A stretch of 64,000 nt of DNA from Prosthecomicrobium pneumaticum (GTDB lineage Bacteria > Pseudomonadota > Alphaproteobacteria > Rhizobiales > Kaistiaceae), in NCBI RefSeq assembly GCF_014199915.1, contig NZ_JACHOO010000010.1:107298-171297 (forward strand), written 5' to 3'. A program made the translations under genes and the position numbers. The notes beneath the pieces were generated by a model. The model was not told the origin of the DNA, ran no database searches, and saw only the letters and a list, made by a program, of their open reading frames with translations. Of this stretch, positions 1-64,000 are shown in pieces (positions within the stretch are counted from its first letter, which is position 1; each line of letters starts with the position of its first letter).

Positions 1-1
1 G

Positions 2-448
2 ACCTGGGCGACGCTCGCGGCGCTCCGGCGCGTCTGGCCGGGCCGGCTGATCGTCAAGGGCATCCAGCACCCCGACGACGCCCGGCTGGCGTTCGAGACG
101 GGTGCCGACGGGATCATCGTCTCCAATCACGGCGGAAAGTCCTTCGATCCGCTGCCGAGCCCCGTCGAGACGCTGCCGGCGATCCGGGCGGCGGTGGGGA
201 AAGAGGCCGTGGTGATGCTCGATTCGGGCGTCCGCCGCGGCTGGGAGATGCTGGTCGCGAAAGCGCTCGGCGCGGATTTCGTCTGGGTCGGCCGGGCGAC
301 GCTCTATGGTGTCGTGGCGGCCGGCCGGGCGGGGGCGGATCGCGCGATCGCCATGCTGCGCTCGGAGATCGACACCAGCCTCGCCATGGTCGGGCGGGCG
401 CGGTTCGCCGAGGTCGATCCGGATCTGCTCCTGCGGACGCGCCGATGA
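2..448 (+). CDS. FMN-dependent alpha-hydroxy-acid oxidase/dehydrogenase, C-terminal part (5' end outside window)
   Basis: Only the C-terminal ~148 residues are present; the reading frame is open from base 2. The motif SNHGGKSFD corresponds to the NHGG(R) active-site loop of the L-lactate dehydrogenase/glycolate oxidase family. The run DSGVRRGWEML followed by GADFVWVGRATLYG is the phosphate-binding part of the FMN TIM barrel. The family oxidises 2-hydroxy acids to 2-keto acids with FMN. The substrate cannot be read from this fragment. A GntR/FCD regulator starts 72 bases downstream on the same strand, and such regulators often control hydroxy-acid or sugar-acid catabolism. Confidence 0.9.
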   Translation, partial: TWATLAALRRVWPGRLIVKGIQHPDDARLAFETGADGIIVSNHGGKSFDPLPSPVETLPAIRAAVGKEAVVMLDSGVRRGWEMLVAKALGADFVWVGRATLYGVVAAGRAGADRAIAMLRSEIDTSLAMVGRARFAEVDPDLLLRTRR

Positions 449-520
449 GCCGCTCCGCTTCGGGCTTCTCCGCTTCGGCGGAATCGGCAAGGGTGCGGCG
501 AGCGGGAAGGGGTCGGGATC

Positions 521-1270
521 ATGGCGAAGACGGACGGGACGGGCGAGACGACGGAACGCCGGCGCCGGGAGCCGAAGGCCGCGCCGGCCCGTTCGATCGT
601 CCGCACCACGCTCGCCGAGCAGGCCTATGAGGCGCTGAAGGAGCGCATCCTCGACCAGACGCTGCCGCCGGGCGCGCGGCTCAACATCGACAATCTGTCG
701 CGCGAGCTGGCGGTCAGTTCCTCGCCCATCCGCGAGGCGCTCGCCCGGCTCGAGGCCGAGCGGCTGGTCGTGTCGGAGCTCTATACGGGCTATGCCGTGG
801 CGCCGACGCCCTCGGCCGCCTATCTCGCCGCGCTCGCCGAATATCGCATTGTGATCGAATCGCATTGCGCGCGGGTCGGCGCCCCGAAGAAGAAGAAAGC
901 CGTCCTGGCCGCAATGCGGCAGGCCTTCGAGAAGATGAATGCGGTGCCTCTGCTCGGCACGCGCTACAAGGAATATCGCCGCTTCGTGGAATGGGACGGC
1001 AAGTTCCATCAGGTTCTGGTCGACAGCGCCGAGAACGAGGTCATGTCGGTGACCTATTCCTCGCTGCACGCTCTCCTCATCCAGTCGCGACTCTATCGCA
1101 ACCGCGAGGGGGCCAATACGGCGCTCGCCGAGGTGATGAACGAGCATCGCGCGATTCTGGACGCCTTCGAGGCGGGGGACGGAGAGGCGGCCGCGCAGGC
1201 GGTGCGCGACCATCTCGACGGCGGACGGCGACGCCTGATCGACCGCGAGATCGAGCGCGCGAAGGGCTGA
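521..1270 (+). CDS. GntR-family transcriptional regulator, FCD (FadR-like) subfamily
   Basis: This 249-residue protein has an N-terminal winged helix-turn-helix (about residues 30-95), with the typical SPIREALARLEAE recognition region. An all-helical FCD ligand-binding domain follows. Histidines in KFHQVL, NEHRAIL and RDHLDGG fit the metal/ligand-binding His set of FCD domains. Members repress catabolic operons until a carboxylic or sugar acid binds. The ATG at 521 follows a purine-rich stretch (GGAAGGGG). The gene lies just upstream of a sugar-acid-type operon, and a 12-bp palindrome sits in the gap at 1475-1486, so local repression of that operon is a reasonable inference. Confidence 0.93.
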   Translation: MAKTDGTGETTERRRREPKAAPARSIVRTTLAEQAYEALKERILDQTLPPGARLNIDNLSRELAVSSSPIREALARLEAERLVVSELYTGYAVAPTPSAAYLAALAEYRIVIESHCARVGAPKKKKAVLAAMRQAFEKMNAVPLLGTRYKEYRRFVEWDGKFHQVLVDSAENEVMSVTYSSLHALLIQSRLYRNREGANTALAEVMNEHRAILDAFEAGDGEAAAQAVRDHLDGGRRRLIDREIERAKG

Positions 1271-1474
1271 CGCCCTTCGCCGATCCGCGGCCCGCGGAGC
1301 CGGCCGCCCCGCCACGACGCTCGCGGCGGGACGCGCGGCGGGGCTGCGCACGATCCATCGCGCGGCCGTCGGCAGCGGCGCTGTCCGCTCGAACCCGCAT
1401 TCGCATATGAAGGCGATCTAAAATCATCCATGAATAACTCAACCACTTGTATATAAAAGAAAAATAGAAAAAAG

Positions 1475-1486
1475 ATCGTGCACGAT
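1475..1486. promoter_or_regulatory. Perfect 12-bp palindrome, candidate GntR operator
   Basis: ATCGTGCACGAT is a perfect dyad inside an A/T-rich island (about 1410-1490) that stands out from the GC-rich surroundings. An imperfect TTGTATATAA lies at 1447-1456, 18 bases upstream. Short palindromes with GT/AC cores are typical FCD-type GntR operators. Its place between the regulator gene and the operon at 1566 supports this role. Binding is inferred. Confidence 0.5.
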
Positions 1487-1495
1487 ACATCGCGC

Positions 1496-1524
1496 TTGAC
1501 GCATCGGGCCGGTTCCGACAGAGT
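1496..1524 (+). promoter_or_regulatory. Candidate sigma70-type promoter of the hydrolase/ABC operon
   Basis: TTGACG at 1496-1501 matches the -35 consensus at five of six bases. A weak -10 (CAGAGT) lies 17 bases further on. The palindrome at 1475-1486 sits immediately upstream and would place a bound regulator against RNA polymerase. The -10 is poor, so the assignment rests mainly on the -35 and the context. Confidence 0.35.
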
Positions 1525-1565
1525 GCGGAAGAGGCTTGGAGGACGGGCTGCGAGGAGAGGATCCG

Positions 1566-2435
1566 GTGGAGGAATTCGCGCCGCGCCGCGGGACGAGCCG
1601 CCATTTCACGACGGCGGACGGGGTGCGCCTGCATTACATCGAGGCCGGCGACGGCCCGGTTCTGATGATGTTTCCCGGCTGGTCGCAGAGCGCGGCGATG
1701 TTCCGCGCCCAGATCGACGGGCTGTCGGACCGCTATCGGGTGATCGCCGTCGATCCGCGCGGCCATGGCGACAGCGACAAGCCCGATCACGGCTACAATG
1801 CGCACCGCATCGCCGCCGACATGCGTGAACTGCTGCTCCATCTCGACCTGCACGACGTCGCGCTGCTCGGCCATTCCGGCGGCGTCAAATATCTCTGGGC
1901 CTATTGGGAGCTGTTCGCGGGCGAGCGGCTTCGCAAGCTCGTCATCGTCGACGACTCGCCGCGGCTCGTCGACAACCCGGCCTGGAGCGAGGCCTCGCGG
2001 GCGGAGATCGGGCCGATGTATTTCACCGGCGATCTCGACCGGTTCGCCGTGCAGCTGATGGCGCCGGATGGCGCCGCGTTCACCGACGTCGCGATCAAGA
2101 GCATGTTCGGCCCCGGCTTCGTCGCGAACAACGCGGCGCTGATGGACTGGATCGTCGCCGAAAACCTGAAGATGCCGCGGGCGCTGGCGATCGAGCTGCT
2201 CTACGCGACCTCGGGTGTCGACTGGCGCGGCACGATCAGGCGGGTCCGTCTGCCGAGCCTCGTCATCGGGGCGGAGGGGAGCACCCACAAGGCGACCGTG
2301 TTGCGCTGGGTGGCCGCCCAGATCCCGGGCGCGCGGCTGCGCATCTGGGGCCGCGAGGAAGGCGGCAGCCATTTCATGTTCATCGAGAGCCCCGACCGCT
2401 TCAACGCGGAACTGGCTGAGTTCATCGGCGCCTAG
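1566..2435 (+). CDS. Alpha/beta-hydrolase fold protein
   Basis: About 289 residues. The nucleophile elbow GHSGG supplies the predicted catalytic serine, and the histidine lies near the C terminus in GGSHFMFIE. The family includes esterases, lactonases, C-C hydrolases and epoxide hydrolases; nothing here fixes the substrate. GTG at 1566 is chosen because GAGGAGAGG lies at an ideal distance; an in-frame TTG at 1536 would add ten residues. The gene opens the operon that continues with a ribose-type ABC transporter and a KdgD-like dehydratase. It may open a lactone or ester before or during catabolism of the imported compound (inference). Confidence 0.85.
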   Translation: MEEFAPRRGTSRHFTTADGVRLHYIEAGDGPVLMMFPGWSQSAAMFRAQIDGLSDRYRVIAVDPRGHGDSDKPDHGYNAHRIAADMRELLLHLDLHDVALLGHSGGVKYLWAYWELFAGERLRKLVIVDDSPRLVDNPAWSEASRAEIGPMYFTGDLDRFAVQLMAPDGAAFTDVAIKSMFGPGFVANNAALMDWIVAENLKMPRALAIELLYATSGVDWRGTIRRVRLPSLVIGAEGSTHKATVLRWVAAQIPGARLRIWGREEGGSHFMFIESPDRFNAELAEFIGA

Positions 2436-2463
2436 GCGCCGCCCTGGGGAGGAAAAAACCAAC

Positions 2464-3597
2464 ATGACGATCTGGCGGAATGTCTCGAGATACGCCGCGG
2501 CCGCGCTCGGCAGCGCGATGCTCGCCGCGAGCCTGCCGGCCGCTGCGCCGGCACAGGATGCGCTGGCGCCGTTCGAGGCGGCGCTGAAGCCCTATCTCGG
2601 CGGCAATTCGGGTTGGGACGGGCCGACCGAAGGGCCGGTGCTCGAGGCCGGCAAGTCGATCGTCATCCTGCCCTACGACATGAAGAACCCGGGCAACAGC
2701 CGGCTCGTCAACGCCTTCACGGCGGTCGCCGGCAAGTTCGGCTGGACCGTCACGCTCGCCGACGGACAGGGCACGACGACCGGTCAGCAGGCGGCGATCA
2801 ATCAGGCGCTGTCGCTGAAGCCGGACGGCATCGTGCTCGTCTCCTTCCCCGACACCTTCATCCCCTATTTCCAGCAGGCGCGGGACGCCGGCATCAAGGT
2901 GGTCGGCCTGACGAGCGCGCCGGACTTCGGCCCCTTCGTCGAGCAGGGCATCGACTGGAACGTGATGCAGCGGATCGAGGATCTCGGCAAGGCGCTCGCC
3001 GACTGGGTGATCGTCGATTCGAAGGGCGAGGGGCGCGTCGTCCTGATCTCGGACAAGGCTTTCTCGGTCGTCGAGGCGAAGGTCGCCGCGATGCGGGCGG
3101 AGTTCCAGCGCTGCAGCGGCTGCGAGATCGTGCTCGACACGCAGGTGCCGTTCGCGGACGCCAATGTCCGGCTGCCGCAGCTGGTGCCGAGCTGGCTCAA
3201 CCAGTACGGCCTCGACAAGCCCCTCTACATCGCTCACCCGGCGGATTACTTCATCACCTTCGAGATCCCGGCGCTGCGCAGTGCCGGCGTGCAGCACGGT
3301 CAGGTCGTGCTCGCCGGCATGGACGGCGACCCGGCGGTCTATGACCGCATCCGGGCGGACGATTCCTTCCAGAAGGTGACGATCCCGTTCCCCTTCGAGA
3401 TGCAGGCCTATCAGGCGGTGGACACGCTCAACCGCCTGTTCGCCGGCCAGACGCCCGCCGACTATTCCTCGCCGGTTCTCCTGATCGACAAGACGACCGT
3501 CGATACCGCCGGCGGCGAGAACAACGAATACATCCCGCAGAACGGCTACGCCGAGAAATACGCCCAGCTGTGGAAGACGGGAAAGACCACGCCGTGA
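2464..3597 (+). CDS. Periplasmic sugar-binding protein of a ribose-type ABC transporter
   Basis: 377 residues, with a cleavable N-terminal signal peptide (hydrophobic run then an AAAPAQ cleavage region). The rest is a type I periplasmic-binding fold (PF13407-like): GQQAAINQALSLKPDGIVLV and later VLAGMDGDPAVYDRIR are the typical sub-domain strands and ligand-side loops. ATG at 2464 has GGGGAGGAAAA upstream. The long frame that starts at 2215 merely runs through the hydrolase gene. Its stop overlaps the GTG of the ATPase gene by four bases, so the two are translationally coupled. The ligand is unknown; a sugar acid or sugar lactone is suggested by the KdgD-like gene downstream. Confidence 0.9.
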   Translation: MTIWRNVSRYAAAALGSAMLAASLPAAAPAQDALAPFEAALKPYLGGNSGWDGPTEGPVLEAGKSIVILPYDMKNPGNSRLVNAFTAVAGKFGWTVTLADGQGTTTGQQAAINQALSLKPDGIVLVSFPDTFIPYFQQARDAGIKVVGLTSAPDFGPFVEQGIDWNVMQRIEDLGKALADWVIVDSKGEGRVVLISDKAFSVVEAKVAAMRAEFQRCSGCEIVLDTQVPFADANVRLPQLVPSWLNQYGLDKPLYIAHPADYFITFEIPALRSAGVQHGQVVLAGMDGDPAVYDRIRADDSFQKVTIPFPFEMQAYQAVDTLNRLFAGQTPADYSSPVLLIDKTTVDTAGGENNEYIPQNGYAEKYAQLWKTGKTTP

Positions 3598-5111
3598 CGA
3601 CGGCCGCCGTCGCCGCGAGAGGGGAGGCGCCGTCGCGCCTCTCCGTCCGCGGGATCGTCAAGCGCTATCCGGGCACGCTGGCGCTCGGCGGTGTCGACCT
3701 GACGTTGCGGGCCGGCGAGATCCACGCCCTCGCCGGGCAGAACGGCGCCGGCAAGTCGACCCTGATCCGCATTCTCGCCGGCGTCGAGCCGCAGGACGAG
3801 GGCCGGATCGACTTCGAGGGGCGGACGGTGCGGCCGGGCGACCGGACGCTGCCGATCGCCTTCATCCATCAGGATCTCGCCCTCGTCGACACGATGACGG
3901 TCGCCGAGAACCTCGCGCTCTATGACGGATACCGCCGCGGACCGCTCGGGCTCGTCGACTGGGCCGGGGTCCGCCGCAAGGCGAGGACCCTGCTCGAGGC
4001 GGTCGGCTGCACGATCGACCCGACGAAGACGATCGCCGAGCTCTCGATGGCCGAGCGCTCGATGGTGGCGATCGCCCGGGCCGTCGCCCGCGATGCGAAG
4101 GTGCTGGTGCTCGACGAGCCGACAGCGGCGCTGCCGGCGAGCGACGTCGCGGTGCTCTTCGGAGTGCTGCGGCGGCTCCAGGCCCGCGGCGTCGCCATGC
4201 TCTACGTCACCCACCGGATGGACGAGATCTTCACGCTCGCCGATCATGTCACGGTGCTGCGCGACGGCATGGTGGTGGCGTCCCGGCCGCTCGCCGAATT
4301 CACCCCCGCGAGCCTCGTCACAGCGGTGACGGGCCGCGCCATCGACCAGCTCTATCCGGAAAAGGCGGTCGAGACGGGCGAGGCGCTCGTCACGGTCGAG
4401 AAGCTCTCCGTCGAAGCCTTCGGGCCCGTCGATCTGACGCTCCGCCAGGGCGAGATCCTGGCGCTCGTCGGCCTGCGCGGCGCCGGCCACGAGGCGATCG
4501 GCCGGACGATCGCCGGCGTGCTGCCGCCGAAGGCGGGCCGTGTCCTTGTGCGCGGGGCGCTCGTGCCGCCGGGCATCGCGGGCGCGATCGCCGCCGGTAT
4601 CGGCTTCGTTTCCGGCCGCCGGGCCGAGGAGGCGATCGCCGCCAGCCTCGCGGTGCGTGAGAACATCTATCTCAACCCCGCTTTCCTCGGTGCGGGCGGC
4701 TTCGGATTCCGCGACGCCGAGCGCGGCGCCGCGCTCGACCTCTCCCGCCGCTTCGCGATCGATCCGCACGACCCCGAGCGCATGGCGGCCACGCTGTCGG
4801 GCGGCAATCAGCAGAAGGTTGTGCTGGCGCGCTGGGTCGCCGCGGCGAGCGACGTTCTGGTGCTCGAGGAGCCGACGGCCGGCGTCGATGTCGGCGCCAA
4901 AACCGAGATCTACCAGATCATCACGCGGCTGATGCGCGACGGCCACGCCGCTCTCCTCGTCTCGTCCGATTTCGAGGAGGTCGCGGGGCTCGCCCATCGC
5001 GCCCTCGTCTTCGACCGCGGCCGCATCGTCCGGCAGCTCACGGGCGCCGACGTGACCGTCGCGCAGATCTCGCTCCATGCGAGCGCGTCCGACAAGGATT
5101 CTCCGAAGTGA
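3594..5111 (+). CDS. Ribose-type ABC transporter ATP-binding protein with two ATPase domains
   Basis: 505 residues, RbsA/MglA-like. The first ATPase domain has Walker A GQNGAGKST, a degenerate signature (LSMAERSMVAIAR) and Walker B VLVLDEPTAALP. The second has a degenerate Walker A (GLRGAGHEAIG) but a full LSGGNQQKVVLAR signature and VLVLEEPTAGVDVGA. Such asymmetry is normal in this family. GTG at 3594 overlaps the upstream stop as GTGA; an upstream in-frame GTG at 3570 is less likely. The protein energises import through the permease encoded next. Confidence 0.95.
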   Translation: MTTAAVAARGEAPSRLSVRGIVKRYPGTLALGGVDLTLRAGEIHALAGQNGAGKSTLIRILAGVEPQDEGRIDFEGRTVRPGDRTLPIAFIHQDLALVDTMTVAENLALYDGYRRGPLGLVDWAGVRRKARTLLEAVGCTIDPTKTIAELSMAERSMVAIARAVARDAKVLVLDEPTAALPASDVAVLFGVLRRLQARGVAMLYVTHRMDEIFTLADHVTVLRDGMVVASRPLAEFTPASLVTAVTGRAIDQLYPEKAVETGEALVTVEKLSVEAFGPVDLTLRQGEILALVGLRGAGHEAIGRTIAGVLPPKAGRVLVRGALVPPGIAGAIAAGIGFVSGRRAEEAIAASLAVRENIYLNPAFLGAGGFGFRDAERGAALDLSRRFAIDPHDPERMAATLSGGNQQKVVLARWVAAASDVLVLEEPTAGVDVGAKTEIYQIITRLMRDGHAALLVSSDFEEVAGLAHRALVFDRGRIVRQLTGADVTVAQISLHASASDKDSPK

Positions 5112-6145
5112 ACTCGATCGAGACCGCGGCCGCCGCGCGCAAGGCGTCCTCCACCCGCAGCCCGCTCGGCCATCTCCTCAGCCACCATGCGCTGCTGATC
5201 ATCCTCGTCGCGCTCGTCATCGCTTTCAGCCTGATCCGGCCGAACACCTTCCCGACCGCGCTCACGTTCCGCGGCATCGTCGATACGAAGTCGGTGGTGG
5301 TGCTCGTCTCGCTCGGCATCATGCTGCCGCTCACGACCAACCAGTTCGATCTGTCGGCCGGCTACATCATCGCGCTCACCAACAGCCTGGTCGTCGGGCT
5401 GATGATCAATGCCGGGCTGCCCTGGCCGGTGGCGATCCTCGCCGTTCTGGTGGTCGGCGGACTGGTCGGTGTCGCGAATGGCTGGCTCGTCGCCTATGCC
5501 CAGATCGACAGCTTCATCGCGACGCTCGGCTCGGGCACCGTGCTGTTCGGCCTCGCCAACTGGTATACGGGCGGGCAGCAGCTGTCCGGGCGGCTCGATC
5601 CCGGCTTCATCGCCATCGCGGCCCAGAGCTTCGGCATCCCGCATGTGGCGCTGATCGCGCTCGCCGTGGCGCTGGTGCTCTGGGTCTTCCTCGAATACCT
5701 GCCTGCCGGGCGGCGCTTCTATGCGGTCGGCGCCAATCGTCGCGCGGCCGAACTTTCCGGGATCAATGCGCGCCGCCGGATCGTCATCGCCTTCACGGTG
5801 TCGGGCGTCTGTGCCGCGATGGCCGGTGTGATCTTCGCCTCGCAATTGCGGGTCGGCCAGACCAATACCGGCCCCGACATGCTGCTGCCGGTCTTCGCGG
5901 CGGCGCTGCTCGGCTCGACCTCGGTGCGGCCCGGCCGCGTCAATGTCTGGGGCACGGTGATCGCCGTCGCGCTGCTCGCCGTGGCCGTATCCGGCCTGCA
6001 GCAGATGGGGGCGCAGTTCTACGTCGAATACATCTTCAACGGCGGCATCCTCGTCTTCGCGGTGGGTGCTGCGGGCTTCATGGGCCGGCGGCGTGCGGCC
6101 GCGCGGCGTGCCGCGGCGGCCGAAGACGCGGTGCGCGGACGCTGA
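5108..6145 (+). CDS. Ribose-type ABC transporter permease
   Basis: 345 residues, with eight or more hydrophobic segments of the RbsC/BPD_transp_2 family. Family landmarks include LTTNQFDLSAGYIIALTN near residue 75 and the conserved cytoplasmic stretch FYAVGANRRAAELSGIN. GTG at 5108 overlaps the ATPase stop (GTGA), matching the coupling seen throughout this operon. It forms the inner-membrane channel for the binding protein at 2464. Confidence 0.95.
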   Translation: MNSIETAAAARKASSTRSPLGHLLSHHALLIILVALVIAFSLIRPNTFPTALTFRGIVDTKSVVVLVSLGIMLPLTTNQFDLSAGYIIALTNSLVVGLMINAGLPWPVAILAVLVVGGLVGVANGWLVAYAQIDSFIATLGSGTVLFGLANWYTGGQQLSGRLDPGFIAIAAQSFGIPHVALIALAVALVLWVFLEYLPAGRRFYAVGANRRAAELSGINARRRIVIAFTVSGVCAAMAGVIFASQLRVGQTNTGPDMLLPVFAAALLGSTSVRPGRVNVWGTVIAVALLAVAVSGLQQMGAQFYVEYIFNGGILVFAVGAAGFMGRRRAAARRAAAAEDAVRGR

Positions 6146-6217
6146 CGCCGGCGGGCGTCCGACCCTCTCGACCTTCAGGAACGGGTCCCTCCGGGGACGG
6201 TGCGGAACGAGGATGAC

Positions 6218-7156
6218 GTGGATTCCAGTCTGATCAAGCTCGCGAAAGCCCTCTCCGAGGGCATCCTCGCCTTCCCGGCCACGGCGTTCCGTGACGATGG
6301 TGCGATCGACGCCGACGGCATGGCGCGCCACGTCGCGACCCTCGCCGCGGAGCAGCCGGCGGCGCTCGTTCCGATCGGCGGGGCGGGCGAGATCTTCTCG
6401 GTCGATCCGGACGAATACGAGACCCTGCTCGACGTCGCGATCGACCAAGCCGGCGATGTTCCTGTGATCGCCGGCGTCGGCCACGGGCTCGCAACGGCGC
6501 GGCGTGCCGCACGGGCGGCGGAACGGCTCGGCGCGCCGGGCATCCTGCTCTTTCCGCCCTATCTGACCACCGCCGATCAGGCCGGTCTCGCGCATTATGT
6601 CGGCGCGGTCTGCGAGACCGTCGGCATCGGTGTGATCGCCTACAGCCGCAACAACGGCATTTTCGATGCCGAGACGGCGCTGCGGCTCGCCGAGCGGCAT
6701 CCGAACTTTCTCGGCGTCAAGGACGGCGTCGGCGATTTCGAGACGATCCTGAAGCTGAAGCTCGAGGGCGGTGACCGCTTCACGCTGATCAACGGCGTGC
6801 CGACGGCCGAAATCCTCGCCGCGCAGTGCTTTGCCGTCGGCGTGACGTCGTACAGCTCGGCCGTCTTCACCTTCCTGCCGGCGGTCGCGAAGCGTTTCTA
6901 TCGGGCGGTCCGGGACGGCGAGACCGAGGTCTTCGACCGGCTGATGCGCGAGTTCTATCTGCCGCTCGTCGCGATCCGCAACCGGCGCCGCGGCTATGCC
7001 GTGTCGATCGTCAAAGCCGGGCTTCGGGCCGTGGGTGAGCCGGCCGGGCCCGTCCGCGCGCCGCTGATGGACCTCACCGCGGAGGAGATGGCGCAGCTCG
7101 AGGCGCTGATCGCGACCGGACGGAGGATTGTCGCCGAAGCGCCCGCGCCGGTCTGA
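6218..7156 (+). CDS. kdgD: 5-dehydro-4-deoxyglucarate dehydratase-like protein (DapA/NAL superfamily)
   Basis: About 312 residues of a (beta/alpha)8 class I aldolase-type enzyme. The Schiff-base lysine lies in FLGVKDGVGDF (about residue 168) and the tyrosine in GVIAYSRNN. The N-terminal GILAFPATAF and the GGAGEIFSVDPDEY loop are characteristic of KdgD rather than DapA. KdgD converts 5-dehydro-4-deoxy-D-glucarate to 2,5-dioxopentanoate with loss of water and CO2 in hexarate degradation. GTG at 6218 is favoured because CGAGGATGAC precedes it; GTG at 6200 is in frame but poorly served. It follows the sugar-type ABC genes, so it probably acts on the imported compound or its derivative. Confidence 0.85.
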   Translation: MDSSLIKLAKALSEGILAFPATAFRDDGAIDADGMARHVATLAAEQPAALVPIGGAGEIFSVDPDEYETLLDVAIDQAGDVPVIAGVGHGLATARRAARAAERLGAPGILLFPPYLTTADQAGLAHYVGAVCETVGIGVIAYSRNNGIFDAETALRLAERHPNFLGVKDGVGDFETILKLKLEGGDRFTLINGVPTAEILAAQCFAVGVTSYSSAVFTFLPAVAKRFYRAVRDGETEVFDRLMREFYLPLVAIRNRRRGYAVSIVKAGLRAVGEPAGPVRAPLMDLTAEEMAQLEALIATGRRIVAEAPAPV

Positions 7157-7163
7157 GGCGACG

Positions 7164-7496
7164 ATGCCCTATCTCGTCGATACGCTTCATCATCCGGACA
7201 GCGCCGCCGCGCGCGAGGCGCTGCGGCCCGCGCATCTCGCCTATCTCGCTGCCCATATGGGGCTGCTGCTCGCCGCGGGCGCCAAACTCGAAGACGGCGG
7301 CGCGGTCGGTGCGGGCAGCTTCTACATCCTCGCGGTCGAGGACAGGGCGATGGCGGAGGCCTTCATCGCCGCCGAGCCCTATGCGCGGGGCGGGCTGTGC
7401 GCCACCGTGACCTATACCCGCTGGCGGAAGGCGATCTTCAACTTCGCCCGCGAGACGCCCGCCCAGCCCTCCAGCCTTCGGGAGACGACCGCATGA
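7164..7496 (+). CDS. YciI-like small protein
   Basis: 110 residues with the YciI/dimeric alpha-beta barrel pattern: an N-terminal PYLVDTLHHPDS strand, HLAYLAAHMGLLLAAG, and the later SFYILAVEDRAMAEAFIAAEP segment. YciI-like proteins are small enzymes or accessory factors of unclear chemistry, often found in catabolic operons. The gene begins eight bases after the dehydratase and ends as ATGA overlapping the next gene, so it is cotranscribed. Confidence 0.8.
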   Translation: MPYLVDTLHHPDSAAAREALRPAHLAYLAAHMGLLLAAGAKLEDGGAVGAGSFYILAVEDRAMAEAFIAAEPYARGGLCATVTYTRWRKAIFNFARETPAQPSSLRETTA

Positions 7497-7930
7497 GCGA
7501 AACCTCATCCCTGTTCGGCAGCAAGCCGACCCTGTCGCTCGCCGCCGCCAGGGCGCTGATTGCCGCGGCGGAGGTCGAGGCGGTGGCCGCCGCTGCCCGC
7601 GTGAGCATCGCGGTGCTCGATGATGGCGGCCATCTCATCGCCTTCTCGCGAATGGACGGCATCCATGCGGCGACCGTCGAGGTGGCGACCGCGAAGGCGC
7701 GAGCGGCCGTGATGTTCCGCCGGCCCACCAAGGCCTTCTCCGACATGGTCGCGGCGATCGGGCCGGCCGTGCTCGCCCTTCCGGGCGTCATCCCCTTCGA
7801 GGGCGGCGTGCCGATCCTGGTCGAGGGCGCGCTCGTCGGCGGGGTCGGGGTGAGCGGCAGTGCGGCGGATGTCGACGGCCGGATCGCCCGGGCCGGGATC
7901 GCGGCGATCCTCCCGGAGGCGGGCGCATGA
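7493..7930 (+). CDS. HbpS/GlcG-like protein (DUF336 domain)
   Basis: 145 residues matching the GlcG/HbpS fold. The region SIAVLDDGGHLIAFSRMDG is followed by TVEVATAKARAAVMF, then PGVIPFEGGVPIL and GGVGVSG. Family members are found with hydroxy-acid, diol and aromatic catabolism; some bind haem and others act as small isomerase-like or chaperone components. The start ATG overlaps the preceding stop as ATGA, and its own stop overlaps the following start in the same way. Function here is unknown. Confidence 0.88.
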   Translation: MSETSSLFGSKPTLSLAAARALIAAAEVEAVAAAARVSIAVLDDGGHLIAFSRMDGIHAATVEVATAKARAAVMFRRPTKAFSDMVAAIGPAVLALPGVIPFEGGVPILVEGALVGGVGVSGSAADVDGRIARAGIAAILPEAGA

Positions 7931-8769
7931 CCCCCTCGATCGGCATGCTCGGCGCCGGCGGCATGGGCGCCGCGATCGGCCGCCGCCTGGTGGACAACGG
8001 TCTCACCGTTCGGATCGCGCTCGAGGGGCGCAGCGCGGCGAGCCGCGAGCGGGCCGCTGCGGCGGGGATGATCCCGGCCTCGGATGCCGAGGTGGCGGCG
8101 AGCGACATCATCCTCGCCGTGCTGCCGCCGTCGGACGCCGTCGCGGCGGCCGGCCGGCTCGCCGCGACGATCGCGAGAGCGGGGACGAAGCCGGTCTATG
8201 TCGACCTCAACGCGATCGGCCCCGAGACGGCGAAGGCGATCGGCGGCTCGGTCGAGGAGGCGGGCGCGGTCTTCGTCGACGGCAGCATCATCGGCTTTCC
8301 GCCCGGCGCGCCGGACCGGCCGGAGCCGACGCTCTTCCTCAGCGGCGCGGCGGCCGATCGCGCGGCGGTGCTCGCCGCCCATGGGCTGACGACGAAGGTG
8401 GTGCCGGGCGGCATCGGCGCCGCCTCTGCGCTGAAGATGAGCTATGGCGGCATCACCAAGGGCCAGATCGCGCTCGGCGCGTCGCTGATCCTCGCCGCGG
8501 AGCGGGCCGGCGCCGCCGCGATCCTGCGTGACGAACTCGCCGCGAGCCAGGCGGCGGTTCTCGCCGGCTACCGCCGCAGCATCCCGGACATGCTGCCGAA
8601 GGCGGCGCGCTGGGTGGCGGAGATGGAGGAGATCGCGGCCTATATCGGCCCGGAGCATCCCGAGCACGCCTTCTTCTCGGCCGCCGCCGCCTTCTATCGC
8701 CGCATCGCCGCCGACGAGGAGAAGGACGGCCCGGAGAGCGAGGCGTTGCGGGCGTTTCTGAAGGGGTAG
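7927..8769 (+). CDS. NAD(P)-dependent dehydrogenase, 6-phosphogluconate/3-hydroxyisobutyrate type with DUF1932
   Basis: 280 residues. The N-terminal Rossmann motif is GMLGAGGMGAAIGRRL, followed by VLPPSDAV and a VFVDGSIIGFPPG segment. The helical C-terminal domain (LKMSYGGITKGQIALGASL, then the MLPKAARWVAEMEEIAAYIG stretch) is the DUF1932 type. Such enzymes oxidise beta-hydroxy acids. The gene is the last of a run coupled by four-base overlaps from the YciI-like gene and is separated by 225 bases from the next gene. No clear terminator was found in that gap. Confidence 0.87.
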   Translation: MTPSIGMLGAGGMGAAIGRRLVDNGLTVRIALEGRSAASRERAAAAGMIPASDAEVAASDIILAVLPPSDAVAAAGRLAATIARAGTKPVYVDLNAIGPETAKAIGGSVEEAGAVFVDGSIIGFPPGAPDRPEPTLFLSGAAADRAAVLAAHGLTTKVVPGGIGAASALKMSYGGITKGQIALGASLILAAERAGAAAILRDELAASQAAVLAGYRRSIPDMLPKAARWVAEMEEIAAYIGPEHPEHAFFSAAAAFYRRIAADEEKDGPESEALRAFLKG

Positions 8770-8994
8770 AAGCTGCCGGGCGGCCGCTCCGGCCGGGCGA
8801 GCGCGCCGCGGTAGCGTCAGGATGGTGAACGGGGTGTCACCCGTCGCCTCGCTGGCGCGGGCCACCGGATCGGGCTAAGCGGAGAGCCCGCCATCGCTCG
8901 GTGTGGCGGATCGCTCGCGGGCGGTCCGCCGGCCGAACCGGCGCGCCTCAGAGGCGGTCGCTCCGCTTCGGGCGCCGGACCCGGAGACGACGAC

Positions 8995-10017
8995 ATGAAG
9001 AAGATCGGCTTTCTCTCGTTCGGCCATTGGTCGCCCTCGCCGCATTCCGGCACGCGCTCGGCGGCCGATGCTCTGCTGCAGTCGATCGATCTCGCCGTGG
9101 CGGCCGAGGCGCTCGGCGCGGACGGGGCGTATTTCCGCGTCCATCATTTCGCGCGCCAGCTCGCCTCGCCCTTTCCGCTGCTCGCCGCGGTCGGCGCGAA
9201 GACGCGCCGCATCGAGATCGGCACCGCCGTGATCGACATGCGCTACGAGAACCCGTTCTACATGACCGAGGACGCCGGCGCCGCGGACCTCATCGCCGGC
9301 GGACGGCTGCAGCTCGGCCTCAGCCGCGGCTCACCCGAGCAGGTGATCGACGGCTGGCGCTATTTCGGCCATGTCCCGCCCGAGGGCGAGACGGACGCCG
9401 GGATGGCGCGGCAGCACGCCGAGATCTTCCTGCAGCTCCTGCGCGGCGAGGGCTTCGCCGAGCCCAATCCGCGCCCGATGTTCCCCAATCCGCCCGGCCT
9501 CTTGCGGCTCGAGCCGCATTCGGAAGGGTTGCGCGAGCGCATCTGGTGGGGCGCGGCGACCAACGCCACGGCGGTCTGGGCGGCGAAGCTCGGCATGCAT
9601 CTGCAGAGCTCGACGCTGAAGTTCGACGAGGGCGGTGCGCCCTTCCATGTCCAGCAGGCCGAGCAGATCCGCGCCTTCCGTGCCGCATGGAAGGAGGCGG
9701 GCCACACGCGCGCGCCGCGTGTTTCGGTGAGCCGCAGCATCTTCGCGCTCGTCGACGAGCGCGACCGCGCCTATTTCGGCCGCAACGGCGACAGCCGCGA
9801 CCAGATCGGCTTCATCGACGAGGGCACGCGCGCCATCTTCGGCCGCAGCTATGCGGCGGAGCCCGACCGGCTGATCGAGGAGTTGCGGCGCGACGAGGCG
9901 ATCGCCGAGGCCGACACGCTGCTCCTCACCGTGCCGAACCAGCTCGGCGTCGACTACAACACGCATGTCATCGAGGCCATTCTCACCCACGTCGCCCCGG
10001 GCCTCGGCTGGCGCTGA
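8995..10017 (+). CDS. LLM-class flavin-dependent oxidoreductase (bacterial luciferase-like)
   Basis: 340 residues of a TIM-barrel flavin enzyme. GFLSFGHWSPSP at the N terminus, the GADGAYFRVHHF strand, and the RIEIGTAVIDMRYENPF and LQLGLSRGSPEQ segments are typical of the luciferase-like monooxygenase family. These enzymes use FMNH2 from a partner reductase; no reductase gene is seen nearby. ATG at 8995 follows CGGAGACGACGAC. It is separated from the upstream operon by 225 bases that contain no other supportable gene, and it converges on the dehydrogenase gene at 10077. Confidence 0.9.
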   Translation: MKKIGFLSFGHWSPSPHSGTRSAADALLQSIDLAVAAEALGADGAYFRVHHFARQLASPFPLLAAVGAKTRRIEIGTAVIDMRYENPFYMTEDAGAADLIAGGRLQLGLSRGSPEQVIDGWRYFGHVPPEGETDAGMARQHAEIFLQLLRGEGFAEPNPRPMFPNPPGLLRLEPHSEGLRERIWWGAATNATAVWAAKLGMHLQSSTLKFDEGGAPFHVQQAEQIRAFRAAWKEAGHTRAPRVSVSRSIFALVDERDRAYFGRNGDSRDQIGFIDEGTRAIFGRSYAAEPDRLIEELRRDEAIAEADTLLLTVPNQLGVDYNTHVIEAILTHVAPGLGWR

Positions 10018-10076
10018 GGCTCGGCTGGCGGCGAGGGGGCGCCCGCCGGTCCGGCGGCCGGGCGCGCTGTCTCGCC

Positions 10077-11120
10077 TCAGGCGACGCCGGACGCGAGCGT
10101 GATCGTCCGGCCGGTCGCTGCGGCCTCCTCGATCGCGGCGAGCACACGCGTCACCTGGAGACCGTCGCGCGCGTCGGCGATCACCGGCGCGCCGATCGTC
10201 ACCGCGTCGACGAAGCGGGCGATCGCCTCCATGACGAAGCCGCCGATGCGGCCGCCCGCGGCGGGGGTCACGCCGAACAGGTCCGTCGTCCGCAACCCCG
10301 CGCCCGCATATTTGCGGAAGGCGCCGTTCTGCGCCGTGTCGGCGGCGACGAGGCCGGTCTCGCCGACGATCTCGAGCTTGAAGTCGAAGACGAGCGGCAT
10401 GTCGCGCGGCATCACCCAGCTGTTCTCGAGCTGGGCGATGGCGCCATTGTCGAATTCGAGCAGCGAGAGGTGGACGTCGGCCGTGTCGACGCCGCCGGCC
10501 GCCAGATGGCCGCGGCGGACCATCGCCTGGACGCGCGTCACCTCGGCGCCCATGACGAAGCGGAGCGCATCGACCGCATGGCTGCCGAGGAACCACAGCG
10601 CCGAGGACCGGGCGGCCCAGGAGAGCAGCTCGTGCGGCACGAAGAGCGTGTTGCTGAGCCGTGCCGAGGCGTGCAGCGGCCGCCCGATCTCGCCGGCGCC
10701 GATCGCGTCGCGCAGCGCTGAAACGGCCGGGTTCACGCGATTGTGGAAGTCGACCATCACGGTGACGCCGCGCTTCGCGGCCGCCTCGGCGATCGCCTCC
10801 GCCTCGGCGAGCGTCGTGGCGAGCGGCTTCTCGCTCATCACGTGCTTGCCGGCCTCGATCGCCGCGAGCACGATGTCGGCATGGGCGAAATCGGGCGTCG
10901 CGACCGTCACCGCATCGACGTCCGGGTCGGCGATCAGCGCGCGATAATCGGTATAGGTCTTCGGCGCACCGAATTCCGCCTGCATCGCCGCGACGCGGGC
11001 CGGATCGAGATCGCACACCGCGACCAGCTCGGCGCCGGCGAGTGCCGCGAGCGTGCGGCAGTGGAACGAGCCCCACAGGCCGGCGCCGACCACGCCGAAA
11101 CGGGCCTTCTTCAACGACAT
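10077..11120 (-). CDS. Gfo/Idh/MocA-family NAD(P)-dependent oxidoreductase
   Basis: 347 residues. The N-terminal Rossmann motif is FGVVGAGLWGSFHCRTL; TPDFAHADIVLAAIEAGKHV then MSEKPLATTL gives the EKP motif with its catalytic lysine. The C-terminal alpha/beta domain follows. The family oxidises or epimerises sugars, inositols and their acids. It is the last gene of a minus-strand operon with a sugar ABC transporter. ATG at 11120 is chosen; an in-frame GTG at 11129 would overlap the permease stop (GTGA) and cannot be excluded. Confidence 0.92.
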   Translation of the reverse strand: MSLKKARFGVVGAGLWGSFHCRTLAALAGAELVAVCDLDPARVAAMQAEFGAPKTYTDYRALIADPDVDAVTVATPDFAHADIVLAAIEAGKHVMSEKPLATTLAEAEAIAEAAAKRGVTVMVDFHNRVNPAVSALRDAIGAGEIGRPLHASARLSNTLFVPHELLSWAARSSALWFLGSHAVDALRFVMGAEVTRVQAMVRRGHLAAGGVDTADVHLSLLEFDNGAIAQLENSWVMPRDMPLVFDFKLEIVGETGLVAADTAQNGAFRKYAGAGLRTTDLFGVTPAAGGRIGGFVMEAIARFVDAVTIGAPVIADARDGLQVTRVLAAIEEAAATGRTITLASGVA

Positions 11121-11125
11121 ACCAT

Positions 11126-11959
11126 TCACCCTTTCACGGAACCGAAGGTCAGGCCTCGGACGACATAGCGGTCGAGCACGAGGAAGATCAGCATGGGCGG
11201 GATCATCGCGGCGACCGCGGCGGCGGCGATGAACCCCCAGGTCACGCCGGCGGTGCCGAAATATTGCAGCGTGCCGACGGGGAGCGTCGCGGTGGCGCGG
11301 TTGGCGAGCACCAGCGGGAAGGCGGCGTTGTTCCAGGAGAACACGAAGGCGAACATCGACGTGACGATGAGGCCGGGGGTGACGAGCGGCAGGACGACCT
11401 TGGTGAGGATGGTCCACAGCCCGCCGCCGTCGATCCGCGCCGCCTCTTCGAGCTCGACCGGCACCTCGTCGATGAAGCTGCGCATCAGCCAGACCGAGAA
11501 GGGCACGGTCAGCGTCTGCGCGATCAGGATCATCGAGAGATAGGTGCCCTTGAGACCCGCCGCGCTCGCGAGGATCGAATAGGGGATGAGGAAGGCGACC
11601 GGCGGGGCCATCAGCAGCCCGAGATACCAGAGCATGATGTGCTTGCGGCCGCGCAGGCGGTAGCGCGACAGCGCATAGGCGGCCGGGAAGGAGAAGGGCA
11701 GGTTGAGGAGCACGGCGCCCGCCGCGACGATCAGGCTGTTGCGCAGCTGCGGCAGGTTGTTGCCCGGCTCGACGAAGGTGTAGCGGAAGGACTCCCAGCT
11801 CGGCTGGAAGCGGAGCACCGGCGGCATGGCGAAGAAGGTGTCCGCCGGGCGGATCGCGAGCAGCACGAACCAGACGATCGGTCCGATGAAGACGACGAGC
11901 AGCGCCAGCATGGCGAGATAGCCGAAGGCGCGTCCGCTGAAGGTTTCCGAACGGGCCAT
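11126..11959 (-). CDS. CUT1-type carbohydrate ABC transporter permease (MalG-like)
   Basis: 277 residues with six predicted membrane segments. The EAA loop (VELEEAARIDGGGLWTIL) and the C-terminal VLDRYVVRGLTFGSVKG ending are hallmarks of the MalG/CUT1 family. ATG at 11959 lies one base after the stop of the partner permease. It pairs with the MalF-like permease upstream and the binding protein at 12945. No ATPase gene belongs to this operon. Confidence 0.93.
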   Translation of the reverse strand: MARSETFSGRAFGYLAMLALLVVFIGPIVWFVLLAIRPADTFFAMPPVLRFQPSWESFRYTFVEPGNNLPQLRNSLIVAAGAVLLNLPFSFPAAYALSRYRLRGRKHIMLWYLGLLMAPPVAFLIPYSILASAAGLKGTYLSMILIAQTLTVPFSVWLMRSFIDEVPVELEEAARIDGGGLWTILTKVVLPLVTPGLIVTSMFAFVFSWNNAAFPLVLANRATATLPVGTLQYFGTAGVTWGFIAAAAVAAMIPPMLIFLVLDRYVVRGLTFGSVKG

Positions 11960-11960
11960 C

Positions 11961-12875
11961 TCAGTCGAGGTCCCTGAAGGCGAAGAAGACGAAGAGGCCG
12001 ATGATCGCATTGACGACGATGACGATCAGCCAGGTCATGGCGCTCGCGAGGCCGATGTTGAAGTCGACGAGGCCGGCCTGATAGAGGCTGTAGCCGAGCG
12101 TGCGGGTCGAGGCGCCGGGTCCGCCCTTCGTCAAAACAACGACGAGATCGAAGGTGTTGAAGAGCTGCATGAAGCGCAGCATCACCACGATCAGCGCGGT
12201 CTTGCGGATCAAGGGCAGCTTGATGTGGGTGAGGAGCTTGAAGGCCGAGGCGCCGTCGAGCCGGGCCGCCTCGAGCACATCCTCGGGGACCGCGAGGAGC
12301 GCGGCATAGAGCACGATCGCGAAGAAGGGCGTCCACTGCCAGACGTCGGCGAAGAGAACCGCCCAGAGCGCCGTCGACGACGAGCCGAGCAGGCCGGCGG
12401 CGGGCAGCGGAATGCCGGCCGATTGCAGCAGCCAGGGGATCAGGCCGCCGTTCGGATCATACATGTAGCGGAAGAGGAAGCCGACGACGATCGGCGCGAT
12501 GGTCGTCGGCATGATGAGGAGCACGCGCGTCAGCCGCATGCCGCGCAGGTTGCGCAGCAGCAGAAGCGCGATGCCGAGGCCGAGCAGGAATTCGACCGCC
12601 GTGCCGACCAGCGTCATCAGGACCGTGGTGCGCAGCGCGCCGAGAAAGAACGAGGCCGAGAAGGCCATGCGGTAATTGTCGGCGCCGATATAGCCCATCG
12701 GCACCGGGCTCATCTGCAGATTCCAGAAGTAGAAGCTGTTCTTCAGCGCGAAGACGAGCGGGAAGAGGATCAGCGCCAGCAGCAACAGCACCGAGGGCGC
12801 GATCAGCAGCCAGGGCAGGGCGGCCGGCAGGCGCCGCCGGCGCGGCGACGCGGCAAGGGACAGGGCGACGGTCAT
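11961..12875 (-). CDS. CUT1-type carbohydrate ABC transporter permease (MalF-like)
   Basis: 304 residues, six or more hydrophobic helices, with the EAA loop VPEDVLEAARLDGASAFKLL. ATG at 12875 (reading MTVALSLA) is preferred over the upstream start at 12941 because GCGGAGCGCC precedes it and it leaves a normal short N terminus. With the MalG-like partner it forms the channel for the sugar bound by the protein encoded at 12945. Confidence 0.92.
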   Translation of the reverse strand: MTVALSLAASPRRRRLPAALPWLLIAPSVLLLLALILFPLVFALKNSFYFWNLQMSPVPMGYIGADNYRMAFSASFFLGALRTTVLMTLVGTAVEFLLGLGIALLLLRNLRGMRLTRVLLIMPTTIAPIVVGFLFRYMYDPNGGLIPWLLQSAGIPLPAAGLLGSSSTALWAVLFADVWQWTPFFAIVLYAALLAVPEDVLEAARLDGASAFKLLTHIKLPLIRKTALIVVMLRFMQLFNTFDLVVVLTKGGPGASTRTLGYSLYQAGLVDFNIGLASAMTWLIVIVVNAIIGLFVFFAFRDLD

Positions 12876-12944
12876 CGGCGCTCCGCGGGGCGGGAGAAGG
12901 GCGGGCGAGGCGGGAGGGAGTGGCCTCGCCCGCTCGGTCAAGGC

Positions 12945-14396
12945 TCAGGCCAGGGATGCCATGAGAGCCTTGGTCGCCTCCAGCGTGTCGTCATAGGACG
13001 CCTGCTGATAGGGGATCAGGAAATTGCCCTTGAGGATCGTCTCGAAGAAGGTCGAGGTCTCCGACAGGCACGCCTCCGGCGTCATCGCGCCGGTGAGAAC
13101 CTTGTTGAGGTTGAGGCCGTAAATGCCCTCGAGCGTCGTGTAGACCGGGCAGGGCGGGCGGACGATCTTGCCGTTGCCGGCGCGGATGTCGCCGATCTGG
13201 CCGGGCAGATAGGGGTAGATCTTCAGAAGGTCCGGATCGGCGTAGAGCGAGGGCCGGGCGAAGTCCGAGAACTGGTAGCCATACTTGTCGTAGAGGGCCA
13301 TCGCCTTCTGCGTTTTCGCCGAGGTCGCCCATTTGACGAACTGCCAGGCGGCCTCGCGCTTCCCGGTGTTGCCGGCGATGCCGAGGCTGTGGCCGCCGAG
13401 CGACACGACCTGGTGATGGTCCGGGGCCTTCGGCAGGCGGACGATGCCGAGCTTGTCGGCGACGACGGAGTCCTTGCCCGTCATGTAGCCGTCCTTGCGG
13501 CAGAGATAGGCGTAAGGCGTCCACCAGTAGAACATGCCGATATCGCCCTTGGCGAAACGCATGCCGGCGTCGAACCAGTTGTAGCCGACCGATTCCGCCG
13601 GCGAGAGCTTGTAGAGCTCGAGGAAGAGCTTCAGCGCCTCGCGGTTCTCGGGGCTGTCGACCGTCGGCGTGAAGTCCCAGGCCGAGCCGGTCGGGAAGCT
13701 CTTGAACCAGCGCGTGCCCATGCTCGCCGCGAGCTGCGTGAACATGTGGACGACCGGCGCCGGCTGCTGGCCGGCGAGCACGGTGCCGCTCATGGTCGTG
13801 CCGCCGAAGCTCTTGCCGTGGAGCGCCTTGACCGTGTCGAGATAGTCGCTCCAGGTCCAGCTGCCGTCCTCGGGGATCTTGATGCCGGCCTCGTCGACGA
13901 AGTCCTTGCGGTAGAGAACCATCTGGCCATAGGAGGCGACCGGCAGCGTGCCGACCTGTCCACGCCAGGTGTTCATGGAATAGAGGACTTCGGGAATGAA
14001 GTCGTCGATCGCCGTATCGCTGTCGGCTTTGATGAACTCGTTGAGCGGCAGGATCCACTTGCTCTCGAGATACTGGCCGAGCCACATCTGGTCGACCGAG
14101 ATCACGTCGGCATCGGGTTCGTTGCTGATGAAGGAGGAGGTCAGCCGGGCCTGCAGCGCCTCCGTCGAGATCGCCTCGATCTCGAGCGTGATGCCGGTCT
14201 CCTGCTGGAACTGGTCCTTCAGCCCCTCGATCGCGTAATAGAACGGGTCGCCGGCGAGAAGCACGCGCAGCGTACCGCTCCCCTGCGCCCGGACGATATT
14301 GGGGAAGGTTCCCCCGAGCGCGGCGGCGCCGGCCAATGCGGCACCGCTCTTCATCAGGCTGCGCCGCGAAACGCGGAACGCGGAAACCGTCTTCAT
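12945..14396 (-). CDS. Extracellular solute-binding protein of the CUT1-type transporter, Tat-exported
   Basis: 483 residues. The N terminus has a twin-arginine motif (SRRSLMKSG) followed by a hydrophobic AALAGAAALGG run and a VRAQ cleavage region, indicating Tat export. The mature part is a type 1 extracellular solute-binding fold: the GITLEIEAIS and ANEP/ADVISVDQMWLGQYL-like strands, and KREAAWQFVKWATS near the C terminus. The ATG at 14396 is the first gene of the minus-strand operon. The 233-base gap to the divergent ROK gene holds the regulatory dyad at 14500-14518. Confidence 0.92.
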   Translation of the reverse strand: MKTVSAFRVSRRSLMKSGAALAGAAALGGTFPNIVRAQGSGTLRVLLAGDPFYYAIEGLKDQFQQETGITLEIEAISTEALQARLTSSFISNEPDADVISVDQMWLGQYLESKWILPLNEFIKADSDTAIDDFIPEVLYSMNTWRGQVGTLPVASYGQMVLYRKDFVDEAGIKIPEDGSWTWSDYLDTVKALHGKSFGGTTMSGTVLAGQQPAPVVHMFTQLAASMGTRWFKSFPTGSAWDFTPTVDSPENREALKLFLELYKLSPAESVGYNWFDAGMRFAKGDIGMFYWWTPYAYLCRKDGYMTGKDSVVADKLGIVRLPKAPDHHQVVSLGGHSLGIAGNTGKREAAWQFVKWATSAKTQKAMALYDKYGYQFSDFARPSLYADPDLLKIYPYLPGQIGDIRAGNGKIVRPPCPVYTTLEGIYGLNLNKVLTGAMTPEACLSETSTFFETILKGNFLIPYQQASYDDTLEATKALMASLA

Positions 14397-14499
14397 ATCC
14401 CTCTCTCCTCTGCCGGTATCGGCACGGCTCGTTCGGCCGCGCTCTTTGATCGCGACGGCCTGCCCCCTCCCCAGGGAACGGCCGTCTCGAACCATGTTA

Positions 14500-14518
14500 G
14501 TTTGAGGCTCGCACAAAC
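14500..14518. promoter_or_regulatory. GTTTG/CAAAC dyad, candidate ROK operator
   Basis: GTTTG and CAAAC form a perfect five-base inverted repeat separated by nine bases. They lie in the 233-base region between the sugar ABC operon (minus) and the ROK regulator (plus). ROK repressors of the NagC/Mlc/XylR type bind T-rich/A-rich dyads of about this size, so it may serve both promoters. Nothing else distinctive was found in this gap. Confidence 0.35.
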
Positions 14519-14629
14519 ATAGCTGCTCGTCAACGGTGGCCCCTTCGGCTAAAGAAGAACCGGACGGCGAGTCTTCGGCGCGGCGGGGCGCGCAGGGCCG
14601 CCGCGTCCCCGGGGGAAGCGGATCGGGTG

Positions 14630-15889
14630 ATGAGCGGCCGAGGCAATGGTGAGGGCGTCTTCGAAGCGGCGGCGCCCGACTGGTCCTTCGAGGATGGCGA
14701 GGGCGCGCCGCGGCCACAGGCGTCGCTGCTGTCATCGGCCATGGTCGGCTCCGCCAACCGGGGGCGGGTGTTGCAGGCCCTGTTCGATCTCGGTCCGACG
14801 AGCCGGGCGGAACTCGCGCGTCGCGCCGGTGTGAACCGGACCACGATTTCCGGAATCGTCCAGCCGCTGCTCGACCAGCAGGTGCTCGTCGAGGGCGAGC
14901 CGATCCCCTCGAGCGAGGGCGGCGGCAAGCCGGCGCGGCCGCTCTGGTTCGCGCCGGACGCGCGGCCGATCTGCGGCATGCTCTTGATGCCGGATTCGGT
15001 GCGCACCTGTCTCGTGACGCTCGAAGGGCGGATTTCGGCCGAGCACGTCGAGGCCTTCGGCCCGTCGCGCGGCTCCGATGCCATCGAGCGGGCAATCGCC
15101 GCCGCGACGGAGCGGACGCTCGCCGCGGCGCATCGCGAGCCGCTCGGCATCGGCGTCGCCGTCGGCGGCATGGTCGACACCGACCGGCGCTCGATCATCG
15201 CCGTCAATCTCGCGCCGGCGATGAACGGCCTGCAGCTCGGCGCGGCGCTGACGCGGCGCTTCGGCCTGCCGGCCTTCCTCGATCACCACCCGCGGGCGCT
15301 GCTCGTCGGCGACCGCTGGTTCGGCAAGGGCCGCGGCGCCCGCCATTTCGCGGCGGTCTATACCGGCGAGGTGCTCGGCGGCGCGCTCTATCTCGGCGGG
15401 CGTCTCTATCGCGGTCCGAGCGGGGCGGGTGGCGAGCTCGGCCACACCTTCGTCCAGGTCGACGGCGCCGTCTGCTCCTGCGGCCGGCGCGGCTGCTGGG
15501 AGACGATCGCGACGCTCGGCTGGCTGCGGCGGGAAGCGCAGGCGGCCGGCATCGCCGAGCCGGAGCGCATCGATTCGGCCCGGCTCGTCGCATTCGCCGA
15601 GGCCGGCGACGCGGCGGCGGGCGAACTGCTCGACCGCTATGCCCGCAATGTCGCGGTCGGCATCGCCAATCTCGAACAGACCGTGGCGCCGAACTCCTAC
15701 ATCCTGCACGGCGATGTGGTCGGCGGTGGCGAGCGGCTGAAGGCGGCGATCGCCGCCCATGTCCGCCGTCTCGTGCCGGACCGCGGCACCGGGGAACTCG
15801 CCTTCCATCTCGGCGAGACGGAGGACCGCGCCGCGCTGCTCGGCGCGGCGGGTCTCGTCCTCTCGGAGCTCCTGCAGTTCCCGCTCTGA
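14630..15889 (+). CDS. ROK-family transcriptional regulator
   Basis: About 419 residues. An N-terminal winged helix (RAELARRAGVNRTTISGIVQ) is followed by the ROK sugar-kinase-like fold. The zinc-binding consensus is visible as CSCGRRGCWE, and GGELGHTFV is the ROK signature. The gene is divergent from the CUT1 sugar transporter operon and probably represses it until a sugar or sugar phosphate binds. ATG at 14630 and GTG at 14627 are adjacent in-frame starts; both have GGGGGAAGCGGA upstream. Confidence 0.93.
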   Translation: MSGRGNGEGVFEAAAPDWSFEDGEGAPRPQASLLSSAMVGSANRGRVLQALFDLGPTSRAELARRAGVNRTTISGIVQPLLDQQVLVEGEPIPSSEGGGKPARPLWFAPDARPICGMLLMPDSVRTCLVTLEGRISAEHVEAFGPSRGSDAIERAIAAATERTLAAAHREPLGIGVAVGGMVDTDRRSIIAVNLAPAMNGLQLGAALTRRFGLPAFLDHHPRALLVGDRWFGKGRGARHFAAVYTGEVLGGALYLGGRLYRGPSGAGGELGHTFVQVDGAVCSCGRRGCWETIATLGWLRREAQAAGIAEPERIDSARLVAFAEAGDAAAGELLDRYARNVAVGIANLEQTVAPNSYILHGDVVGGGERLKAAIAAHVRRLVPDRGTGELAFHLGETEDRAALLGAAGLVLSELLQFPL

Positions 15890-15928
15890 TCGGCGCGGGC
15901 GATGGCGGGCCTACCGCCCGCGGCGAGC

Positions 15929-17293
15929 TCAGCCGCGGACGAGCAGCCGGTCGGTGGCGAGCCAGAAGGGCGGCAGGCAGAGCGGCATCGACGACATCGG
16001 CAGGATCGACTCCTTGAGCGCGATGCCGATCTCGTCCGCCATGAAGCGCCGCCGCGCCGCGATGCGCGCCGCCACCTCGGGGTGGCGTGCGGCGAGCTCG
16101 GAGCGGAGCGCGGCATCGGCGAAAGTCACCGGATCCTCGCAGTTGAGCGCCTGCCCGTCCTTCATCGGCACCGGGATGACGTCGACCTGGAAGGGCATGC
16201 CGGAGGCCAGCCGCTCGGTCGAACCGGGGCGGACGGGGGAGTTCACCCACTCGTCATAGCCGACGAGATGGCCCGGGCTGAGCGCAGAGCGCAAACCCTC
16301 GCGGGCGAGCACCTCGGTGACCGCCGCGAACAGCGTGCCGCCCTCGACGCCGAGATCCGCGGTCTCGTACCAGGTGGCGAGCGCCTCGAAATAGCAGCGC
16401 GCCTTGGCGAGGAAGGCCTCGTCCTCGTCGACGAGCAGTCCGGCGCGCGCCGACAGGCCGCCCCAATAGCCGACCGCCGTCGAGACGCCGTCGCCCCTCG
16501 TCAGCACGCGATGGGTCGGGCTGGCGAGGCCGACGACCGGCGCCGAGGAATCCGACGAGGCGAGCATCATGTGGCAGGACATCGGCTCGCCGGCATAGCC
16601 GACACGCGCCGCCGCCTCGAGTTCGCTCTCGCCCGGCCGCAGGCCGCGCAGCACCCGCCAGAGCGCGGCGGAGGCGCGCGCCGCGCCCCATTCGAGCAGC
16701 GCGATCTCGTCGGCGTCGACGACCGACCGGAGCCCGCCGGTCGGATGCATCAGCACCGGCGTCGCGTCGCGGAGCGCCTCGGCCGAGCCCGCAGCGGCAG
16801 CGAGCGCCGCCACGATCATCTGCGGCACGAAGAAGGCGGGCGCGGCGAGGCCCCATTCTTCCGGCTCGAGATATTTCCAGCCGACGAGGCCGATCGTGGC
16901 GCCGCGGGCGATGCCGGCCTCGGCGAGCACGTCGACGAGCCGGGGCTTCCTCGTCCGGTCCTGGCCCATCAGGCTCATCGACTGGGCGAGCAGCGTCTCG
17001 ATTCCCGGCAGGCCGGCGACAGCCGTGAAGCTCTCGTTCTCGTTGCCGGTCACGACGATGCGGCGGTCTCCGGGACCGAGCAGCAGCAGCGCCTCCTCGA
17101 AGCGGGGCTCGAAGCCGGTCAGGAAGGCGATGTTCGCCTGATGCTCGCGGTCGGCATAGACGACCAGCCAGTCGGCGCCGGCACGGCGGTAAGCCTCGCG
17201 GCAGCGCGTCTCATAGGTCGCGGCGGGGATCGTCGGGCGGGCGAGCGGCACGCCGAAATCGGGAACCGTCACGGTCTTCAGAAGCGTCGGCAA
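15929..17293 (-). CDS. M24-family 'pita-bread' hydrolase, probably not a metallopeptidase
   Basis: 454 residues: a creatinase/prolidase N-terminal domain then a C-terminal M24 domain. In metallopeptidases the first two ligands are Asp in D-x-G...S-D-x-T-R; here the equivalent stretch reads GDGVSTAVGYWGGLSARAG and both aspartates are absent. A histidine (LSPGHLVGYDEW) and the late acidic residue (NCEDPVTF) remain. This resembles metal-independent relatives such as creatinase and ectoine hydrolase, which cleave C-N bonds. TTG at 17293 is chosen because GAGGAGG lies just upstream and no ATG or GTG fits. It is the last gene of the operon with the racemase-like gene and the ABC transporter. Confidence 0.82.
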   Translation of the reverse strand: MPTLLKTVTVPDFGVPLARPTIPAATYETRCREAYRRAGADWLVVYADREHQANIAFLTGFEPRFEEALLLLGPGDRRIVVTGNENESFTAVAGLPGIETLLAQSMSLMGQDRTRKPRLVDVLAEAGIARGATIGLVGWKYLEPEEWGLAAPAFFVPQMIVAALAAAAGSAEALRDATPVLMHPTGGLRSVVDADEIALLEWGAARASAALWRVLRGLRPGESELEAAARVGYAGEPMSCHMMLASSDSSAPVVGLASPTHRVLTRGDGVSTAVGYWGGLSARAGLLVDEDEAFLAKARCYFEALATWYETADLGVEGGTLFAAVTEVLAREGLRSALSPGHLVGYDEWVNSPVRPGSTERLASGMPFQVDVIPVPMKDGQALNCEDPVTFADAALRSELAARHPEVAARIAARRRFMADEIGIALKESILPMSSMPLCLPPFWLATDRLLVRG

Positions 17294-17456
17294 GAGAGAA
17301 TCCTCCTCGGGGTACGGGCCGCAGCCGGCTGCGCGGCGACGATTGAGACCGTGATCGGGGGCCGCCGTCCAGTGCGGATCGTCTTCGCACGGCAAACCGC
17401 CGGCCCGCTCCGGCGCCGGCAGGGGACGGGCCGCCCGCGGGCGAAGGGGCCGTCTC

Positions 17457-18170
17457 TCAGGCGAGGAGGTCCGGCCGGGGATAGGTGAGGGGGCTGTGCG
17501 ACAGGCCGATCGTCGCGAGCGTCGCCGCAAGGTGGAGCGCGACCCGCAGCGGCCGGACGACCGGCACCCGGACCCCTTCGCGTGCGAGCCGCACCGCGAG
17601 CGCATCGGCGACGATCTCGAAATCGGTGCAGCCGAGCACGACGAGATGGGCGCCGTCCTCCTCGACGGCGCGGATCGAGGCGGCGGCGAGATCGCGGGCG
17701 AGCGCGTCGCCGCGGTCGAGCCCTTCGAGCGGCGTCTCGACCGAGCGGACCGAGGCGAGCTTCTCCGGGAAACCGAAACCGCGCGTCATCGCCTCGAAGC
17801 GCGGCGCGATGCGGGCCGCGAAGGTGAGCACCGAGAAGCGATTCGAGAGCTGGGCGGCGAGGTGGAGCGCGGCTTCCGACGGGCCGAGAACGGGAATGGA
17901 CACCGACTCCCGCGCGGCTTCGAGGGCCGTATCGGCGGTGCAGTTGATCACCACGGCATCCGCGCCTTCCGCCTCCGCGGTCCGCACCTGCGCGAGCACG
18001 CCGGCCATGGCGAGCGCGTCCTCGTAGCGGCTCGCGATCGAGCGCGGCCCCGCGGCCGGCAGGCTGATGCGGAGCGTCGCGCCGGCCGGCGCCGAGGCGT
18101 GGATATGGGCGGTCTGCGCGGCGTCGAGCCCGTGTTCGGGCGATGTGGCGTGGACGACGGCGATGCGCAT
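17457..18170 (-). CDS. Aspartate/glutamate (hydantoin) racemase-family protein
   Basis: 237 residues. Two active-site cysteines are visible at the expected positions, VVINCTADTAL and VVLGCTDFEIV, one per pseudo-symmetric domain. The family interconverts stereoisomers of amino acids or hydantoins without cofactor. Its ATG overlaps the stop of the ABC ATPase as TGATG, so it belongs to the transporter operon. Together with the M24-like hydrolase it suggests uptake and processing of an N-acyl, cyclic or D-amino-acid derivative (inference). Confidence 0.9.
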   Translation of the reverse strand: MRIAVVHATSPEHGLDAAQTAHIHASAPAGATLRISLPAAGPRSIASRYEDALAMAGVLAQVRTAEAEGADAVVINCTADTALEAARESVSIPVLGPSEAALHLAAQLSNRFSVLTFAARIAPRFEAMTRGFGFPEKLASVRSVETPLEGLDRGDALARDLAAASIRAVEEDGAHLVVLGCTDFEIVADALAVRLAREGVRVPVVRPLRVALHLAATLATIGLSHSPLTYPRPDLLA

Positions 18171-19237
18171 CAGGGAGCGTCCGGGATCAGCACGCCGCTC
18201 TCCGGCTGCCATCCGATGGTGACCCGCTCGCCGAGCGATGGCATCCCGCCGCCGACATTCACGCGCTCGCCGCGGACGATGAGGCTGGGCGAGAGCCGGG
18301 CGGTGAAGCGCAGATGCGCGCCGTGATAGGCGATCTCCTCGATCGTCGCCGGATAGCGGTTCGCGGCGTCGGCGGCGCCGATCAGAACGTGCTCGGGCCG
18401 CACCATCAGCGTGGCGCGGCGTCCCGCCGCCTCGGTGGCGGGCGCGAGCGCCTTCGACCCGTCGTCGAGCGCGACCGTTGCGAGCGCACCCGTCGCGCCC
18501 TCGACCCGGCAGGAGAAGAGGTTCGATTCGCCGATGAAATCGGCGACGAAGCGGGTCGCCGGCCGCTCGTAGATCTCGGCCGGCGTGCCGATCTGCTGCA
18601 CGACGCCCTTGCTCATCACGGCGATCCGGTCCGACAGCGAGAGCGCCTCGTCCTGGTCGTGCGTGACATAGATCGTGGTGATGCCGAGCTCGTGCTGCAG
18701 CCGCTTCAGCCAGACGCGCATCTCGTCGCGCAGCCGCTTGTCGAGGGCGGAGAGCGGCTCGTCGAGGAGGAGCAGGCGCGGTTCGAGCACGATGACGCGG
18801 GCGAGCGCGACGCGCTGCTGCTCGCCGCCCGAGAGCTGCGAGGGGGAGCGGTTTTCATAGCCGACGAGCCCGACCTGTTCGAGCGCCCGGCCGACCGCGG
18901 CGGCGATCGTGGCCTTGTCGTGCTTCCTGAGCTTGAGGCCGTAGCCGATGTTCTGCGCCACCGTCATGTGCGGGAAGATGGCGTAGTTCTGGAAGACGAT
19001 GCCGATCGCCCGACGCTCCGGCGGCAGGGCGGTGACGTCTTCGCCGCCGAGCCGGATGGTGCCGCTCGACGGCGCAACGAAGCCGGCGATCATCCTCAGC
19101 GTCGTCGACTTGCCGCAGCCGGACGGGCCGAGCAGGGAGAAGAATTCGCCCTTCTCCACCGAGAAGTCGGATCGCGCCACGGCCGGCGGGCCCTCGCCAT
19201 AGGATTTGGCGACGCCGATCAGCTCGACCTGTCTCAT
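18170..19237 (-). CDS. Polyamine/opine-type ABC transporter ATP-binding protein (PotA-like)
   Basis: 355 residues: Walker A GPSGCGKSTT, Q-loop FQNYAIFPHMTV, signature LSGGEQQRVALAR, Walker B LLLLDEPLSALDKRLR and H-loop YVTHDQDEAL. A C-terminal TOBE domain is present (LMVRPEHVLIG region). ATG at 19237 gives a normal start; an upstream GTG at 19282 would add 15 residues. It works with the binding protein and two permeases encoded upstream in the same operon. Confidence 0.94.
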   Translation of the reverse strand: MRQVELIGVAKSYGEGPPAVARSDFSVEKGEFFSLLGPSGCGKSTTLRMIAGFVAPSSGTIRLGGEDVTALPPERRAIGIVFQNYAIFPHMTVAQNIGYGLKLRKHDKATIAAAVGRALEQVGLVGYENRSPSQLSGGEQQRVALARVIVLEPRLLLLDEPLSALDKRLRDEMRVWLKRLQHELGITTIYVTHDQDEALSLSDRIAVMSKGVVQQIGTPAEIYERPATRFVADFIGESNLFSCRVEGATGALATVALDDGSKALAPATEAAGRRATLMVRPEHVLIGAADAANRYPATIEEIAYHGAHLRFTARLSPSLIVRGERVNVGGGMPSLGERVTIGWQPESGVLIPDAP

Positions 19238-19337
19238 CTCGCTCGCGCTCCGTCGGTCATGGGTGGGGTCGGCCGCGGTCACGGCTCTCGGGGGCAGGGG
19301 TCGTGACCGCGGCCGGGGGCAGGCCTGTTCGAACCGA

Positions 19338-20528
19338 TCAGCTCGAGAAGATCGCGTTCAGGGTGTCGACGATCTGCGACTGGTTCGAGATGTACCAGCG
19401 CCAATCCGGCATGAACAGGCCGGCGAAATCATCCGCCGTTCCCTTGTAACCCAACTGCGTCATCTTCGGCGAGATGGTCGCCTTCAGGTTGATCGGGTGG
19501 AAGTAGAGCGCGTCCGACCACATGGTCTGGCCCGCCGGGCTGCAATATTGCTCGAGCAGGGCGTAGGCGAGCTTCTTCTTCATCGGCGAAGAGCCCTTCG
19601 AGACCGCCGAATGCATCTGGTTGAAGGGCGAGACCTCCTTCGCCGCGACCCAGTCGATCGGCAGGCCGCGCTCCTTCTGCAGCAGCGCCTCGCCATCCGT
19701 CTGCCAGGCGATCTCGACCTCGCCGCGCTCCATCAGGTTCATCGTCTCGCCGGTGAAGGGCGAGATGATCCAGGGCTTGCCTTCGACGAATTTGTCGAAG
19801 CCGGTCTGCATGTCGTACTGGTCCTTGCCCCAGATCTTCGACACCGACATGAAGAGGATCGCCTGCAGGTCGTTGATCGGCCCGTAGATGGCGCGGGTGT
19901 TCTCGTATTTCTTGTTCCACAGCTCGGCGAGCGAGTTCGGCGGCGTGGTGATGACGTCGGTGCGGTAGGCGATGCCCATGACGTGCAGCGCCCAGATGAC
20001 GCCGGGGCCGTAGAAGGCGATGTCGGGCCACATGTCGGCGAGCGAGGGGACGTTCGCCTTCAGCTCCTCGCGGCTCGTGAAGAAGCCGCGCGCCTCGAGG
20101 TTGATCGCCTCGGGCAGGTTGCCGTTATAGAGGTCGATCGGCGGATTGTCCGGCCCGGCGAGCGACATCTTCGAGAACCAGGGCGCATTCGAATCGTAGA
20201 CGACCTTGCAGTTGAAGTCGGTCTCGAACTTGTCGATGATTCCCTTGCGGGCGAAATCTTCCATCTCGCCGCCCCAATGGGCGATCGTCACGGTCTCGCC
20301 GCCGGCGTCGAACGGCTTGCCGTCCCACAGCACCTCCGCCGGGCCGCCTTCGGCGGCATGGGCGACCGACTTGTCGCTCATCACGAGCGCCACCGCCGTG
20401 CTCGACAGGCCGAGCGCGAAGAGGCCCTGAAGCAGCGTGCGCCGGTTCATCTCGCCGCCGGCATAGCGGGCCTGCATCGTCTCGATCGTCCGGATCAGCC
20501 GATCCGTGTCCTTCGTGGTCTTGTCCAT
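19338..20528 (-). CDS. Spermidine/putrescine-type periplasmic binding protein, Tat-exported
   Basis: 396 residues. A 26-residue leader precedes a twin-arginine motif (MNRRTLLQG) and a hydrophobic FALGLSSTAVALV segment, ending near AHAA. The mature protein is a PotD-like fold (VTIAHWGGEMEDF, PPIDLYNGNLPEAI, AYALLEQYCSPAGQ). Ligands in this family range from polyamines to opines and modified amino acids. The racemase-like and M24-like genes in the operon favour an amino-acid derivative over a polyamine (inference). Confidence 0.92.
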   Translation of the reverse strand: MDKTTKDTDRLIRTIETMQARYAGGEMNRRTLLQGLFALGLSSTAVALVMSDKSVAHAAEGGPAEVLWDGKPFDAGGETVTIAHWGGEMEDFARKGIIDKFETDFNCKVVYDSNAPWFSKMSLAGPDNPPIDLYNGNLPEAINLEARGFFTSREELKANVPSLADMWPDIAFYGPGVIWALHVMGIAYRTDVITTPPNSLAELWNKKYENTRAIYGPINDLQAILFMSVSKIWGKDQYDMQTGFDKFVEGKPWIISPFTGETMNLMERGEVEIAWQTDGEALLQKERGLPIDWVAAKEVSPFNQMHSAVSKGSSPMKKKLAYALLEQYCSPAGQTMWSDALYFHPINLKATISPKMTQLGYKGTADDFAGLFMPDWRWYISNQSQIVDTLNAIFSS

Positions 20529-20580
20529 CTCTCGTGTCCCTGCGTCGTTGTTGGCTTCAGAAAGTCCGTCCTTGTTCGCG

Positions 20581-21390
20581 TCAGCCTTTCGGCGCGGCGC
20601 GCTTCCCTTTCCTGTTGGTGAGGACGTGGACGAGCGTCATGCTCAGGAAGACGGTGGAGATCGCGAACACGCCGGCGGCGGCGATGGTCGGATCGGTGCG
20701 GTAGCGAATGGAATCGTAGAGCGCGACCGGCAGCGGCCGCATCTCGCTCGTCGCCAGGAACAGCGAGATGTCGAACTGGCCGAAGGAGACGATGAAGGCG
20801 AAGGTGGCGCCGGCGAGGATGCCCTGCGCCGTCACGCGCATCGTCACGTCGAAGAAGGCGCGCACGGGTCCGGCGCCGAGGCTGCGCGCCGCCTCTTCGA
20901 GCGACCGGTCGAAGCGGGCGAGCGCGGCCCCCACGGTCGCGATCACGAAGGGCAGCGTGACGAGGACATGGGCGAGGAGAAGGCCCGAGAAGGTCCGGAA
21001 GAGGCCCATCTGGATCGCCGCATAGAAGGAGAGGAGGGCGAGGCCGAGCACCATGCCGGGCAGGACGATCGGCGCCAGCATGACGGCCCGCAGCACCTCC
21101 CGGCCGCGGAAGCGCAGCCGGACGAGCGCGAGCGCGGCCGCCGTGCCGAGCACGGTCGAGATGAGCGTCGCGCAGAAGGCGAGCCGAAAGGAGAAGGTAA
21201 AACTCTCGCGAAACAGCGGGCCGGTGAGGAAGGCCTCGATCCAGCGCAGCGACAGGCCCTGCGGCGGGAATTGCAGGTAATTGCCCTCGTTGAAGGCCGC
21301 GACCACGGTCACGACGGTCGGCGCGAGCAGAAGCAGCAGCGCGACGGCGGCGATCGCCTTGAAGACGAAGGGGCTCTCGCTCGTCTCCAT
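20581..21390 (-). CDS. ABC transporter permease (PotC-like)
   Basis: 269 residues, six predicted membrane helices, with the EAA loop in RSLEEAARSLGAGPVRAFF. Its ATG at 21390 coincides with the end of the PotB-like gene, giving a one-base overlap. It forms half of the channel for the binding protein at 19338. Confidence 0.93.
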   Translation of the reverse strand: METSESPFVFKAIAAVALLLLLAPTVVTVVAAFNEGNYLQFPPQGLSLRWIEAFLTGPLFRESFTFSFRLAFCATLISTVLGTAAALALVRLRFRGREVLRAVMLAPIVLPGMVLGLALLSFYAAIQMGLFRTFSGLLLAHVLVTLPFVIATVGAALARFDRSLEEAARSLGAGPVRAFFDVTMRVTAQGILAGATFAFIVSFGQFDISLFLATSEMRPLPVALYDSIRYRTDPTIAAAGVFAISTVFLSMTLVHVLTNRKGKRAAPKG

Positions 21391-22253
21391 CAGAAGCGGC
21401 TCCCGGCATAGCGCTGGCTGAGCGAGAAGGAGACGAGGATGGCCCCGAGGCTGACGGCGAGCATGATCAGGCCGAGCGCCGAGCCGAACTGCCAGAAGCC
21501 CATCTCGCTGACCTGCTGGTAGAGATGCATCGAGATGGTCGAGACGCGCGAACTGCCGAGCAGGATCGGCACGATGTAGGAGCTGATCGACAGCGAGAAG
21601 ACGATCACGGCGCCGGAGATGACCGCCGGGGTGGCGAGCGGCAGGGTGATGTCGAAGAAGGCGCGCCAGCGCGAGGCGCCGAGGGAGCGGGCCGCCTGCT
21701 CATAGCTGCGGTCGAGATTGCGCAGGATGCTGATCAGCGAAAAGACCATGAAGGGCAGCGTCGCCTGCACGAGGCCGAGCGCTATGCCCGTGCGGTTGTA
21801 GATGAGCTGCAGCTTGGGCAGGCCGAGCGAGACGAGAAGCTGGTTGATCAGGCCATTGTTGTTGCCGAAGATCACGATCATCCCGTAGAGGCGGATCGTC
21901 ATGTCGAGCTGCATCGAGGCGAGGACGAGGATCGACAGCCCGGTGAAGACGCGCGGGCTGGAGGTCCGGGCCATGATGTAGGCGAGGGGAAAGCCGAGCA
22001 GTACGTCGAAGACGACGGTGATCGCGCTCAATTGCAGGCTGGTCAGCAGCGAGCCGTAGAAGAGCGGATTGGTGAAGAACCGGACGAGATTCTCTAGCGA
22101 AAGCTGCGGCTGGACGGCGAGGAGGCCGCGCTCCGGCGGATTGAAGCCGATCACGAAGAGCACGAGGAGCGGCAGGATCATGAAGAGGAAGAACATCGCC
22201 GCTGCCGGCACCAGCAGCAGATAGGTTCCGTCTCTCGAGGTCGTGGCGGCCAT
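21390..22253 (-). CDS. ABC transporter permease (PotB-like)
   Basis: 287 residues, six predicted helices, with the EAA loop RSYEQAARSLGASRWRAFF. ATG at 22253 (MAATTSRDG) is chosen; an in-frame GTG at 22307 would add an 18-residue hydrophilic leader. It is the first gene of the six-gene minus-strand operon. The 267 bases between it and the guanidine riboswitch hold the inverted repeats at 22325-22402 and the sigma54 promoter of the divergent unit. Confidence 0.92.
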   Translation of the reverse strand: MAATTSRDGTYLLLVPAAAMFFLFMILPLLVLFVIGFNPPERGLLAVQPQLSLENLVRFFTNPLFYGSLLTSLQLSAITVVFDVLLGFPLAYIMARTSSPRVFTGLSILVLASMQLDMTIRLYGMIVIFGNNNGLINQLLVSLGLPKLQLIYNRTGIALGLVQATLPFMVFSLISILRNLDRSYEQAARSLGASRWRAFFDITLPLATPAVISGAVIVFSLSISSYIVPILLGSSRVSTISMHLYQQVSEMGFWQFGSALGLIMLAVSLGAILVSFSLSQRYAGSRF

Positions 22254-22324
22254 GGGGGGTTCCGCGCTGGGATCGGATGCCCCGGAGGCTCGCAAGCGCC
22301 GTGCCACTTTTCGATGAAGGCAAA

Positions 22325-22402
22325 GATCGTCGAAACCTAGGGACTCATTCGACGATCCATGTCAGTCTGGCCATAACTTTCGGCAAATGCCCACATCGTC
22401 GA
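22325..22402. promoter_or_regulatory. 10-bp inverted repeat plus a third half-site (ATCGTCGA)
   Basis: GATCGTCGAA at 22325-22334 and TTCGACGATC at 22348-22357 form a perfect 10-bp inverted repeat around a 13-base spacer. The core ATCGTCGA recurs at 22395-22402. They lie between the PotB-like operon start and the sigma54 promoter at 22488. The layout suits an operator of a dimeric regulator for the minus-strand operon, or an activator site about 90-160 bases upstream of the sigma54 promoter. The spacer is long for a terminator loop and there is no T-run. Confidence 0.5.
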
Positions 22403-22487
22403 CATAACGCGTCGTTGCCCAAAGGTACGGCGCGCTTGCCGCGTTCGGCCGCGGATCCGCTCGGCGCGTCCCGGCGTGCGGCCTTGC

Positions 22488-22503
22488 TGGCATACGGATT
22501 GCT
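22488..22503 (+). promoter_or_regulatory. Sigma54 (-24/-12) promoter of the guanidine binding-protein unit
   Basis: TGGCATACGGATTGCT has the invariant GG-N10-GC spacing of RpoN promoters and matches TGGCAC-N5-TTGCT at all but one base. The predicted start site, about 12 bases downstream (near 22514), falls just before the riboswitch aptamer. Sigma54 promoters need an enhancer-binding activator such as NtrC. No clear NtrC box was recognised by eye. Confidence 0.75.
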
Positions 22504-22520
22504 TCGCCCGACACGAGTTG

Positions 22521-22620
22521 ATCGCTAGGGTTCCGGCCTCTTCGGAGGCGCTGCGACCGAGAGCGGTCGCCCGTCCGCTCCGGGCGGGTCCACGGCGGGA
22601 CAAAAGCCCGGGAGACCTCA
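22521..22620 (+). promoter_or_regulatory. Guanidine-I (ykkC) riboswitch aptamer
   Basis: The conserved blocks are present in order: CTAGGGTTCCG at 22525-22535, a G/C-rich stem with CGACCGAGAG at 22554-22563, and the signature ACGGCGGGACAAAAGCCCG then GGAGA at 22592-22615. This class senses free guanidinium and usually turns expression on. After the aptamer, GAGACCT (22612-22618) can pair perfectly with AGGTCTC (22670-22676), which overlaps the Shine-Dalgarno GGGAAGG of the gene starting at 22679. Ligand binding would hold the first strand and free the ribosome site (inference). Confidence 0.95.
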
Positions 22621-22678
22621 CGCGCGGAAGGGGAATGGCCTCTTCCACCCTTGGGAACCCGAGCCGGGAAGGTCTCGC

Positions 22679-23752
22679 ATGCGCTTCATCCGTTCACTGC
22701 CCCTCGTTCTCGCCGCCACGCTCGCCGCGGCGCCGCTCGCCATCGCCCCGGCCGAAGCCGCGCCGAAGAAGGACTTCAAGGTCGCCTGGTCGATCTATGT
22801 CGGCTGGATGCCCTGGGGCTGGGCGGCCGATCACGGCGTGGTCAAGAAATGGGCGGACAAATACGGCATCTCGATCGAGGTGACGCAATTCAACGACTAC
22901 ATCGAGTCGGTGAACCAGTACACGGCCGCCGATTTCGATGCGGTCACGGTGACCAACATGGACGCGCTGTCGATCCCCTCGGCCGGCGGCGTCGATACGA
23001 CCGCGGTGATCGTCGGCGACTATTCGAACGGCAACGACATGGTGATCGCCAAGAACGCCGCGGACGTCGCGGCGCTGAAGGGCGAGAAGATCAATCTCGT
23101 CGAACTGTCGGTGTCGCACTACCTGCTCGCCCGTGCGCTCGAAAGCGCCGGGCTCGCGGAGAAGGACGTCACCGTCGTCAACACCTCGGACGCGGATATG
23201 GTCGCCGCGGCGGCGACCGCCGATGTCACCACCGTCGTCACCTGGAACCCGCTCGCCTCGGAAATCCTCGCCGCCGGCAATGGCAAGGCGATCTTCGATT
23301 CCTCGAAGATCCCGGGCGAGATCATGGACCTGATGGTGGCGAAGACCGATGTGCTCGCCGACAATCCGGAATTCGGCAAGGCGCTCGCCGGCATCTGGTA
23401 CGACACGATGGCGGTGATGACGGCGGACACGCCGGAAGGTGCCGCGGCACGCGCGGCGATGGGGGCAGCCTCGGGAACCGATCAGGCCGGCTTCGAGGCG
23501 CAGCTCGCCGCCACCAAGCTGTTCCCGACGCCTGCCGAGGCGGTGGGCTTTGCGACCAGCCCCGAGCTGAAGGCGAAGATGGACGCGGTGCGGCAGTTCC
23601 TGTTCGCGAAGGGTCTGCTCGGCAGCGGCGCGCCTTCGGCCGACGTGATCGGCATCGCGCTCGGCGACGGCGAGGTGCTCGGCGATGCGGGCAACGTCAA
23701 GCTCCGCTTCGATCCGACCTTCATGAAGGCTGCGGCGGACGGCGCGCTCTGA
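22679..23752 (+). CDS. Periplasmic binding protein of the guanidine/urea-carboxylase-linked ABC transporter
   Basis: 357 residues with a signal peptide ending near APAEA. The mature protein is a taurine/nitrate-type (NMT1/SsuA-like) binding fold of the subfamily found in urea carboxylase regions (KVAWSIYVGWMPWGWAADHG, TVTNMDALSIPSAGGVDT). Homologues are usually named urea transporters, but the guanidine-I riboswitch in its leader makes guanidinium the likelier ligand. It is encoded alone, on the opposite strand from its permease and ATPase. GGGAAGG precedes ATG 22679 and is inside the predicted riboswitch pairing. Confidence 0.92.
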   Translation: MRFIRSLPLVLAATLAAAPLAIAPAEAAPKKDFKVAWSIYVGWMPWGWAADHGVVKKWADKYGISIEVTQFNDYIESVNQYTAADFDAVTVTNMDALSIPSAGGVDTTAVIVGDYSNGNDMVIAKNAADVAALKGEKINLVELSVSHYLLARALESAGLAEKDVTVVNTSDADMVAAAATADVTTVVTWNPLASEILAAGNGKAIFDSSKIPGEIMDLMVAKTDVLADNPEFGKALAGIWYDTMAVMTADTPEGAAARAAMGAASGTDQAGFEAQLAATKLFPTPAEAVGFATSPELKAKMDAVRQFLFAKGLLGSGAPSADVIGIALGDGEVLGDAGNVKLRFDPTFMKAAADGAL

Positions 23753-23761
23753 GGCCTCGGC

Positions 23762-23796
23762 GAAGGCATGGCGGCGCGGGACGCCGCCATGCCTTC
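23762..23796. terminator. 15-bp perfect hairpin between convergent guanidine genes
   Basis: GAAGGCATGGCGGCG at 23762-23776 pairs perfectly with CGCCGCCATGCCTTC at 23782-23796 around a five-base loop. It lies in the 77-base gap between two convergent genes and can act in both directions. There is no T-run, but three tandem CATGCCTT units follow (23788-23810). It probably ends both transcripts. Confidence 0.6.
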
Positions 23797-23829
23797 ATGC
23801 CTTCATGCCTCGAGGCGATCGGGCGAGGA

Positions 23830-24267
23830 TCAGGCGGAGGCCGCTTCGGCGGCCTTCGCCGCGACATAGGCACGCCAGCCACCGAACTCGGTGATCTCGC
23901 GGGCTCCATTGAGCCCGGCCGGTTCGCAGATGAAGCCCGAGACCTCCGAGCCGTCGTCGAGGGTCAGCTTGCCGATGCCGAGCGGCTTCGGGATGCCGGC
24001 GACGAACCGGCCGAAACCCGCCGGATCGAGCGACCAGACCTCGAGCGCGATGCCCGGACCGGCGAAGCCCGGCTCGCGCACCAGGCCGGGCTTCGGCGGC
24101 ACCGTGCCGGCGAGCGCGAACAGCCGGTAGTCCGGCGCGGTCTTCGCGGCCCGCACGAGCGCCGCGTCGAGCGCGGCGAGCTCGCGGTTGAGCGGCATGC
24201 CGGAAAGATGGGCGCCGACGACCGCGACGGAGATGCGATCGGGCGGGGATGCGGCCTCGGCGGTCAT
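23830..24267 (-). CDS. Stand-alone allophanate hydrolase C-terminal domain protein (AtzF C-domain/AGGCT-like)
   Basis: 145 residues. The sequence VAVVGAHLSGMPLNREL, LFALAGTVPPKPGLVRE, and IPKPLGIGKLTLDDGSE then SGFICE matches the C-terminal domain of allophanate hydrolase almost end to end. In the full enzyme this domain follows the Ser-Ser-Lys amidase domain and takes part in the second half-reaction. Here the amidase domain is missing: the protein starts directly at the C-domain and no amidase signature gene lies in the window. It is the last gene of the guanidine operon, 58 bases after the carboxylase. It may assist an amidase encoded elsewhere. Confidence 0.88.
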   Translation of the reverse strand: MTAEAASPPDRISVAVVGAHLSGMPLNRELAALDAALVRAAKTAPDYRLFALAGTVPPKPGLVREPGFAGPGIALEVWSLDPAGFGRFVAGIPKPLGIGKLTLDDGSEVSGFICEPAGLNGAREITEFGGWRAYVAAKAAEAASA

Positions 24268-24325
24268 CGCGCGTCGTTCCGCCCAAGCGGGACAGAGCGG
24301 CAGGGCCGCGGCGGGGTCGTTCTTC

Positions 24326-27300
24326 TCATTCTTCCGTCTCCATCACGGCGATGATGTCGCCGGCCCGAACCAGTCCGCCGGGCGCGACGCGCAACTGCCG
24401 AACCCGGCCGGCCATCGCGGCGGGCACGGTGATCTCCATCTTCATCGATTCGAGCACGACGATGGCGTCGCCGGCCGCGACCCGCGCACCTTCCCCGGCG
24501 ACGAGCTTCCAGACGCTGCCCGGCACATGGGCGCGCAGCGCCGTGCAGCCCTCCGGGATGTCGGCCTCGGGCATCGCGGCGGCGGCCGTCTCCTGGATAT
24601 AGCCGTCGAGACCTTCCACCTTCCAGCGCGCCCGCTCCGCTTCGAAAGCCGTCTGCTGGCGGCCCTTCGCCGCGCGGATCTCCGGCTCCGCCGCGGCGAG
24701 CGATGCGAGATGGTCGGCATAGGAGAAGCGCGTCTCCTCGATGGCGACCGGGTAGGCGCCGTGCGGGAAGGCGGCGCGCGCCTCGGCGAGCTCGGCCTCG
24801 TCGACGAGGAAGAAGCGAATCCGGTCGAAGAAGCGCAGCAGCCAGGGCTTGCCGGGCTCGAAGGCCGGTGTGGCGCGCCAGCTGTTCCACATCTGGATGG
24901 TGCGGCCGAAGAGCTGATAGCCGCCCGGTCCCTCCATGCCGTAGATGCAGAGATAGGCCCCGCCGATGCCGACCGCGTTTTCCGGCGTCCAGGTGCGGGC
25001 GGGATTGTACTTGGTCGTCACGAGCCGGTGGCGCGGATCGAGCGGGGTGGCGACCGGCGCGCCGAGATAGACGTCGCCGAGACCCATCACGAGGTAGTCG
25101 GCGGCGAGGATCGTCTCCTTGACCGCCGTCTCGTCGGGGAGCCCGTTGATGCGGCGGATGAACTCGATGTTGTCCGGGCACCAGGGCGCGTTCGCCCGCA
25201 CGAGCTCCTGATACTTCCGCATGGCGAGGCGGACTTCCGGGTCGTTCCACGACAGCGGCAGGTGGACGATCCGGCTCGGCACCGTCATCGCTTCCGGCCG
25301 CGGCAGGCCGGCTTCGAGCTCGGCGAGCGCGTCGACGAGCCGCGTGCGGGAGAGCCGGTCGGGATCGTAATGGATCTGCAGCGAGCGGATGCCCGGCGTC
25401 AGCTCGACGATGCCCGGCAGCCGCGTCGCTTCGAGCGCCTCCATCAGCGCATGCACGCGGAGCCGAAGGCCGATATCGAGCGTCATCGGCCCGTATTCGA
25501 CGAGGAGGTTGGCGTCGCCCTGGCGACGATAGACGACGGGCACATCGGCCTCGGCCGGCCCCTTGCCGACCACCGCGGCGCCGAGCGCCGGCATCGCCGG
25601 ACCGGCGACCGGATCCTCCGGCCGGGCCGCCGGAACGAAGCGGATCGTGTCGCCGGGCTTCAGCTGGCCGATCTTCCAGAGGTCCTCGTCGGCCACCACG
25701 GCGGGGCAGACGAAGCCGCCGAGGCTCGGCCCGTCCGGACCGAGGATGATCGGCGTGTCGCCGGTGAAGTCGATCGCGCCGACCGCATAGGCGTTGTCGT
25801 GCAGGTTGGACGGGTGGAGCCCGGCCTCGCCGCCATCGGTCCGCGCCCAGTCGGGCTTCGGGCCGACCAGCCGGACCCCCGTGCGGGCGCTGTTGAAATG
25901 CACCTCGTAGGGCGTCGAGAACAGCGTCTCGACGTCCCGCGCGGTGAAGAAGTCCGGCGCGCCGTGCGGACCATAAACGGCCGCGAGGGTCCAGTCGTGC
26001 GACAGCGTCGGCAGGTCCACCGAGGCCGGCGGGCCGACCGGTTCGCGGGCGCCGAAATGCAGCGCGTCGCCGGGTTTCAGCGTGCCGGTCGCATGGCCGC
26101 CGAAGCCGCCGAGCGCGAAGGTGGCGCGCGAGCCGAGCATTTCGGGCGCGGTGAACGCACCGCGCACGGCGAGATAGGCGCGCTGGCCGGGGCCTGCGAC
26201 GGGTCCGAGCGCCAGCGTCTGCCCCGCACCGACCGCAACCGGCCGGCCGCGCGGCACGGAGACGCCGTCGAGCCGGGCGTCCATCTCGGCGCCGGCGAGC
26301 CCGATCGTCGCTTCGGCATGGAAGCGCAGGGCCGGTCCGCTCATCGTCAGTTCGAGCGCGGCTGCGGTCTCCTCATTGCCGACGATGCGGTTGGCGAGGC
26401 GAAAGGAGCGGGCATCCATCGGCCCGCTCGGCGGCACGCCGACCGGCCACAGGCCGATCCGTCCGGGCAGTTCCTGCAGGCTCGACTGCGCGCCCGGTGC
26501 GATCACCTCGATCACCTGCGGCCGTACCGCGAGGCTGCCGAGCGCCGCGGTCGAGACGGTGCCCTCGCGGAACATGGCGCTCGCCGCGACGGCGCGCAGA
26601 AAGGCGAGATTGGTCTCGATGCCGGCGATCTCGGTCTCGGCGAGCGCCGTTCCGAGCGCGGCGACGGCGGCCGCCCGGTCCTGCCCCGTGACGATCAGCT
26701 TGGCGAGCATCGGGTCATAGAAGGGGGTGACCTCGCTCCCCGTCTCGATCCAGCCGTCGACGCGCGCGGTCTGCGGCAGGCGCACGGCGGTGAGCCGGCC
26801 GGCGCTGGGGCGGAAGCCCTGCAGGGCATCCTCGGCATAGAGTCGCACCTCGATCGCGGCGCCGTCGAGGCGGATCGGCGGCGCGGTCGCGAGGACGTCC
26901 TCGCCGGCCGCCTGGCGGATCATCCATTCGACGAGGTCGATGCCGGTCACCGCCTCGGTCACCGGATGCTCGACCTGCAGGCGGGTGTTCACCTCGAGGA
27001 AGGAGAAGGCACCGCGGCCGACATCATAGACATATTCGACCGTGCCGGCCGATTCATAGGAGACGCTACGGCCGAGCGCGACGGCGGAGGCGAGCAGCGC
27101 GGCGCGGGCCTCCTCGGAGAGGCCGGGGGCGGGCGTCTCCTCGACGACCTTCTGGTTGCGCCGCTGCAGCGAACAGTCGCGCTCGCCGAGCGCCACCACC
27201 GCGCCCCGGCCATTGCCGAAGATCTGCACCTCGATGTGGCGGGCGGTCTCGACGAAACGTTCGAGATAGACCCGCGCATCGCCGAAACTCGCCGCCGCCA

Positions 27301-27856
27301 TCCGCTTCACCGCGGCGAAGCGCTCGGCGAGATCGGCCTCGGAGCGGCAGAGCTGCATGCCGATGCCGCCGCCGCCGGCCGTCGATTTGAGCATCACCGG
27401 ATAGCCGATCGCGGCCGCCGCGCTGCGCGCGGCGCCGAGGTCGTCGATCAGGCCGGAGCCCGGCAGCAGCGGCACGCCGGCCGCCGCGGCGAGCGCGCGC
27501 GCGGTGTGCTTGAGGCCGAAGGCGGAGAGATGCTCCGGCCGCGGGCCGATGAAGACGATGCCCTCGGCGGCGAGGGCTTGCGCGAAGGCGACGTTCTCCG
27601 ACAGGAAGCCATAGCCCGGATGGACCGCCTCCGCGCCGGTCCTGCGGCAGGCATCGACGATGCGGCCGATGTCGAGATAGCTCTCGGCGGCCGGTGCCGG
27701 GCCGATCACGACATGCTCGTCGGCCTCGAGCACCGCCCGGTTGAAGCGGTCCGCCTCCGAGGCGACGGCGACGGAGCGGATGCCCATCCGCTTCAGCGTG
27801 CGCGCGACCCGGCCGACGATCTCGCCGCGATTGGCGATCAGAACCTTGCCGAACAT
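24326..27856 (-). CDS. Biotin-dependent urea/guanidine carboxylase
   Basis: 1176 residues. An N-terminal biotin carboxylase (FGKVLIANRGEI; ATP-grasp loop KSTAGGGGIGMQ; HIEVQIFGNGRG; about residues 1-450) is followed by the AHS2-type carboxyltransferase half (from VIAPGAQSSLQELPGRIG), the AHS1/KipI-like half (ANLLVEYGPMTLDIGLRLRV), a linker, and a biotinyl domain with ESMKMEI (lysine near residue 1139). The enzyme carboxylates urea or guanidine using ATP, bicarbonate and biotin. The riboswitch and the two UAAP genes in the operon favour guanidine, giving carboxyguanidine. ATG at 27856 sits one base after the preceding stop. Alignment of the carboxyltransferase substrate site is needed to separate the two activities. 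Confidence 0.93.
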   Translation of the reverse strand: MFGKVLIANRGEIVGRVARTLKRMGIRSVAVASEADRFNRAVLEADEHVVIGPAPAAESYLDIGRIVDACRRTGAEAVHPGYGFLSENVAFAQALAAEGIVFIGPRPEHLSAFGLKHTARALAAAAGVPLLPGSGLIDDLGAARSAAAAIGYPVMLKSTAGGGGIGMQLCRSEADLAERFAAVKRMAAASFGDARVYLERFVETARHIEVQIFGNGRGAVVALGERDCSLQRRNQKVVEETPAPGLSEEARAALLASAVALGRSVSYESAGTVEYVYDVGRGAFSFLEVNTRLQVEHPVTEAVTGIDLVEWMIRQAAGEDVLATAPPIRLDGAAIEVRLYAEDALQGFRPSAGRLTAVRLPQTARVDGWIETGSEVTPFYDPMLAKLIVTGQDRAAAVAALGTALAETEIAGIETNLAFLRAVAASAMFREGTVSTAALGSLAVRPQVIEVIAPGAQSSLQELPGRIGLWPVGVPPSGPMDARSFRLANRIVGNEETAAALELTMSGPALRFHAEATIGLAGAEMDARLDGVSVPRGRPVAVGAGQTLALGPVAGPGQRAYLAVRGAFTAPEMLGSRATFALGGFGGHATGTLKPGDALHFGAREPVGPPASVDLPTLSHDWTLAAVYGPHGAPDFFTARDVETLFSTPYEVHFNSARTGVRLVGPKPDWARTDGGEAGLHPSNLHDNAYAVGAIDFTGDTPIILGPDGPSLGGFVCPAVVADEDLWKIGQLKPGDTIRFVPAARPEDPVAGPAMPALGAAVVGKGPAEADVPVVYRRQGDANLLVEYGPMTLDIGLRLRVHALMEALEATRLPGIVELTPGIRSLQIHYDPDRLSRTRLVDALAELEAGLPRPEAMTVPSRIVHLPLSWNDPEVRLAMRKYQELVRANAPWCPDNIEFIRRINGLPDETAVKETILAADYLVMGLGDVYLGAPVATPLDPRHRLVTTKYNPARTWTPENAVGIGGAYLCIYGMEGPGGYQLFGRTIQMWNSWRATPAFEPGKPWLLRFFDRIRFFLVDEAELAEARAAFPHGAYPVAIEETRFSYADHLASLAAAEPEIRAAKGRQQTAFEAERARWKVEGLDGYIQETAAAAMPEADIPEGCTALRAHVPGSVWKLVAGEGARVAAGDAIVVLESMKMEITVPAAMAGRVRQLRVAPGGLVRAGDIIAVMETEE

Positions 27857-27857
27857 C

Positions 27858-28517
27858 CTAGAGGCCGGAGGACGGATAGATCTGGACGCGGATCGGCGTC
27901 GGATTGAAGCCGTTGCACGGATTGTTGACCTGCGGGCAGTTCGAGATGACGCAGAGCACATCCATCTCCGCGACCATCTCGACACAGGAGCCCGGTGCCG
28001 AGATGCCGTCATCGATGACGAGATCGCCATTCTCGGCGATCGGCACGTTCATGAAGAAGTTGATGTTCGGCACGATGTCCCGCTTCGTCATGCCCCAGCG
28101 GGAGACTTCGAGCACGAAATTGTCGCGGCAGGCGTGCAGGAATTTCGTTTCGCGGCCGAAGCGGGCGGTGTTGCTCTCGCAGGAGCAGGCGCCGGCCGAG
28201 GTGTCGTGCCGGCCGCAGGTGTCGGCCACCACCGTCAGCATGACCCGGCCCTCATTCGAGATCAGCCGCGTGCCGGTCGAGATATAGGCCGAGCCCTGGA
28301 CGCGCAGCGTGTCCTGCGCGCTGTAGCGCTCGGCGAAATCGTCGGCGCGGTAGAACAGCGTATCGACGGCCTGCTGGCCGCGGGAATCGATCAGCCGCAG
28401 CCGCTCGCCCTTCCGGACGACACCGGACCAGGGGGCGCGGGCGGGCACCTCGACATCGAGACGCGGCGCGGGGGCGACGTGCGCCGGCGCGCCGTCGAAG
28501 AGGGAATGGATGCTCAT
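27858..28517 (-). CDS. Urea-amidolyase-associated protein UAAP2 (probable carboxyguanidine deiminase subunit)
   Basis: 219 residues of the DUF1989 type. Cysteine/histidine-rich segments DTCGRHDTSAGACSCESN and CRDNF, plus NINFFMNVPI and APGSCVEMVAEMDVLCVISN, fit the UAAP2 pattern. Paired UAAP1/UAAP2 proteins are known to form the deiminase (CgdAB) that turns carboxyguanidine into allophanate and ammonia. The order in the operon is UAAP1, UAAP2, carboxylase. The clustered cysteines suggest bound metal (inference). Confidence 0.9.
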   Translation of the reverse strand: MSIHSLFDGAPAHVAPAPRLDVEVPARAPWSGVVRKGERLRLIDSRGQQAVDTLFYRADDFAERYSAQDTLRVQGSAYISTGTRLISNEGRVMLTVVADTCGRHDTSAGACSCESNTARFGRETKFLHACRDNFVLEVSRWGMTKRDIVPNINFFMNVPIAENGDLVIDDGISAPGSCVEMVAEMDVLCVISNCPQVNNPCNGFNPTPIRVQIYPSSGL

Positions 28518-28530
28518 GGTGGTCCTCTCC

Positions 28531-29370
28531 TCAGCCGGCGAGCCAGAAATCGGTGTTCTCGAAGGCGCGGCGCGCCTCGGGCGTGGCCGTCCGGCAGGGA
28601 TCGTCGGCGGCGACCGGAGCGGTGCGCAGCCGGACGAGTTCGATCGGCCCCGGCGCGTAGTCCGGCCGCGGATCGAGCGGGTGCGGCGCGGCCGAGACGA
28701 CGAGGAGGAGGTCCATCTCGGCGCGCAGCTCGACGAAGGCGCCGGCCTGCCGAGCGGCCTCGCCCCAGGCGAAGCGGCCGTCGGAGGCGACGATGACGGG
28801 AGCGAAGAAGGTGACGACCGGGGCGAGATCGCGCCGCGACAGGCCGAGCTTCAGCGCCCCCTGGACGAGGTTGTCGCGGCCGTTGCGGAAGGTGCCGGGG
28901 CCGTATTTCGCGAGCGTGCCGGCGGCGTTCGAAACGCCGACGAGCGGATCGTGCGCGCCGTCCGTGGTGTCCTCGACGATCGAGAGCAGCACGCGGCCCA
29001 TGTCGGAGAGCAGCACGCGGCCCTTGGCGAGACGGGTGGTCCACTGCACCTTCACGGTATCGGCATGGTTGAGCCGCTCGGAAGGGTCGGCGGCGTTCCA
29101 GGCGAAGAGGGCGGCGGCACCGCTGCCCGCCGTGTCGATGAGGCGCAAGGCCTCGCCGCGCGCGAGCCGGAGCGTCGAATACCAGCCGCCCGGCACCGTC
29201 TCGCGCGCGACGATGCGCGCCGGATCGAGCGGCGCCTCGGCGAGGCCGGTCGGCGGCGGCAGGGCGAGCGGCGCCGCGCCGGTGCCGGCGGCCTTCAGCG
29301 CTTCGTAGCGGGCGCGGTGCGCCTCCATCGCGGCGCGGTCGGCTTCGGTCGGCTCAACGATCGTGTCCAT
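28531..29370 (-). CDS. Urea-amidolyase-associated protein UAAP1 (probable carboxyguanidine deiminase subunit)
   Basis: 279 residues, DUF1989 type. Recognisable segments are GGWYSTLRLARGEALRLID, AALFAWNAADPSERLNHADT and GRVLLSDMGRVLLSIVEDT, with GPGTFRNGRDN where UAAP2 has its own arginine/asparagine loop. ATG at 29370 (MDTIVEPTEADR) sits one base after the ATPase stop; the longer frame upstream lies within the ATPase gene. It probably forms a heteromer with UAAP2 and deiminates carboxyguanidine. Confidence 0.9.
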   Translation of the reverse strand: MDTIVEPTEADRAAMEAHRARYEALKAAGTGAAPLALPPPTGLAEAPLDPARIVARETVPGGWYSTLRLARGEALRLIDTAGSGAAALFAWNAADPSERLNHADTVKVQWTTRLAKGRVLLSDMGRVLLSIVEDTTDGAHDPLVGVSNAAGTLAKYGPGTFRNGRDNLVQGALKLGLSRRDLAPVVTFFAPVIVASDGRFAWGEAARQAGAFVELRAEMDLLLVVSAAPHPLDPRPDYAPGPIELVRLRTAPVAADDPCRTATPEARRAFENTDFWLAG

Positions 29371-29371
29371 C

Positions 29372-30199
29372 TCAGGAACCTTCGGGGAGGGCGGCCGGGT
29401 CGTCCCGGCGGGGCTCCGGGTTGGCCGCGTCGTCACGGCCGGAGCGGGAAGAGGCGGCGAGGGCGGTGGGCCGGCGCGGCGGCCAGAGCGCGAAATCGCG
29501 AGTGATCCGCGCACCGTAACGGGCGCGCTCCTCCGGCCGGCCGCGCGGCCGCTCGAAGGCGACGACGCGCGTGCCGAGGCCGAAGGCCTCCGAGAGATCG
29601 TGCGTCACCATCACCACGGTGATGTCGCAGCTGTTCCAGACATACCGCATCAGGCCGTGGATCTCGGCGCGGATGCCCGGGTCGAGCGCGCCGAAGGGCT
29701 CGTCGAGCAGGAGGATGCGGGGCTTCCTCATCAGGGCCTGCGCGAGCGCGAGGCGCTGCTGCATGCCGCCGGAGAGGGCGGCGGGATATTTCTCCTCCTG
29801 GCCGGCGAGGCCGACTTCGGTGAGGAGCGCGCGCGCCTCCTCGATCGCGGCCGCGCGGGCGCGGCCAAAGAGCCGGCCGGTCGCCTTCGCCCCTGCGAAC
29901 TCGGCGCCGAGCAGCACATTGCCGAGCGCCGTCAGATGCGGGAATACCGAATAGCGCTGGAAGACGATGCCGCGATCGGCGTCGGGCTCCTTCGCGATCG
30001 GCCGGTCGTCGACGAGGATGGTGCCGCGGCTCGGCTGTTCCTGCGACAGGAGCATGCGCAGGAAGGTCGTCTTGCCGCAGCCGGAGGGGCCGACGAGCGC
30101 GACGAAGGCGCGCGGCGCGATCTCGATCGAGACGTCCTCGAGCACGATCTGGTCGCCGAATTCCTTCCAGACATTGCGGACGGAAATGGCGGCGGTCAT
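29372..30199 (-). CDS. Guanidine/urea-carboxylase-linked ABC transporter ATP-binding protein
   Basis: 275 residues, SsuB/TauB-like: Walker A GPSGCGKTTF, Q-loop FQRYSVFPHLTA, signature LSGGMQQRLALAQ, Walker B ILLLDEPFGALDP and H-loop MVTHDLSEAF. The start overlaps the permease stop by four bases (ATGA). The C-terminal ~40 residues are Arg/Pro-rich and poorly conserved in character. It energises import of the ligand bound by the protein encoded at 22679. Confidence 0.93.
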   Translation of the reverse strand: MTAAISVRNVWKEFGDQIVLEDVSIEIAPRAFVALVGPSGCGKTTFLRMLLSQEQPSRGTILVDDRPIAKEPDADRGIVFQRYSVFPHLTALGNVLLGAEFAGAKATGRLFGRARAAAIEEARALLTEVGLAGQEEKYPAALSGGMQQRLALAQALMRKPRILLLDEPFGALDPGIRAEIHGLMRYVWNSCDITVVMVTHDLSEAFGLGTRVVAFERPRGRPEERARYGARITRDFALWPPRRPTALAASSRSGRDDAANPEPRRDDPAALPEGS

Positions 30200-31014
30200 T
30201 GGCCGGCCCTCGCCGCGAACCAGGGGAAGAACCGGCGCTGCAGGCGCTTGAGCGCGAGATCGATCAGGAAGGCGAGGAGGGTGATCCAGGCGACATAGGG
30301 CAGGATCACATCCATCGAGAGATAGCGCCGGACGAGGAAGATGCGGTAGCCGAGCCCGGATTCGGAGGCGATCGCCTCGGCGGCGATGAGGAACAGGAAG
30401 GCCGGCCCCAGCGAGAGGCGCAGCGCATCGAGGAGTCGCGGCAGGAGCTGCGGCAGCACGATGCGGAGCGCGATCTGGGCGGTCGAGCCGCCGAGCGTCT
30501 GCGCCTTGATCAACTGCTCGACCGGCAGCTCTTCCACGCGCGCGGCGAGGTCGCGGACGAGGAAGGGCGTGACGCCGATCGCGATCAGCGTGATCTTCGC
30601 CGCCTCGCCGAGGCCGAGCACGATGAAGAGGATCGGCAGCAGGGCGAGCGGCGGCACCATCGAGATCACGGCGACGAGCGGCCCGAGCAACGCCCGGGCG
30701 AGCGGCACGAGGCCGATGACGAGGCCGAGGACGAGCCCGATCAGCGCGGCGATGGCGAGTGCGGCAGCGAGCCGCTCGAGGCTCGCCAGCGTGTCGGCGA
30801 GCATCAGATAGTCGCCGGTGCGCGGATCCGGCACGAAGGCCATGCGGCGGATGCCGTCGGCGAGCGTCGAGAAGGCGGGCAGCAGCTTGTCGCCCGGATT
30901 GGCGGCGAGCCGGAGATCCGAGGCGATCGCATAGGCGACCAGCCCGACGAGGAAGGGCAGGAGCGCGAGGAAGACGGAGAATCCGCGCGACGGACGCCGG
31001 TTGATGAGCCGCAT
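30196..31014 (-). CDS. Guanidine/urea-carboxylase-linked ABC transporter permease
   Basis: 272 residues with about six membrane helices. The cytoplasmic loop LPVEQLIKAQTLGGSTAQIA stands where SsuC/TauC permeases carry the EAA motif. ATG at 31014 gives MRLINRRPSRGF, a natural hydrophilic start before the first helix. No good ribosome site lies directly upstream: the stop codon of the 15-codon leader frame is nine bases away, so translation may depend on coupling to it. It is the first large gene after the minus-strand riboswitch. Confidence 0.9.
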   Translation of the reverse strand: MRLINRRPSRGFSVFLALLPFLVGLVAYAIASDLRLAANPGDKLLPAFSTLADGIRRMAFVPDPRTGDYLMLADTLASLERLAAALAIAALIGLVLGLVIGLVPLARALLGPLVAVISMVPPLALLPILFIVLGLGEAAKITLIAIGVTPFLVRDLAARVEELPVEQLIKAQTLGGSTAQIALRIVLPQLLPRLLDALRLSLGPAFLFLIAAEAIASESGLGYRIFLVRRYLSMDVILPYVAWITLLAFLIDLALKRLQRRFFPWFAARAGQ

Positions 31015-31022
31015 CGGCGGTC

Positions 31023-31070
31023 TCAGCCCGTCGCGGCGCGGATCACGGGCGAGGCGGTCTTTTGCGACAT
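31023..31070 (-). CDS. Possible 15-residue leader peptide between riboswitch and permease
   Basis: ATG at 31070 opens a 15-codon frame (MSQKTASPVIRAATG) ending nine bases before the permease ATG. It has the best ribosome site in the leader, GGAGGA at 31083-31078, seven bases upstream. That site can pair with TCCTCC at 31099-31094, so its access may be ligand-controlled. Whether the peptide is made, or only couples translation to the permease, cannot be told from sequence. Confidence 0.4.
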   Translation of the reverse strand: MSQKTASPVIRAATG

Positions 31071-31136
31071 GGTCCGGTCCTCCGACAAGCGTTGGAGGAT
31101 GGGCGAGACCCGGCCTGCCCATCCCGAGGCGTGCGA

Positions 31137-31243
31137 GGTCTCCCGGGCTTTTGTCCCGCCGTGCCCGGGGGCGGATGTCTCCCGCCCCGGCGGCAGCTCT
31201 CGGACCAGCGTCTCATCTCGAGACCGGAACCCTAGCCGCCAAC
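31137..31243 (-). promoter_or_regulatory. Guanidine-I (ykkC) riboswitch aptamer of the carboxylase/transport operon
   Basis: Reading the minus strand, CTAGGGTTCCG (31235-31225), GGTCCGAGAG (about 31207-31198) and CACGGCGGGACAAAAGCCCG then GGAGA occur in the same order as in the copy at 22521. Downstream, GAGACC (31142-31137) can pair with GGTCTC (31110-31105). GGATGGGC (31124-31117) can pair with GCCCATCC (31104-31097). TCCTCC (31099-31094) can pair with the ribosome site GGAGGA (31083-31078). The last two stems share bases and exclude one another, a plausible translational on/off platform. Confidence 0.95.
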
Positions 31244-31257
31244 TCGATCGAGTAACA

Positions 31258-31273
31258 TGCATCGGCTGTGCCA
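31258..31273 (-). promoter_or_regulatory. Sigma54 (-24/-12) promoter of the guanidine carboxylase operon
   Basis: On the minus strand TGGCACAGCCGATGCA matches TGGCAC-N5-TTGCA at all but one consensus base, with exact GG-N10-GC spacing. The predicted start, near 31248, lies a few bases before the riboswitch. The layout is the same as that of the plus-strand unit at 22488. Confidence 0.78.
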
Positions 31274-31392
31274 GCCGCGCCGGAGCGGCGGCGTCTCCGC
31301 CGACGCGCCGCCAGCGCTGCCCAACGTCGAGGCAGCTGCCGCCTGGGCGGGCAGGGGGCTGCCCCGCGCGCCCGGGCAGGTCCGACGGGAGT

Positions 31393-31881
31393 TCAGGATG
31401 CGGGGCGGATCATCCGCATCAGCACATCGTCGCGCTTGACGAACTGGTGATAGAGAGCCCCGGCGACGTGCAGGATGATGAGGACGATGAAGGCGGGCTT
31501 CGAAAGCTCGTGCACCTCGCCGAGTTCCGGCTGCCACCAATAGGCGAGAATGCCGAGGATCGGCACGGCGAAGAGCAGCACATAGAAGAGGATGTGCGTC
31601 GCTGCGGCGAGCCGGCGGGTGAAGGCGCTGCCTTCCGCCGGTGGCGGCGCGCCCTGGACGAGCCTGAGGACGAGACGGAGCGCGACGGCCGCGAGAATGG
31701 CGAACCCGACCCAGATATGGGCCTCGCCGAGCGCCGCGTCGGCCGGCAGCGGCTCTGCCCGGAGCTCCGCCCGGAAGAGTTCGGCCATGCTCTCCCCGAA
31801 CACGAGCTGGAACAGCACCAGCAGAACGATCAGCCAGTGCAGTCCGATCTGCACGGCGGAATAGCCTTGACGCGCGATCAT
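31393..31881 (-). CDS. Cytochrome b561-family protein
   Basis: 162 residues, four predicted membrane helices. Haem-ligand histidines are visible in IGLHWLIVLLV, GEAHIWVGF, THILFYVLL and LHVAGALYHQF. The family moves electrons in the inner membrane, often quinone-linked (CybB-like). ATG at 31881 has a GGGGAGATTCGG site upstream. The region upstream is A/T-rich with the palindrome AAACGTTT near 31911. Its 3' end lies 120 bases from the guanidine operon promoter on the same strand. Confidence 0.92.
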   Translation of the reverse strand: MIARQGYSAVQIGLHWLIVLLVLFQLVFGESMAELFRAELRAEPLPADAALGEAHIWVGFAILAAVALRLVLRLVQGAPPPAEGSAFTRRLAAATHILFYVLLFAVPILGILAYWWQPELGEVHELSKPAFIVLIILHVAGALYHQFVKRDDVLMRMIRPAS

Positions 31882-32199
31882 TCCGAATCTCCCCGGCTTC
31901 CAGTTTGGAAACGTTTTGAACTGTAACACGAAACGCGCTCCGAATCATCACGGCCCGATACGCGCTCCGCGCGAAGGAAGGGCTCTGGAGAAACCGAAGG
32001 CGGTGTCTTGGGCTCCTCGTTCGGCCGCGCGTCGATCCGTCGCAGCGGGGCGAGCGCAGGGGTTGTGGCCGGGGCGATCGCTGCCGTCTTGATTTCGGCG
32101 GCTCGCGCCGTGTCCCATGGGCGTCGTCGGCTGCCGACGGGACGAGCGGTGCTGCCGCTCGCGTCGCGGCGGTCCGGCCTCCCGCCCCCCGGAGCCCCG
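31882..32199. other. Intergenic region between divergent cytochrome b561 and histidine kinase genes
   Basis: This 318-base stretch should hold the two divergent promoters. An A/T-rich patch at about 31900-31940 includes AAACGTTT near 31911 and probably serves the cytochrome gene. An in-frame TTG at 32008 could extend the kinase by 64 residues into this region; that segment is Arg/Ala-rich without a clear role. No other gene or RNA was recognised. Confidence 0.5.
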
Positions 32200-34041
32200 A
32201 TGGTCGTCCTTCTTCTTGCGCTGTTGCTCGTCGCCCCCTTGGGCGCTGTGCCCGCGTTCGCCGCCGACGATCATGTCGTCAGCCGCGGCCTCTACGAGGA
32301 TGCGACCGGACGGCTCACGGTCGCGGAGGTTGCAGGCATGGCCTTCCAGCCGGCGCCCGCCATCGTCGCCAAGGGTTACACGGCGTCCGTTTTCTGGTTG
32401 CGGCTCGAGATCCGCCCTTCGGCAACCGGCGCCGCCCTCGTCCTGCGGGTGCGGCCGACCTATCTCGACGAGGTGACGCTCTATCGGCCCGATCGCACGG
32501 CGCCGTCCGGCTGGCGGGCCCAGCTGTCGGGTGATCGCATTCCCTATGCCGACCGCGAGGTGTCGAGCGCTGCCCTCGGCTTTCTCGTCGACCCGGCACC
32601 GGGCGGCACGGTCTATTTCCTGCGCGTCGCCTCGACGAGCACCATCCTCATCCAGGCGGAGGCGCTCGAGGGCAGCGTCGCGGCGATGCGGGACCGCTGG
32701 CTCGACTTTCGGCAGTACCTGACCTTGTCGATCATGATCGCGATCTGGGCCTGGGCGGTGAACGACTATGTGCTGCGCCGCGACCGGGTGATCGGCCTCT
32801 TCGTCATCAGCCATTTCGCAGTGATCGCCTACAATACCCTCATCATGGGCTATGGCGCCTTCTTGTTCGCTTCGGCGCCGCCGGGCTTCGTCGACGCTGT
32901 GACGAGCCTCTGGGTCCTCCTGAGCGGCATGCTCAGCATCCTCACGGGTACGACGCTGATCCGGCAGGCGCGGCCCCGGCGGATCACGCTTCTGCCGCTC
33001 GACGGGATGATCGCGCTCGGCGTGCTGGCTCTCGTACTCTTCTTCGCGGGCCAGGTGCGCTTCGCGCTGCAGCTCAATGCCATGCTCGTCCTCCTCGTCG
33101 GGCCGTTCGCGATCGTCGCCGTGTTCACGACGCGGATCGATGCCCCGCCGGGCCGCAGGGCGCTGCGCATCGCCTATTCCGCGCAGTCGGTGGCGCTCCT
33201 GATGACGATGGTGCCGCTCGTCGGCCTGAGCGGCGCGACGAGCTGGAATCTCGACGCGATGCTGGTGCATGGCCTGCTCTCCGCATTGCCGATGTTCCTC
33301 CTCCTGCGGCTGCGCTCGCTCCAGCAGCAGAGGCGGGCGGCCGAGATGGAGCTCAATCTGGGGCTCGCCCGGCAGCAACTTGCGATCGAACGGGCGCAGA
33401 CCGATCTTCAGGGCCGCTTCCTCGCCATGCTGACTCACGAACTTCGGACCCCGATCGCGGTCGCCCGAATGGCGGTGAGCGCGCTGAAGGGGCCGAACGA
33501 GCAGCAACGACTGATCGGCGCCGCCTTCGACAACATGGAAGGGATCATCGAGCGGACCGCCTATGCCGACCGGCTGGAACAGAACCTGCTCGAGGTGCGC
33601 CGCGAACGGATCGACGTCGCGGCGATGCTCGCGACCGCGGTGGCGCGCTCGGCGGCCGCGGAGCGCGTCCGGATCGACGCCGACGCGCTGCCGCCGGTGA
33701 CGACCGACCGGCAGCTTCTCTCGGTGATCTTTGACAATCTCATCGACAACGCCGCGAAATACTCCGCGCCGGGCTCGACGATCGGCATCCGGGCGGTGCC
33801 GCAGAAGCACGGAGGCGTGGCCGGACTCCGGGTCGCCTTCGACAACAAGCCCGGCAAAGCGGGCTTCCCCGACGCCGGCAAGGTGTTCGAGAAGTTCTAT
33901 CGCACGCCGGGCGCGCAGCATAAGAGCGGCTCCGGGCTGGGGCTCTACATCGTCAATGGCCTCGTCGAACTGCTCGGCGGCACGATCGGCTATGGCGAGG
34001 AGGAGGGAAGGGTGCGCTTCATCCTGTGGCTGCCGTGCTGA
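32200..34041 (+). CDS. 7TMR-DISM sensor histidine kinase
   Basis: 613 residues. A signal-like segment (LLLALLLVAPLGAVPAFA) leads to a periplasmic 7TMR-DISMED2 sensing domain (about residues 25-165, with FWLRLEI and YLDEVTLYRP). Seven membrane helices (about 175-375), a short coiled coil, and the kinase core follow. The H-box is LTHELRTPIA, the N-box DNLIDNAAKY, the F-box FEKFYR and the G2-box GSGLGLYIV. The G1-box is altered (AFDNKPGKA where DxGxG is usual). ATG at 32200 has GGAG five bases upstream. It overlaps the response regulator gene and likely phosphorylates it. Confidence 0.9.
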   Translation: MVVLLLALLLVAPLGAVPAFAADDHVVSRGLYEDATGRLTVAEVAGMAFQPAPAIVAKGYTASVFWLRLEIRPSATGAALVLRVRPTYLDEVTLYRPDRTAPSGWRAQLSGDRIPYADREVSSAALGFLVDPAPGGTVYFLRVASTSTILIQAEALEGSVAAMRDRWLDFRQYLTLSIMIAIWAWAVNDYVLRRDRVIGLFVISHFAVIAYNTLIMGYGAFLFASAPPGFVDAVTSLWVLLSGMLSILTGTTLIRQARPRRITLLPLDGMIALGVLALVLFFAGQVRFALQLNAMLVLLVGPFAIVAVFTTRIDAPPGRRALRIAYSAQSVALLMTMVPLVGLSGATSWNLDAMLVHGLLSALPMFLLLRLRSLQQQRRAAEMELNLGLARQQLAIERAQTDLQGRFLAMLTHELRTPIAVARMAVSALKGPNEQQRLIGAAFDNMEGIIERTAYADRLEQNLLEVRRERIDVAAMLATAVARSAAAERVRIDADALPPVTTDRQLLSVIFDNLIDNAAKYSAPGSTIGIRAVPQKHGGVAGLRVAFDNKPGKAGFPDAGKVFEKFYRTPGAQHKSGSGLGLYIVNGLVELLGGTIGYGEEEGRVRFILWLPC

Positions 34042-34712
34042 CCGTCGCGGTGATCGAGGACAATGACGATCTCAGGGAGGCGATGCTCGCCGCCCTCGGC
34101 AGCAACGGCTATCGGACCATCGGGTTCGATTCGGCCGAGGCGCTGATCGAGCACCGCGAGGCGGTACGGCTCGACGTGCTCGTCATCGACATCGGTCTGC
34201 CGGGCGAGGACGGCATCAGCCTCGCCGCCCGGATCCGCGCCACCCAGCCGGATGTCGGCATCATCATGGCCACCGCGCGCGACCGGATCGCCGACAAGCA
34301 GCGCGGCTATGGCAGCGGCGCCGACATCTATCTGACCAAGCCCGTCTCGCTCGAGGAGCTGAGCGCGGCGATCGGCGCGCTCGGACGGCGCATCCAGCGC
34401 GCCGCCGCTCCCCCCCCGCTCACCCTCGACATCGCGGCCTCGGCGGTGCGCGGACCGGCGGGCGAGGCGCACCTTTCCCTCCAGGAGGTTGCGCTGCTCG
34501 CCGCCTTTGCGCGCGCCGCAGGCAACAAGCTCGAGACCTGGCAGATCGTCGAGATTCTCGACCGCGGCGAACAGGAGCTGACGCGCAACGCCGTCAATGT
34601 CGCGATCTTCCGCCTCGCGGCGAAGCTCCGCCAGGTGGGCTCCGATGACAAGCCGATCCGCTCGATTCGCAATTGGGGCTACCAGTTCTGTGACGCGATT
34701 GCCCTCAGGTGA
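34026..34712 (+). CDS. OmpR/PhoB-type response regulator
   Basis: 228 residues. The receiver domain has VIEDNDD, the phospho-acceptor Asp in VLVIDIGLPGEDG, and the lysine in YLTKPVS. A C-terminal winged helix (about residues 130-228, with IRSIRNWGYQF) binds DNA. The start overlaps the kinase gene; GTG at 34026 and at 34035 are both possible. The next gene, the giant autotransporter, begins 122 bases downstream and is a natural candidate target. Confidence 0.92.
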   Translation: MAAVLTVAVIEDNDDLREAMLAALGSNGYRTIGFDSAEALIEHREAVRLDVLVIDIGLPGEDGISLAARIRATQPDVGIIMATARDRIADKQRGYGSGADIYLTKPVSLEELSAAIGALGRRIQRAAAPPPLTLDIAASAVRGPAGEAHLSLQEVALLAAFARAAGNKLETWQIVEILDRGEQELTRNAVNVAIFRLAAKLRQVGSDDKPIRSIRNWGYQFCDAIALR

Positions 34713-34834
34713 TGTCCCTACGTAACATCAGCATCCGTAATATTGCGAAATTTTGATAAATTTGCCGACATTAGTGTCGCCCCACATTCAATCCATCCGC
34801 GCTGGGTTCGCGCGGTATTGCGGGGGCGCAATAG
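34713..34834 (+). promoter_or_regulatory. A/T-rich leader and likely promoter of the giant autotransporter gene
   Basis: The 122-base gap is much richer in A/T than its surroundings (about 34736-34775). It contains the inverted repeat GATGT/ACATC (34711-34715, 34725-34729) and the direct repeat CGTAA at 34721 and 34736. Direct repeats are the usual site type for OmpR-family regulators, although the 15-base period is longer than normal. No -35/-10 pair is convincing. Confidence 0.4.
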
Positions 34835-37800
34835 ATGCAGATCGCGACTGGTACGCCCGGCCCTGCGCCGGTGCGCTCGAAGCTCGGGGCCGTGCGGCGG
34901 CAGGCGCTGACCGGCGTTTCCGTCCTCGCGCTGACCCTCGGCATGGCGGCGCTCGGTGCCGGGGAAGGACGGGCGGACGACCGCAAGCAGATCGATGGCG
35001 GCGGCACGGTCGGGACCATGCTGACCGACGGCTCGGTCCGCTCGAGCGTTGCGGCCGATTCGGACGTCATGACCGAGGTCGGCAGCGGCACCAATGAGTG
35101 GCTCGTCGAGGACGCGGTCTTCAGCAATTTCGTCACCACCGGCGGCGCGGGCAGCGGCGGCGGCGCGGGCCTCGGCGGTGTGTTCTTCGTCGACGAGAAC
35201 GTCTCGCTGACGATCCGCAACGTCGACTTCTACGACAACACGGCGCGTGGCGGCACCGGCGGCAGCGCACCCGGCAGCAAGCTCGGCACCGTCGGTTACA
35301 ATCTGCGCGCCAACGACATCGGCATCGACGCGATCGGGAATTTCCAGGTCAAGCCGACGCTGATCGAGGACGGCAGCACCTATTACGTCAAGGAAATCGA
35401 GCTGCCGCAGGCGAACGCGATGCTGAAGGTCGGCATGTCGGTGTTCCTGCCGGGCTCCGACACGCCGGCGACGATCGCCTCCATCTCCGGCAAGACGATT
35501 ACCTTTACGGACAATGTGGAGATTCCGGCGGACCTTGTCACCGCGCCGGATACCTACGCGGCGACCGCGACGCTCGCCAGCAACCAGATCCAGCTCGACC
35601 CGACCGTGGCGGCGAAGCTCGCCTTCGGCTCGACCGTGACCGGCACGGGCATTCCCGCCGGCACCGTCGTCGAGAGCGTCGATCCGTCGACCGGCGTCAT
35701 CACACTCAGCAAGGCGCACACCTACACGCCGCCGACTTACTTCCCCGGCATTCCGAGCGGCCTCACCTTTATCGGCCTCACCGGTTTCGACGCCTCGCAG
35801 GTCTCGGCGGCGGCGAACGGCTCCGGCTCCGAGGGCAGCATCACGCTCGTCTCGGAGAATGCCGCGCTCAAGGTCGGCATGGTGCTGACCGGCGAGGGGC
35901 TGCCGGAGGCGGGCGTCAAGATCACCAAGATCGAAGGCAGTGTCATCACGGTCGAGAAGCCGTCCGGCTTCTCCTTCGATCCCGACAACCCGCCGCGCGC
36001 CTTCGAGGCCGCCTTCAACCCGGTGACCGTCGTCGGCAGCCAGACCGAGGTCCTGCTGCCGAACGGCGTGACCGGGCTGACGGTCGGCATGAGCGTCACC
36101 GGCAGCGGCATACCCGCCGACGCCAGGATCGTCGGCATCGACGCGGCGCGCGGCGTCGTCATCCTCGACAAGGTGATCGAGGATCTGCCGTCGAACATCG
36201 CCTTCTCGCCGTTCCAGGCGGTGACGGCGAGCGGCGGCCAGACCCAGATCACCGTCGCCGATGCCGCCTCGCTCGGCACGGTCAGGGCCGGCATGGTCGT
36301 CTCGGGTCCGGGCATTCCGCCCGGCACGACGGTGATCAGCGTCGTTGGCAAGACGGTGACGCTCTCGGCCGCGGTCGCTTCGGCCGATCTCGACGGCCTG
36401 CTGAAGGGCAATCTGAGCTTCGATTCGCCGCTCAGCACCGGCGGCGCGCTCAACGGGCTCACCGCCCCGCTCGCCAGCGCCGGCAATGGCCGAAGCGGAA
36501 ACAACGGCTTGGGCGGCTCCGATGACGGCGAAGGTCAGGACGGGCGGCGCGGTGACGTCGGCAAGAACGCCACCACCGGCGTCGGCGGTCGCGGCGGCGA
36601 CGGCGGCGACGGCAGCGACGGCTCGGGCACCAACGACACGCTGATCGCCGCGGTCGGCCTCGCCTCGGCCGATCTCGCGCTCGAGATCGGCTCGCTCGCG
36701 GCGATGTACACGCCGGAAGGCGCACCGTTCCCGTTCCCCGATATCGCCGATGCGATCGCGCAGACCGGCAAGGTCGCCGCGGCCTCCGCCGCGGTCGGTG
36801 TTGCGGCCGCCGCCCTCGACGAGTGGCGCCGGGCGCTGTCGAACGGCGATGTCGCCGCGGGCGGCGATGGCGGTCAGGGCGGCAATGGCGGCAATGGCAG
36901 CGAGTTCTTCGGCGGCGGCGCGGGCGGCAATGGCGGCGATGGCGGCGACGCCGCACGCTCGAACGGCGATGGCGGCGACGGCGGCGATGGCGGAACCGGC
37001 GGCAATGGCGGCTTCGGCGCCGGCGGCGGCCAGGGTGGCGCCGGCGGCACGCACGGCTCGGGCGTCTCCGTGGCGGACGGCGAGGCCGGTGCCGGCGGCA
37101 AGGGCGGCTTCGGCGCCGGTGACGGCAGCGATGGCGACGGCTTCGGCGGTGGCGGTGGCGACGGCCTCGGCGGCGCGATCTTCGTGCGGTCGGGCGGTTC
37201 GCTCACCATCGAGGGCAATTCGACCTTCGGCGACAACGGCACGATGGGCGGCTCGAGCCTCAATGGCGGCGAGGCCGGCCAGTCGGCTGGTTCCGATCTC
37301 TTCATGATGAAGGGCTCGACGGTCCGCATCGTTCCGGGCGCGGGCAACACGGTCGTCTTCAACGGTTCGATCGCCGACGACAGCGTCGGCAGCTATGCCG
37401 GCGGCTCCTATGCGCTCGGCGACGGCGCCGGCCTGACGATCGGTGAGGGCCACACGATCTTCAACGGCGTCAACACCTATACCGGGCAGACCCGCATCGA
37501 AGGCGGCATGCTGGAGGCTGACGAGGGCGTCGGCCTGCACCAGTACAGCAATGTGAACTTTGCCGGCGCCGGCCGCGACGGCACGATCTCCTCGGCCAAT
37601 GCCGGCGTACTGATGACGTCCGGCCAGTTCAACCGGGAGGTCGGAGACCTCGGCAACCGGGTGCAGTGGACCGGCAGCGGCGGCTTCGCCGCGACCGGCG
37701 GCGACCTGACGGTCAATCTCGGCGGCAAGGCGACCCCGAAGACGCTCGTCTGGGGCGGCACGGCCGGCTTCTTCAGCGCCACCGGCGCCGGCGATGCCGC

Positions 37801-40800
37801 GCTCGTCTTCGGCGCGAGCGAGGCCGAGGGCAAGGTCACCTTCAAGAACAACATCGATCTGAACGGCGGCACCCGCCAGATCGTCGTCGTCGACAATACG
37901 AGCGTGACGACGGACGGCGCCGTGATCACCGGCAATATCGGCGGCACCGGCAAGCTGATCGTCGGCGGCGGTGCACCGGGGGCTTACACGGGTTCGCTCA
38001 CCCTGACCGGCAGCAACACGGCGAGCCTCGGCACCGAACTGCGCTCCGGCACGCTCTCCGTCTACGGCACGATGACGGGCGATCTCTCGATCGACGCCGG
38101 CGCGACCTTCGTGCTCGGCGCCGCCAATACACTGGGCGCCGTCGAGAACGACGGCATGATGGTGCTCGCCGCCGGCCTCACGACGGGCTCGCTCGACAAC
38201 ACCGGCACGCTCGTCATCGCCGCCGCGCTGTCGACCGCCGACGTCGATAACTCCGGCGGTCTGATGGTGATGGCCGACAACCTCACGGTCCACGGTACGT
38301 TCGACAATGGCGACGGCACGCTCTGGCTGCTCGGCGGCGACCGCACGCTGAAGGCCGACGGCCTCACCGGCGGCGGCGACATCCGCCTCGGCCTCGCCGA
38401 GGACGACACGGCGCCCGATGGCTATGAACCGCCCGACGCTTCGAGCCTGACGCTCGAGCAGTCCGGCAGCTCGACCTTCGCCGGAACGATCTCGGGACCC
38501 GGCGGCTTCGCGCTGAAGAAGGGTGATGGCGATGGCGGCAGCCTGACGCTGACCGGCACCAACACCTATGAGGGCGCGACGGTCGTCGGCGCCGACATGA
38601 CGCTCGCGCTCTCCGGCGCCGGCAGCATCGCCGGCTCGAAGTCGGTCACCGTCGATGGCCGCTTCGATATTTCGGGCCTCGTTCCCACCGGGTCGGACAC
38701 GGCGGCGACCGCCGAGATCGCCAATCTCGGCGGTGCGGCGACGGGCGAAGTGACGCTCGGCGGCAATGGCTTCGCGGTGCGCGTCGACCAGGACAATCGT
38801 TTCGACGGCACGATCTCCGGGGAGGGCACGCTCGCGGTGTGGGCGGCGGAAGGCGAAAGCGGCGAGCTCGCGCTCGCCGGCACCAACAGCTTTACCGGCG
38901 CGACCACCGTCTACAGCGGCGCCACCGTGGCGCTCGAGGATGGCGGCAGCATCGCGCAGTCCGAGCGCGTCACCGTGCACGGCACGCTCGACGTTTCGGG
39001 CGCGACCACCGACGGCGTCTCGATCGTGGCGCTCGCCGGCCTCGGTGGCGGCGAGGTCCTGCTCGGCGGCCAGACGCTGTCGATCAGCGGCGGCGACGGC
39101 TCGACCTTCGCCGGCACGATCGGCGGCACGGGCGGCCTCATCATCGCGGCCGGCGTGCAGAAGCTCTCCGGCGCCAACGGGTTCGAGGGGGAAACGGCTG
39201 TCCGCGACGGTGCGACCCTCGCCCTCGAAGAGGATGGCTCGATCGAGCATTCCGCCAAGGTGACCGTCGATGCCGGCGGTCTGCTCGACCTCGAGGCGAC
39301 GACGTCCGGCGCGCGCATCGTTGCGCTCGCCGGAGGCGGCACGGTGGCGTTGGCGGGGAAGACGCTCACCGTGTCCGCCGCTTCGGATACGTTCTCCGGC
39401 GTGCTCGCCGGCGAGGATGGCAATGTCGAGATCGAGAGCGGCACGCAGACCCTCTCCGGCACGAACACCTTCACGGGCGTGACGACCGTCGGCGAGACCG
39501 CGACGCTCGCCCTCACCGGAACCGGCAGCATCGCGGCCTCGGCCGGGCTCGCGCTCGACGGCACGTTCGACGTGGGCGGACTCGATGACGGCTTTGGCGC
39601 CGACATCGCCCGGCTCGACGGGGCGGGCTCGATCCTGCTCGGCGGCAGTACGCTGACGGTGACCGGCGCCAACGCCGCCGATACCTTCTCCGGCAGCGTC
39701 TCGGGCACCGGCCGCTTCGGCGTCTCGGGCGCCGGCAGCCGGCAGCTTCTCCAGAACGCCTCGGTGGGGGTCGGCCTCTTCGCGGAGGACGGCGCCGAGA
39801 TCACCATCGCCGGCGGGTCGGTCACGACCACCAATGCCGGCCAGTCGGCGCTGTCGATCTTCAATGGCGGCACGATCGCCACGAGCGGCTCGGTGAGCCT
39901 GGGCGCCGCCGATCTCAGCGCGCCCTTCGCCTATGCCGGTTTCGACGAGGGCGGCAAGGTCGCCACCTTCACGCTCAACACCGGCGCGACGGTCTCGGCC
40001 GGCAACGGCGTGCTCCTGCTCGTCGAGCGCGAGGGCGACGGTTCGGACGGCATCGTCAACTTCTTCATCGGCCAGAACGTCGTCGTCGCCGGCGACATTC
40101 TCGACCAGGACGCCCGCACCGGCGGTGGCATCACCAATGTGACGATCTCGACCGGCGCGAGCTGGTCGGGCTTCGTCGAGTCGGCGAGCCTCGAGATCAA
40201 GGCCGGCGCGAGCGCGACCTTCGCCGACGGCAGCCAGATCTCGGGCGATCTGAAGGCCGAGGCCGGATCCAACATCCAGGGCACCAAGATCGAGACGCCG
40301 CTCTATGTCGCCGGCAACGGCTATGTCGACGACGGCGTGATCCGCGGCAACGTCTTCTTCGGCGGCAATCTGGATCTCAACGGCCTTCTGACGCCGGGCG
40401 CCTCGCCGGGCTTCGCGGTGATCGGCGGCGATCTCAACAGCCTCTCCGACATCAGCAATCCGGAGATCGCTTCGGGCGCGACGACGCTGCTCGAAGTGGT
40501 GTTCGGCAAGAGCGATCCGACGCCCGGCAGCGGCGGCGACTACGACCAGATCAACATCGGCGGCGCGGTCAACGGCGTGCTCAACGTGACGCTCGCCGCG
40601 CTCAACGGCGATCGCTCCGTGGCGCTCGGCAATATCGAGGCGATCGATCTGATCCGCATCGGCGACGAGGACTTCACCGGCACGGTGGTGCAGGCCAACC
40701 GCCTGACCCAGAACGGCCGCGAGGTCCGGCTCGTCCGCCGCGAGGAGACGGCCCGCGACGATGTCACCGTGCTCGGTACGGTGACGACCGAGGCCGACTT

Positions 40801-41725
40801 CTTCGACGGCGACAGCAACACGACGGTCGCGGTCTACGGGCTCGAGACGATCGTGCAGGACGAGACCTACGCTCTCGCCATGCTCGCCGGCTCCGCCAAC
40901 CAGGCGCAGCGTGACATCCTCGGCACCTATGCGGAGCGGCGCGGCTTCGATCCCGAGGGCGTGCGCGGCGGCTGGGCGCGCTTCGGCGCCAAGCGGACCG
41001 AGATGGATGACGGCATCGACTCGACCCAGACCGTGTCCTATAGCCAGGTCGGCATCGACATCGCCCGGATGGGCGAGGTCCGGCTCGGCGTCGTCGGCTC
41101 GTTCGGTCAGTCCTCCGGCACGGTCGCGACGGAGACCGGCGACGCCGATCTCAACGGCGATCTGTGGTCGGCCGGCGGCTATGCGAGCTGGACCGACGGG
41201 CGCGGCTATTTCGACGCCCTCGCCCAGTATGGCGGCCACAGCTGGACCATCTCGCCGACCGCCGCGAGCGGCTCGGAGATCGACGGCCAGACCGTCACCG
41301 TGGCGGCGGAGGCGGGCTATGCGATCGGCTCCGATACGGCGAAGGTGACGCCCTGGGGTCAGGTCGTCTGGCAGACGACGCGCTTCGGCGATATCGACAG
41401 CGCCTGGGTCGACGGCGTCGACGTCGAGGACCCGGACTCGCTGCTGCTGCGCGGCGGCATGCGGGCGGAGCAGCGGATCGGCGTGATGTCGCCCTATCTC
41501 GGCGTCGCGGTGGCGCACGATCTCTCGAACCGGCGCACCACGGTGGTCGACGGTTACGCGATCAGCGCCGGCACCGCCTCGACGCGGGTCGAGCTGAACG
41601 CCGGTTTCGAGGCGGCGGTCGCCTCGGGCATGTCGATCTATGCCGACGTCAAGGGCGCCTACGGCATCGGCGACGGCGAAGCGACGGCCTATGACGGGCA
41701 GGCGGGGCTGCGGGCGAAATGGTGA
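34835..41725 (+). CDS. Giant type Va autotransporter adhesin
   Basis: 2296 residues. An extended signal peptide (Arg-rich, then VSVLALTLGMAALGAG) precedes the passenger. Five copies of a V-G-M-x-V-x-G-x-G-I-P unit lie at about residues 196-530. A glycine-rich stretch (GGDGG, GGNGG) lies at about 545-785 with a helical insert near 600-675. Many autotransporter-associated beta-strand repeats (such as LTGTNTYEGATVVGA) lie at about 870-1575. The C-terminal 12-strand beta-barrel (about 2045-2296) ends in tryptophan. The barrel exports the passenger, which likely mediates surface attachment or aggregation. The gene follows a two-component system and overlaps the IalB-like gene. Confidence 0.93.
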   Translation: MQIATGTPGPAPVRSKLGAVRRQALTGVSVLALTLGMAALGAGEGRADDRKQIDGGGTVGTMLTDGSVRSSVAADSDVMTEVGSGTNEWLVEDAVFSNFVTTGGAGSGGGAGLGGVFFVDENVSLTIRNVDFYDNTARGGTGGSAPGSKLGTVGYNLRANDIGIDAIGNFQVKPTLIEDGSTYYVKEIELPQANAMLKVGMSVFLPGSDTPATIASISGKTITFTDNVEIPADLVTAPDTYAATATLASNQIQLDPTVAAKLAFGSTVTGTGIPAGTVVESVDPSTGVITLSKAHTYTPPTYFPGIPSGLTFIGLTGFDASQVSAAANGSGSEGSITLVSENAALKVGMVLTGEGLPEAGVKITKIEGSVITVEKPSGFSFDPDNPPRAFEAAFNPVTVVGSQTEVLLPNGVTGLTVGMSVTGSGIPADARIVGIDAARGVVILDKVIEDLPSNIAFSPFQAVTASGGQTQITVADAASLGTVRAGMVVSGPGIPPGTTVISVVGKTVTLSAAVASADLDGLLKGNLSFDSPLSTGGALNGLTAPLASAGNGRSGNNGLGGSDDGEGQDGRRGDVGKNATTGVGGRGGDGGDGSDGSGTNDTLIAAVGLASADLALEIGSLAAMYTPEGAPFPFPDIADAIAQTGKVAAASAAVGVAAAALDEWRRALSNGDVAAGGDGGQGGNGGNGSEFFGGGAGGNGGDGGDAARSNGDGGDGGDGGTGGNGGFGAGGGQGGAGGTHGSGVSVADGEAGAGGKGGFGAGDGSDGDGFGGGGGDGLGGAIFVRSGGSLTIEGNSTFGDNGTMGGSSLNGGEAGQSAGSDLFMMKGSTVRIVPGAGNTVVFNGSIADDSVGSYAGGSYALGDGAGLTIGEGHTIFNGVNTYTGQTRIEGGMLEADEGVGLHQYSNVNFAGAGRDGTISSANAGVLMTSGQFNREVGDLGNRVQWTGSGGFAATGGDLTVNLGGKATPKTLVWGGTAGFFSATGAGDAALVFGASEAEGKVTFKNNIDLNGGTRQIVVVDNTSVTTDGAVITGNIGGTGKLIVGGGAPGAYTGSLTLTGSNTASLGTELRSGTLSVYGTMTGDLSIDAGATFVLGAANTLGAVENDGMMVLAAGLTTGSLDNTGTLVIAAALSTADVDNSGGLMVMADNLTVHGTFDNGDGTLWLLGGDRTLKADGLTGGGDIRLGLAEDDTAPDGYEPPDASSLTLEQSGSSTFAGTISGPGGFALKKGDGDGGSLTLTGTNTYEGATVVGADMTLALSGAGSIAGSKSVTVDGRFDISGLVPTGSDTAATAEIANLGGAATGEVTLGGNGFAVRVDQDNRFDGTISGEGTLAVWAAEGESGELALAGTNSFTGATTVYSGATVALEDGGSIAQSERVTVHGTLDVSGATTDGVSIVALAGLGGGEVLLGGQTLSISGGDGSTFAGTIGGTGGLIIAAGVQKLSGANGFEGETAVRDGATLALEEDGSIEHSAKVTVDAGGLLDLEATTSGARIVALAGGGTVALAGKTLTVSAASDTFSGVLAGEDGNVEIESGTQTLSGTNTFTGVTTVGETATLALTGTGSIAASAGLALDGTFDVGGLDDGFGADIARLDGAGSILLGGSTLTVTGANAADTFSGSVSGTGRFGVSGAGSRQLLQNASVGVGLFAEDGAEITIAGGSVTTTNAGQSALSIFNGGTIATSGSVSLGAADLSAPFAYAGFDEGGKVATFTLNTGATVSAGNGVLLLVEREGDGSDGIVNFFIGQNVVVAGDILDQDARTGGGITNVTISTGASWSGFVESASLEIKAGASATFADGSQISGDLKAEAGSNIQGTKIETPLYVAGNGYVDDGVIRGNVFFGGNLDLNGLLTPGASPGFAVIGGDLNSLSDISNPEIASGATTLLEVVFGKSDPTPGSGGDYDQINIGGAVNGVLNVTLAALNGDRSVALGNIEAIDLIRIGDEDFTGTVVQANRLTQNGREVRLVRREETARDDVTVLGTVTTEADFFDGDSNTTVAVYGLETIVQDETYALAMLAGSANQAQRDILGTYAERRGFDPEGVRGGWARFGAKRTEMDDGIDSTQTVSYSQVGIDIARMGEVRLGVVGSFGQSSGTVATETGDADLNGDLWSAGGYASWTDGRGYFDALAQYGGHSWTISPTAASGSEIDGQTVTVAAEAGYAIGSDTAKVTPWGQVVWQTTRFGDIDSAWVDGVDVEDPDSLLLRGGMRAEQRIGVMSPYLGVAVAHDLSNRRTTVVDGYAISAGTASTRVELNAGFEAAVASGMSIYADVKGAYGIGDGEATAYDGQAGLRAKW
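36840..37165 (+). repeat. GGCGGCGATGGC-type tandem repeat encoding the glycine-rich passenger segment
   Basis: The DNA repeats triplets of GGC with GAT, AAT or GAC between them, coding for GGDGG, GGNGG and GGAGG units. The units stay in multiples of three, so changes in copy number would alter length but not frame. Its regularity at DNA level makes recombination or slippage plausible. Confidence 0.75.
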
Positions 41726-42309
41726 ACAGGGACTGGTCGGAATACGAGCCGCGCCTGATGGGACGGCGCGGCGGCCGCGGGCGGACGGCCGGCGCGCTTC
41801 TGGGCGCGCTCGCCTTCGTGCTGGCGCTCGGCGGCGCGACGGCGGCCCAGGCCCCGACGCGCAGCGGAACCCCGCCGACCGCGGCGGAGGGCCAGACCTT
41901 CGGCGACTGGAAATACGAGTGCCAGGCGCTCAATGGCGGCCAGGCCTGCGCGCTCAGCCAGACGCTCGTCTCGAACGACTCGAAGAAGGCCGTCGCGAAG
42001 TTCAATCTCGGCCGCGATCCGCAATCGGGCGTCGTCTACCTCGCGGTGATGGTTCCCCTGGGGCTCGATCTGGCCGCGGGCATCGTCGGGGCGATCGACG
42101 AGAGCGGGCCGTTCGCCTATCAGCTCGAGACCTGTCTCGCGGTCGGCTGCATCGCCCGCATTCCGGTCGACGCGCCGCTCATGAAGGCGCTCAAATCCGG
42201 CAAGACGCTGAAACTCGGCTTCCGCGCCCGCGGTGCGCAGCAGCCGACCGTCCTGCCGGGCTCCCTCGCCGGCATGACCGCGGGTGTGGCCGCCGCGTCA
42301 CTCGAGTAA
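41719..42309 (+). CDS. IalB-family (invasion-associated locus B) secreted protein
   Basis: 196 residues. A basic N terminus and the hydrophobic run GALLGALAFVLALGGATA end near AQA, giving a signal peptide. The mature part follows the IalB pattern: FGDWKYECQ, CALSQTLVS, LAVMVPLGLDLAAGI, then CLAVGCIARIP with its paired cysteines. IalB proteins occur widely in Rhizobiales; the Bartonella homologue aids host-cell entry, while most roles are unknown. ATG 41719 and GTG 41722 both overlap the autotransporter stop (ATGGTGA), so the two are translationally coupled. ATG 41758 is an alternative without a good ribosome site. Confidence 0.9.
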   Translation: MVNRDWSEYEPRLMGRRGGRGRTAGALLGALAFVLALGGATAAQAPTRSGTPPTAAEGQTFGDWKYECQALNGGQACALSQTLVSNDSKKAVAKFNLGRDPQSGVVYLAVMVPLGLDLAAGIVGAIDESGPFAYQLETCLAVGCIARIPVDAPLMKALKSGKTLKLGFRARGAQQPTVLPGSLAGMTAGVAAASLE

Positions 42310-42339
42310 CTGCCCCCTCCGAAGAAATAACAAGGGCAC

Positions 42340-42367
42340 TTGTCAGGATCCTCCTACCACCTGTAGT
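42340..42367 (+). promoter_or_regulatory. Candidate sigma70 promoter of the second autotransporter
   Basis: TTGTCA (42340-42345) and TGTAGT (42362-42367) match the -35 and -10 consensus at five and four of six bases, with a 16-base spacer. They lie in the 121-base gap upstream of the gene at 42431, suggesting that it can be transcribed separately from the adhesin/IalB pair. Confidence 0.5.
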
Positions 42368-42430
42368 TTCAAACTCTGTTCTGAGCAGATCGGCCCGCGG
42401 CGGCGTTGAGCGCGGGAAGGGGGAGGAATG

Positions 42431-45400
42431 ATGCGGGAAACGTCCTTGCGGCAGCGGCTCGCGACGTCGGCCGCTGCGGGAGCGCTCATGGTTGCCCTGT
42501 CGTCGGGGTCCGGAGCGGCGCAGGCGCTTCTCGTGAGCGAGACGGGTGGCACCGTCTACGATGTCCACGGCGACGAGACACACGACGATCTCGCCGTCGG
42601 CATTCTGTCGGGCGAGTCAGGGACGGTCCGGGTCGGCCCGGGAGAGCATCTGACCACCGGCACGACAGGCCTTCCCGGAGGCGTTCTGGGCTACGACGCC
42701 GGAGCGACGGGCGTCGTCGAGATCGACGGTGCGGGTGCGATCTGGACGGATATCGGCGACAGGACGGATATCGGCGACAGCGGTGTCGGCGTGGTCGAGA
42801 TCACGAGTGGCGGCGAGCTCGAGACGAAGAACGGGCGTCTCGGGCGCGAGCTCGGCGGCTACGGCTCGGTGCTCGTCGATGGCGCCGGCTCGCTCTGGAC
42901 CAACACGATCGACCTGATCATCGGTCAGGCCGGCGACGGCGAGGTGGTGATTTCCAACGGCGCCGGGGCCGTGACCGGACGGATCGGCGTCGGTGGCGCG
43001 ACCTTCGATTATGACGGCGACTCCGGCACCGGAGCGGGTGAACTGACGATCACCGGGGCGGGCTCGACGCTCTTCAATGCCGGCGGCATGGATCTCGGCC
43101 GCGTCGGGGCTTCGGGCTATCTCGAGGTGAGCGACGGCGGCGCCCTGACCTTCACGGGGACCGGCCTCTATGTCGGCGAGGACGGCGCGGCGTTCTTCAC
43201 CGGCGAGGGCACGGCGATCAACGTTTCCGCCGGCAACATCAGCATGACGGGCGGCCAGATGGTCGTCGACGATGGCGCGACGGTCGAGACCTACGACGCC
43301 TATATCGGCTCGTCCGAGGCGACGATCGCGATCCTCGGCGTCGTCGGGCCGACCACGTCCTGGACGACCGACGGCTGGTTCTATGTCGGCGGCGTCAGCG
43401 GCAACACGTCCGGCGGTGATGGCAACGGCCTCGTCTTCATCCTCGACGGTGCCCACGTCACCGGCAGTTCGGTCGGCGCCGGCATGGATCTCGGCTCGTT
43501 CGGCCGCATCGTCGTCGCCGGGGCGGGTTCGTCGCTTTCCGCCGTGCCGAATGTCGATCGGAGCATGACGGGCAATCTCTATGTCGGTTACGCCGGGGAG
43601 GGCGTGATCGTGGTGGCCGAGGGTGGCGCCATTTCGGCCGCCAACGAGATCCGCATCGCCTATGGCATCGCGTCGAGCGTCGGCACGCTGGTCATCGGCT
43701 CCGAGTCCGACAGCCCTGCCGCCGCGCCGGGCACCGTCACCGCCCCCAAGATCGTCTTCGGCGATGGTGACGGAACGGTCCTCTTCAATCACACGGCCGA
43801 GGATTACGACTTCGACCTCGTCATGGACGGGGCGGGCACGATCCGCGCCTTGGCCGGCGAGACCATCCTGTCGGCGGATTCCCCCGGCTTCTCGGGGGCG
43901 GTCGACGTCGAGGGCGGCACGCTGCGCGTCAATGGCGACCTCTCGGGCGGCGACGTGACGGTCTATTCCGGGGCGACCCTCGGCGGCGTCGGCACGATCG
44001 GCGATACGGTCGTGCTCGCCGGTGGCGTCCATGCGCCGGGCAATTCCATCGGCACGCAGACGATCGACGGCGACTATACCAATAGCGGCACGCTGCGGGT
44101 CGAAATCGGCGTCGGCGGCTGGGACAAGCTGATCGTCACCGGCGAGGTCGACGTCTCGGCCGCGCGGCTCGACATCGTGCCCTGGCCTTCTTCCGGCGTT
44201 TCCGTCTCGGTGATCGATTCGCCCTTCGTGATCATCGAGAACCAGAGCGGGCAGGCCTCTGTCGCGCAGTTCGGCTCGATCCGCGATTTCGCCTTCCTCG
44301 ACGCAGATGTCGTCTATGACGCCGGGGCGGACGACAACGACGTCGTGCTGACGCTGACCCGCAACGGCCGCGGCTTCGTCGACGCGGCTGTGACGCGCAA
44401 TCAGGCCGAGACGGCGGCGGGCGCCGATTCGCTGCCGACATCGAGCGCGGTGTGGAACGCCGTTGCCTTCGCCGCCGACGACGCCGAGGCGGCCGGGATT
44501 CTCGACCAGCTTTCCGGCGAGATCCACGCCTCCTTCGCCGGCGCATTGATCGTCAACAGCCGCTTCGTCCGCGATGCAGCGACGATGCGCCTCGACTCCG
44601 CCTTCGACGCGCCGGTCGCGCAGGCGCTCGGCTACGGACCCGATGGCGCCGACCGTCTCGCCGCCGCCGCCGACCGGCTCAGCTACTGGATGGGCGGCTA
44701 TGGCGCCTGGGGCAGCCAGGACGGTGACGGCAATGCCGCCGGCATCGACACCTCGACGGGCGGCGTGCTGATCGGCGCCGACGGCGCGGTCGGCGGCTGG
44801 CGGCTCGGTGCGCTGGTCGGCTATGGCGTGACGAGCGCCGACGCCGACGCGCGGACGTCGTCGGCCGACAGCGACGACGTCCATCTCGGCCTCTATGCCG
44901 GCACGACGTCGGGACCCTTCGCCGTCCGTTCGGGCCTCGCCTACAGCTTCCACAGCATCTCGAGCACGCGCCATATCGCGGTGCCGGGCCTCGAGGAGAC
45001 GCTGAAGAGCGATTACGACGCGGGGACGACGCAGGTCTTCGGCGAGGTCGGCTACACGATCTCGACCGACCATGCCCGCTTCGAGCCCTTCGCCGGCCTC
45101 GCCTATGTCCATCTCGCGACCGATGGCTTCACCGAGACGGGCGGGCTCTCGGCGCTCGTCGTGGACGACAGCGGCAACGACACCGCCTTCGCGACGCTCG
45201 GCATCCGCGCCTCGAGCGCCTTCCTGCTCGGCCAGAAGATGGCGTCCCTGCGGGGCACCGTCGCCTGGCAGCACGCCTTTGGTGACACCGAGGCGGCCAT
45301 CGGCCAGGCCTTCGACGGCGGCATCGCCTTCACGGTCGCCGGCGCGCCGATCGGCACCGACGCGGCGCTCGTCGAGGCGGGCCTGGCCGTCGATCTCTCC

Positions 45401-45493
45401 GAGGCCGCCCGCTTCGATATCGGCTATCGCGGCCGGATCGGCGACGACGCACAGGATCACGGCCTGAGGGCGGATTTCGGCCTGCGCTTCTGA
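42431..45493 (+). CDS. Autotransporter with T5SS/PEP-CTERM-type passenger repeats
   Basis: 1020 residues. A signal peptide (SAAAGALMVALSSGSGAAQA) leads into a beta-helical passenger with repeats of the form G-A-G-S-x-W-T...L-x-I-G-x-x-G-x-G-x-V-x-I (for example VDGAGSLWTNTIDLIIGQ), typical of T5SS/PEP-CTERM-associated repeats, at about residues 60-330. The C-terminal beta-barrel (about 740-1020, from YWMGGYGAWGSQDG) ends in phenylalanine. ATG at 42431 is five bases after GGAGG; ATG at 42428 is too close to it. The product is probably displayed on the cell surface. A perfect terminator follows. Confidence 0.93.
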   Translation: MRETSLRQRLATSAAAGALMVALSSGSGAAQALLVSETGGTVYDVHGDETHDDLAVGILSGESGTVRVGPGEHLTTGTTGLPGGVLGYDAGATGVVEIDGAGAIWTDIGDRTDIGDSGVGVVEITSGGELETKNGRLGRELGGYGSVLVDGAGSLWTNTIDLIIGQAGDGEVVISNGAGAVTGRIGVGGATFDYDGDSGTGAGELTITGAGSTLFNAGGMDLGRVGASGYLEVSDGGALTFTGTGLYVGEDGAAFFTGEGTAINVSAGNISMTGGQMVVDDGATVETYDAYIGSSEATIAILGVVGPTTSWTTDGWFYVGGVSGNTSGGDGNGLVFILDGAHVTGSSVGAGMDLGSFGRIVVAGAGSSLSAVPNVDRSMTGNLYVGYAGEGVIVVAEGGAISAANEIRIAYGIASSVGTLVIGSESDSPAAAPGTVTAPKIVFGDGDGTVLFNHTAEDYDFDLVMDGAGTIRALAGETILSADSPGFSGAVDVEGGTLRVNGDLSGGDVTVYSGATLGGVGTIGDTVVLAGGVHAPGNSIGTQTIDGDYTNSGTLRVEIGVGGWDKLIVTGEVDVSAARLDIVPWPSSGVSVSVIDSPFVIIENQSGQASVAQFGSIRDFAFLDADVVYDAGADDNDVVLTLTRNGRGFVDAAVTRNQAETAAGADSLPTSSAVWNAVAFAADDAEAAGILDQLSGEIHASFAGALIVNSRFVRDAATMRLDSAFDAPVAQALGYGPDGADRLAAAADRLSYWMGGYGAWGSQDGDGNAAGIDTSTGGVLIGADGAVGGWRLGALVGYGVTSADADARTSSADSDDVHLGLYAGTTSGPFAVRSGLAYSFHSISSTRHIAVPGLEETLKSDYDAGTTQVFGEVGYTISTDHARFEPFAGLAYVHLATDGFTETGGLSALVVDDSGNDTAFATLGIRASSAFLLGQKMASLRGTVAWQHAFGDTEAAIGQAFDGGIAFTVAGAPIGTDAALVEAGLAVDLSEAARFDIGYRGRIGDDAQDHGLRADFGLRF

Positions 45494-45509
45494 GCTTCCC
45501 AGCACAACG

Positions 45510-45545
45510 AAAAGGGCCTCCCGCGGCGCCGCGGGAGGCCCTTTT
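45510..45545. terminator. Perfect 36-base bidirectional Rho-independent terminator
   Basis: AAAAGGGCCTCCCGCGGC is followed directly by its exact reverse complement ending in TTTT. The palindrome lies between the convergent autotransporter and DJ-1/PfpI genes and offers a T-run in both directions. Confidence 0.9.
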
Positions 45546-45566
45546 CGCATCCGGCTCGCGGCGGCG

Positions 45567-46130
45567 TCAGGCCGCGCGGCGGCGATCGTGCCGGCCTTCG
45601 CCGATCTCCTCGATGATCTTGCCGACGAAGGCGTCGAGATCCTGGGGCGACCGGCTGGTGACGATGCCCTCGTCGGTCACGACCTCCTGATCCACCCAGT
45701 TCGCGCCGGCGTTCTTCACGTCGGTCTTGATCGAGCCGAAGGATGTCGCCGTCCGGCCGCGCAACGCATCCGCCTCGACGAGCAGCCACGGGCCGTGGCA
45801 GATCGCGGCCACCACCTTGCCGTCGTCGACGAAGCGGCGCACCAGCGCGACGGCCTTTTCGTCCCGGCGCAGGATGTCCGGGTTGATCTGGCCGCCGGGT
45901 ATGACGAGGGCGTCATAGCGGGCAGGGTCGACCGCCTCGATGGCGAGGTCGGCGTCGAGCGTGTCGCCCCAGTTCTTCTCCGCCCAGGCCTTGACCGGCT
46001 TGCCGCCCGGCGAGGCGATCTGGACGGTCGCGCCGGCCCGGCGCAGTTCTTCGAGCGGCGTCTTCAGCTCGGATTCCTCGAAGCCGTCGGCCGAAATGAT
46101 CAGGACCTTCGCGTCCGAAATGCGCGGCAT
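45567..46130 (-). CDS. DJ-1/PfpI-family protein (type 1 glutamine amidotransferase-like)
   Basis: 187 residues. N-terminal VLIISADGFEESEL contains the conserved glutamate, and VVAAICHGPWLLVEAD is the nucleophile elbow with its cysteine and histidine, as in PfpI and YhbO. These proteins are linked to stress protection, deglycation or glyoxalase-type activity. ATG at 46130 is preceded by AAGGAGAAGAAG. A far longer open frame runs upstream through the frmA gene but is only a by-product of base composition. Confidence 0.92.
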   Translation of the reverse strand: MPRISDAKVLIISADGFEESELKTPLEELRRAGATVQIASPGGKPVKAWAEKNWGDTLDADLAIEAVDPARYDALVIPGGQINPDILRRDEKAVALVRRFVDDGKVVAAICHGPWLLVEADALRGRTATSFGSIKTDVKNAGANWVDQEVVTDEGIVTSRSPQDLDAFVGKIIEEIGEGRHDRRRAA

Positions 46131-46191
46131 CTTCTTCTCCTTCTGGTTCCTCCGGCCCCTCGGAATGTCGGGGGTGATCGTCTTCTGCCGA

Positions 46192-46470
46192 TCAGAGCCG
46201 CGGCAGGTCCTGGCCGAGCGGCGGGATGTAATCCGGTTCGGCGCCCGCCTGGTCGTCGATGCCCGCATCGTCGACGGGATAGGGCTCGCCGCGGACCCGG
46301 CCGAGCGGATTGGTCGCCGGAATCTCCTGCGGTTCGCTCTGCGGCAGCTCGGACGGCGTATTGCCGGGCTCGCTTTCCGGTGTCGGCTCGGGCGGCTGCG
46401 GCATGGGCTGCGGGTCGTGCAGCGGCTGCGGCTGCTCGGGCGTGCGGGTCGGCTGCGCGGGATCGGACAT
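46192..46470 (-). CDS. Small proline-rich protein of unknown function
   Basis: 92 residues, rich in Pro, Glu and Gln in the first half (repeats of PQP, PEP and SEP type), ending in DYIPPLGQDLPRL. There is no signal peptide or membrane helix. The start is supported by AAGGAGATTGAACC just upstream, an excellent ribosome site. It lies 61 bases upstream of the DJ-1/PfpI gene on the same strand, so they may be cotranscribed as stress genes (inference). I do not recognise the family. Confidence 0.65.
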   Translation of the reverse strand: MSDPAQPTRTPEQPQPLHDPQPMPQPPEPTPESEPGNTPSELPQSEPQEIPATNPLGRVRGEPYPVDDAGIDDQAGAEPDYIPPLGQDLPRL

Positions 46471-46610
46471 GGTTCAATCTCCTTCGCCTGACCAACAGGC
46501 CGGGCGGGGAGGGGTTCCACACGCGAACGCGCTCGGTCGCCGCGAGGACTGGCCGGATCGCCCGCCGCTCCGTAGCATGGCGCCCGCGATTCACTGGAGG
46601 AGAAGAGGCC

Positions 46611-47723
<1,113 letters not shown>

Positions 47724-47808
47724 GACCGCGCGCCGCGCGCGTTCGATGTTGCCGCCCGGCCGGCTTCCCTGTAAGCCGCGTCGGGGGCCCTGGACGAGCG
47801 AGGACGAC

Positions 47809-49527
47809 GTGGCGACGGTCGGAACGATGGCCTCCGCGCCCGAAGCGGGCATGATCGGCCGCCTCGCCGAGGCGGTCGAACGGTTTCTCGGCGCGGTCGC
47901 CGCCTCGCGGTCGGCGAGCCTCGCCCTCGTCGCGGCGGTCGCCTTCCTCGCCTTCCTGCCCGGCCTCGTGACGCTCGCGCCGTCCGACCGCGACGAGCCG
48001 CGCTTCGCGCAGGCGACCAAGCAGATGGTCGAGACGGGCGACTATTTCGACATCCGCTTCCAGACCGAGCCGCGCTACAAGAAGCCGGTCGGCATCTACT
48101 GGCTGCAGGCGGCGGCCGTCCATCTCTCGGGGGACGGCGCCGCGGCGCCGATCTGGATCTATCGGCTGCCCTCGTTCCTCGCCGCGATCGGCAGCGCCTG
48201 CGCCGTCTGGTGGATGGCGCTCGCCTTCGGCCGGCCGCGCGCCGCGCTGCTCGCCGGGCTGATGATGGCCTCCTGCCTCGTGCTCGGCGTCGAGGCGCGG
48301 CTCGCCAAGACGGATGCCGCGCTCCTCCTCACCAGCACGGTGGCGCTCGGCGTGCTGGCGCGCGCCTATGTCGGGCGGGGCGCGCCGCTCGGCCGTTGGC
48401 TGCCCTTTCTGTTCTGGACCGCGCTCGGCCTCGGTATCCTGATCAAGGGCCCGATCGGGCCGGGCCTCGTCGCGCTCGCCGCGCTCGCCCTGTCCGTCGA
48501 GCGCGGCGATCTTCGCTGGCTGGCGCCGCTGCGGCCGGCTCTCGGCGCGGTCTGGATGCTCCTCCTCGCGCTGCCCTGGTTCATCGCCATTACCGCGACG
48601 AGCGGGCTGACCTTCTTCCGCGAGTCGGTCGGCCGCGACATGCTGCAGAAGGTGTCGAGCGGCGTCGAATCGCACGGCGCACCGCCCGGCACCTATGCGC
48701 TGCTCGCGCTCGTCACCTTCTGGCCCGGCTCGATCGCGCTCGTCCCGGCGATCCGATCGATCTTCGACCGGCTGCGCGACCCCGCCATCCGCTTCGCTCT
48801 ATTGTCCGGTGTGCCGCTCTTCCTGATCTTCGAGGCGCTGCCGACGAAGCTTCCGCATTATGTCCTGCCGGTCTATCCGCTGATCGCGCTCGCCGTGGCG
48901 ACGGCGCTCGACGAGGGCGGGGGGCGGGTGCGCGGCTGGCTGACCGGGCTCGCGAGCTTCGGCGGCGCGACCATGGCGGCGGCGCTCGCCGTCGCCTCCG
49001 TGCTGCTTTCCTTCCATTTCGGCGAGCCGCTGCCGATCGCCGGGCTCGCGATCCTCGTGCCGGCGGTCGCGATCGGCATGGTCGCCGGCCTCGTCTATCG
49101 CCACTCGGCCGTGGCCGGCTCGACCTTCGCGGTCGCCGGAGCGCTCGTCACCTATCTGGGCGTGTTCGGCTTCGTCCTGCCCGGCCTCGAGGCGCTCCGG
49201 TTGAGCGAGCGGCTCGTCGCGGCGGGCCGCGCCGTGCTGACCTGCCCCGAGCCGGAATTCGCCAGCGCCGGTTTCGGCGAGCCCAGCCTCGTCTTCATCG
49301 CGGGAACGAAGACCGTGCTCGGCGGCGGCGACGACGCGGCCGACTTCCTTGCCGGCGGTGGTTGCCGGCTCGCCTTCGTCGACCGGCGCGAGCTGGAGAG
49401 CTTCAATTCCCGGATCGACGATCTCGGTCTCGACGTCGTCGGCCACGGCACGGTGTTCGGCTACAATCTGTCGAAGGACCGGACGCAGCGCATGGAGCTC
49501 TATACGCTCGCCGGCGCGCCGCGGTGA
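47809..49527 (+). CDS. GT39-family membrane glycosyltransferase (ArnT-like)
   Basis: About 572 residues with around a dozen membrane helices. The N-terminal periplasmic loop SDRDEPRFAQATKQMVETGDY carries the acidic residues that GT39/GT83 enzymes use, followed by the KKPVGIYWLQ segment. Such enzymes transfer a sugar from a polyprenyl-phosphate donor to lipid A or another glycoconjugate on the periplasmic side. GTG at 47809 follows GAGCGAGGACGAC; ATG at 47746 and 47827 are alternatives. It begins a four-gene overlapping cassette with PAP2, GT2 and lipid A N-terminal-domain genes. Confidence 0.88.
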   Translation: MATVGTMASAPEAGMIGRLAEAVERFLGAVAASRSASLALVAAVAFLAFLPGLVTLAPSDRDEPRFAQATKQMVETGDYFDIRFQTEPRYKKPVGIYWLQAAAVHLSGDGAAAPIWIYRLPSFLAAIGSACAVWWMALAFGRPRAALLAGLMMASCLVLGVEARLAKTDAALLLTSTVALGVLARAYVGRGAPLGRWLPFLFWTALGLGILIKGPIGPGLVALAALALSVERGDLRWLAPLRPALGAVWMLLLALPWFIAITATSGLTFFRESVGRDMLQKVSSGVESHGAPPGTYALLALVTFWPGSIALVPAIRSIFDRLRDPAIRFALLSGVPLFLIFEALPTKLPHYVLPVYPLIALAVATALDEGGGRVRGWLTGLASFGGATMAAALAVASVLLSFHFGEPLPIAGLAILVPAVAIGMVAGLVYRHSAVAGSTFAVAGALVTYLGVFGFVLPGLEALRLSERLVAAGRAVLTCPEPEFASAGFGEPSLVFIAGTKTVLGGGDDAADFLAGGGCRLAFVDRRELESFNSRIDDLGLDVVGHGTVFGYNLSKDRTQRMELYTLAGAPR

Positions 49528-49529
49528 CC

Positions 49530-50405
49530 ATGTCGGCGTCGGGCGGAGGGCTCCGCGCCAATCTCGCCGGCGTGGCGTCGCACGCCCGGCGGGCCGCGGG
49601 CCGCCGCACCCGGCCGCCGCGCCGCGTCGACGCGATGATCGTCAGTGCGGCCGCGGTGACGCTCGTCCTCGCCGCGGCGATCCTCGCGGTCGGCCTCGGC
49701 CTCGACCGGCGTTCGATCGCAATCGCGCAGGATTCGCCGGCACCGGTGATCGCCTTCTTCGCCGTTCTCTCGGAACTCGGCCGTTCTTATTGGACGCTGG
49801 TGCCGAGCGGCCTTCTGGTCCTTCTTCTGCTTTGCGGCGACTGGCGGCGGGTCGAGCCCCGGGCGCGCGCCGCCTGGGCGGAGATCGGTGCGCTCGCCGC
49901 CTTCATCTTCGGTGCGGTTGGGGGGGCGGCGATCCTCGTCAACATCGCCAAGGAACTGGTGGGGAGGGGGCGGCCGCAGACCTTTGGCGAGATCGGCTGG
50001 CTCGGCTTCGAGCCGTTCCGCTTCGACTGGACCTGGCAGAGCTTCCCGTCCGGCCATTCGACGACGGCCGGAGCGCTGCTCGTCATCGGCGCGCTGGTCT
50101 TTCCGCGCCGGCAGGGGGCGTTCCTCGCCTTCGGCCTGGGCGTCGCGATCAGCCGTGTGTTCGTCGGCGCACATTATCCGAGCGACATCATCGCCGGCCT
50201 CGCCGTGGGCATCCTGTTCTCGCTGTGGCTCGCCGCGGTGTTTCGCCGTTGCGGCTGGGGCTTTGCACGGCACGGTCCCGACTCTATAAGGGCGCGCACC
50301 GCGGCACTGCGGCGGCTCCTGGCGCGGCCTCGGGGCGGCCGGGCGCTCCTCGCGGCGCTCGGCACAGCCTTGTCGCTTCGGCAGGCGCCCATCCGGGGAA
50401 GGTGA
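49530..50405 (+). CDS. PAP2-family membrane phosphatase
   Basis: 291 residues, about six membrane helices. The three phosphatase motifs are KELVGRGRP, FPSGHST and SRVFVGAHYPSD. Members remove phosphate from undecaprenyl pyrophosphate, lipid A or phosphatidylglycerol phosphate. ATG at 49530 follows the GT39 stop by two bases; an in-frame GTG at 49524 would overlap that stop. In this cassette it may recycle the polyprenyl carrier or dephosphorylate lipid A before decoration (inference). Confidence 0.9.
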   Translation: MSASGGGLRANLAGVASHARRAAGRRTRPPRRVDAMIVSAAAVTLVLAAAILAVGLGLDRRSIAIAQDSPAPVIAFFAVLSELGRSYWTLVPSGLLVLLLLCGDWRRVEPRARAAWAEIGALAAFIFGAVGGAAILVNIAKELVGRGRPQTFGEIGWLGFEPFRFDWTWQSFPSGHSTTAGALLVIGALVFPRRQGAFLAFGLGVAISRVFVGAHYPSDIIAGLAVGILFSLWLAAVFRRCGWGFARHGPDSIRARTAALRRLLARPRGGRALLAALGTALSLRQAPIRGR

Positions 50406-51181
50406 TGACGACAGCCGCTCTTCGGCCGACCGGGCCGTCCACCGCCGGTGCGCCCGCGGTCTCCGTGGTCATTCCCGCCTGCAACGAGGCGGAGAACCTG
50501 CCGGAACTCGTCGGCGAGATCGAGGCGGCGCTCCGCGCCGTCGATTACGAGATCGTCCTCGTGGACGACGCCTCGACCGACGCGACGCCCACGGTGATCG
50601 CCGGTCTGGCCCGGCGCAGTCCCAGGATCCGCGGCGTCCGGCACGACGGCCGTTCGGGACAAAGCGCGGCGGTCCGCTCCGGCGTACTCGCAGCGCGGGG
50701 CGCGGTGATCGTCACGATCGACGGCGACGGCCAGAACGACCCCGCCTATATGCCGGCGCTGCTCGCGGCGCTCGAGCGCGGCGGCCCGAAGCTCGGCATC
50801 GTCGCGGGGCAGCGGCTGAAGCGCACCGACAGCGGCGCCAAGCGGCTCGCCTCACGCTTCGCCAACCGGCTGCGCGGCGCGATCCTCAAGGACGGAACGC
50901 GCGATTCGGGCTGTGGCCTCAAGGCGGTGCGGCGCGAGGTGTTCGTGCTGCTGCCCTTCTTCGACGGCTGGCATCGCTATCTGCCGGCGCTGGTCCTGCG
51001 CGAAGGCTATGGCGTCGCCCATGTCGACGTCGTGGACCGGAATCGCCGCCACGGCGTTTCCAAATACGGCATTCTCGATCGGGCGCTCGTCGGAGCGCTC
51101 GATCTGTTCGGTGTGTGGTGGCTGCGCCGGAGGCGGCGGAACGTACCCACCGTTTCGGAGATCGGCTCGAATGGCCCCTGA
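50405..51181 (+). CDS. GT2-family glycosyltransferase (dolichyl/polyprenyl-phosphate sugar synthase-like)
   Basis: 258 residues. The GT-A fold is clear: VSVVIPACNEAENLPELV, IVLVDDASTD, then the metal-binding VTIDGDGQNDP and the SGCGLKAVRREV segment. It lacks the C-terminal membrane helices of ArnC/GtrB, resembling short Dpm1-like enzymes. It likely loads a sugar from a nucleotide donor onto polyprenyl phosphate, supplying the ArnT-like enzyme. ATG 50405 overlaps the PAP2 stop (TGATG). Confidence 0.92.
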   Translation: MTTAALRPTGPSTAGAPAVSVVIPACNEAENLPELVGEIEAALRAVDYEIVLVDDASTDATPTVIAGLARRSPRIRGVRHDGRSGQSAAVRSGVLAARGAVIVTIDGDGQNDPAYMPALLAALERGGPKLGIVAGQRLKRTDSGAKRLASRFANRLRGAILKDGTRDSGCGLKAVRREVFVLLPFFDGWHRYLPALVLREGYGVAHVDVVDRNRRHGVSKYGILDRALVGALDLFGVWWLRRRRRNVPTVSEIGSNGP

Positions 51182-51512
51182 CGTCCTCGCCAGCTTCAGC
51201 CGCTGGCTTCATTCCGTCTTCATCGACCAGCTCGACATCTGGGTTGTGGTCGGACTCCTCGCGCAGTTCCTGTTCACCATGCGCTTCGTGGTGCAGTGGA
51301 TCGCCTCGGAGCGCGCCCGCCGCAGCGTCGTGCCGGCGGCGTTCTGGACGTTCTCGATCCTCGGCGGCAGCATGCTGCTCGTCTATGCGATCTATCGCGA
51401 GGACCCGGTGTTCATCCTCGGCCAGGCCGCCGGCCTCTTCATCTATCTGCGCAACATCTGGTTCATCCGCCGCGAGAAGCGCGAGGCGAACGGCGCCCCG
51501 GTCGTCAGCTGA
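51171..51512 (+). CDS. Lipid A biosynthesis N-terminal domain-containing membrane protein
   Basis: 113 residues, about three membrane helices, matching the LAB_N domain (FTMRFVVQWIASERARRSVV, FWTFSILGGSMLLVYAIYR, DPVFILGQAAGLFIYLRN). The domain is often next to GT2 and ArnT-like genes and may act as a small flippase or partner subunit. ATG 51171 overlaps the GT2 gene by 11 bases. Its stop overlaps the convergent metC stop region by eight bases, leaving no room for a terminator. Confidence 0.9.
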   Translation: MAPDVLASFSRWLHSVFIDQLDIWVVVGLLAQFLFTMRFVVQWIASERARRSVVPAAFWTFSILGGSMLLVYAIYREDPVFILGQAAGLFIYLRNIWFIRREKREANGAPVVS

Positions 51513-52686
51513 GATTGCCGACGCGGGCAAAGCCCGCCTCGAGATCCTCGATCAGGTCGGCCGGGTCCTCTAGGCCGATATGGAGGCGGACGAGCGCTCC
51601 GCCGGCCTCGAACGGCGCGACGGTCCTCAGACCGGCGAGCCGGGCCGGCACGGCGAGACTCTCGAACCCGCCCCAGGAATAGCCGATGCCGAAAAGCGAA
51701 AGTGCTTCGAGGAAGGCGGCGGCCTTTCCATCGCTCCAGCCATTGAGCACGACGCCGAACAGCCCGCTCGCCCCGGTCATGTCGCGGCGCCAGAGCGCAT
51801 GGCCGGGATCGCCGGGAAGCGCCGGATGGAGCACCCGCGCCACCTCCGGCCGGCCCTGCAGCCAGCACGCGACCTCGAGGCCGGACCGCATCTGCCGCTC
51901 CATGCGCACCGCGAGAGTCCGCATGCCGCGCAGCGTCAGATAGACATCGTCCGGGGCCGCGGTGAGGCCGAGCGCCTGGTGCGTTTCGCGCAGTTTTCCG
52001 AAAGCCCGTGCGTTCGCGGCGATGGTGCCGATCATCACATCCGAATGCCCGCCGAGATATTTGGTGCCGGCCTGGATGGAGAGATCGGCGCCCGCGACGA
52101 GCGGCTTGAAGAAGAGCGGCGTCGCCCAGGTGTTGTCGGCGACGAGCACCGCGCCGCGCTCGTGCGCCACGGCGGCGAGCGCCGGCACGTCCTGCATCTC
52201 GAAGGTGTAGGAGCCCGGGCTCTCGACATAGACGGCCCGCGTCCGTTCCTCGAAGAGGTCGGCGATGCCGACGCCGATCCGGGGATCATAGAAGGTGGTG
52301 CGGATGCCGAGCCGGGCGAGCGTCGTGTCGACGAGCCTGCGCGCGGGCCCGTAGACGCTGTCCGCCATCAGGAGATGGTCGCCCGCCGACAGTACGGAGA
52401 GCAGGGCGGTCGAGATCGCCGACAGGCCGGACGGGCAGAGAACGACGCCTTCCGCCTCCTCGAGTTCGGCGACCGCGCCCTCGAGCGCCGCGGTGGTCGG
52501 CGTGCCCTGCCGGCCGTAGGTCCAGCGCTGGCCGCCCGGCCGCATCGCTTCCACCGTCTCGAACAGCACGGTCGAGGCGTGCACGACCGGCGGATTGACG
52601 AAGGGGCCGGTCAGATCGCCGTCACGGCCGGCGCGAACAAGGCGAGTGGCCGGCCGGCGCGGCGCGCCTTCGTCGGGAGAGGACAT
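51505..52686 (-). CDS. metC: Cystathionine beta-lyase
   Basis: 393 residues of the Cys/Met-metabolism PLP enzyme family. The PLP lysine lies in IQAGTKYLGGHSDVM. CPSGLSAISTALLSVL and VADNTWATPLFF are conserved cofactor-side segments, and YGRQGTPT lies near the N terminus. It cleaves cystathionine to homocysteine, pyruvate and ammonia. ATG at 52686 (MSSPDEG) is chosen. It is divergent from aapJ, an arrangement well known in Rhizobiales. Confidence 0.93.
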   Translation of the reverse strand: MSSPDEGAPRRPATRLVRAGRDGDLTGPFVNPPVVHASTVLFETVEAMRPGGQRWTYGRQGTPTTAALEGAVAELEEAEGVVLCPSGLSAISTALLSVLSAGDHLLMADSVYGPARRLVDTTLARLGIRTTFYDPRIGVGIADLFEERTRAVYVESPGSYTFEMQDVPALAAVAHERGAVLVADNTWATPLFFKPLVAGADLSIQAGTKYLGGHSDVMIGTIAANARAFGKLRETHQALGLTAAPDDVYLTLRGMRTLAVRMERQMRSGLEVACWLQGRPEVARVLHPALPGDPGHALWRRDMTGASGLFGVVLNGWSDGKAAAFLEALSLFGIGYSWGGFESLAVPARLAGLRTVAPFEAGGALVRLHIGLEDPADLIEDLEAGFARVGNLS

Positions 52687-52752
52687 GAAACCCCGCAAAT
52701 TTCGGCTACGAAAAAAACTCGCGCACCGGAGTCAATTAGACCGTGTATCGGC

Positions 52753-52780
52753 TTGACCGAGGTCGAATAATGACCTCGAA
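52753..52780 (+). promoter_or_regulatory. Candidate aapJ promoter with an overlapping 7-bp dyad
   Basis: TTGACC at 52753-52758 is a good -35, and a weak -10 (TCGAAT) follows. Within it, CGAGGTC (52758-52764) and GACCTCG (52772-52778) form a perfect seven-base inverted repeat around seven bases. This would place a repressor directly over the promoter. The rest of the 275-base metC-aapJ gap shows nothing else recognisable. Confidence 0.5.
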
Positions 52781-52961
52781 TGCGGGGGTCAACGCCGATC
52801 CCGCAGGGATGCGAGGGGATCGGCGGTCCGCCGAGGGGGCTTAGCGGGCGGGTCCGGTGCTTGCCGGCCTCGATGGGGAACGGCACGATGCGCACGGTGT
52901 GGGCGTGCGGCCCGCTTTCTTCCGATGATCGCGCGGGTAACGCGCCAAACAGAAGGGCTGC

Positions 52962-53987
52962 ATGATGAGGATCAATTTCACTGCCGTTTTCGGAGCCGCC
53001 ATCGGCGTCGCGCTCGGGCTCGCCGGGGCCGCTTCGGCCGCGACGCTCGACGACGTCAAGGCGAAGGGCTTCGTTCAGTGCGGCGCCAATCCGAGCCTGA
53101 TCGGCTTCGCCACCGCCGACGAGAAGGGCGAGTGGTCGGGCCTCGACATCGATTTCTGCCGCGCTCTCGCTGCCGCGATCTTCAACGATCCGACCAAGGT
53201 CAAGTTCACCCCGCTCAATGCCAAGGAGCGGTTCACCGCGCTGCAGTCGGGCGAGATCGACGTCCTGTCGCGCAATACGACCTGGACCATGTCGCGCGAT
53301 ACCTCGCTCGGCCTGAAGTTCGCCGGCGTGATGTATTATGACGGCCAGGGCTTCCTGGTGCGCAAGGCGCTCGGCGTCTCCTCGGCTCTCGAACTGTCGA
53401 ATGCGCGCGTCTGCACGCAGACCGGCACCACGACGGAACTCAACCTCGCCGACTATTTCCGCTCGAACAACATGCCCTATGAAGTGGTCGCCTATGAGAA
53501 GAACGAAGAAGTTCTTCAGGCCTATGAGGCCGGCCGCTGCGACGTCTATACGACCGACGCTTCCGGTCTCTATGCCGAGCGCCTGAAGCTCGCCGCTCCG
53601 GACGATCATATGATCCTGCCGGAGATCATCTCGAAGGAGCCGCTCGGCCCGGTGGTGCGCCAGGGCGACGACCAGTGGTTCAACGTCGTCAAGTGGACCT
53701 ATTACGCGCTCGTCAATGCCGAGGAGCTCGGCATCACCCAGGCGAATGTCGAGCAGATGAAGACCTCCGAGAATCCGGAGATCAAGCGCTTCGTCGGCGC
53801 CGAGGGCGAGTTCGGCTCCGCGATCGGCCTGTCGAACGACTGGGCGGCCAATATCGTCGCCAAGGTCGGCAATTACGGCGAGATCTTCGACCGCAATGTC
53901 GGTCCCTCGACGCCGCTCGGCATCGCCCGCGGCCTCAACAATCTGTGGACCAAGGGCGGCCTGCAATACGGCATGCCGATCCGCTGA
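52962..53987 (+). CDS. aapJ: General L-amino-acid ABC transporter, periplasmic binding protein
   Basis: 341 residues. A signal peptide ends near AASAA; the mature part begins TLDDVKAKGFVQCGANPSL and continues with the SBP_bac_3 pattern (GLDIDFCRALAAAIF, LSRNTTWTMSRDT, VYTTDASGLYAERL). This matches AapJ of Rhizobium, a broad-specificity amino-acid receptor. AGAAGGG precedes ATG 52962. A G/C hairpin follows the gene, which would favour higher amounts of binding protein than of permease. Confidence 0.94.
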   Translation: MMRINFTAVFGAAIGVALGLAGAASAATLDDVKAKGFVQCGANPSLIGFATADEKGEWSGLDIDFCRALAAAIFNDPTKVKFTPLNAKERFTALQSGEIDVLSRNTTWTMSRDTSLGLKFAGVMYYDGQGFLVRKALGVSSALELSNARVCTQTGTTTELNLADYFRSNNMPYEVVAYEKNEEVLQAYEAGRCDVYTTDASGLYAERLKLAAPDDHMILPEIISKEPLGPVVRQGDDQWFNVVKWTYYALVNAEELGITQANVEQMKTSENPEIKRFVGAEGEFGSAIGLSNDWAANIVAKVGNYGEIFDRNVGPSTPLGIARGLNNLWTKGGLQYGMPIR

Positions 53988-54002
53988 TCGAGACACATCC
54001 TC

Positions 54003-54030
54003 GGGGCCGCTCACCGGCGGCCCCGGTTTT
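54003..54030 (+). terminator. Hairpin between aapJ and aapQ, partial terminator or mRNA stabiliser
   Basis: GGGGCCGC and GCGGCCCC form an eight-base stem with a six-base loop, followed within two bases by TTTT. Lying inside an otherwise contiguous aap operon, it likely gives leaky termination or protects the aapJ 3' end. Confidence 0.65.
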
Positions 54031-54119
54031 GACGGGCGAGGCGCCGACAAGGCCGAAAACGGTCACGGCGCAACGGAATCGGGAACCGGGCGGATGAACG
54101 CCCTGGCTCGAGAGGGGAT

Positions 54120-55334
54120 ATGGCGTCAACGGATGTGAGCGGTCCGCCGGTGGACCGTACGTCGTCTCTGATCAACAATCCGCGCTTCCGCGGTCTCTTC
54201 TACCAGGTCGCGCTCATTCTCGTCGTCGGCTGGATCGGCTACGACATCTATTCGAATGCGCTCGACAATCTGCGCCGGCTCAATCTCGTTCCGGGCGACG
54301 GCTTTCTCGACCGCACCGCCGGCTTCGGCATCATCCAGTCGCTGATCGACTATTCCGAGGCGTCGAGCTATCGCCGGGCGTTGTTCGTCGGGCTCATCAA
54401 CACGCTGCTCGTCGCTGTGCTCGGCATCGTCTTCGCGACCCTTCTCGGCTTTCTGATCGGCATCGCCCGGCTCTCGCGCAACTGGCTGATCGCCAAGATC
54501 GCGGCCGCCTATGTCGAGATCTTCCGCAACACGCCGCTGCTCCTGCAGATCTTCTTCTGGTATTTCGCGGTGCTCCGCTCCGTGCCGGACATGCGCTCGA
54601 AATGGAGTCTGTTCGGGATCGCTCACCTCAACATCGGCGGTGTCTACCTGCCACGCCCGGTGTTCGGTCCGGATGCCGGCCTGATCGGCATCGCGCTGCT
54701 CGGCGGCGTCGCCGTCTCGATCATCGTCTCCAGCTGGGCGGCGTCGCGCCGGGAGGAGCTCGGCCGTCCGCCGCGGGTCTGGCCCGTCCATCTGGCGCTG
54801 ATCGTCGGCCTGCCGGTGCTCGTCTTCTTCCTCGTCGGGCGCCCGATCTCCTTCAGCATGCCGGTGTTCAACGAGACCGGACCGCTCTTGCGGCGCGGCT
54901 TCGAACGCGGCAGCGGCCTCGTCGTCATCCCCGAGCTCGTCGGGCTCCTGCTCGCCCTCACCATCTACACCGCGGCCTACATCGCCGAGATCGTGCGCGC
55001 GGGCATCAGGGCGGTGAGTCACGGCCAGACGGAGGCCGCCTCCTCGCTCGGCCTGCGGCCCGGCCAGACGCTGCGTCTCGTCGTCGTGCCGCAGGCGATG
55101 CGGGTGATCATCCCGCCGCTCACCAACCAGTTCCTCAACCTGACGAAGAACTCCTCGCTCGCGGTCGCGATCGCCTATCCCGATCTCGTCTCGGTCGGCG
55201 GCACCGTGCTCAACCAGACCGGCCGTGCGGTGGAGATCGTGGGCGTCTGGATGGCAGTGTATCTGGGGCTCAGCGTGCTCACCTCGATCATCATGAACGC
55301 CTTCAACCGGCGCGTCGCGCTGGTCGAGCGCTAG
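54120..55334 (+). CDS. aapQ: General L-amino-acid ABC transporter permease
   Basis: 404 residues with about eight membrane helices. The HisMQ-type loop QTEAASSLGLRPGQTLRLVVVPQAM-like region occurs late in the protein. The long N-terminal part (YSEASSYRRALFVGLINTLLV) is typical of AapQ. ATG at 54120 has AGAGGGGAT directly upstream. It pairs with AapM. Confidence 0.94.
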   Translation: MASTDVSGPPVDRTSSLINNPRFRGLFYQVALILVVGWIGYDIYSNALDNLRRLNLVPGDGFLDRTAGFGIIQSLIDYSEASSYRRALFVGLINTLLVAVLGIVFATLLGFLIGIARLSRNWLIAKIAAAYVEIFRNTPLLLQIFFWYFAVLRSVPDMRSKWSLFGIAHLNIGGVYLPRPVFGPDAGLIGIALLGGVAVSIIVSSWAASRREELGRPPRVWPVHLALIVGLPVLVFFLVGRPISFSMPVFNETGPLLRRGFERGSGLVVIPELVGLLLALTIYTAAYIAEIVRAGIRAVSHGQTEAASSLGLRPGQTLRLVVVPQAMRVIIPPLTNQFLNLTKNSSLAVAIAYPDLVSVGGTVLNQTGRAVEIVGVWMAVYLGLSVLTSIIMNAFNRRVALVER

Positions 55335-55347
55335 GGGGAGCGGCCGG

Positions 55348-56682
55348 ATGAGCAACCCGTCCGTCTATGTCCGCGCCGCGATGGCACCGGCCCAGCCGGC
55401 GCCGCGCTCGACCGTCGGCGTCGCCGGCTGGCTGCGGACCAACCTGTTTTCGAGTCTGTGGAACACGGTCCTGACGCTGCTCGCGATCGCCCTGATCGTG
55501 TCAATCGTCGTGCCGACCGTGCGCTTCACCCTCGTCGATGCCGTGTGGAGCGGCGAGGGCCGCGAGGCCTGCCTCGCCGCGAATGGCGCCTGCTGGGCCT
55601 ATGTGAAGGCCTATCTGCCGCAGTTCATCTATGGCCGGTATCCGATCGACGAGCGCTGGCGGGTCGATCTCGTCTACGCCATGCTGGCGCTCGGGCTCGT
55701 GCTCCTGATGGTGCCGCGCATCCCGGCGAAGGGCGCGACGCTCGCCTTCATGCTGCTGGTCTTCCCGGTCGTCGCCTTCGTGCTCTTGACCGGCGGCGGT
55801 CTGGAACTCGACGGCGGGCTGATTCCCGACGACGTGATGGCACCCTCGGCGTTCCGCTTCTGGATCGAATATGGCGCCGTCTGCGCCGTGCTCCTTGCGC
55901 TTGCCGCGGCGCTCGCCGCCTGGCAGGGCGCTTCCGTCGCCCGCACGCTGCGCAATCTCGCCGCCGCGCTCGCCGTGCTCGCGGTCGTGCTCCTCGCGGT
56001 GTCCGTCGATGTCGGTCTCGAACATGTCGAGACCGCGAACTGGGGCGGCATGCTCGTGACGCTGGTCGTCGCGGTCACCGGCATGACGGCGTCGATGCCG
56101 CTCGGTGTGCTGCTCGCGCTCGGGCGGCGGTCCAACATGCCGGTGGTGCGGCTCGCCTCCGTGGTGTTCATCGAGGTCTGGCGCGGCGTGCCGCTGATCA
56201 CCGTGCTCTTCATGTCCTCGGTGATGCTGCCGCTCTTCCTGCCCTCGGGCGTGACGATCGACAAGCTGTTCCGGGCGCTGGTCGGCGTCGCCCTCTTCAA
56301 CTCGGCCTATATGGCGGAGGTGATCCGAGGCGGCCTGCAGGCGATCCCGCGCGGCCAGTACGAGGCGGCCCGCGCGCTCGGCCTCGGCTACTGGCAGATG
56401 ATGCGGATGATCGTGCTGCCGCAGGCGCTGCGGCTCGTCATCCCCGGCATCGTCGGCTCCTTCATCTCGCTGTTCAAGGACACCACGCTCGTCCTGATCA
56501 TCGGCCTGTTCGATTTCCTCGGCCAGATCCAGGCTTCGGCGAACAGCGCCACCTGGGCCTCGCCGGTCACCGGGATCAGCGGCTATATCTTCGCCGCCTT
56601 CGTCTACTGGATCTTCTGTTTCGGCATGTCGCAATATGCCGGCTTCGTCGAGCGGCGGCTCGATACCGGCTACAAGAGATGA
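55348..56682 (+). CDS. aapM: General L-amino-acid ABC transporter permease
   Basis: 444 residues, longer than AapQ because of extra helices and periplasmic loops before residue 220. The permease core includes FIEVWRGVPLITVLFM, FNSAYMAEVIRGGLQAIPRG and the EAA-like QYEAARALGLGYWQM. GGGGGAGCGGCCGG precedes ATG 55348, 13 bases after aapQ. Confidence 0.94.
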   Translation: MSNPSVYVRAAMAPAQPAPRSTVGVAGWLRTNLFSSLWNTVLTLLAIALIVSIVVPTVRFTLVDAVWSGEGREACLAANGACWAYVKAYLPQFIYGRYPIDERWRVDLVYAMLALGLVLLMVPRIPAKGATLAFMLLVFPVVAFVLLTGGGLELDGGLIPDDVMAPSAFRFWIEYGAVCAVLLALAAALAAWQGASVARTLRNLAAALAVLAVVLLAVSVDVGLEHVETANWGGMLVTLVVAVTGMTASMPLGVLLALGRRSNMPVVRLASVVFIEVWRGVPLITVLFMSSVMLPLFLPSGVTIDKLFRALVGVALFNSAYMAEVIRGGLQAIPRGQYEAARALGLGYWQMMRMIVLPQALRLVIPGIVGSFISLFKDTTLVLIIGLFDFLGQIQASANSATWASPVTGISGYIFAAFVYWIFCFGMSQYAGFVERRLDTGYKR

Positions 56683-56697
56683 ACAAGGGGAGAGACG

Positions 56698-57501
56698 ATG
56701 TCGGACGTTAGCGCCGCCCCCGGCGAGGAACTGGCCGTCGACCGGTCGAAGATGCGGGTGTCGAGTACCGAGGTGGCGATCGAGATGGTCGACGTCAACA
56801 AATGGTACGGCGAGTTCCACGTTCTGCGCGACATCAACCTCAAGGTGATGCGCGGCGAGCGGATCGTCGTCGCCGGCCCGTCGGGCTCGGGCAAATCGAC
56901 CATGATCCGCTGCATCAACCGGCTCGAGGAGCACCAGAAGGGCCGCATCGTCGTCGACGGCAAGGAACTCACCAACGACCTGCGCAAGATCGACGAGGTG
57001 CGGCGCGAGGTCGGCATGGTGTTCCAGCACTTCAACCTCTTTCCGCACCTCACGATCCTCGAGAATCTGACGCTCGCGCCGATCCATGTCCGCCGCATGC
57101 CCCGGCGCGAGGCGGAGGAGGTGGCGATGCTCTATCTGAAGCGGGTCAAGATCCCCGAGCAGGCGCACAAATATCCGGGCCAGCTCTCCGGCGGCCAGCA
57201 GCAGCGCGTCGCCATCGCCCGCTCGCTCTGCATGAATCCGCGCGTCATGCTGTTCGACGAGCCGACCTCGGCGCTCGATCCGGAAATGATCAAGGAAGTG
57301 CTCGACGTGATGGTCGGCCTCGCCGAGGAGGGGATGACCATGGTCTGCGTGACGCACGAAATGGGCTTCGCCCGCCAGGTCGCGAACCGCGTGATCTTCA
57401 TGGATGCCGGCCAGATCGTCGAGCAGAACGAGCCGGAAGCCTTCTTCACCAATCCGCAGCACGACCGGACCAAGCTCTTCCTCAGCCAGATCCTGCACTG
57501 A
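56698..57501 (+). CDS. aapP: General L-amino-acid ABC transporter ATP-binding protein
   Basis: 267 residues: Walker [13 protein letters not shown]-loop [11 protein letters not shown], signature [15 protein letters not shown], Walker [16 protein letters not shown] and H-loop [10 protein letters not shown], all of the GlnQ/AapP family. GGGGAGAGACG precedes the ATG. It is the last gene of the operon, with a strong terminator 49 bases after the stop. Confidence 0.95.
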
Positions 57502-57549
57502 GGGCCGCCGTCTGCCGGGGCCGGTCCCGGCCGGCGGTGCGGAAACGAA

Positions 57550-57575
57550 AAAGGGGCGCCGCGAGGCGCCCCTTT
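57550..57575. terminator. Rho-independent terminator between aapP and the OmpA-family gene
   Basis: AAAGGGGCGCC (57550-57560) pairs perfectly with GGCGCCCCTTT (57565-57575) around GCGA. It lies between convergent genes and offers T-rich 3' ends on both strands. Confidence 0.88.
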
Positions 57576-57593
57576 GTCGTGTGGGTCGACGGG

Positions 57594-59363
57594 TTACCGG
57601 CCGCTGTTGAGCAGGCCGCCGATCGGGCGGATCGCGACGCGGCGGTTGGCGCGTTCCGGTCCGTCCGTCGGGATCTTCAGCTCCTCCTCGCCATAGCCTT
57701 GCGTGACAAGGTTTTCCGGCGGGATATTGAAGTATTCCGTGAGGATCGAGGCGACCGACTCGGCGCGGCGGTCCGAGAGTTCGAGGTTCGACAGTTCCGT
57801 GCCCACGGCGTCCGTGTGGCCCTCGATCAGATAGACGGCATTCGGGTTGCGCCGGATGGCGCGGGCGAGCGCCTGGCCGAGCGCGTCGAGCTTGTCGATC
57901 TCGCCGCCCCGGACCTCGGCCGAACCGGTGTCGAAGGTGATCGCATCGAGATCGATGCGGCGCATCTTGTCGCGCAGCCGCCGGTTCTGGCGGATCTCGT
58001 CGAGCGTGTAATCACGCTCGACCCGCGCGACCGGCGGCGCCTCGAGGGCGCGTTCGATGTCCCGCGCGTTCGCCCGGTCGGCATCGACGATATACTCGTC
58101 GCGTGGAATGTCGATCACCACGGGCGGCAGATCGAGACCGAAGTCGAAGTCCGGGCGGTCGCGATCCCGCCGCGGCCGGTCGCGCCGATCGCGGACATTG
58201 TCGATCAGCACCGTCTCGTCGCCGTTCCGGTCGATCCGGATGCGGCGGATGAGATTGCCGTCGCGATCCGTCACAGTCACGATCTGTACGCCGTTCGGCC
58301 GCGTGATGGTGGTGACACGGTCGCCGTTCGGCCGCACCTCCTCCTCGACATCGCGCGCATCGCGGCGGAAGCGCCGCGTATCGTCGTGCTGGATCGTCAC
58401 ACCTTCATCCGTGCGGATGATGATGCGGCCATCGTCGCGCCGGATGATCTCCGCATCGCCGTCGCGCCGCCGATCGGGCCGGCCTTCGCCCCGGTCGCGG
58501 CCGTTCTCGTCGCGACGATCACCGCGGTCGCGTCCGTCGCGCGGAGGCGGCGGCGTGCCATCCCGCGGCGGCGGGCCGGCATCGCGGTCGCGCGGCTGGC
58601 CGTCGCGATCACGCGGTCGATCGCGATCGCGGCGGGGCTCCTCGGCCGGGGGGGCCGCTTGGGGCGGAGGGGGCGGCGGCGCAGCCTCGGGAGCAGGCGG
58701 GGGCGGAGCGGCTTCCGGCGGCGGCGCGGGCTGCTCGTCGCGATCCCGCCGACGCTCGCGCTCGCGGCGCGGCGGCTCCTCGGCCGGCGGCGCAGCCTCG
58801 GGAGCGGGCGGCGGGGGTGCAGCTTCGGGCGCCGGCGGCGGCGGGGCGGCTTCCGGCGCGGGCGGGGGCTGGGCCTCTTCGTCCCGGTCGCGGCGACGCT
58901 CGCGGCGCGGCGGTTCCTCCGCCGGCGGCGCGGCCTCGGGCGGTGATGCGGCTTCCGGAGCCGGCTGGGCCTCTTCGTCCCGGTCGCGGCGACGCTCGCG
59001 GCGCGGCGGTTCCTCCGCCGGCGGCGCGGCCTGTTCGGCCGGTGCGGCCTCCGGGGCGGGCTCCTCGGCGCGCTCGCGCCGGCGCTCGCGCGGCGGTTCC
59101 TCGCCGCCGGCGCCCTGCGCCGCCTTCAATTCCTGCAGCGCGCGGGCGAGCGCACGGCGGGCGGCGCGGACATCGCCGCCGCTCGCTTCCGCGTCGCGCA
59201 GCGCCGCCTCCGCCTCGTCGACCGCGGCCTGCGCCGCGGCGACGCGGCCGTCCGCCTGTGCGAGCACGATCGGCGCCTCGCTGGCCGCCGCCGCGATGCC
59301 CGCCGGCGCGGCGAGCGCGATCGCCGCGACCGTGCCGAGCAGGATGATCCTCGAAGTGCTCAT
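57594..59363 (-). CDS. OmpA-family protein with long Pro/Arg/Glu-rich low-complexity region
   Basis: 589 residues. A signal peptide (ILLGTVAAIALAAPAGIAAAA) precedes an Ala-rich coiled coil (about 38-83), then about 245 residues of repeats such as PPAEEPPRRERRRDRDEE and PAPEAAPPP (about 85-330). A charged segment with NGxxV/DGNLI beta repeats (about 335-420) follows. The C-terminal OmpA/MotB domain (about 472-589) has FDTGSAEV, EGHTDAVG and NLELSDRRAESV with the peptidoglycan-contacting residues. It probably bridges outer membrane and cell wall with a flexible charged linker. There is no N-terminal beta-barrel. Confidence 0.88.
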   Translation of the reverse strand: MSTSRIILLGTVAAIALAAPAGIAAAASEAPIVLAQADGRVAAAQAAVDEAEAALRDAEASGGDVRAARRALARALQELKAAQGAGGEEPPRERRRERAEEPAPEAAPAEQAAPPAEEPPRRERRRDRDEEAQPAPEAASPPEAAPPAEEPPRRERRRDRDEEAQPPPAPEAAPPPPAPEAAPPPPAPEAAPPAEEPPRRERERRRDRDEQPAPPPEAAPPPPAPEAAPPPPPPQAAPPAEEPRRDRDRPRDRDGQPRDRDAGPPPRDGTPPPPRDGRDRGDRRDENGRDRGEGRPDRRRDGDAEIIRRDDGRIIIRTDEGVTIQHDDTRRFRRDARDVEEEVRPNGDRVTTITRPNGVQIVTVTDRDGNLIRRIRIDRNGDETVLIDNVRDRRDRPRRDRDRPDFDFGLDLPPVVIDIPRDEYIVDADRANARDIERALEAPPVARVERDYTLDEIRQNRRLRDKMRRIDLDAITFDTGSAEVRGGEIDKLDALGQALARAIRRNPNAVYLIEGHTDAVGTELSNLELSDRRAESVASILTEYFNIPPENLVTQGYGEEELKIPTDGPERANRRVAIRPIGGLLNSGR

Positions 59364-59481
59364 GAACGTTCCTTCTTCTGCCGGCCCGGCGTTCGGGACG
59401 CCGGGGCCGCCCCCATTGGCCGCATTCTCTGTTTCATCGGCGCCGGATCGCGGCACCCTGGCGGCGAGACTGCCGCAGGGC

Positions 59482-59500
59482 GCCTGAACCGTGCCTGAAC
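59482..59500 (-). promoter_or_regulatory. Direct repeat GTTCAGGC x2, 11-base period, upstream of the OmpA-family gene
   Basis: On the minus strand GTTCAGGC occurs twice (59500-59493 and 59489-59482), one helical turn apart, about 120 bases upstream of the start at 59363. Eleven-base direct repeats are typical sites of OmpR/PhoB-type response regulators, so envelope-stress control is possible. This lies in the 196-base gap before the sulfurtransferase gene. Confidence 0.45.
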
Positions 59501-59559
59501 GCAAAATGGCGCCATTCGGGCGAAGTTCCGGCGGATGTCGGCCGCCCGGGGTGGGCCGC

Positions 59560-60405
59560 TCAGTCGGCGGGGCCGGTGACGACCGCGGTCTCCGGCCGGC
59601 CGCCCCATTCCGCCCAGGAACCGTCATAGATCTTCGGTTGCGGCGCGCCGATCGTTTCGAGCGCCAGCGCCACGACGGCGGCCGTGACGCCGGAGCCGCA
59701 GCTCGCGATCACCGGGCGCGTCGGGTCGACGCCTGCGTCGGCGAAGAGCGCGGCGAGCGCGGCGCCGTCCTTGAGCCGGCCGTCGGCGATCACCGCGCTC
59801 GCCGGCACGTTGCGGGCGCCCGGCATGTGGCCGGAGCGCAGGCCCGGGCGCGGCTCGGGCGCCTCGCCGCGGAAGCGGTCGCCGGGGCGGGCGTCGACCA
59901 CCTGCACGCCGTCCGCGCCGAGCGCCGCGGCGACGGTCCCGATCCCGGCGACGGCCTCGGCATCGAGCGCGGCGTGGAAGGTCGCCGCCTCCGGAGCGGC
60001 GTCGCCGCTCTCGAGCGGCCGGCCCTCGGCGCGCCATTGCGGCAGGCCTCCATCGAGCACGAACACGTCGCGGGCGCCGAAGACGCGCAGCGTCCAGCGC
60101 ACGCGCGGTGCGGAGAAGAGGCCGGCGCCGTCATAGACGACGATCGTGTCGGTGTCGGAGAGGCCGAGCGCACCCATCGCGGCGGCGAAATCCCCCGCCG
60201 AGGGCAGCATGTGCGGCAGCGGCGAGGCACGGTCGGAGATCGCGTCGATGTCGAAGAACACGGCGCCGGGGATGTGGCCGGCGCGGTATTCGGCGAGCGC
60301 GTCGCGGTTGGCGGCGGGCAGATACCAGGAGGCGTCGACCACCTTCACCCCCGGCGCGCCGAGCCGTTCGGCGAGCCATTCGGTCGAGACGAGCGGGCCG
60401 GTCAT
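59560..60405 (-). CDS. sseA: 3-mercaptopyruvate/thiosulfate sulfurtransferase
   Basis: 281 residues with two rhodanese domains. The catalytic loop ASCGSGVTAAVVALALE has the CGSGVTA sequence of mercaptopyruvate sulfurtransferases. CRTG-like residues of thiosulfate rhodaneses are absent. The N-terminal domain (VVDASWYLPAANRD, GHIPGAVFFDID) is the non-catalytic repeat. It moves sulfur from mercaptopyruvate to thiol acceptors. It lies 11 bases after alaX in an operon with cysK. Confidence 0.93.
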   Translation of the reverse strand: MTGPLVSTEWLAERLGAPGVKVVDASWYLPAANRDALAEYRAGHIPGAVFFDIDAISDRASPLPHMLPSAGDFAAAMGALGLSDTDTIVVYDGAGLFSAPRVRWTLRVFGARDVFVLDGGLPQWRAEGRPLESGDAAPEAATFHAALDAEAVAGIGTVAAALGADGVQVVDARPGDRFRGEAPEPRPGLRSGHMPGARNVPASAVIADGRLKDGAALAALFADAGVDPTRPVIASCGSGVTAAVVALALETIGAPQPKIYDGSWAEWGGRPETAVVTGPAD

Positions 60406-60416
60406 CGGATGTTCCC

Positions 60417-61136
60417 TTACACGAGGCGGATGCGGACGCGGCGGTTCTGGCGGCCCTTGTTCTCGATCTTGGCGATCGCGAGCGGCCCGATCTCGGCGGT
60501 CGAGGCGACATGGGTGCCGCCGCAGGGCTGCAGGTCGACGGAGCCGATCCGCACCAGCCGGACCCGGCCGCTGCCCATCGGCGGCTTGACGCTCATCGTC
60601 TTGACGAGACCGGGATTGGCGAGCAGCTCCTCGTCGGTGATCCACTCCGTCGTCACCGGATGATCGCCCGAAACAAGGGCGTTGAGCTTCTCCTCGATCT
60701 CCTCCTTCGCCGGCACGGTGCCGTCGATATCGAAATCGAGATGGCCTTCTTCCGGGCCGATCCGCCCGCCGGTGACCGGGAAGGGGAGGACGACCGAGAG
60801 GAGGTGCAGCCCGGTGTGGATCCGCATGTGGCCCTGCCGGCTCGGCCAGTCGACCGCGAGGCTCACCCGCTCGCCGACCTCCGGAGGCACGGCGCCCTCC
60901 GGCAGGACGTGGACCACCTCGCTCTTCGTCTCGCCATAGACCGTCGTCGCAACGGGGAGAATCGAACCGTCGGCGCGGATCAGCTCGCCGCGGTCGCCGG
61001 GCTGGCCGCCGCCGGTCGGGTAGAAGACCGTGCGGTCGAGGATGACGCCGCCCCGCTCGTTGACGGCGAGAACCGTCGCCTCGGCGCGGGTCTCATAGGC
61101 GTCGTCGCGAAAGAGCAGGGCAGTCTCGAAGGCCAT
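60417..61136 (-). CDS. Alanyl-tRNA editing protein (AlaX-like)
   Basis: 239 residues. The AlaRS editing-domain fold has zinc ligands in RIHTGLHLLS and LQPCGGTHVAS. The N-terminal FYPTGGGQPGDRG loop is diagnostic. Free-standing AlaX proteins deacylate mischarged Ser- or Gly-tRNA(Ala). The ATG at 61136 overlaps the cysK stop (TGATG), tying it to cysteine metabolism. Confidence 0.93.
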   Translation of the reverse strand: MAFETALLFRDDAYETRAEATVLAVNERGGVILDRTVFYPTGGGQPGDRGELIRADGSILPVATTVYGETKSEVVHVLPEGAVPPEVGERVSLAVDWPSRQGHMRIHTGLHLLSVVLPFPVTGGRIGPEEGHLDFDIDGTVPAKEEIEEKLNALVSGDHPVTTEWITDEELLANPGLVKTMSVKPPMGSGRVRLVRIGSVDLQPCGGTHVASTAEIGPLAIAKIENKGRQNRRVRIRLV

Positions 61137-62176
61137 CAGGTCACCGGCTCATAGGGAATGGCGATGTCGCTCCGGCGCTCGAGAAAGGCCGGCACGGGCA
61201 GGCCCTTGTCGCGCAGGAAGGCGGGGTTGAAGAGCTTCGACTGATAGCGGCTGCCATAGTCGCAGAGAATGGTGACGATGCGGTGGCCGGGCCCCAGCTC
61301 GCGCGCCATGCGGATGGCGCCGGCGATGTTGACGCCGGACGAGCCGCCGAGCACCAGCCCCTCGTGCTCGGCGAGGTCGAACACCAATCGCACCGCCTCC
61401 TGGTCCTCGATCCGCCAGGCCTTGTCGACCGGCGCGCCCTCGAGATTGGCGGTGATGCGGCCCTGTCCGATGCCCTCGGTGATCGAGGAGCCCTCGGCCT
61501 TCAGCACGCCTTCCGTATACCAGGAATAGAGCGCCGCGCCGGGCGGGTCGGCAAGGCCGATGGCGATCGAGGGATCGCGCTCCTTGAGCGCGATGCCGAC
61601 GCCGGCGAGCGTGCCGCCCGAGCCGACCGCGCAGACGAAGCCGTCGATCCGCCCGTCCATGTCGCGCCAGATCTCCGGCCCGGTGCCCTCGATATGGGCC
61701 TGCCGGTTGGCGACATTGTCGAACTGGTTGGCCCAGACCGCGCCGTCCGGTTCGGTGGCGGCGAGCTCATCGGCGAGCCGGCCCGACAGTTTCACGTAAT
61801 TGTTCGGGTTCTTGTAGGGGACGGCGGGCACCTCGACGAGCGTTGCGCCGGCGAGCCGCAGCGCGTCCTTCTTCTCCTGGCTCTGCGTCTCCGGGATGAC
61901 GATCACCGTGCGGAATCCCAGCGCGCCGCCGACGAGGGCGAGGCCGATGCCGGTATTGCCCGCGGTGCCCTCGACGATCGTGCCACCGGGCCGCAGCACT
62001 CCGCGGGCGATCGCATCGCGGACGATGAACAGCGCGGCGCGGTCCTTGACCGACTGGCCGGGATTGAGGAACTCGGCCTTGCCGTAGATCTCGCAGCCGG
62101 TCGCCTCGGAGGCGCGGTTGAGCCGGATCAGCGGCGTGTTGCCGATGGTGTCGAGGACGGAGGCGGCTGGGGGCAT
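61136..62176 (-). CDS. cysK: Cysteine synthase A-type PLP enzyme
   Basis: 346 residues, longer than classic CysK (about 320). The PLP lysine is in NPGQSVKDRAAL, the substrate loop is GTAGNTGIG, and the phosphate-binding loop GSGGTLAGV. It makes cysteine from O-acetylserine and sulfide, although some long homologues also act as cysteine desulfhydrases. ATG at 62176 (MPPAASVLDTIGNTPL) is the natural start. It is the first gene of cysK-alaX-sseA. Confidence 0.92.
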   Translation of the reverse strand: MPPAASVLDTIGNTPLIRLNRASEATGCEIYGKAEFLNPGQSVKDRAALFIVRDAIARGVLRPGGTIVEGTAGNTGIGLALVGGALGFRTVIVIPETQSQEKKDALRLAGATLVEVPAVPYKNPNNYVKLSGRLADELAATEPDGAVWANQFDNVANRQAHIEGTGPEIWRDMDGRIDGFVCAVGSGGTLAGVGIALKERDPSIAIGLADPPGAALYSWYTEGVLKAEGSSITEGIGQGRITANLEGAPVDKAWRIEDQEAVRLVFDLAEHEGLVLGGSSGVNIAGAIRMARELGPGHRIVTILCDYGSRYQSKLFNPAFLRDKGLPVPAFLERRSDIAIPYEPVT

Positions 62177-62270
62177 GGAGTCCTTCGTGTGGCGCCGGCC
62201 CTCTGCGACCTGAGCGGGACGGAAGCCGAAACTAATGCCTCGGCCCGGGCCTATCAAGGAATGGACGTCT

Positions 62271-63326
62271 TCATCTCCCGCCCGCGGGAGAAGGACGTTC
62301 GGCAAGGCCGCCGTCGGGGCGCGGCCGCAGCCGCAGGAAGGCCGGCCGCTCGAAGAGGAAGCGCGCCGGCGTGTCCCGCACGAGCCGGGCGAGTGCAACC
62401 GGCATCGCCACGGCGGTTGCGCTGACGACGAGAGAGGTGGTGCCGAGATCGAAGAGGCCGAGCTTCAGCAGCACGACACGCGCGATCGCCATCGGCAGGA
62501 AGAAGGCGAGATAGACGACGATCGAGCGGCTGCCGAGCGCCCGCAACCAGCCCGCGGCGCGGAGCGGGGCCGCGAGCGCCGCCCCGGTCACCACCGCGCC
62601 GGCGCCGAGAAAGCCGAGCAGAAGGCCGAGGCCGGGCACCTCCGAGACGCCGGTCGCGACCGCCGCGCCGTTCGCGATCCCCCAGGCGATCAGTCCGCCG
62701 AGGGCCGCCGCCCGGTGCCGCGCCGCGGCGTCCGCGAGGCGGAAGATCGCCGGCGCGAGGGCGTAGCCGGCATAGAAATAGACGAAGCGGGCGGCGAATT
62801 CGTCGGGCACCATCCAACCCGTGTCGATGCGCGCGACCTGCAGCGCCGCCGCCGCGGCGAGCACGAGCGGCCCGGGCACGCCGCGCAGCACTTTCGCGAC
62901 GACGAAGAAGATCGGCAGCAGATAGATGAACCAGAGCGTGCCGAACGGATCGATGAAGGCGAGCAGATAGGCCTGAAAGGCCGCCTCGGCGCCCCCTTCG
63001 GCCGCCATGCCGGGCGCCTTGAAGGCGAACTGGATGGTCAGCCACAGGACGTAGAAATAGGCGAAGTGGAGGACCTTGCGGTCGAGATGGTCGCGCCAGG
63101 GGCGGTCGATCACCCGGGCGAGAAAGAGGCCGGAGATCATGAAGAAGTCCGGCATGCGGAAGGGCTTCGCGAAGGCGACGACATGCGTCATCCAGCCTTG
63201 GGCACCCGCCGCCTTCTCGACGCCGAGCGTCGAGTGCATCACCACGACCATGACGATGCAGAACCCCTTGGCGATGTCGACCCAGTCGACCCGCCCCGTT
63301 CCCGTGCCCCTCGGCATGCCTGTCAT
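62271..63326 (-). CDS. Acyltransferase 3-family membrane protein
   Basis: 351 residues, about ten membrane helices. The N-terminal DWVDIAKGFCIVMVVVMHST contains the conserved His used in acyl transfer by this family, followed by RMPDFFMISGLFLA. Members O-acetylate surface sugars or other exported molecules. ATG at 63326 has no strong ribosome site; an in-frame ATG at 63317 is an alternative. No clear operon partners are seen. Confidence 0.9.
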   Translation of the reverse strand: MTGMPRGTGTGRVDWVDIAKGFCIVMVVVMHSTLGVEKAAGAQGWMTHVVAFAKPFRMPDFFMISGLFLARVIDRPWRDHLDRKVLHFAYFYVLWLTIQFAFKAPGMAAEGGAEAAFQAYLLAFIDPFGTLWFIYLLPIFFVVAKVLRGVPGPLVLAAAAALQVARIDTGWMVPDEFAARFVYFYAGYALAPAIFRLADAAARHRAAALGGLIAWGIANGAAVATGVSEVPGLGLLLGFLGAGAVVTGAALAAPLRAAGWLRALGSRSIVVYLAFFLPMAIARVVLLKLGLFDLGTTSLVVSATAVAMPVALARLVRDTPARFLFERPAFLRLRPRPDGGLAERPSPAGGR

Positions 63327-63376
63327 AGGCGGAGAGAAACAGCGCCGCGGCCGGCTTGTAAAGCGCCGCCGTCCAC

Positions 63377-63556
63377 TCAGGCCGCGTGAGCACCCCGCTG
63401 GGCTTCGGGCTTGCGCAGCGGCGGCCGCTCGTCGGCATTCGGCCCGGCGAGCGCGAGAATGGCATCGAGCCGGCGCGGATAGGGGCCGATGCGCGTGCCG
63501 TTGGGGCGGACGATGAAATAGGATCCGGGCGAAACGTAGCGAATCTCGGCGTTCAT
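63377..63556 (-). CDS. Small conserved-type hypothetical protein
   Basis: 59 residues beginning MNAEIRYVSPGSYFIVRPNG, with TRIGPYPRRLDAILALAG following and a Pro/Arg-rich tail. The compact beta-rich start and GGAGGTCGCGCC before ATG 63556 support a real gene. The longer frame upstream runs into dispersed-repeat DNA. I do not recognise a named family. Confidence 0.6.
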   Translation of the reverse strand: MNAEIRYVSPGSYFIVRPNGTRIGPYPRRLDAILALAGPNADERPPLRKPEAQRGAHAA

Positions 63557-63599
63557 GGCGCGACCTCCGGCACGTTCCAAACGACCGGCGTCCCGCTTC

Positions 63600-63930
63600 G
63601 TTCCCAAGCGGAAGGAGACCCTCACCCTTTGCATCCAGGCTCGGCTTCGCTCGCCAAGATGCAAAGCCCTCTCCCGCGGAGCGGGAGAGGGGATGCCCGA
63701 TCCCGGTGCATCCTCTCAGGATGCTCGGACTATGGGGCGCGTACATCGCGGAATGGCCGGCCTGAAGGCGAGCGCCACGGCCGGGACCCCCTCTCCCGCT
63801 CCGCGGGAGAGGGCCGGGGTGAGGGCCTTTCCTCCGTCGATGAAGAGAGGCGCACCCTCACCCTTCCGGCCTGAGCATCTCGGCCGCTGCCGCGGCCTGC
63901 GACGCCAAGGCCGGAAGCCCTCTCCCCCCT
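63600..63930. repeat. Dispersed intergenic inverted-repeat elements
   Basis: Two palindromes, CCCTCTCCCGC/GCGGGAGAGGG, lie at 63667-63691 and 63789-63813 with opposite central triplets (GGA and TCC). They are flanked by CCCTCACCCTTT-type and GGGGTGAGGG strings, and a partial third copy begins near 63852. Such elements are common as scattered repeats between genes in GC-rich Rhizobiales. No supportable gene lies in the ~440 bases after 63557. Confidence 0.75.
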
Positions 63931-64000
63931 CGGGGGGGGGGGGGGGGGGGGGCGCGGGGGGGGCGGGGGGGGGGCGCCCCCCCCCCCCACCCCCCGCGGC
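63931..64000. other. G/C homopolymer tail, probable sequencing or assembly artefact
   Basis: From 63931 the sequence is almost only G, then only C, with single-base interruptions. It abruptly replaces an intergenic repeat resembling the one at 63789. This is unlike any biological feature elsewhere in the window and fits a low-quality contig end. Confidence 0.8.

Follow-up and report, generated by a model that had tools for sequence, protein, structure and literature searches.

In the stretch of Prosthecomicrobium pneumaticum DNA analysed here (64,000 nucleotides, the window), two convergent units each begin with a sigma54-type promoter directly followed by a guanidine-I riboswitch aptamer, and the same pairing is usual among relatives, not special to this island. 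With a probability of about 0.78, and judging from sequence, each unit would work as a serial AND gate, in which sigma54-dependent transcription under nitrogen limitation is combined with guanidine sensing by the leader. An earlier note on this DNA had proposed such a two-layer gate; it is now backed by comparative evidence, namely conservation across the order and the phylum and absence from a family poor in RpoN (f60), while the part assigned to NtrC finds partial support. It also seems somewhat better than an even bet that riboswitch and promoter constitute one portable AND-gate cassette in Pseudomonadota, with the start pinned, in the order, to the first nucleotides of the aptamer, a copy kept by almost all parts of operons that have been split, and the promoter class exchanged and the start point kept where RpoN was lost.

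The two promoters (Table 1) were scored against the consensus TGGCAC-N5-TTGCW (11 positions), and both have the GG-N10-GC spacing first read from the letters. Aptamer position 1 lies 26 nt (unit 1) and 27 nt (unit 2) after the T of the -24 element, and the 12-nt rule, by which starts are predicted, places initiation on the first aptamer nucleotide in unit 1 and one base before it in unit 2. Of the two starts suggested earlier, 22514 and 31248, the former agrees with this rule, whereas for the latter the rule gives 31247. Sites scoring at least 10 number only three in the window, the third being at 22306 on the minus strand, a site missed by the earlier note. A 10-bp inverted repeat (22325-22357) lies between two sigma54-like sites. 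Across the 4.65-Mb genome, the pattern TGGCAYN5WTGCW has seven matches (reversed-pattern control, six), and three of the seven stand directly before the genome's three guanidine-I aptamers. A chance -24/-12 match is ruled out by this whole-genome count together with the control windows given below. Both aptamers in the window are full length, covering positions 1-107 of the RF00442 model, and exceed the Rfam gathering score, a check which had been proposed for them. They lead guanidine-related genes: the binding-protein gene in unit 1, and permease to carboxylase in unit 2. The third guanidine-I unit, absent from the earlier note, is on another contig.

Table 1. Features of the two guanidine units (positions in the window).
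Feature	Position	Strand	Evidence
Unit 1 sigma54-type -24/-12 promoter, TGGCATACGGATTGCT	22488..22503	+	sequence; 10/11 to consensus; position kept in relatives; predicted start 22514
Unit 1 guanidine-I riboswitch aptamer	22514..22616	+	RF00442, 82.7 bits (cut-off 63)
Unit 1 GGTCTC, candidate expression platform	22671..22676	+	directly before start codon; sequence, order-wide swapped-partner test
Unit 1 ABC transporter substrate-binding protein, putative urea/guanidine importer	22679..23752	+	TIGR03427, 516.9 bits (cut-off 333.9)
Lone allophanate hydrolase C-terminal domain, last gene of unit 2	23830..24267	-	PF21986, 166 bits
Unit 2 guanidine carboxylase (annotation: urea carboxylase family)	24326..27856	-	TIGR02712, 1743.5 bits (cut-off 1303.85)
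UAAP2, likely one carboxyguanidine deiminase subunit	27858..28517	-	TIGR03424, 327.3 bits (cut-off 284.7); DUF1989
UAAP1, likely other carboxyguanidine deiminase subunit	28531..29370	-	TIGR03425, 290.1 bits (cut-off 205.95); DUF1989
Unit 2 ABC transporter ATPase	29372..30199	-	ABC_tran, 111.5 bits
Unit 2 ABC transporter permease	30196..31014	-	BPD_transp_1, 61.6 bits
15-codon open frame, possible leader peptide	31023..31070	-	GGAGG before frame; between leader and permease; translation, sequence
Unit 2 GGTCTC, candidate expression platform	31105..31110	-	sequence, folding
Unit 2 guanidine-I riboswitch aptamer	31138..31246	-	RF00442, 81.3 bits (cut-off 63)
Unit 2 sigma54-type -24/-12 promoter, TGGCACAGCCGATGCA	31258..31273	-	sequence; 10/11 to consensus; predicted start 31247

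Everything between the promoters had been taken to be guanidine-related, and all seven genes scanned do belong to the ABC importer/guanidine carboxylase set, but the allophanate hydrolase is a fragment. This piece of 145 aa covers positions 431-563 of the 563 in TIGR02713 and shares 84.7% identity with the C-terminus of a complete enzyme on contig C4 (768.3 bits); within the island, including unit 2, the C-terminal domain is all that was found of an allophanate hydrolase. The permease start was set at 31014 because relatives align by tblastn only from residue 38 of the longer ORF onwards. In the carboxylase, Asp696 aligns to N1330 of Kluyveromyces lactis urea amidolyase (5i8i), which we take to be the active-site position used for the Asp/Asn rule. 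Guanidine carboxylases have an active-site Asp instead of Asn (PMC12186494), as does the protein encoded here.

The usual operon encodes binding protein, permease, ATPase, UAAP1, UAAP2, guanidine carboxylase and allophanate hydrolase. In the window it is cut in two: the plus strand has the binding-protein gene by itself, the minus strand has the remainder, and the two units converge. Since a cassette of promoter plus aptamer precedes each part, the two arms would stay co-regulated despite their separate transcripts. The earlier note had singled out the duplicated, convergent arrangement as most worthy of attention; this layout is also present in another family, where three genomes have the operon cut at a different point, and it is the pairing of promoter and riboswitch that deserves more attention. 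Since pairing and layout both recur elsewhere, a peculiarity of this island is ruled out. As to the origin of the split, leader identities and gene trees favour neither inversion nor separate acquisition. The plus-strand binding protein might even not belong with the permease and ATPase of the minus strand; it would then be a piece that was acquired separately or is decaying, and the units would not form one system. Its nearest sequence in the compared sets comes from family f6 (75%), that of the permease from the host's own family (73%), and the truncation of the allophanate hydrolase hints at rearrangement of the locus; however, the binding protein clearly belongs to TIGR03427 and has a promoter and an aptamer to itself, similarity finds no second gene of this type in the minus-strand unit, and it takes no well-supported place in the gene trees, which together leave this explanation unlikely.

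Across the host's order, a sigma54-like site precedes 80 of 93 guanidine-I aptamers (92 above the cut-off and one just below it, at 61.9 bits; 29 weaker matches were left out), at a nearly fixed spacing to the aptamer. As controls, windows downstream have such a site in 29 of 6308 cases, windows upstream in 10 of 930 and TPP riboswitches in one of 30, the last control consisting of the 30 loci given. In a phylum sample comprising all 45 above-cut-off aptamers outside the order, the site is found before 38 (control, 17/1048); adding two loci from the host's own family gives 40/47, and subtracting three f60 loci, which belong to both this sample and the f60 set described below, gives 38/42. Named relatives have it before 37 of 48 aptamers among the best 80 of 543 relatives, where a text pattern, which may overlook variants, recognized an aptamer at 46 loci. 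Where a genome has more than one unit (26 genomes), the site is present at 52 of the 55.

The proximal site is missing at 13 of the 93 order aptamers, and 12 of the 13 genomes concerned contain an intact-looking RpoN; the first gene of these units is UAAP1 in five, a binding protein in four and not identified in four. Genus g41 (family f34) has UAAP1-first units without the site in all four cases seen, and in two of its genomes (G034 and G193) the binding-protein unit has the site while the UAAP1-first unit lacks it. Among the best 80 of 543 relatives, the site is absent from three of four Rhodopseudomonas, three of three Rhodoblastus and two Xanthobacter records. RpoN itself is encoded in the host genome (TIGR02395, 430.6 bits, cut-off 277.35) and in every one of the 30 site-bearing order genomes tested. 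The RpoN test covered these 30, all 13 genomes with a site-less unit (three of which also have a site-bearing unit) and the host, with 33 of the 67 site-bearing genomes falling outside it.

Family f60 has no sigma54-like site before any of its 50 aptamers (six f60 matches below the cut-off were left out). In 32 of this family's 47 genomes RpoN is absent or reduced to a scrap, the genomes that do have it likewise lack the site, and a -35-like TTG is often present at the spot needed for the same start. This bears on one competing explanation, namely that an ordinary sigma70-type promoter mainly drives the units in the window, with the sigma54 elements minor or relics and the riboswitch alone deciding. 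Family f60 and some members of the order contain the same units without a sigma54-like site, and the riboswitch can therefore work behind another promoter. Yet a relic would not hold nearly fixed spacing at 80 of 93 aptamers across many families, nor would relics be nearly the only strong sites in the host genome, and the sigma70 explanation is accordingly very improbable.

With sigma54 promoters at both units, the activator would be NtrC or another enhancer-binding protein. The host genome contains an NtrC gene besides RpoN, and NtrC-type palindromes with a spacing of 7 are enriched in two sets of relatives (16/80 against 7.6, and 20/40 against 5.8), with no comparable enrichment at other spacings in either set. 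NtrC, named earlier as an example, thus gains from the right-spacing palindrome in relatives but not from unit 1, where a search of 220 nt for an operator found no NtrC-type site with fewer than three mismatches; unit 2 has loose NtrC-type sites only. The promoters might accordingly be real and answer to a different activator, NtrX or a further homologue, and to a different signal, in which case the first gate would not be nitrogen limitation as such. The poor match at unit 1 points that way, as do three other proteins encoded in the genome, one NtrX-like (380.6 bits) and two that are further homologues of NtrC (345.2 and 313.0 bits), and the inverted repeat described above. Against it stand the spacing-specific enrichment in both sets of relatives, the fact that the genes serve a nitrogen source, and the lack of any reported copy of the 10-bp repeat before unit 2; on balance a different activator is rather doubtful, if worth keeping in mind.

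In the AND gate favoured here, RpoN-RNA polymerase would initiate at both units, probably when nitrogen is limiting and not otherwise, and expression beyond the nascent leader RNA is predicted to require bound guanidine; use of both promoters and guanidine binding by both leaders are presumed from their sequences. A candidate for the action of the leader is a helix between the aptamer tail (GAGACC) and the downstream GGTCTC element, to which it is complementary in both units. Folding gave no clear ON switch for unit 1, and a translational ON switch acting through a freed start codon has no support from folding there; unit 2 is compatible with one.

Related operons have been described in Raoultella and Klebsiella, where the guanidine-I (ykkC) riboswitch controls guanidine carboxylase operons (PMC12186494). 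They resemble the present units in riboswitch class, in the genes for importer, carboxyguanidine deiminase and guanidine carboxylase, and in being split into two riboswitch-led parts; in those bacteria, however, the parts are consecutive and the second is under guanidine-II (PMC12186494), whereas here they are convergent with guanidine-I on both. Each part here also has a sigma54-type promoter, while the available part of the Raoultella and Klebsiella text mentions no sigma factor (PMC12186494). The predicted sigma54 regulon of Pseudomonadota includes COG3665 (DUF1989, UAAP family; 102 genes, 59% named urea carboxylase) and the ABC components COG0600, COG1116 and COG0715, and in the main text of that paper, as available, "guanidine" is absent and "riboswitch" occurs once, in a reference title (PMC12316311). 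These genes are thus already known as predicted sigma54 targets, whereas no description of the pairing of sigma54 with guanidine-I was found in the open-access literature, which is not proof of its absence from print.

A comparable design exists in cyanobacteria, where genes with the glutamine riboswitch are under the nitrogen regulator NtcA. There too, a leader that senses a metabolite acts in series with a global nitrogen regulator of the promoter, but sigma class, riboswitch and genes all differ, and the likeness is one of design, not of membership.

Most discussion of guanidine riboswitches treats them as ligand sensors serving detoxification or the use of guanidine. A sigma54-type promoter conserved in front of them would link them to the nitrogen-starvation response, and would imply that guanidine is, to these bacteria, primarily a nitrogen source. 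For annotation, it would mean that ABC transporter and urea carboxylase genes given as nitrate or urea targets of sigma54 are partly guanidine genes. The members of family f60, which have the same riboswitch and genes without the sigma54-like site, provide natural controls. If the portable cassette proves true, an RpoN promoter and a riboswitch in series would be a general design for nutrient operons, and no curiosity.

The earlier note had read two guanidine-I aptamers in the window, each behind a GG-N10-GC element; an Rfam run confirmed both aptamers, and both elements are present directly upstream (see the table). No RNA family besides guanidine-I exceeded its own threshold in the whole 64 kb, and matches of 10 out of 11 to the sigma54-type consensus TGGCAC-N5-TTGCW number only three, the two unit promoters and a minus-strand site at 22306. 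Transcription from sigma54 promoters usually starts 12 nt past the C of the -12 GC, which would place the starts at 22514 (unit 1, plus strand) and 31247 (unit 2, minus strand), on the first aptamer nucleotide or one base before it. When all 4.65 Mb of the host genome were searched by pattern, TGGCAYN5WTGCW was matched seven times (reversed pattern, six), and three of the seven matches lie 26-27 nt before the genome's three guanidine-I aptamers.

Features of the two guanidine-I units and their surroundings in the window
Feature	Coordinates	Strand	Remarks
Divergent operon	15932-22253	-	polyamine-type ABC transporter, Asp/Glu/hydantoin racemase, weakly creatinase/M24-like protein
Sigma54-like site TGGCACGGCGCTTGCG	22291-22306	-	10 of 11; precedes divergent operon
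Perfect 10-bp inverted repeat GATCGTCGAA / TTCGACGATC	22325-22334 and 22348-22357		third half-site at 22395-22402
Sigma54-type -24/-12 element, unit 1	22488-22503	+	GG-N10-GC, directly 5' of aptamer
Guanidine-I aptamer, unit 1	22514-22616	+	82.7 bits, full length; Rfam gathering score 63
Lone allophanate hydrolase C-terminal domain	23830-24267	-	145 aa; amidase part missing at locus
Short open frame, candidate leader peptide	31023-31070	-	15 codons
Guanidine-I aptamer, unit 2	31246-31138	-	81.3 bits, full length; Rfam gathering score 63
Sigma54-type -24/-12 element, unit 2	31273-31258	-	GG-N10-GC, directly 5' of aptamer
Very long open frame	34835-41725	+	2296 aa

Unit 1 encodes a TIGR03427-family substrate-binding protein (516.9 bits), and unit 2, in order of transcription, a permease, an ATPase, UAAP1 and UAAP2 (DUF1989 proteins, likely carboxyguanidine deiminase subunits), a carboxylase matching TIGR02712 (1743.5 bits) and an allophanate hydrolase C-terminal domain. 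In an alignment to 5i8i, Asp696 of the carboxylase falls on N1330 of the K. lactis urea amidolyase, which we take to be the position number of the Asp/Asn distinction. According to a review, Asp marks guanidine carboxylases and Asn urea carboxylases (PMC12186494); judging from this residue, the unit therefore very likely serves guanidine. The lone hydrolase domain shares 84.7% identity with the C-terminal end of a complete allophanate hydrolase on contig C4 of the host genome (768.3 bits), and a further match on contig C3 is without the C-terminal domain (417.8 bits). The short open frame is preceded by GGAGG and ends 8 nt upstream of the likely permease start. Elsewhere in the window, the product of the very long open frame, Gly/Thr-rich with repeats, reads like an autotransporter adhesin.

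The pairing of site and aptamer is common among relatives. Guanidine-I matches were found in 101 of 397 genomes of the host order, and 92 matches over the cut-off plus one just under it gave 93 aptamers, 80 of which have a site scoring at least 9/11 that starts 20-31 nt before aptamer position 1 (exactly 27 nt in 38 of the 80). Control frequencies were 29/6308 for downstream windows of equal length, 10/930 for upstream windows and 1/30 for TPP riboswitches of this order, among the matches listed. A sample from 398 genomes phylum-wide yielded 45 aptamers from beyond the order, and 38 of them are preceded by a site at no more than 150 nt (control, 17/1048 windows); outside the host's class these sites lie farther upstream, at 49 to 99 nt. 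Among named genomes retrieved via UAAP1 (the best 80 of 543 relatives), a pattern test placed an aptamer in 46 of 80 loci, and 37 of 48 aptamers have a site, in genera including Rhizobium, Mesorhizobium, Bradyrhizobium, Devosia, Kaistia and Xanthobacter, with a 9-of-11 site at -67 in a Loktanella bin. The 11 of 48 without a site, in these same best 80 of 543, belong to three of four Rhodopseudomonas, three Rhodoblastus, two Xanthobacter, one bin, Rhodovulum and Sinirhodobacter. Devosia sp. Root685 (L268) has three sigma54-plus-guanidine-I cassettes within 20 kb, all on one strand.

Absence of the site can be set beside the state of RpoN. In family f60, of the host's class and, judging by the family's size, probably Rhodobacteraceae, none of 50 aptamers has a site within 150 nt (control windows, 12/500), and RpoN is absent or a scrap below 40 bits in 32 of 47 genomes, over the cut-off in 10 and a weaker match in 5 more; in order genomes with a site, RpoN scores at least 364 bits in 30 of 30 tested. 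In 31 of 50 f60 loci, a TTG starts 33-35 nt upstream of the aptamer (36/50 within -44 to -28; 4/50 within -32 to -16), the place expected of a -35 element if transcription began close to that same point. A strict genome-by-genome link is, however, contradicted by the RpoN-bearing f60 genomes, which likewise are without a site, and by the order, in which RpoN looks intact in 12 of 13 genomes having a site-less unit, G358 being the exception. The seven site-less aptamers of the phylum sample comprise three from f60, one from G447, with RpoN in two pieces, and three with RpoN intact. Two site-less order loci, L028 (G358, RpoN in pieces) and L070 (G058, RpoN intact), carry CCCTATACT directly before the aptamer, which resembles a sigma70 -10 element. 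In genus g41 (family f34), UAAP1-first guanidine-I units are without a site (L017, L038, L047, L050), and binding-protein units do carry one (e.g. G034, G193).

In both leaders of the window, the aptamer tail GAGACC is complementary to a downstream GGTCTC, with which it could pair, and which in unit 1 stands directly 5' of the start codon. In the order set, this tail helix and a short helix of the first aptamer nucleotides with post-aptamer sequence are both more stable with own than with swapped partners (0/2000 permutations as good); in the phylum set, the advantage is not clear (p 0.25 and 0.10). Counting only helices of at least 4 pairs shrinks the difference: 65/92 own against a swapped mean of 52.9 (maximum 63) in the order, 47/50 against 41.0 (maximum 46) in f60, and 16/47 against 17.5 in the phylum set. 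Kinship among the sequences inflates tests of this kind. Aptamer-enforced folding opened the likely start codon in unit 2 and closed it in unit 1.

For activation, an NtrC-type protein had been proposed. Besides NtrC itself (722 bits), the host genome encodes an NtrX-like protein (380.6) and another two homologues. NtrC-type palindromes with 7-nt spacing occur at 16/80 in the order against 7.6 shuffled, and at 20/40 in the phylum set against 5.8; seven alternative spacings showed no comparable excess. Unit 1 of the window lacks any such palindrome with fewer than 3 mismatches; upstream of the unit 2 promoter stand two loose TGC-N11-GCA motifs, at distances of 80 and 61 nt. Because the palindrome is enriched in relatives but poor in the window, NtrC is a likely activator as a rule and a candidate here. 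A control region may be common to the site at 22306 and unit 1; the inverted repeat, between that site and the unit 1 element divergent to it, is a possible operator.

Where a genome has at least two units (26 genomes), a site at no more than 150 nt precedes 52 of the 55 units; the other three come from G034, G193 and G347. A convergent layout recurs in G285, G312 and G339, all three from genus g123 of family f34, in which UAAP1, UAAP2, carboxylase and complete allophanate hydrolase face ATPase, permease and binding protein; the cut point differs from that in the window, which has the binding protein by itself opposite all the other genes. The nearest sequence to the window's binding protein is from family f6 (75%), and that to its permease from the host's own family (73%); gene trees and nearest sequences do not separate inversion from separate acquisition as the origin of the split.

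That guanidine-I riboswitches control genes of this sort is established (PMC12186494, PMC11410670). A computational sigma54 regulon has COG3665 and ABC components among its targets, and guanidine does not occur in its main text (PMC12316311). The riboswitch and the promoter class are already known; no description of their conserved pairing was found in the open literature searched. The host's third sigma54-plus-guanidine-I unit (L034:3871-8574, G000:C3, minus strand) encodes an ATPase, a permease, an NMT1-type binding protein, a metallo-beta-lactamase-fold protein and a third DUF1989 protein, with carboxylase absent, and its first three genes are matched by units in four same-family relatives (G099, G130, G225, G278). 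A guanidine derivative may be what this unit imports or breaks down.
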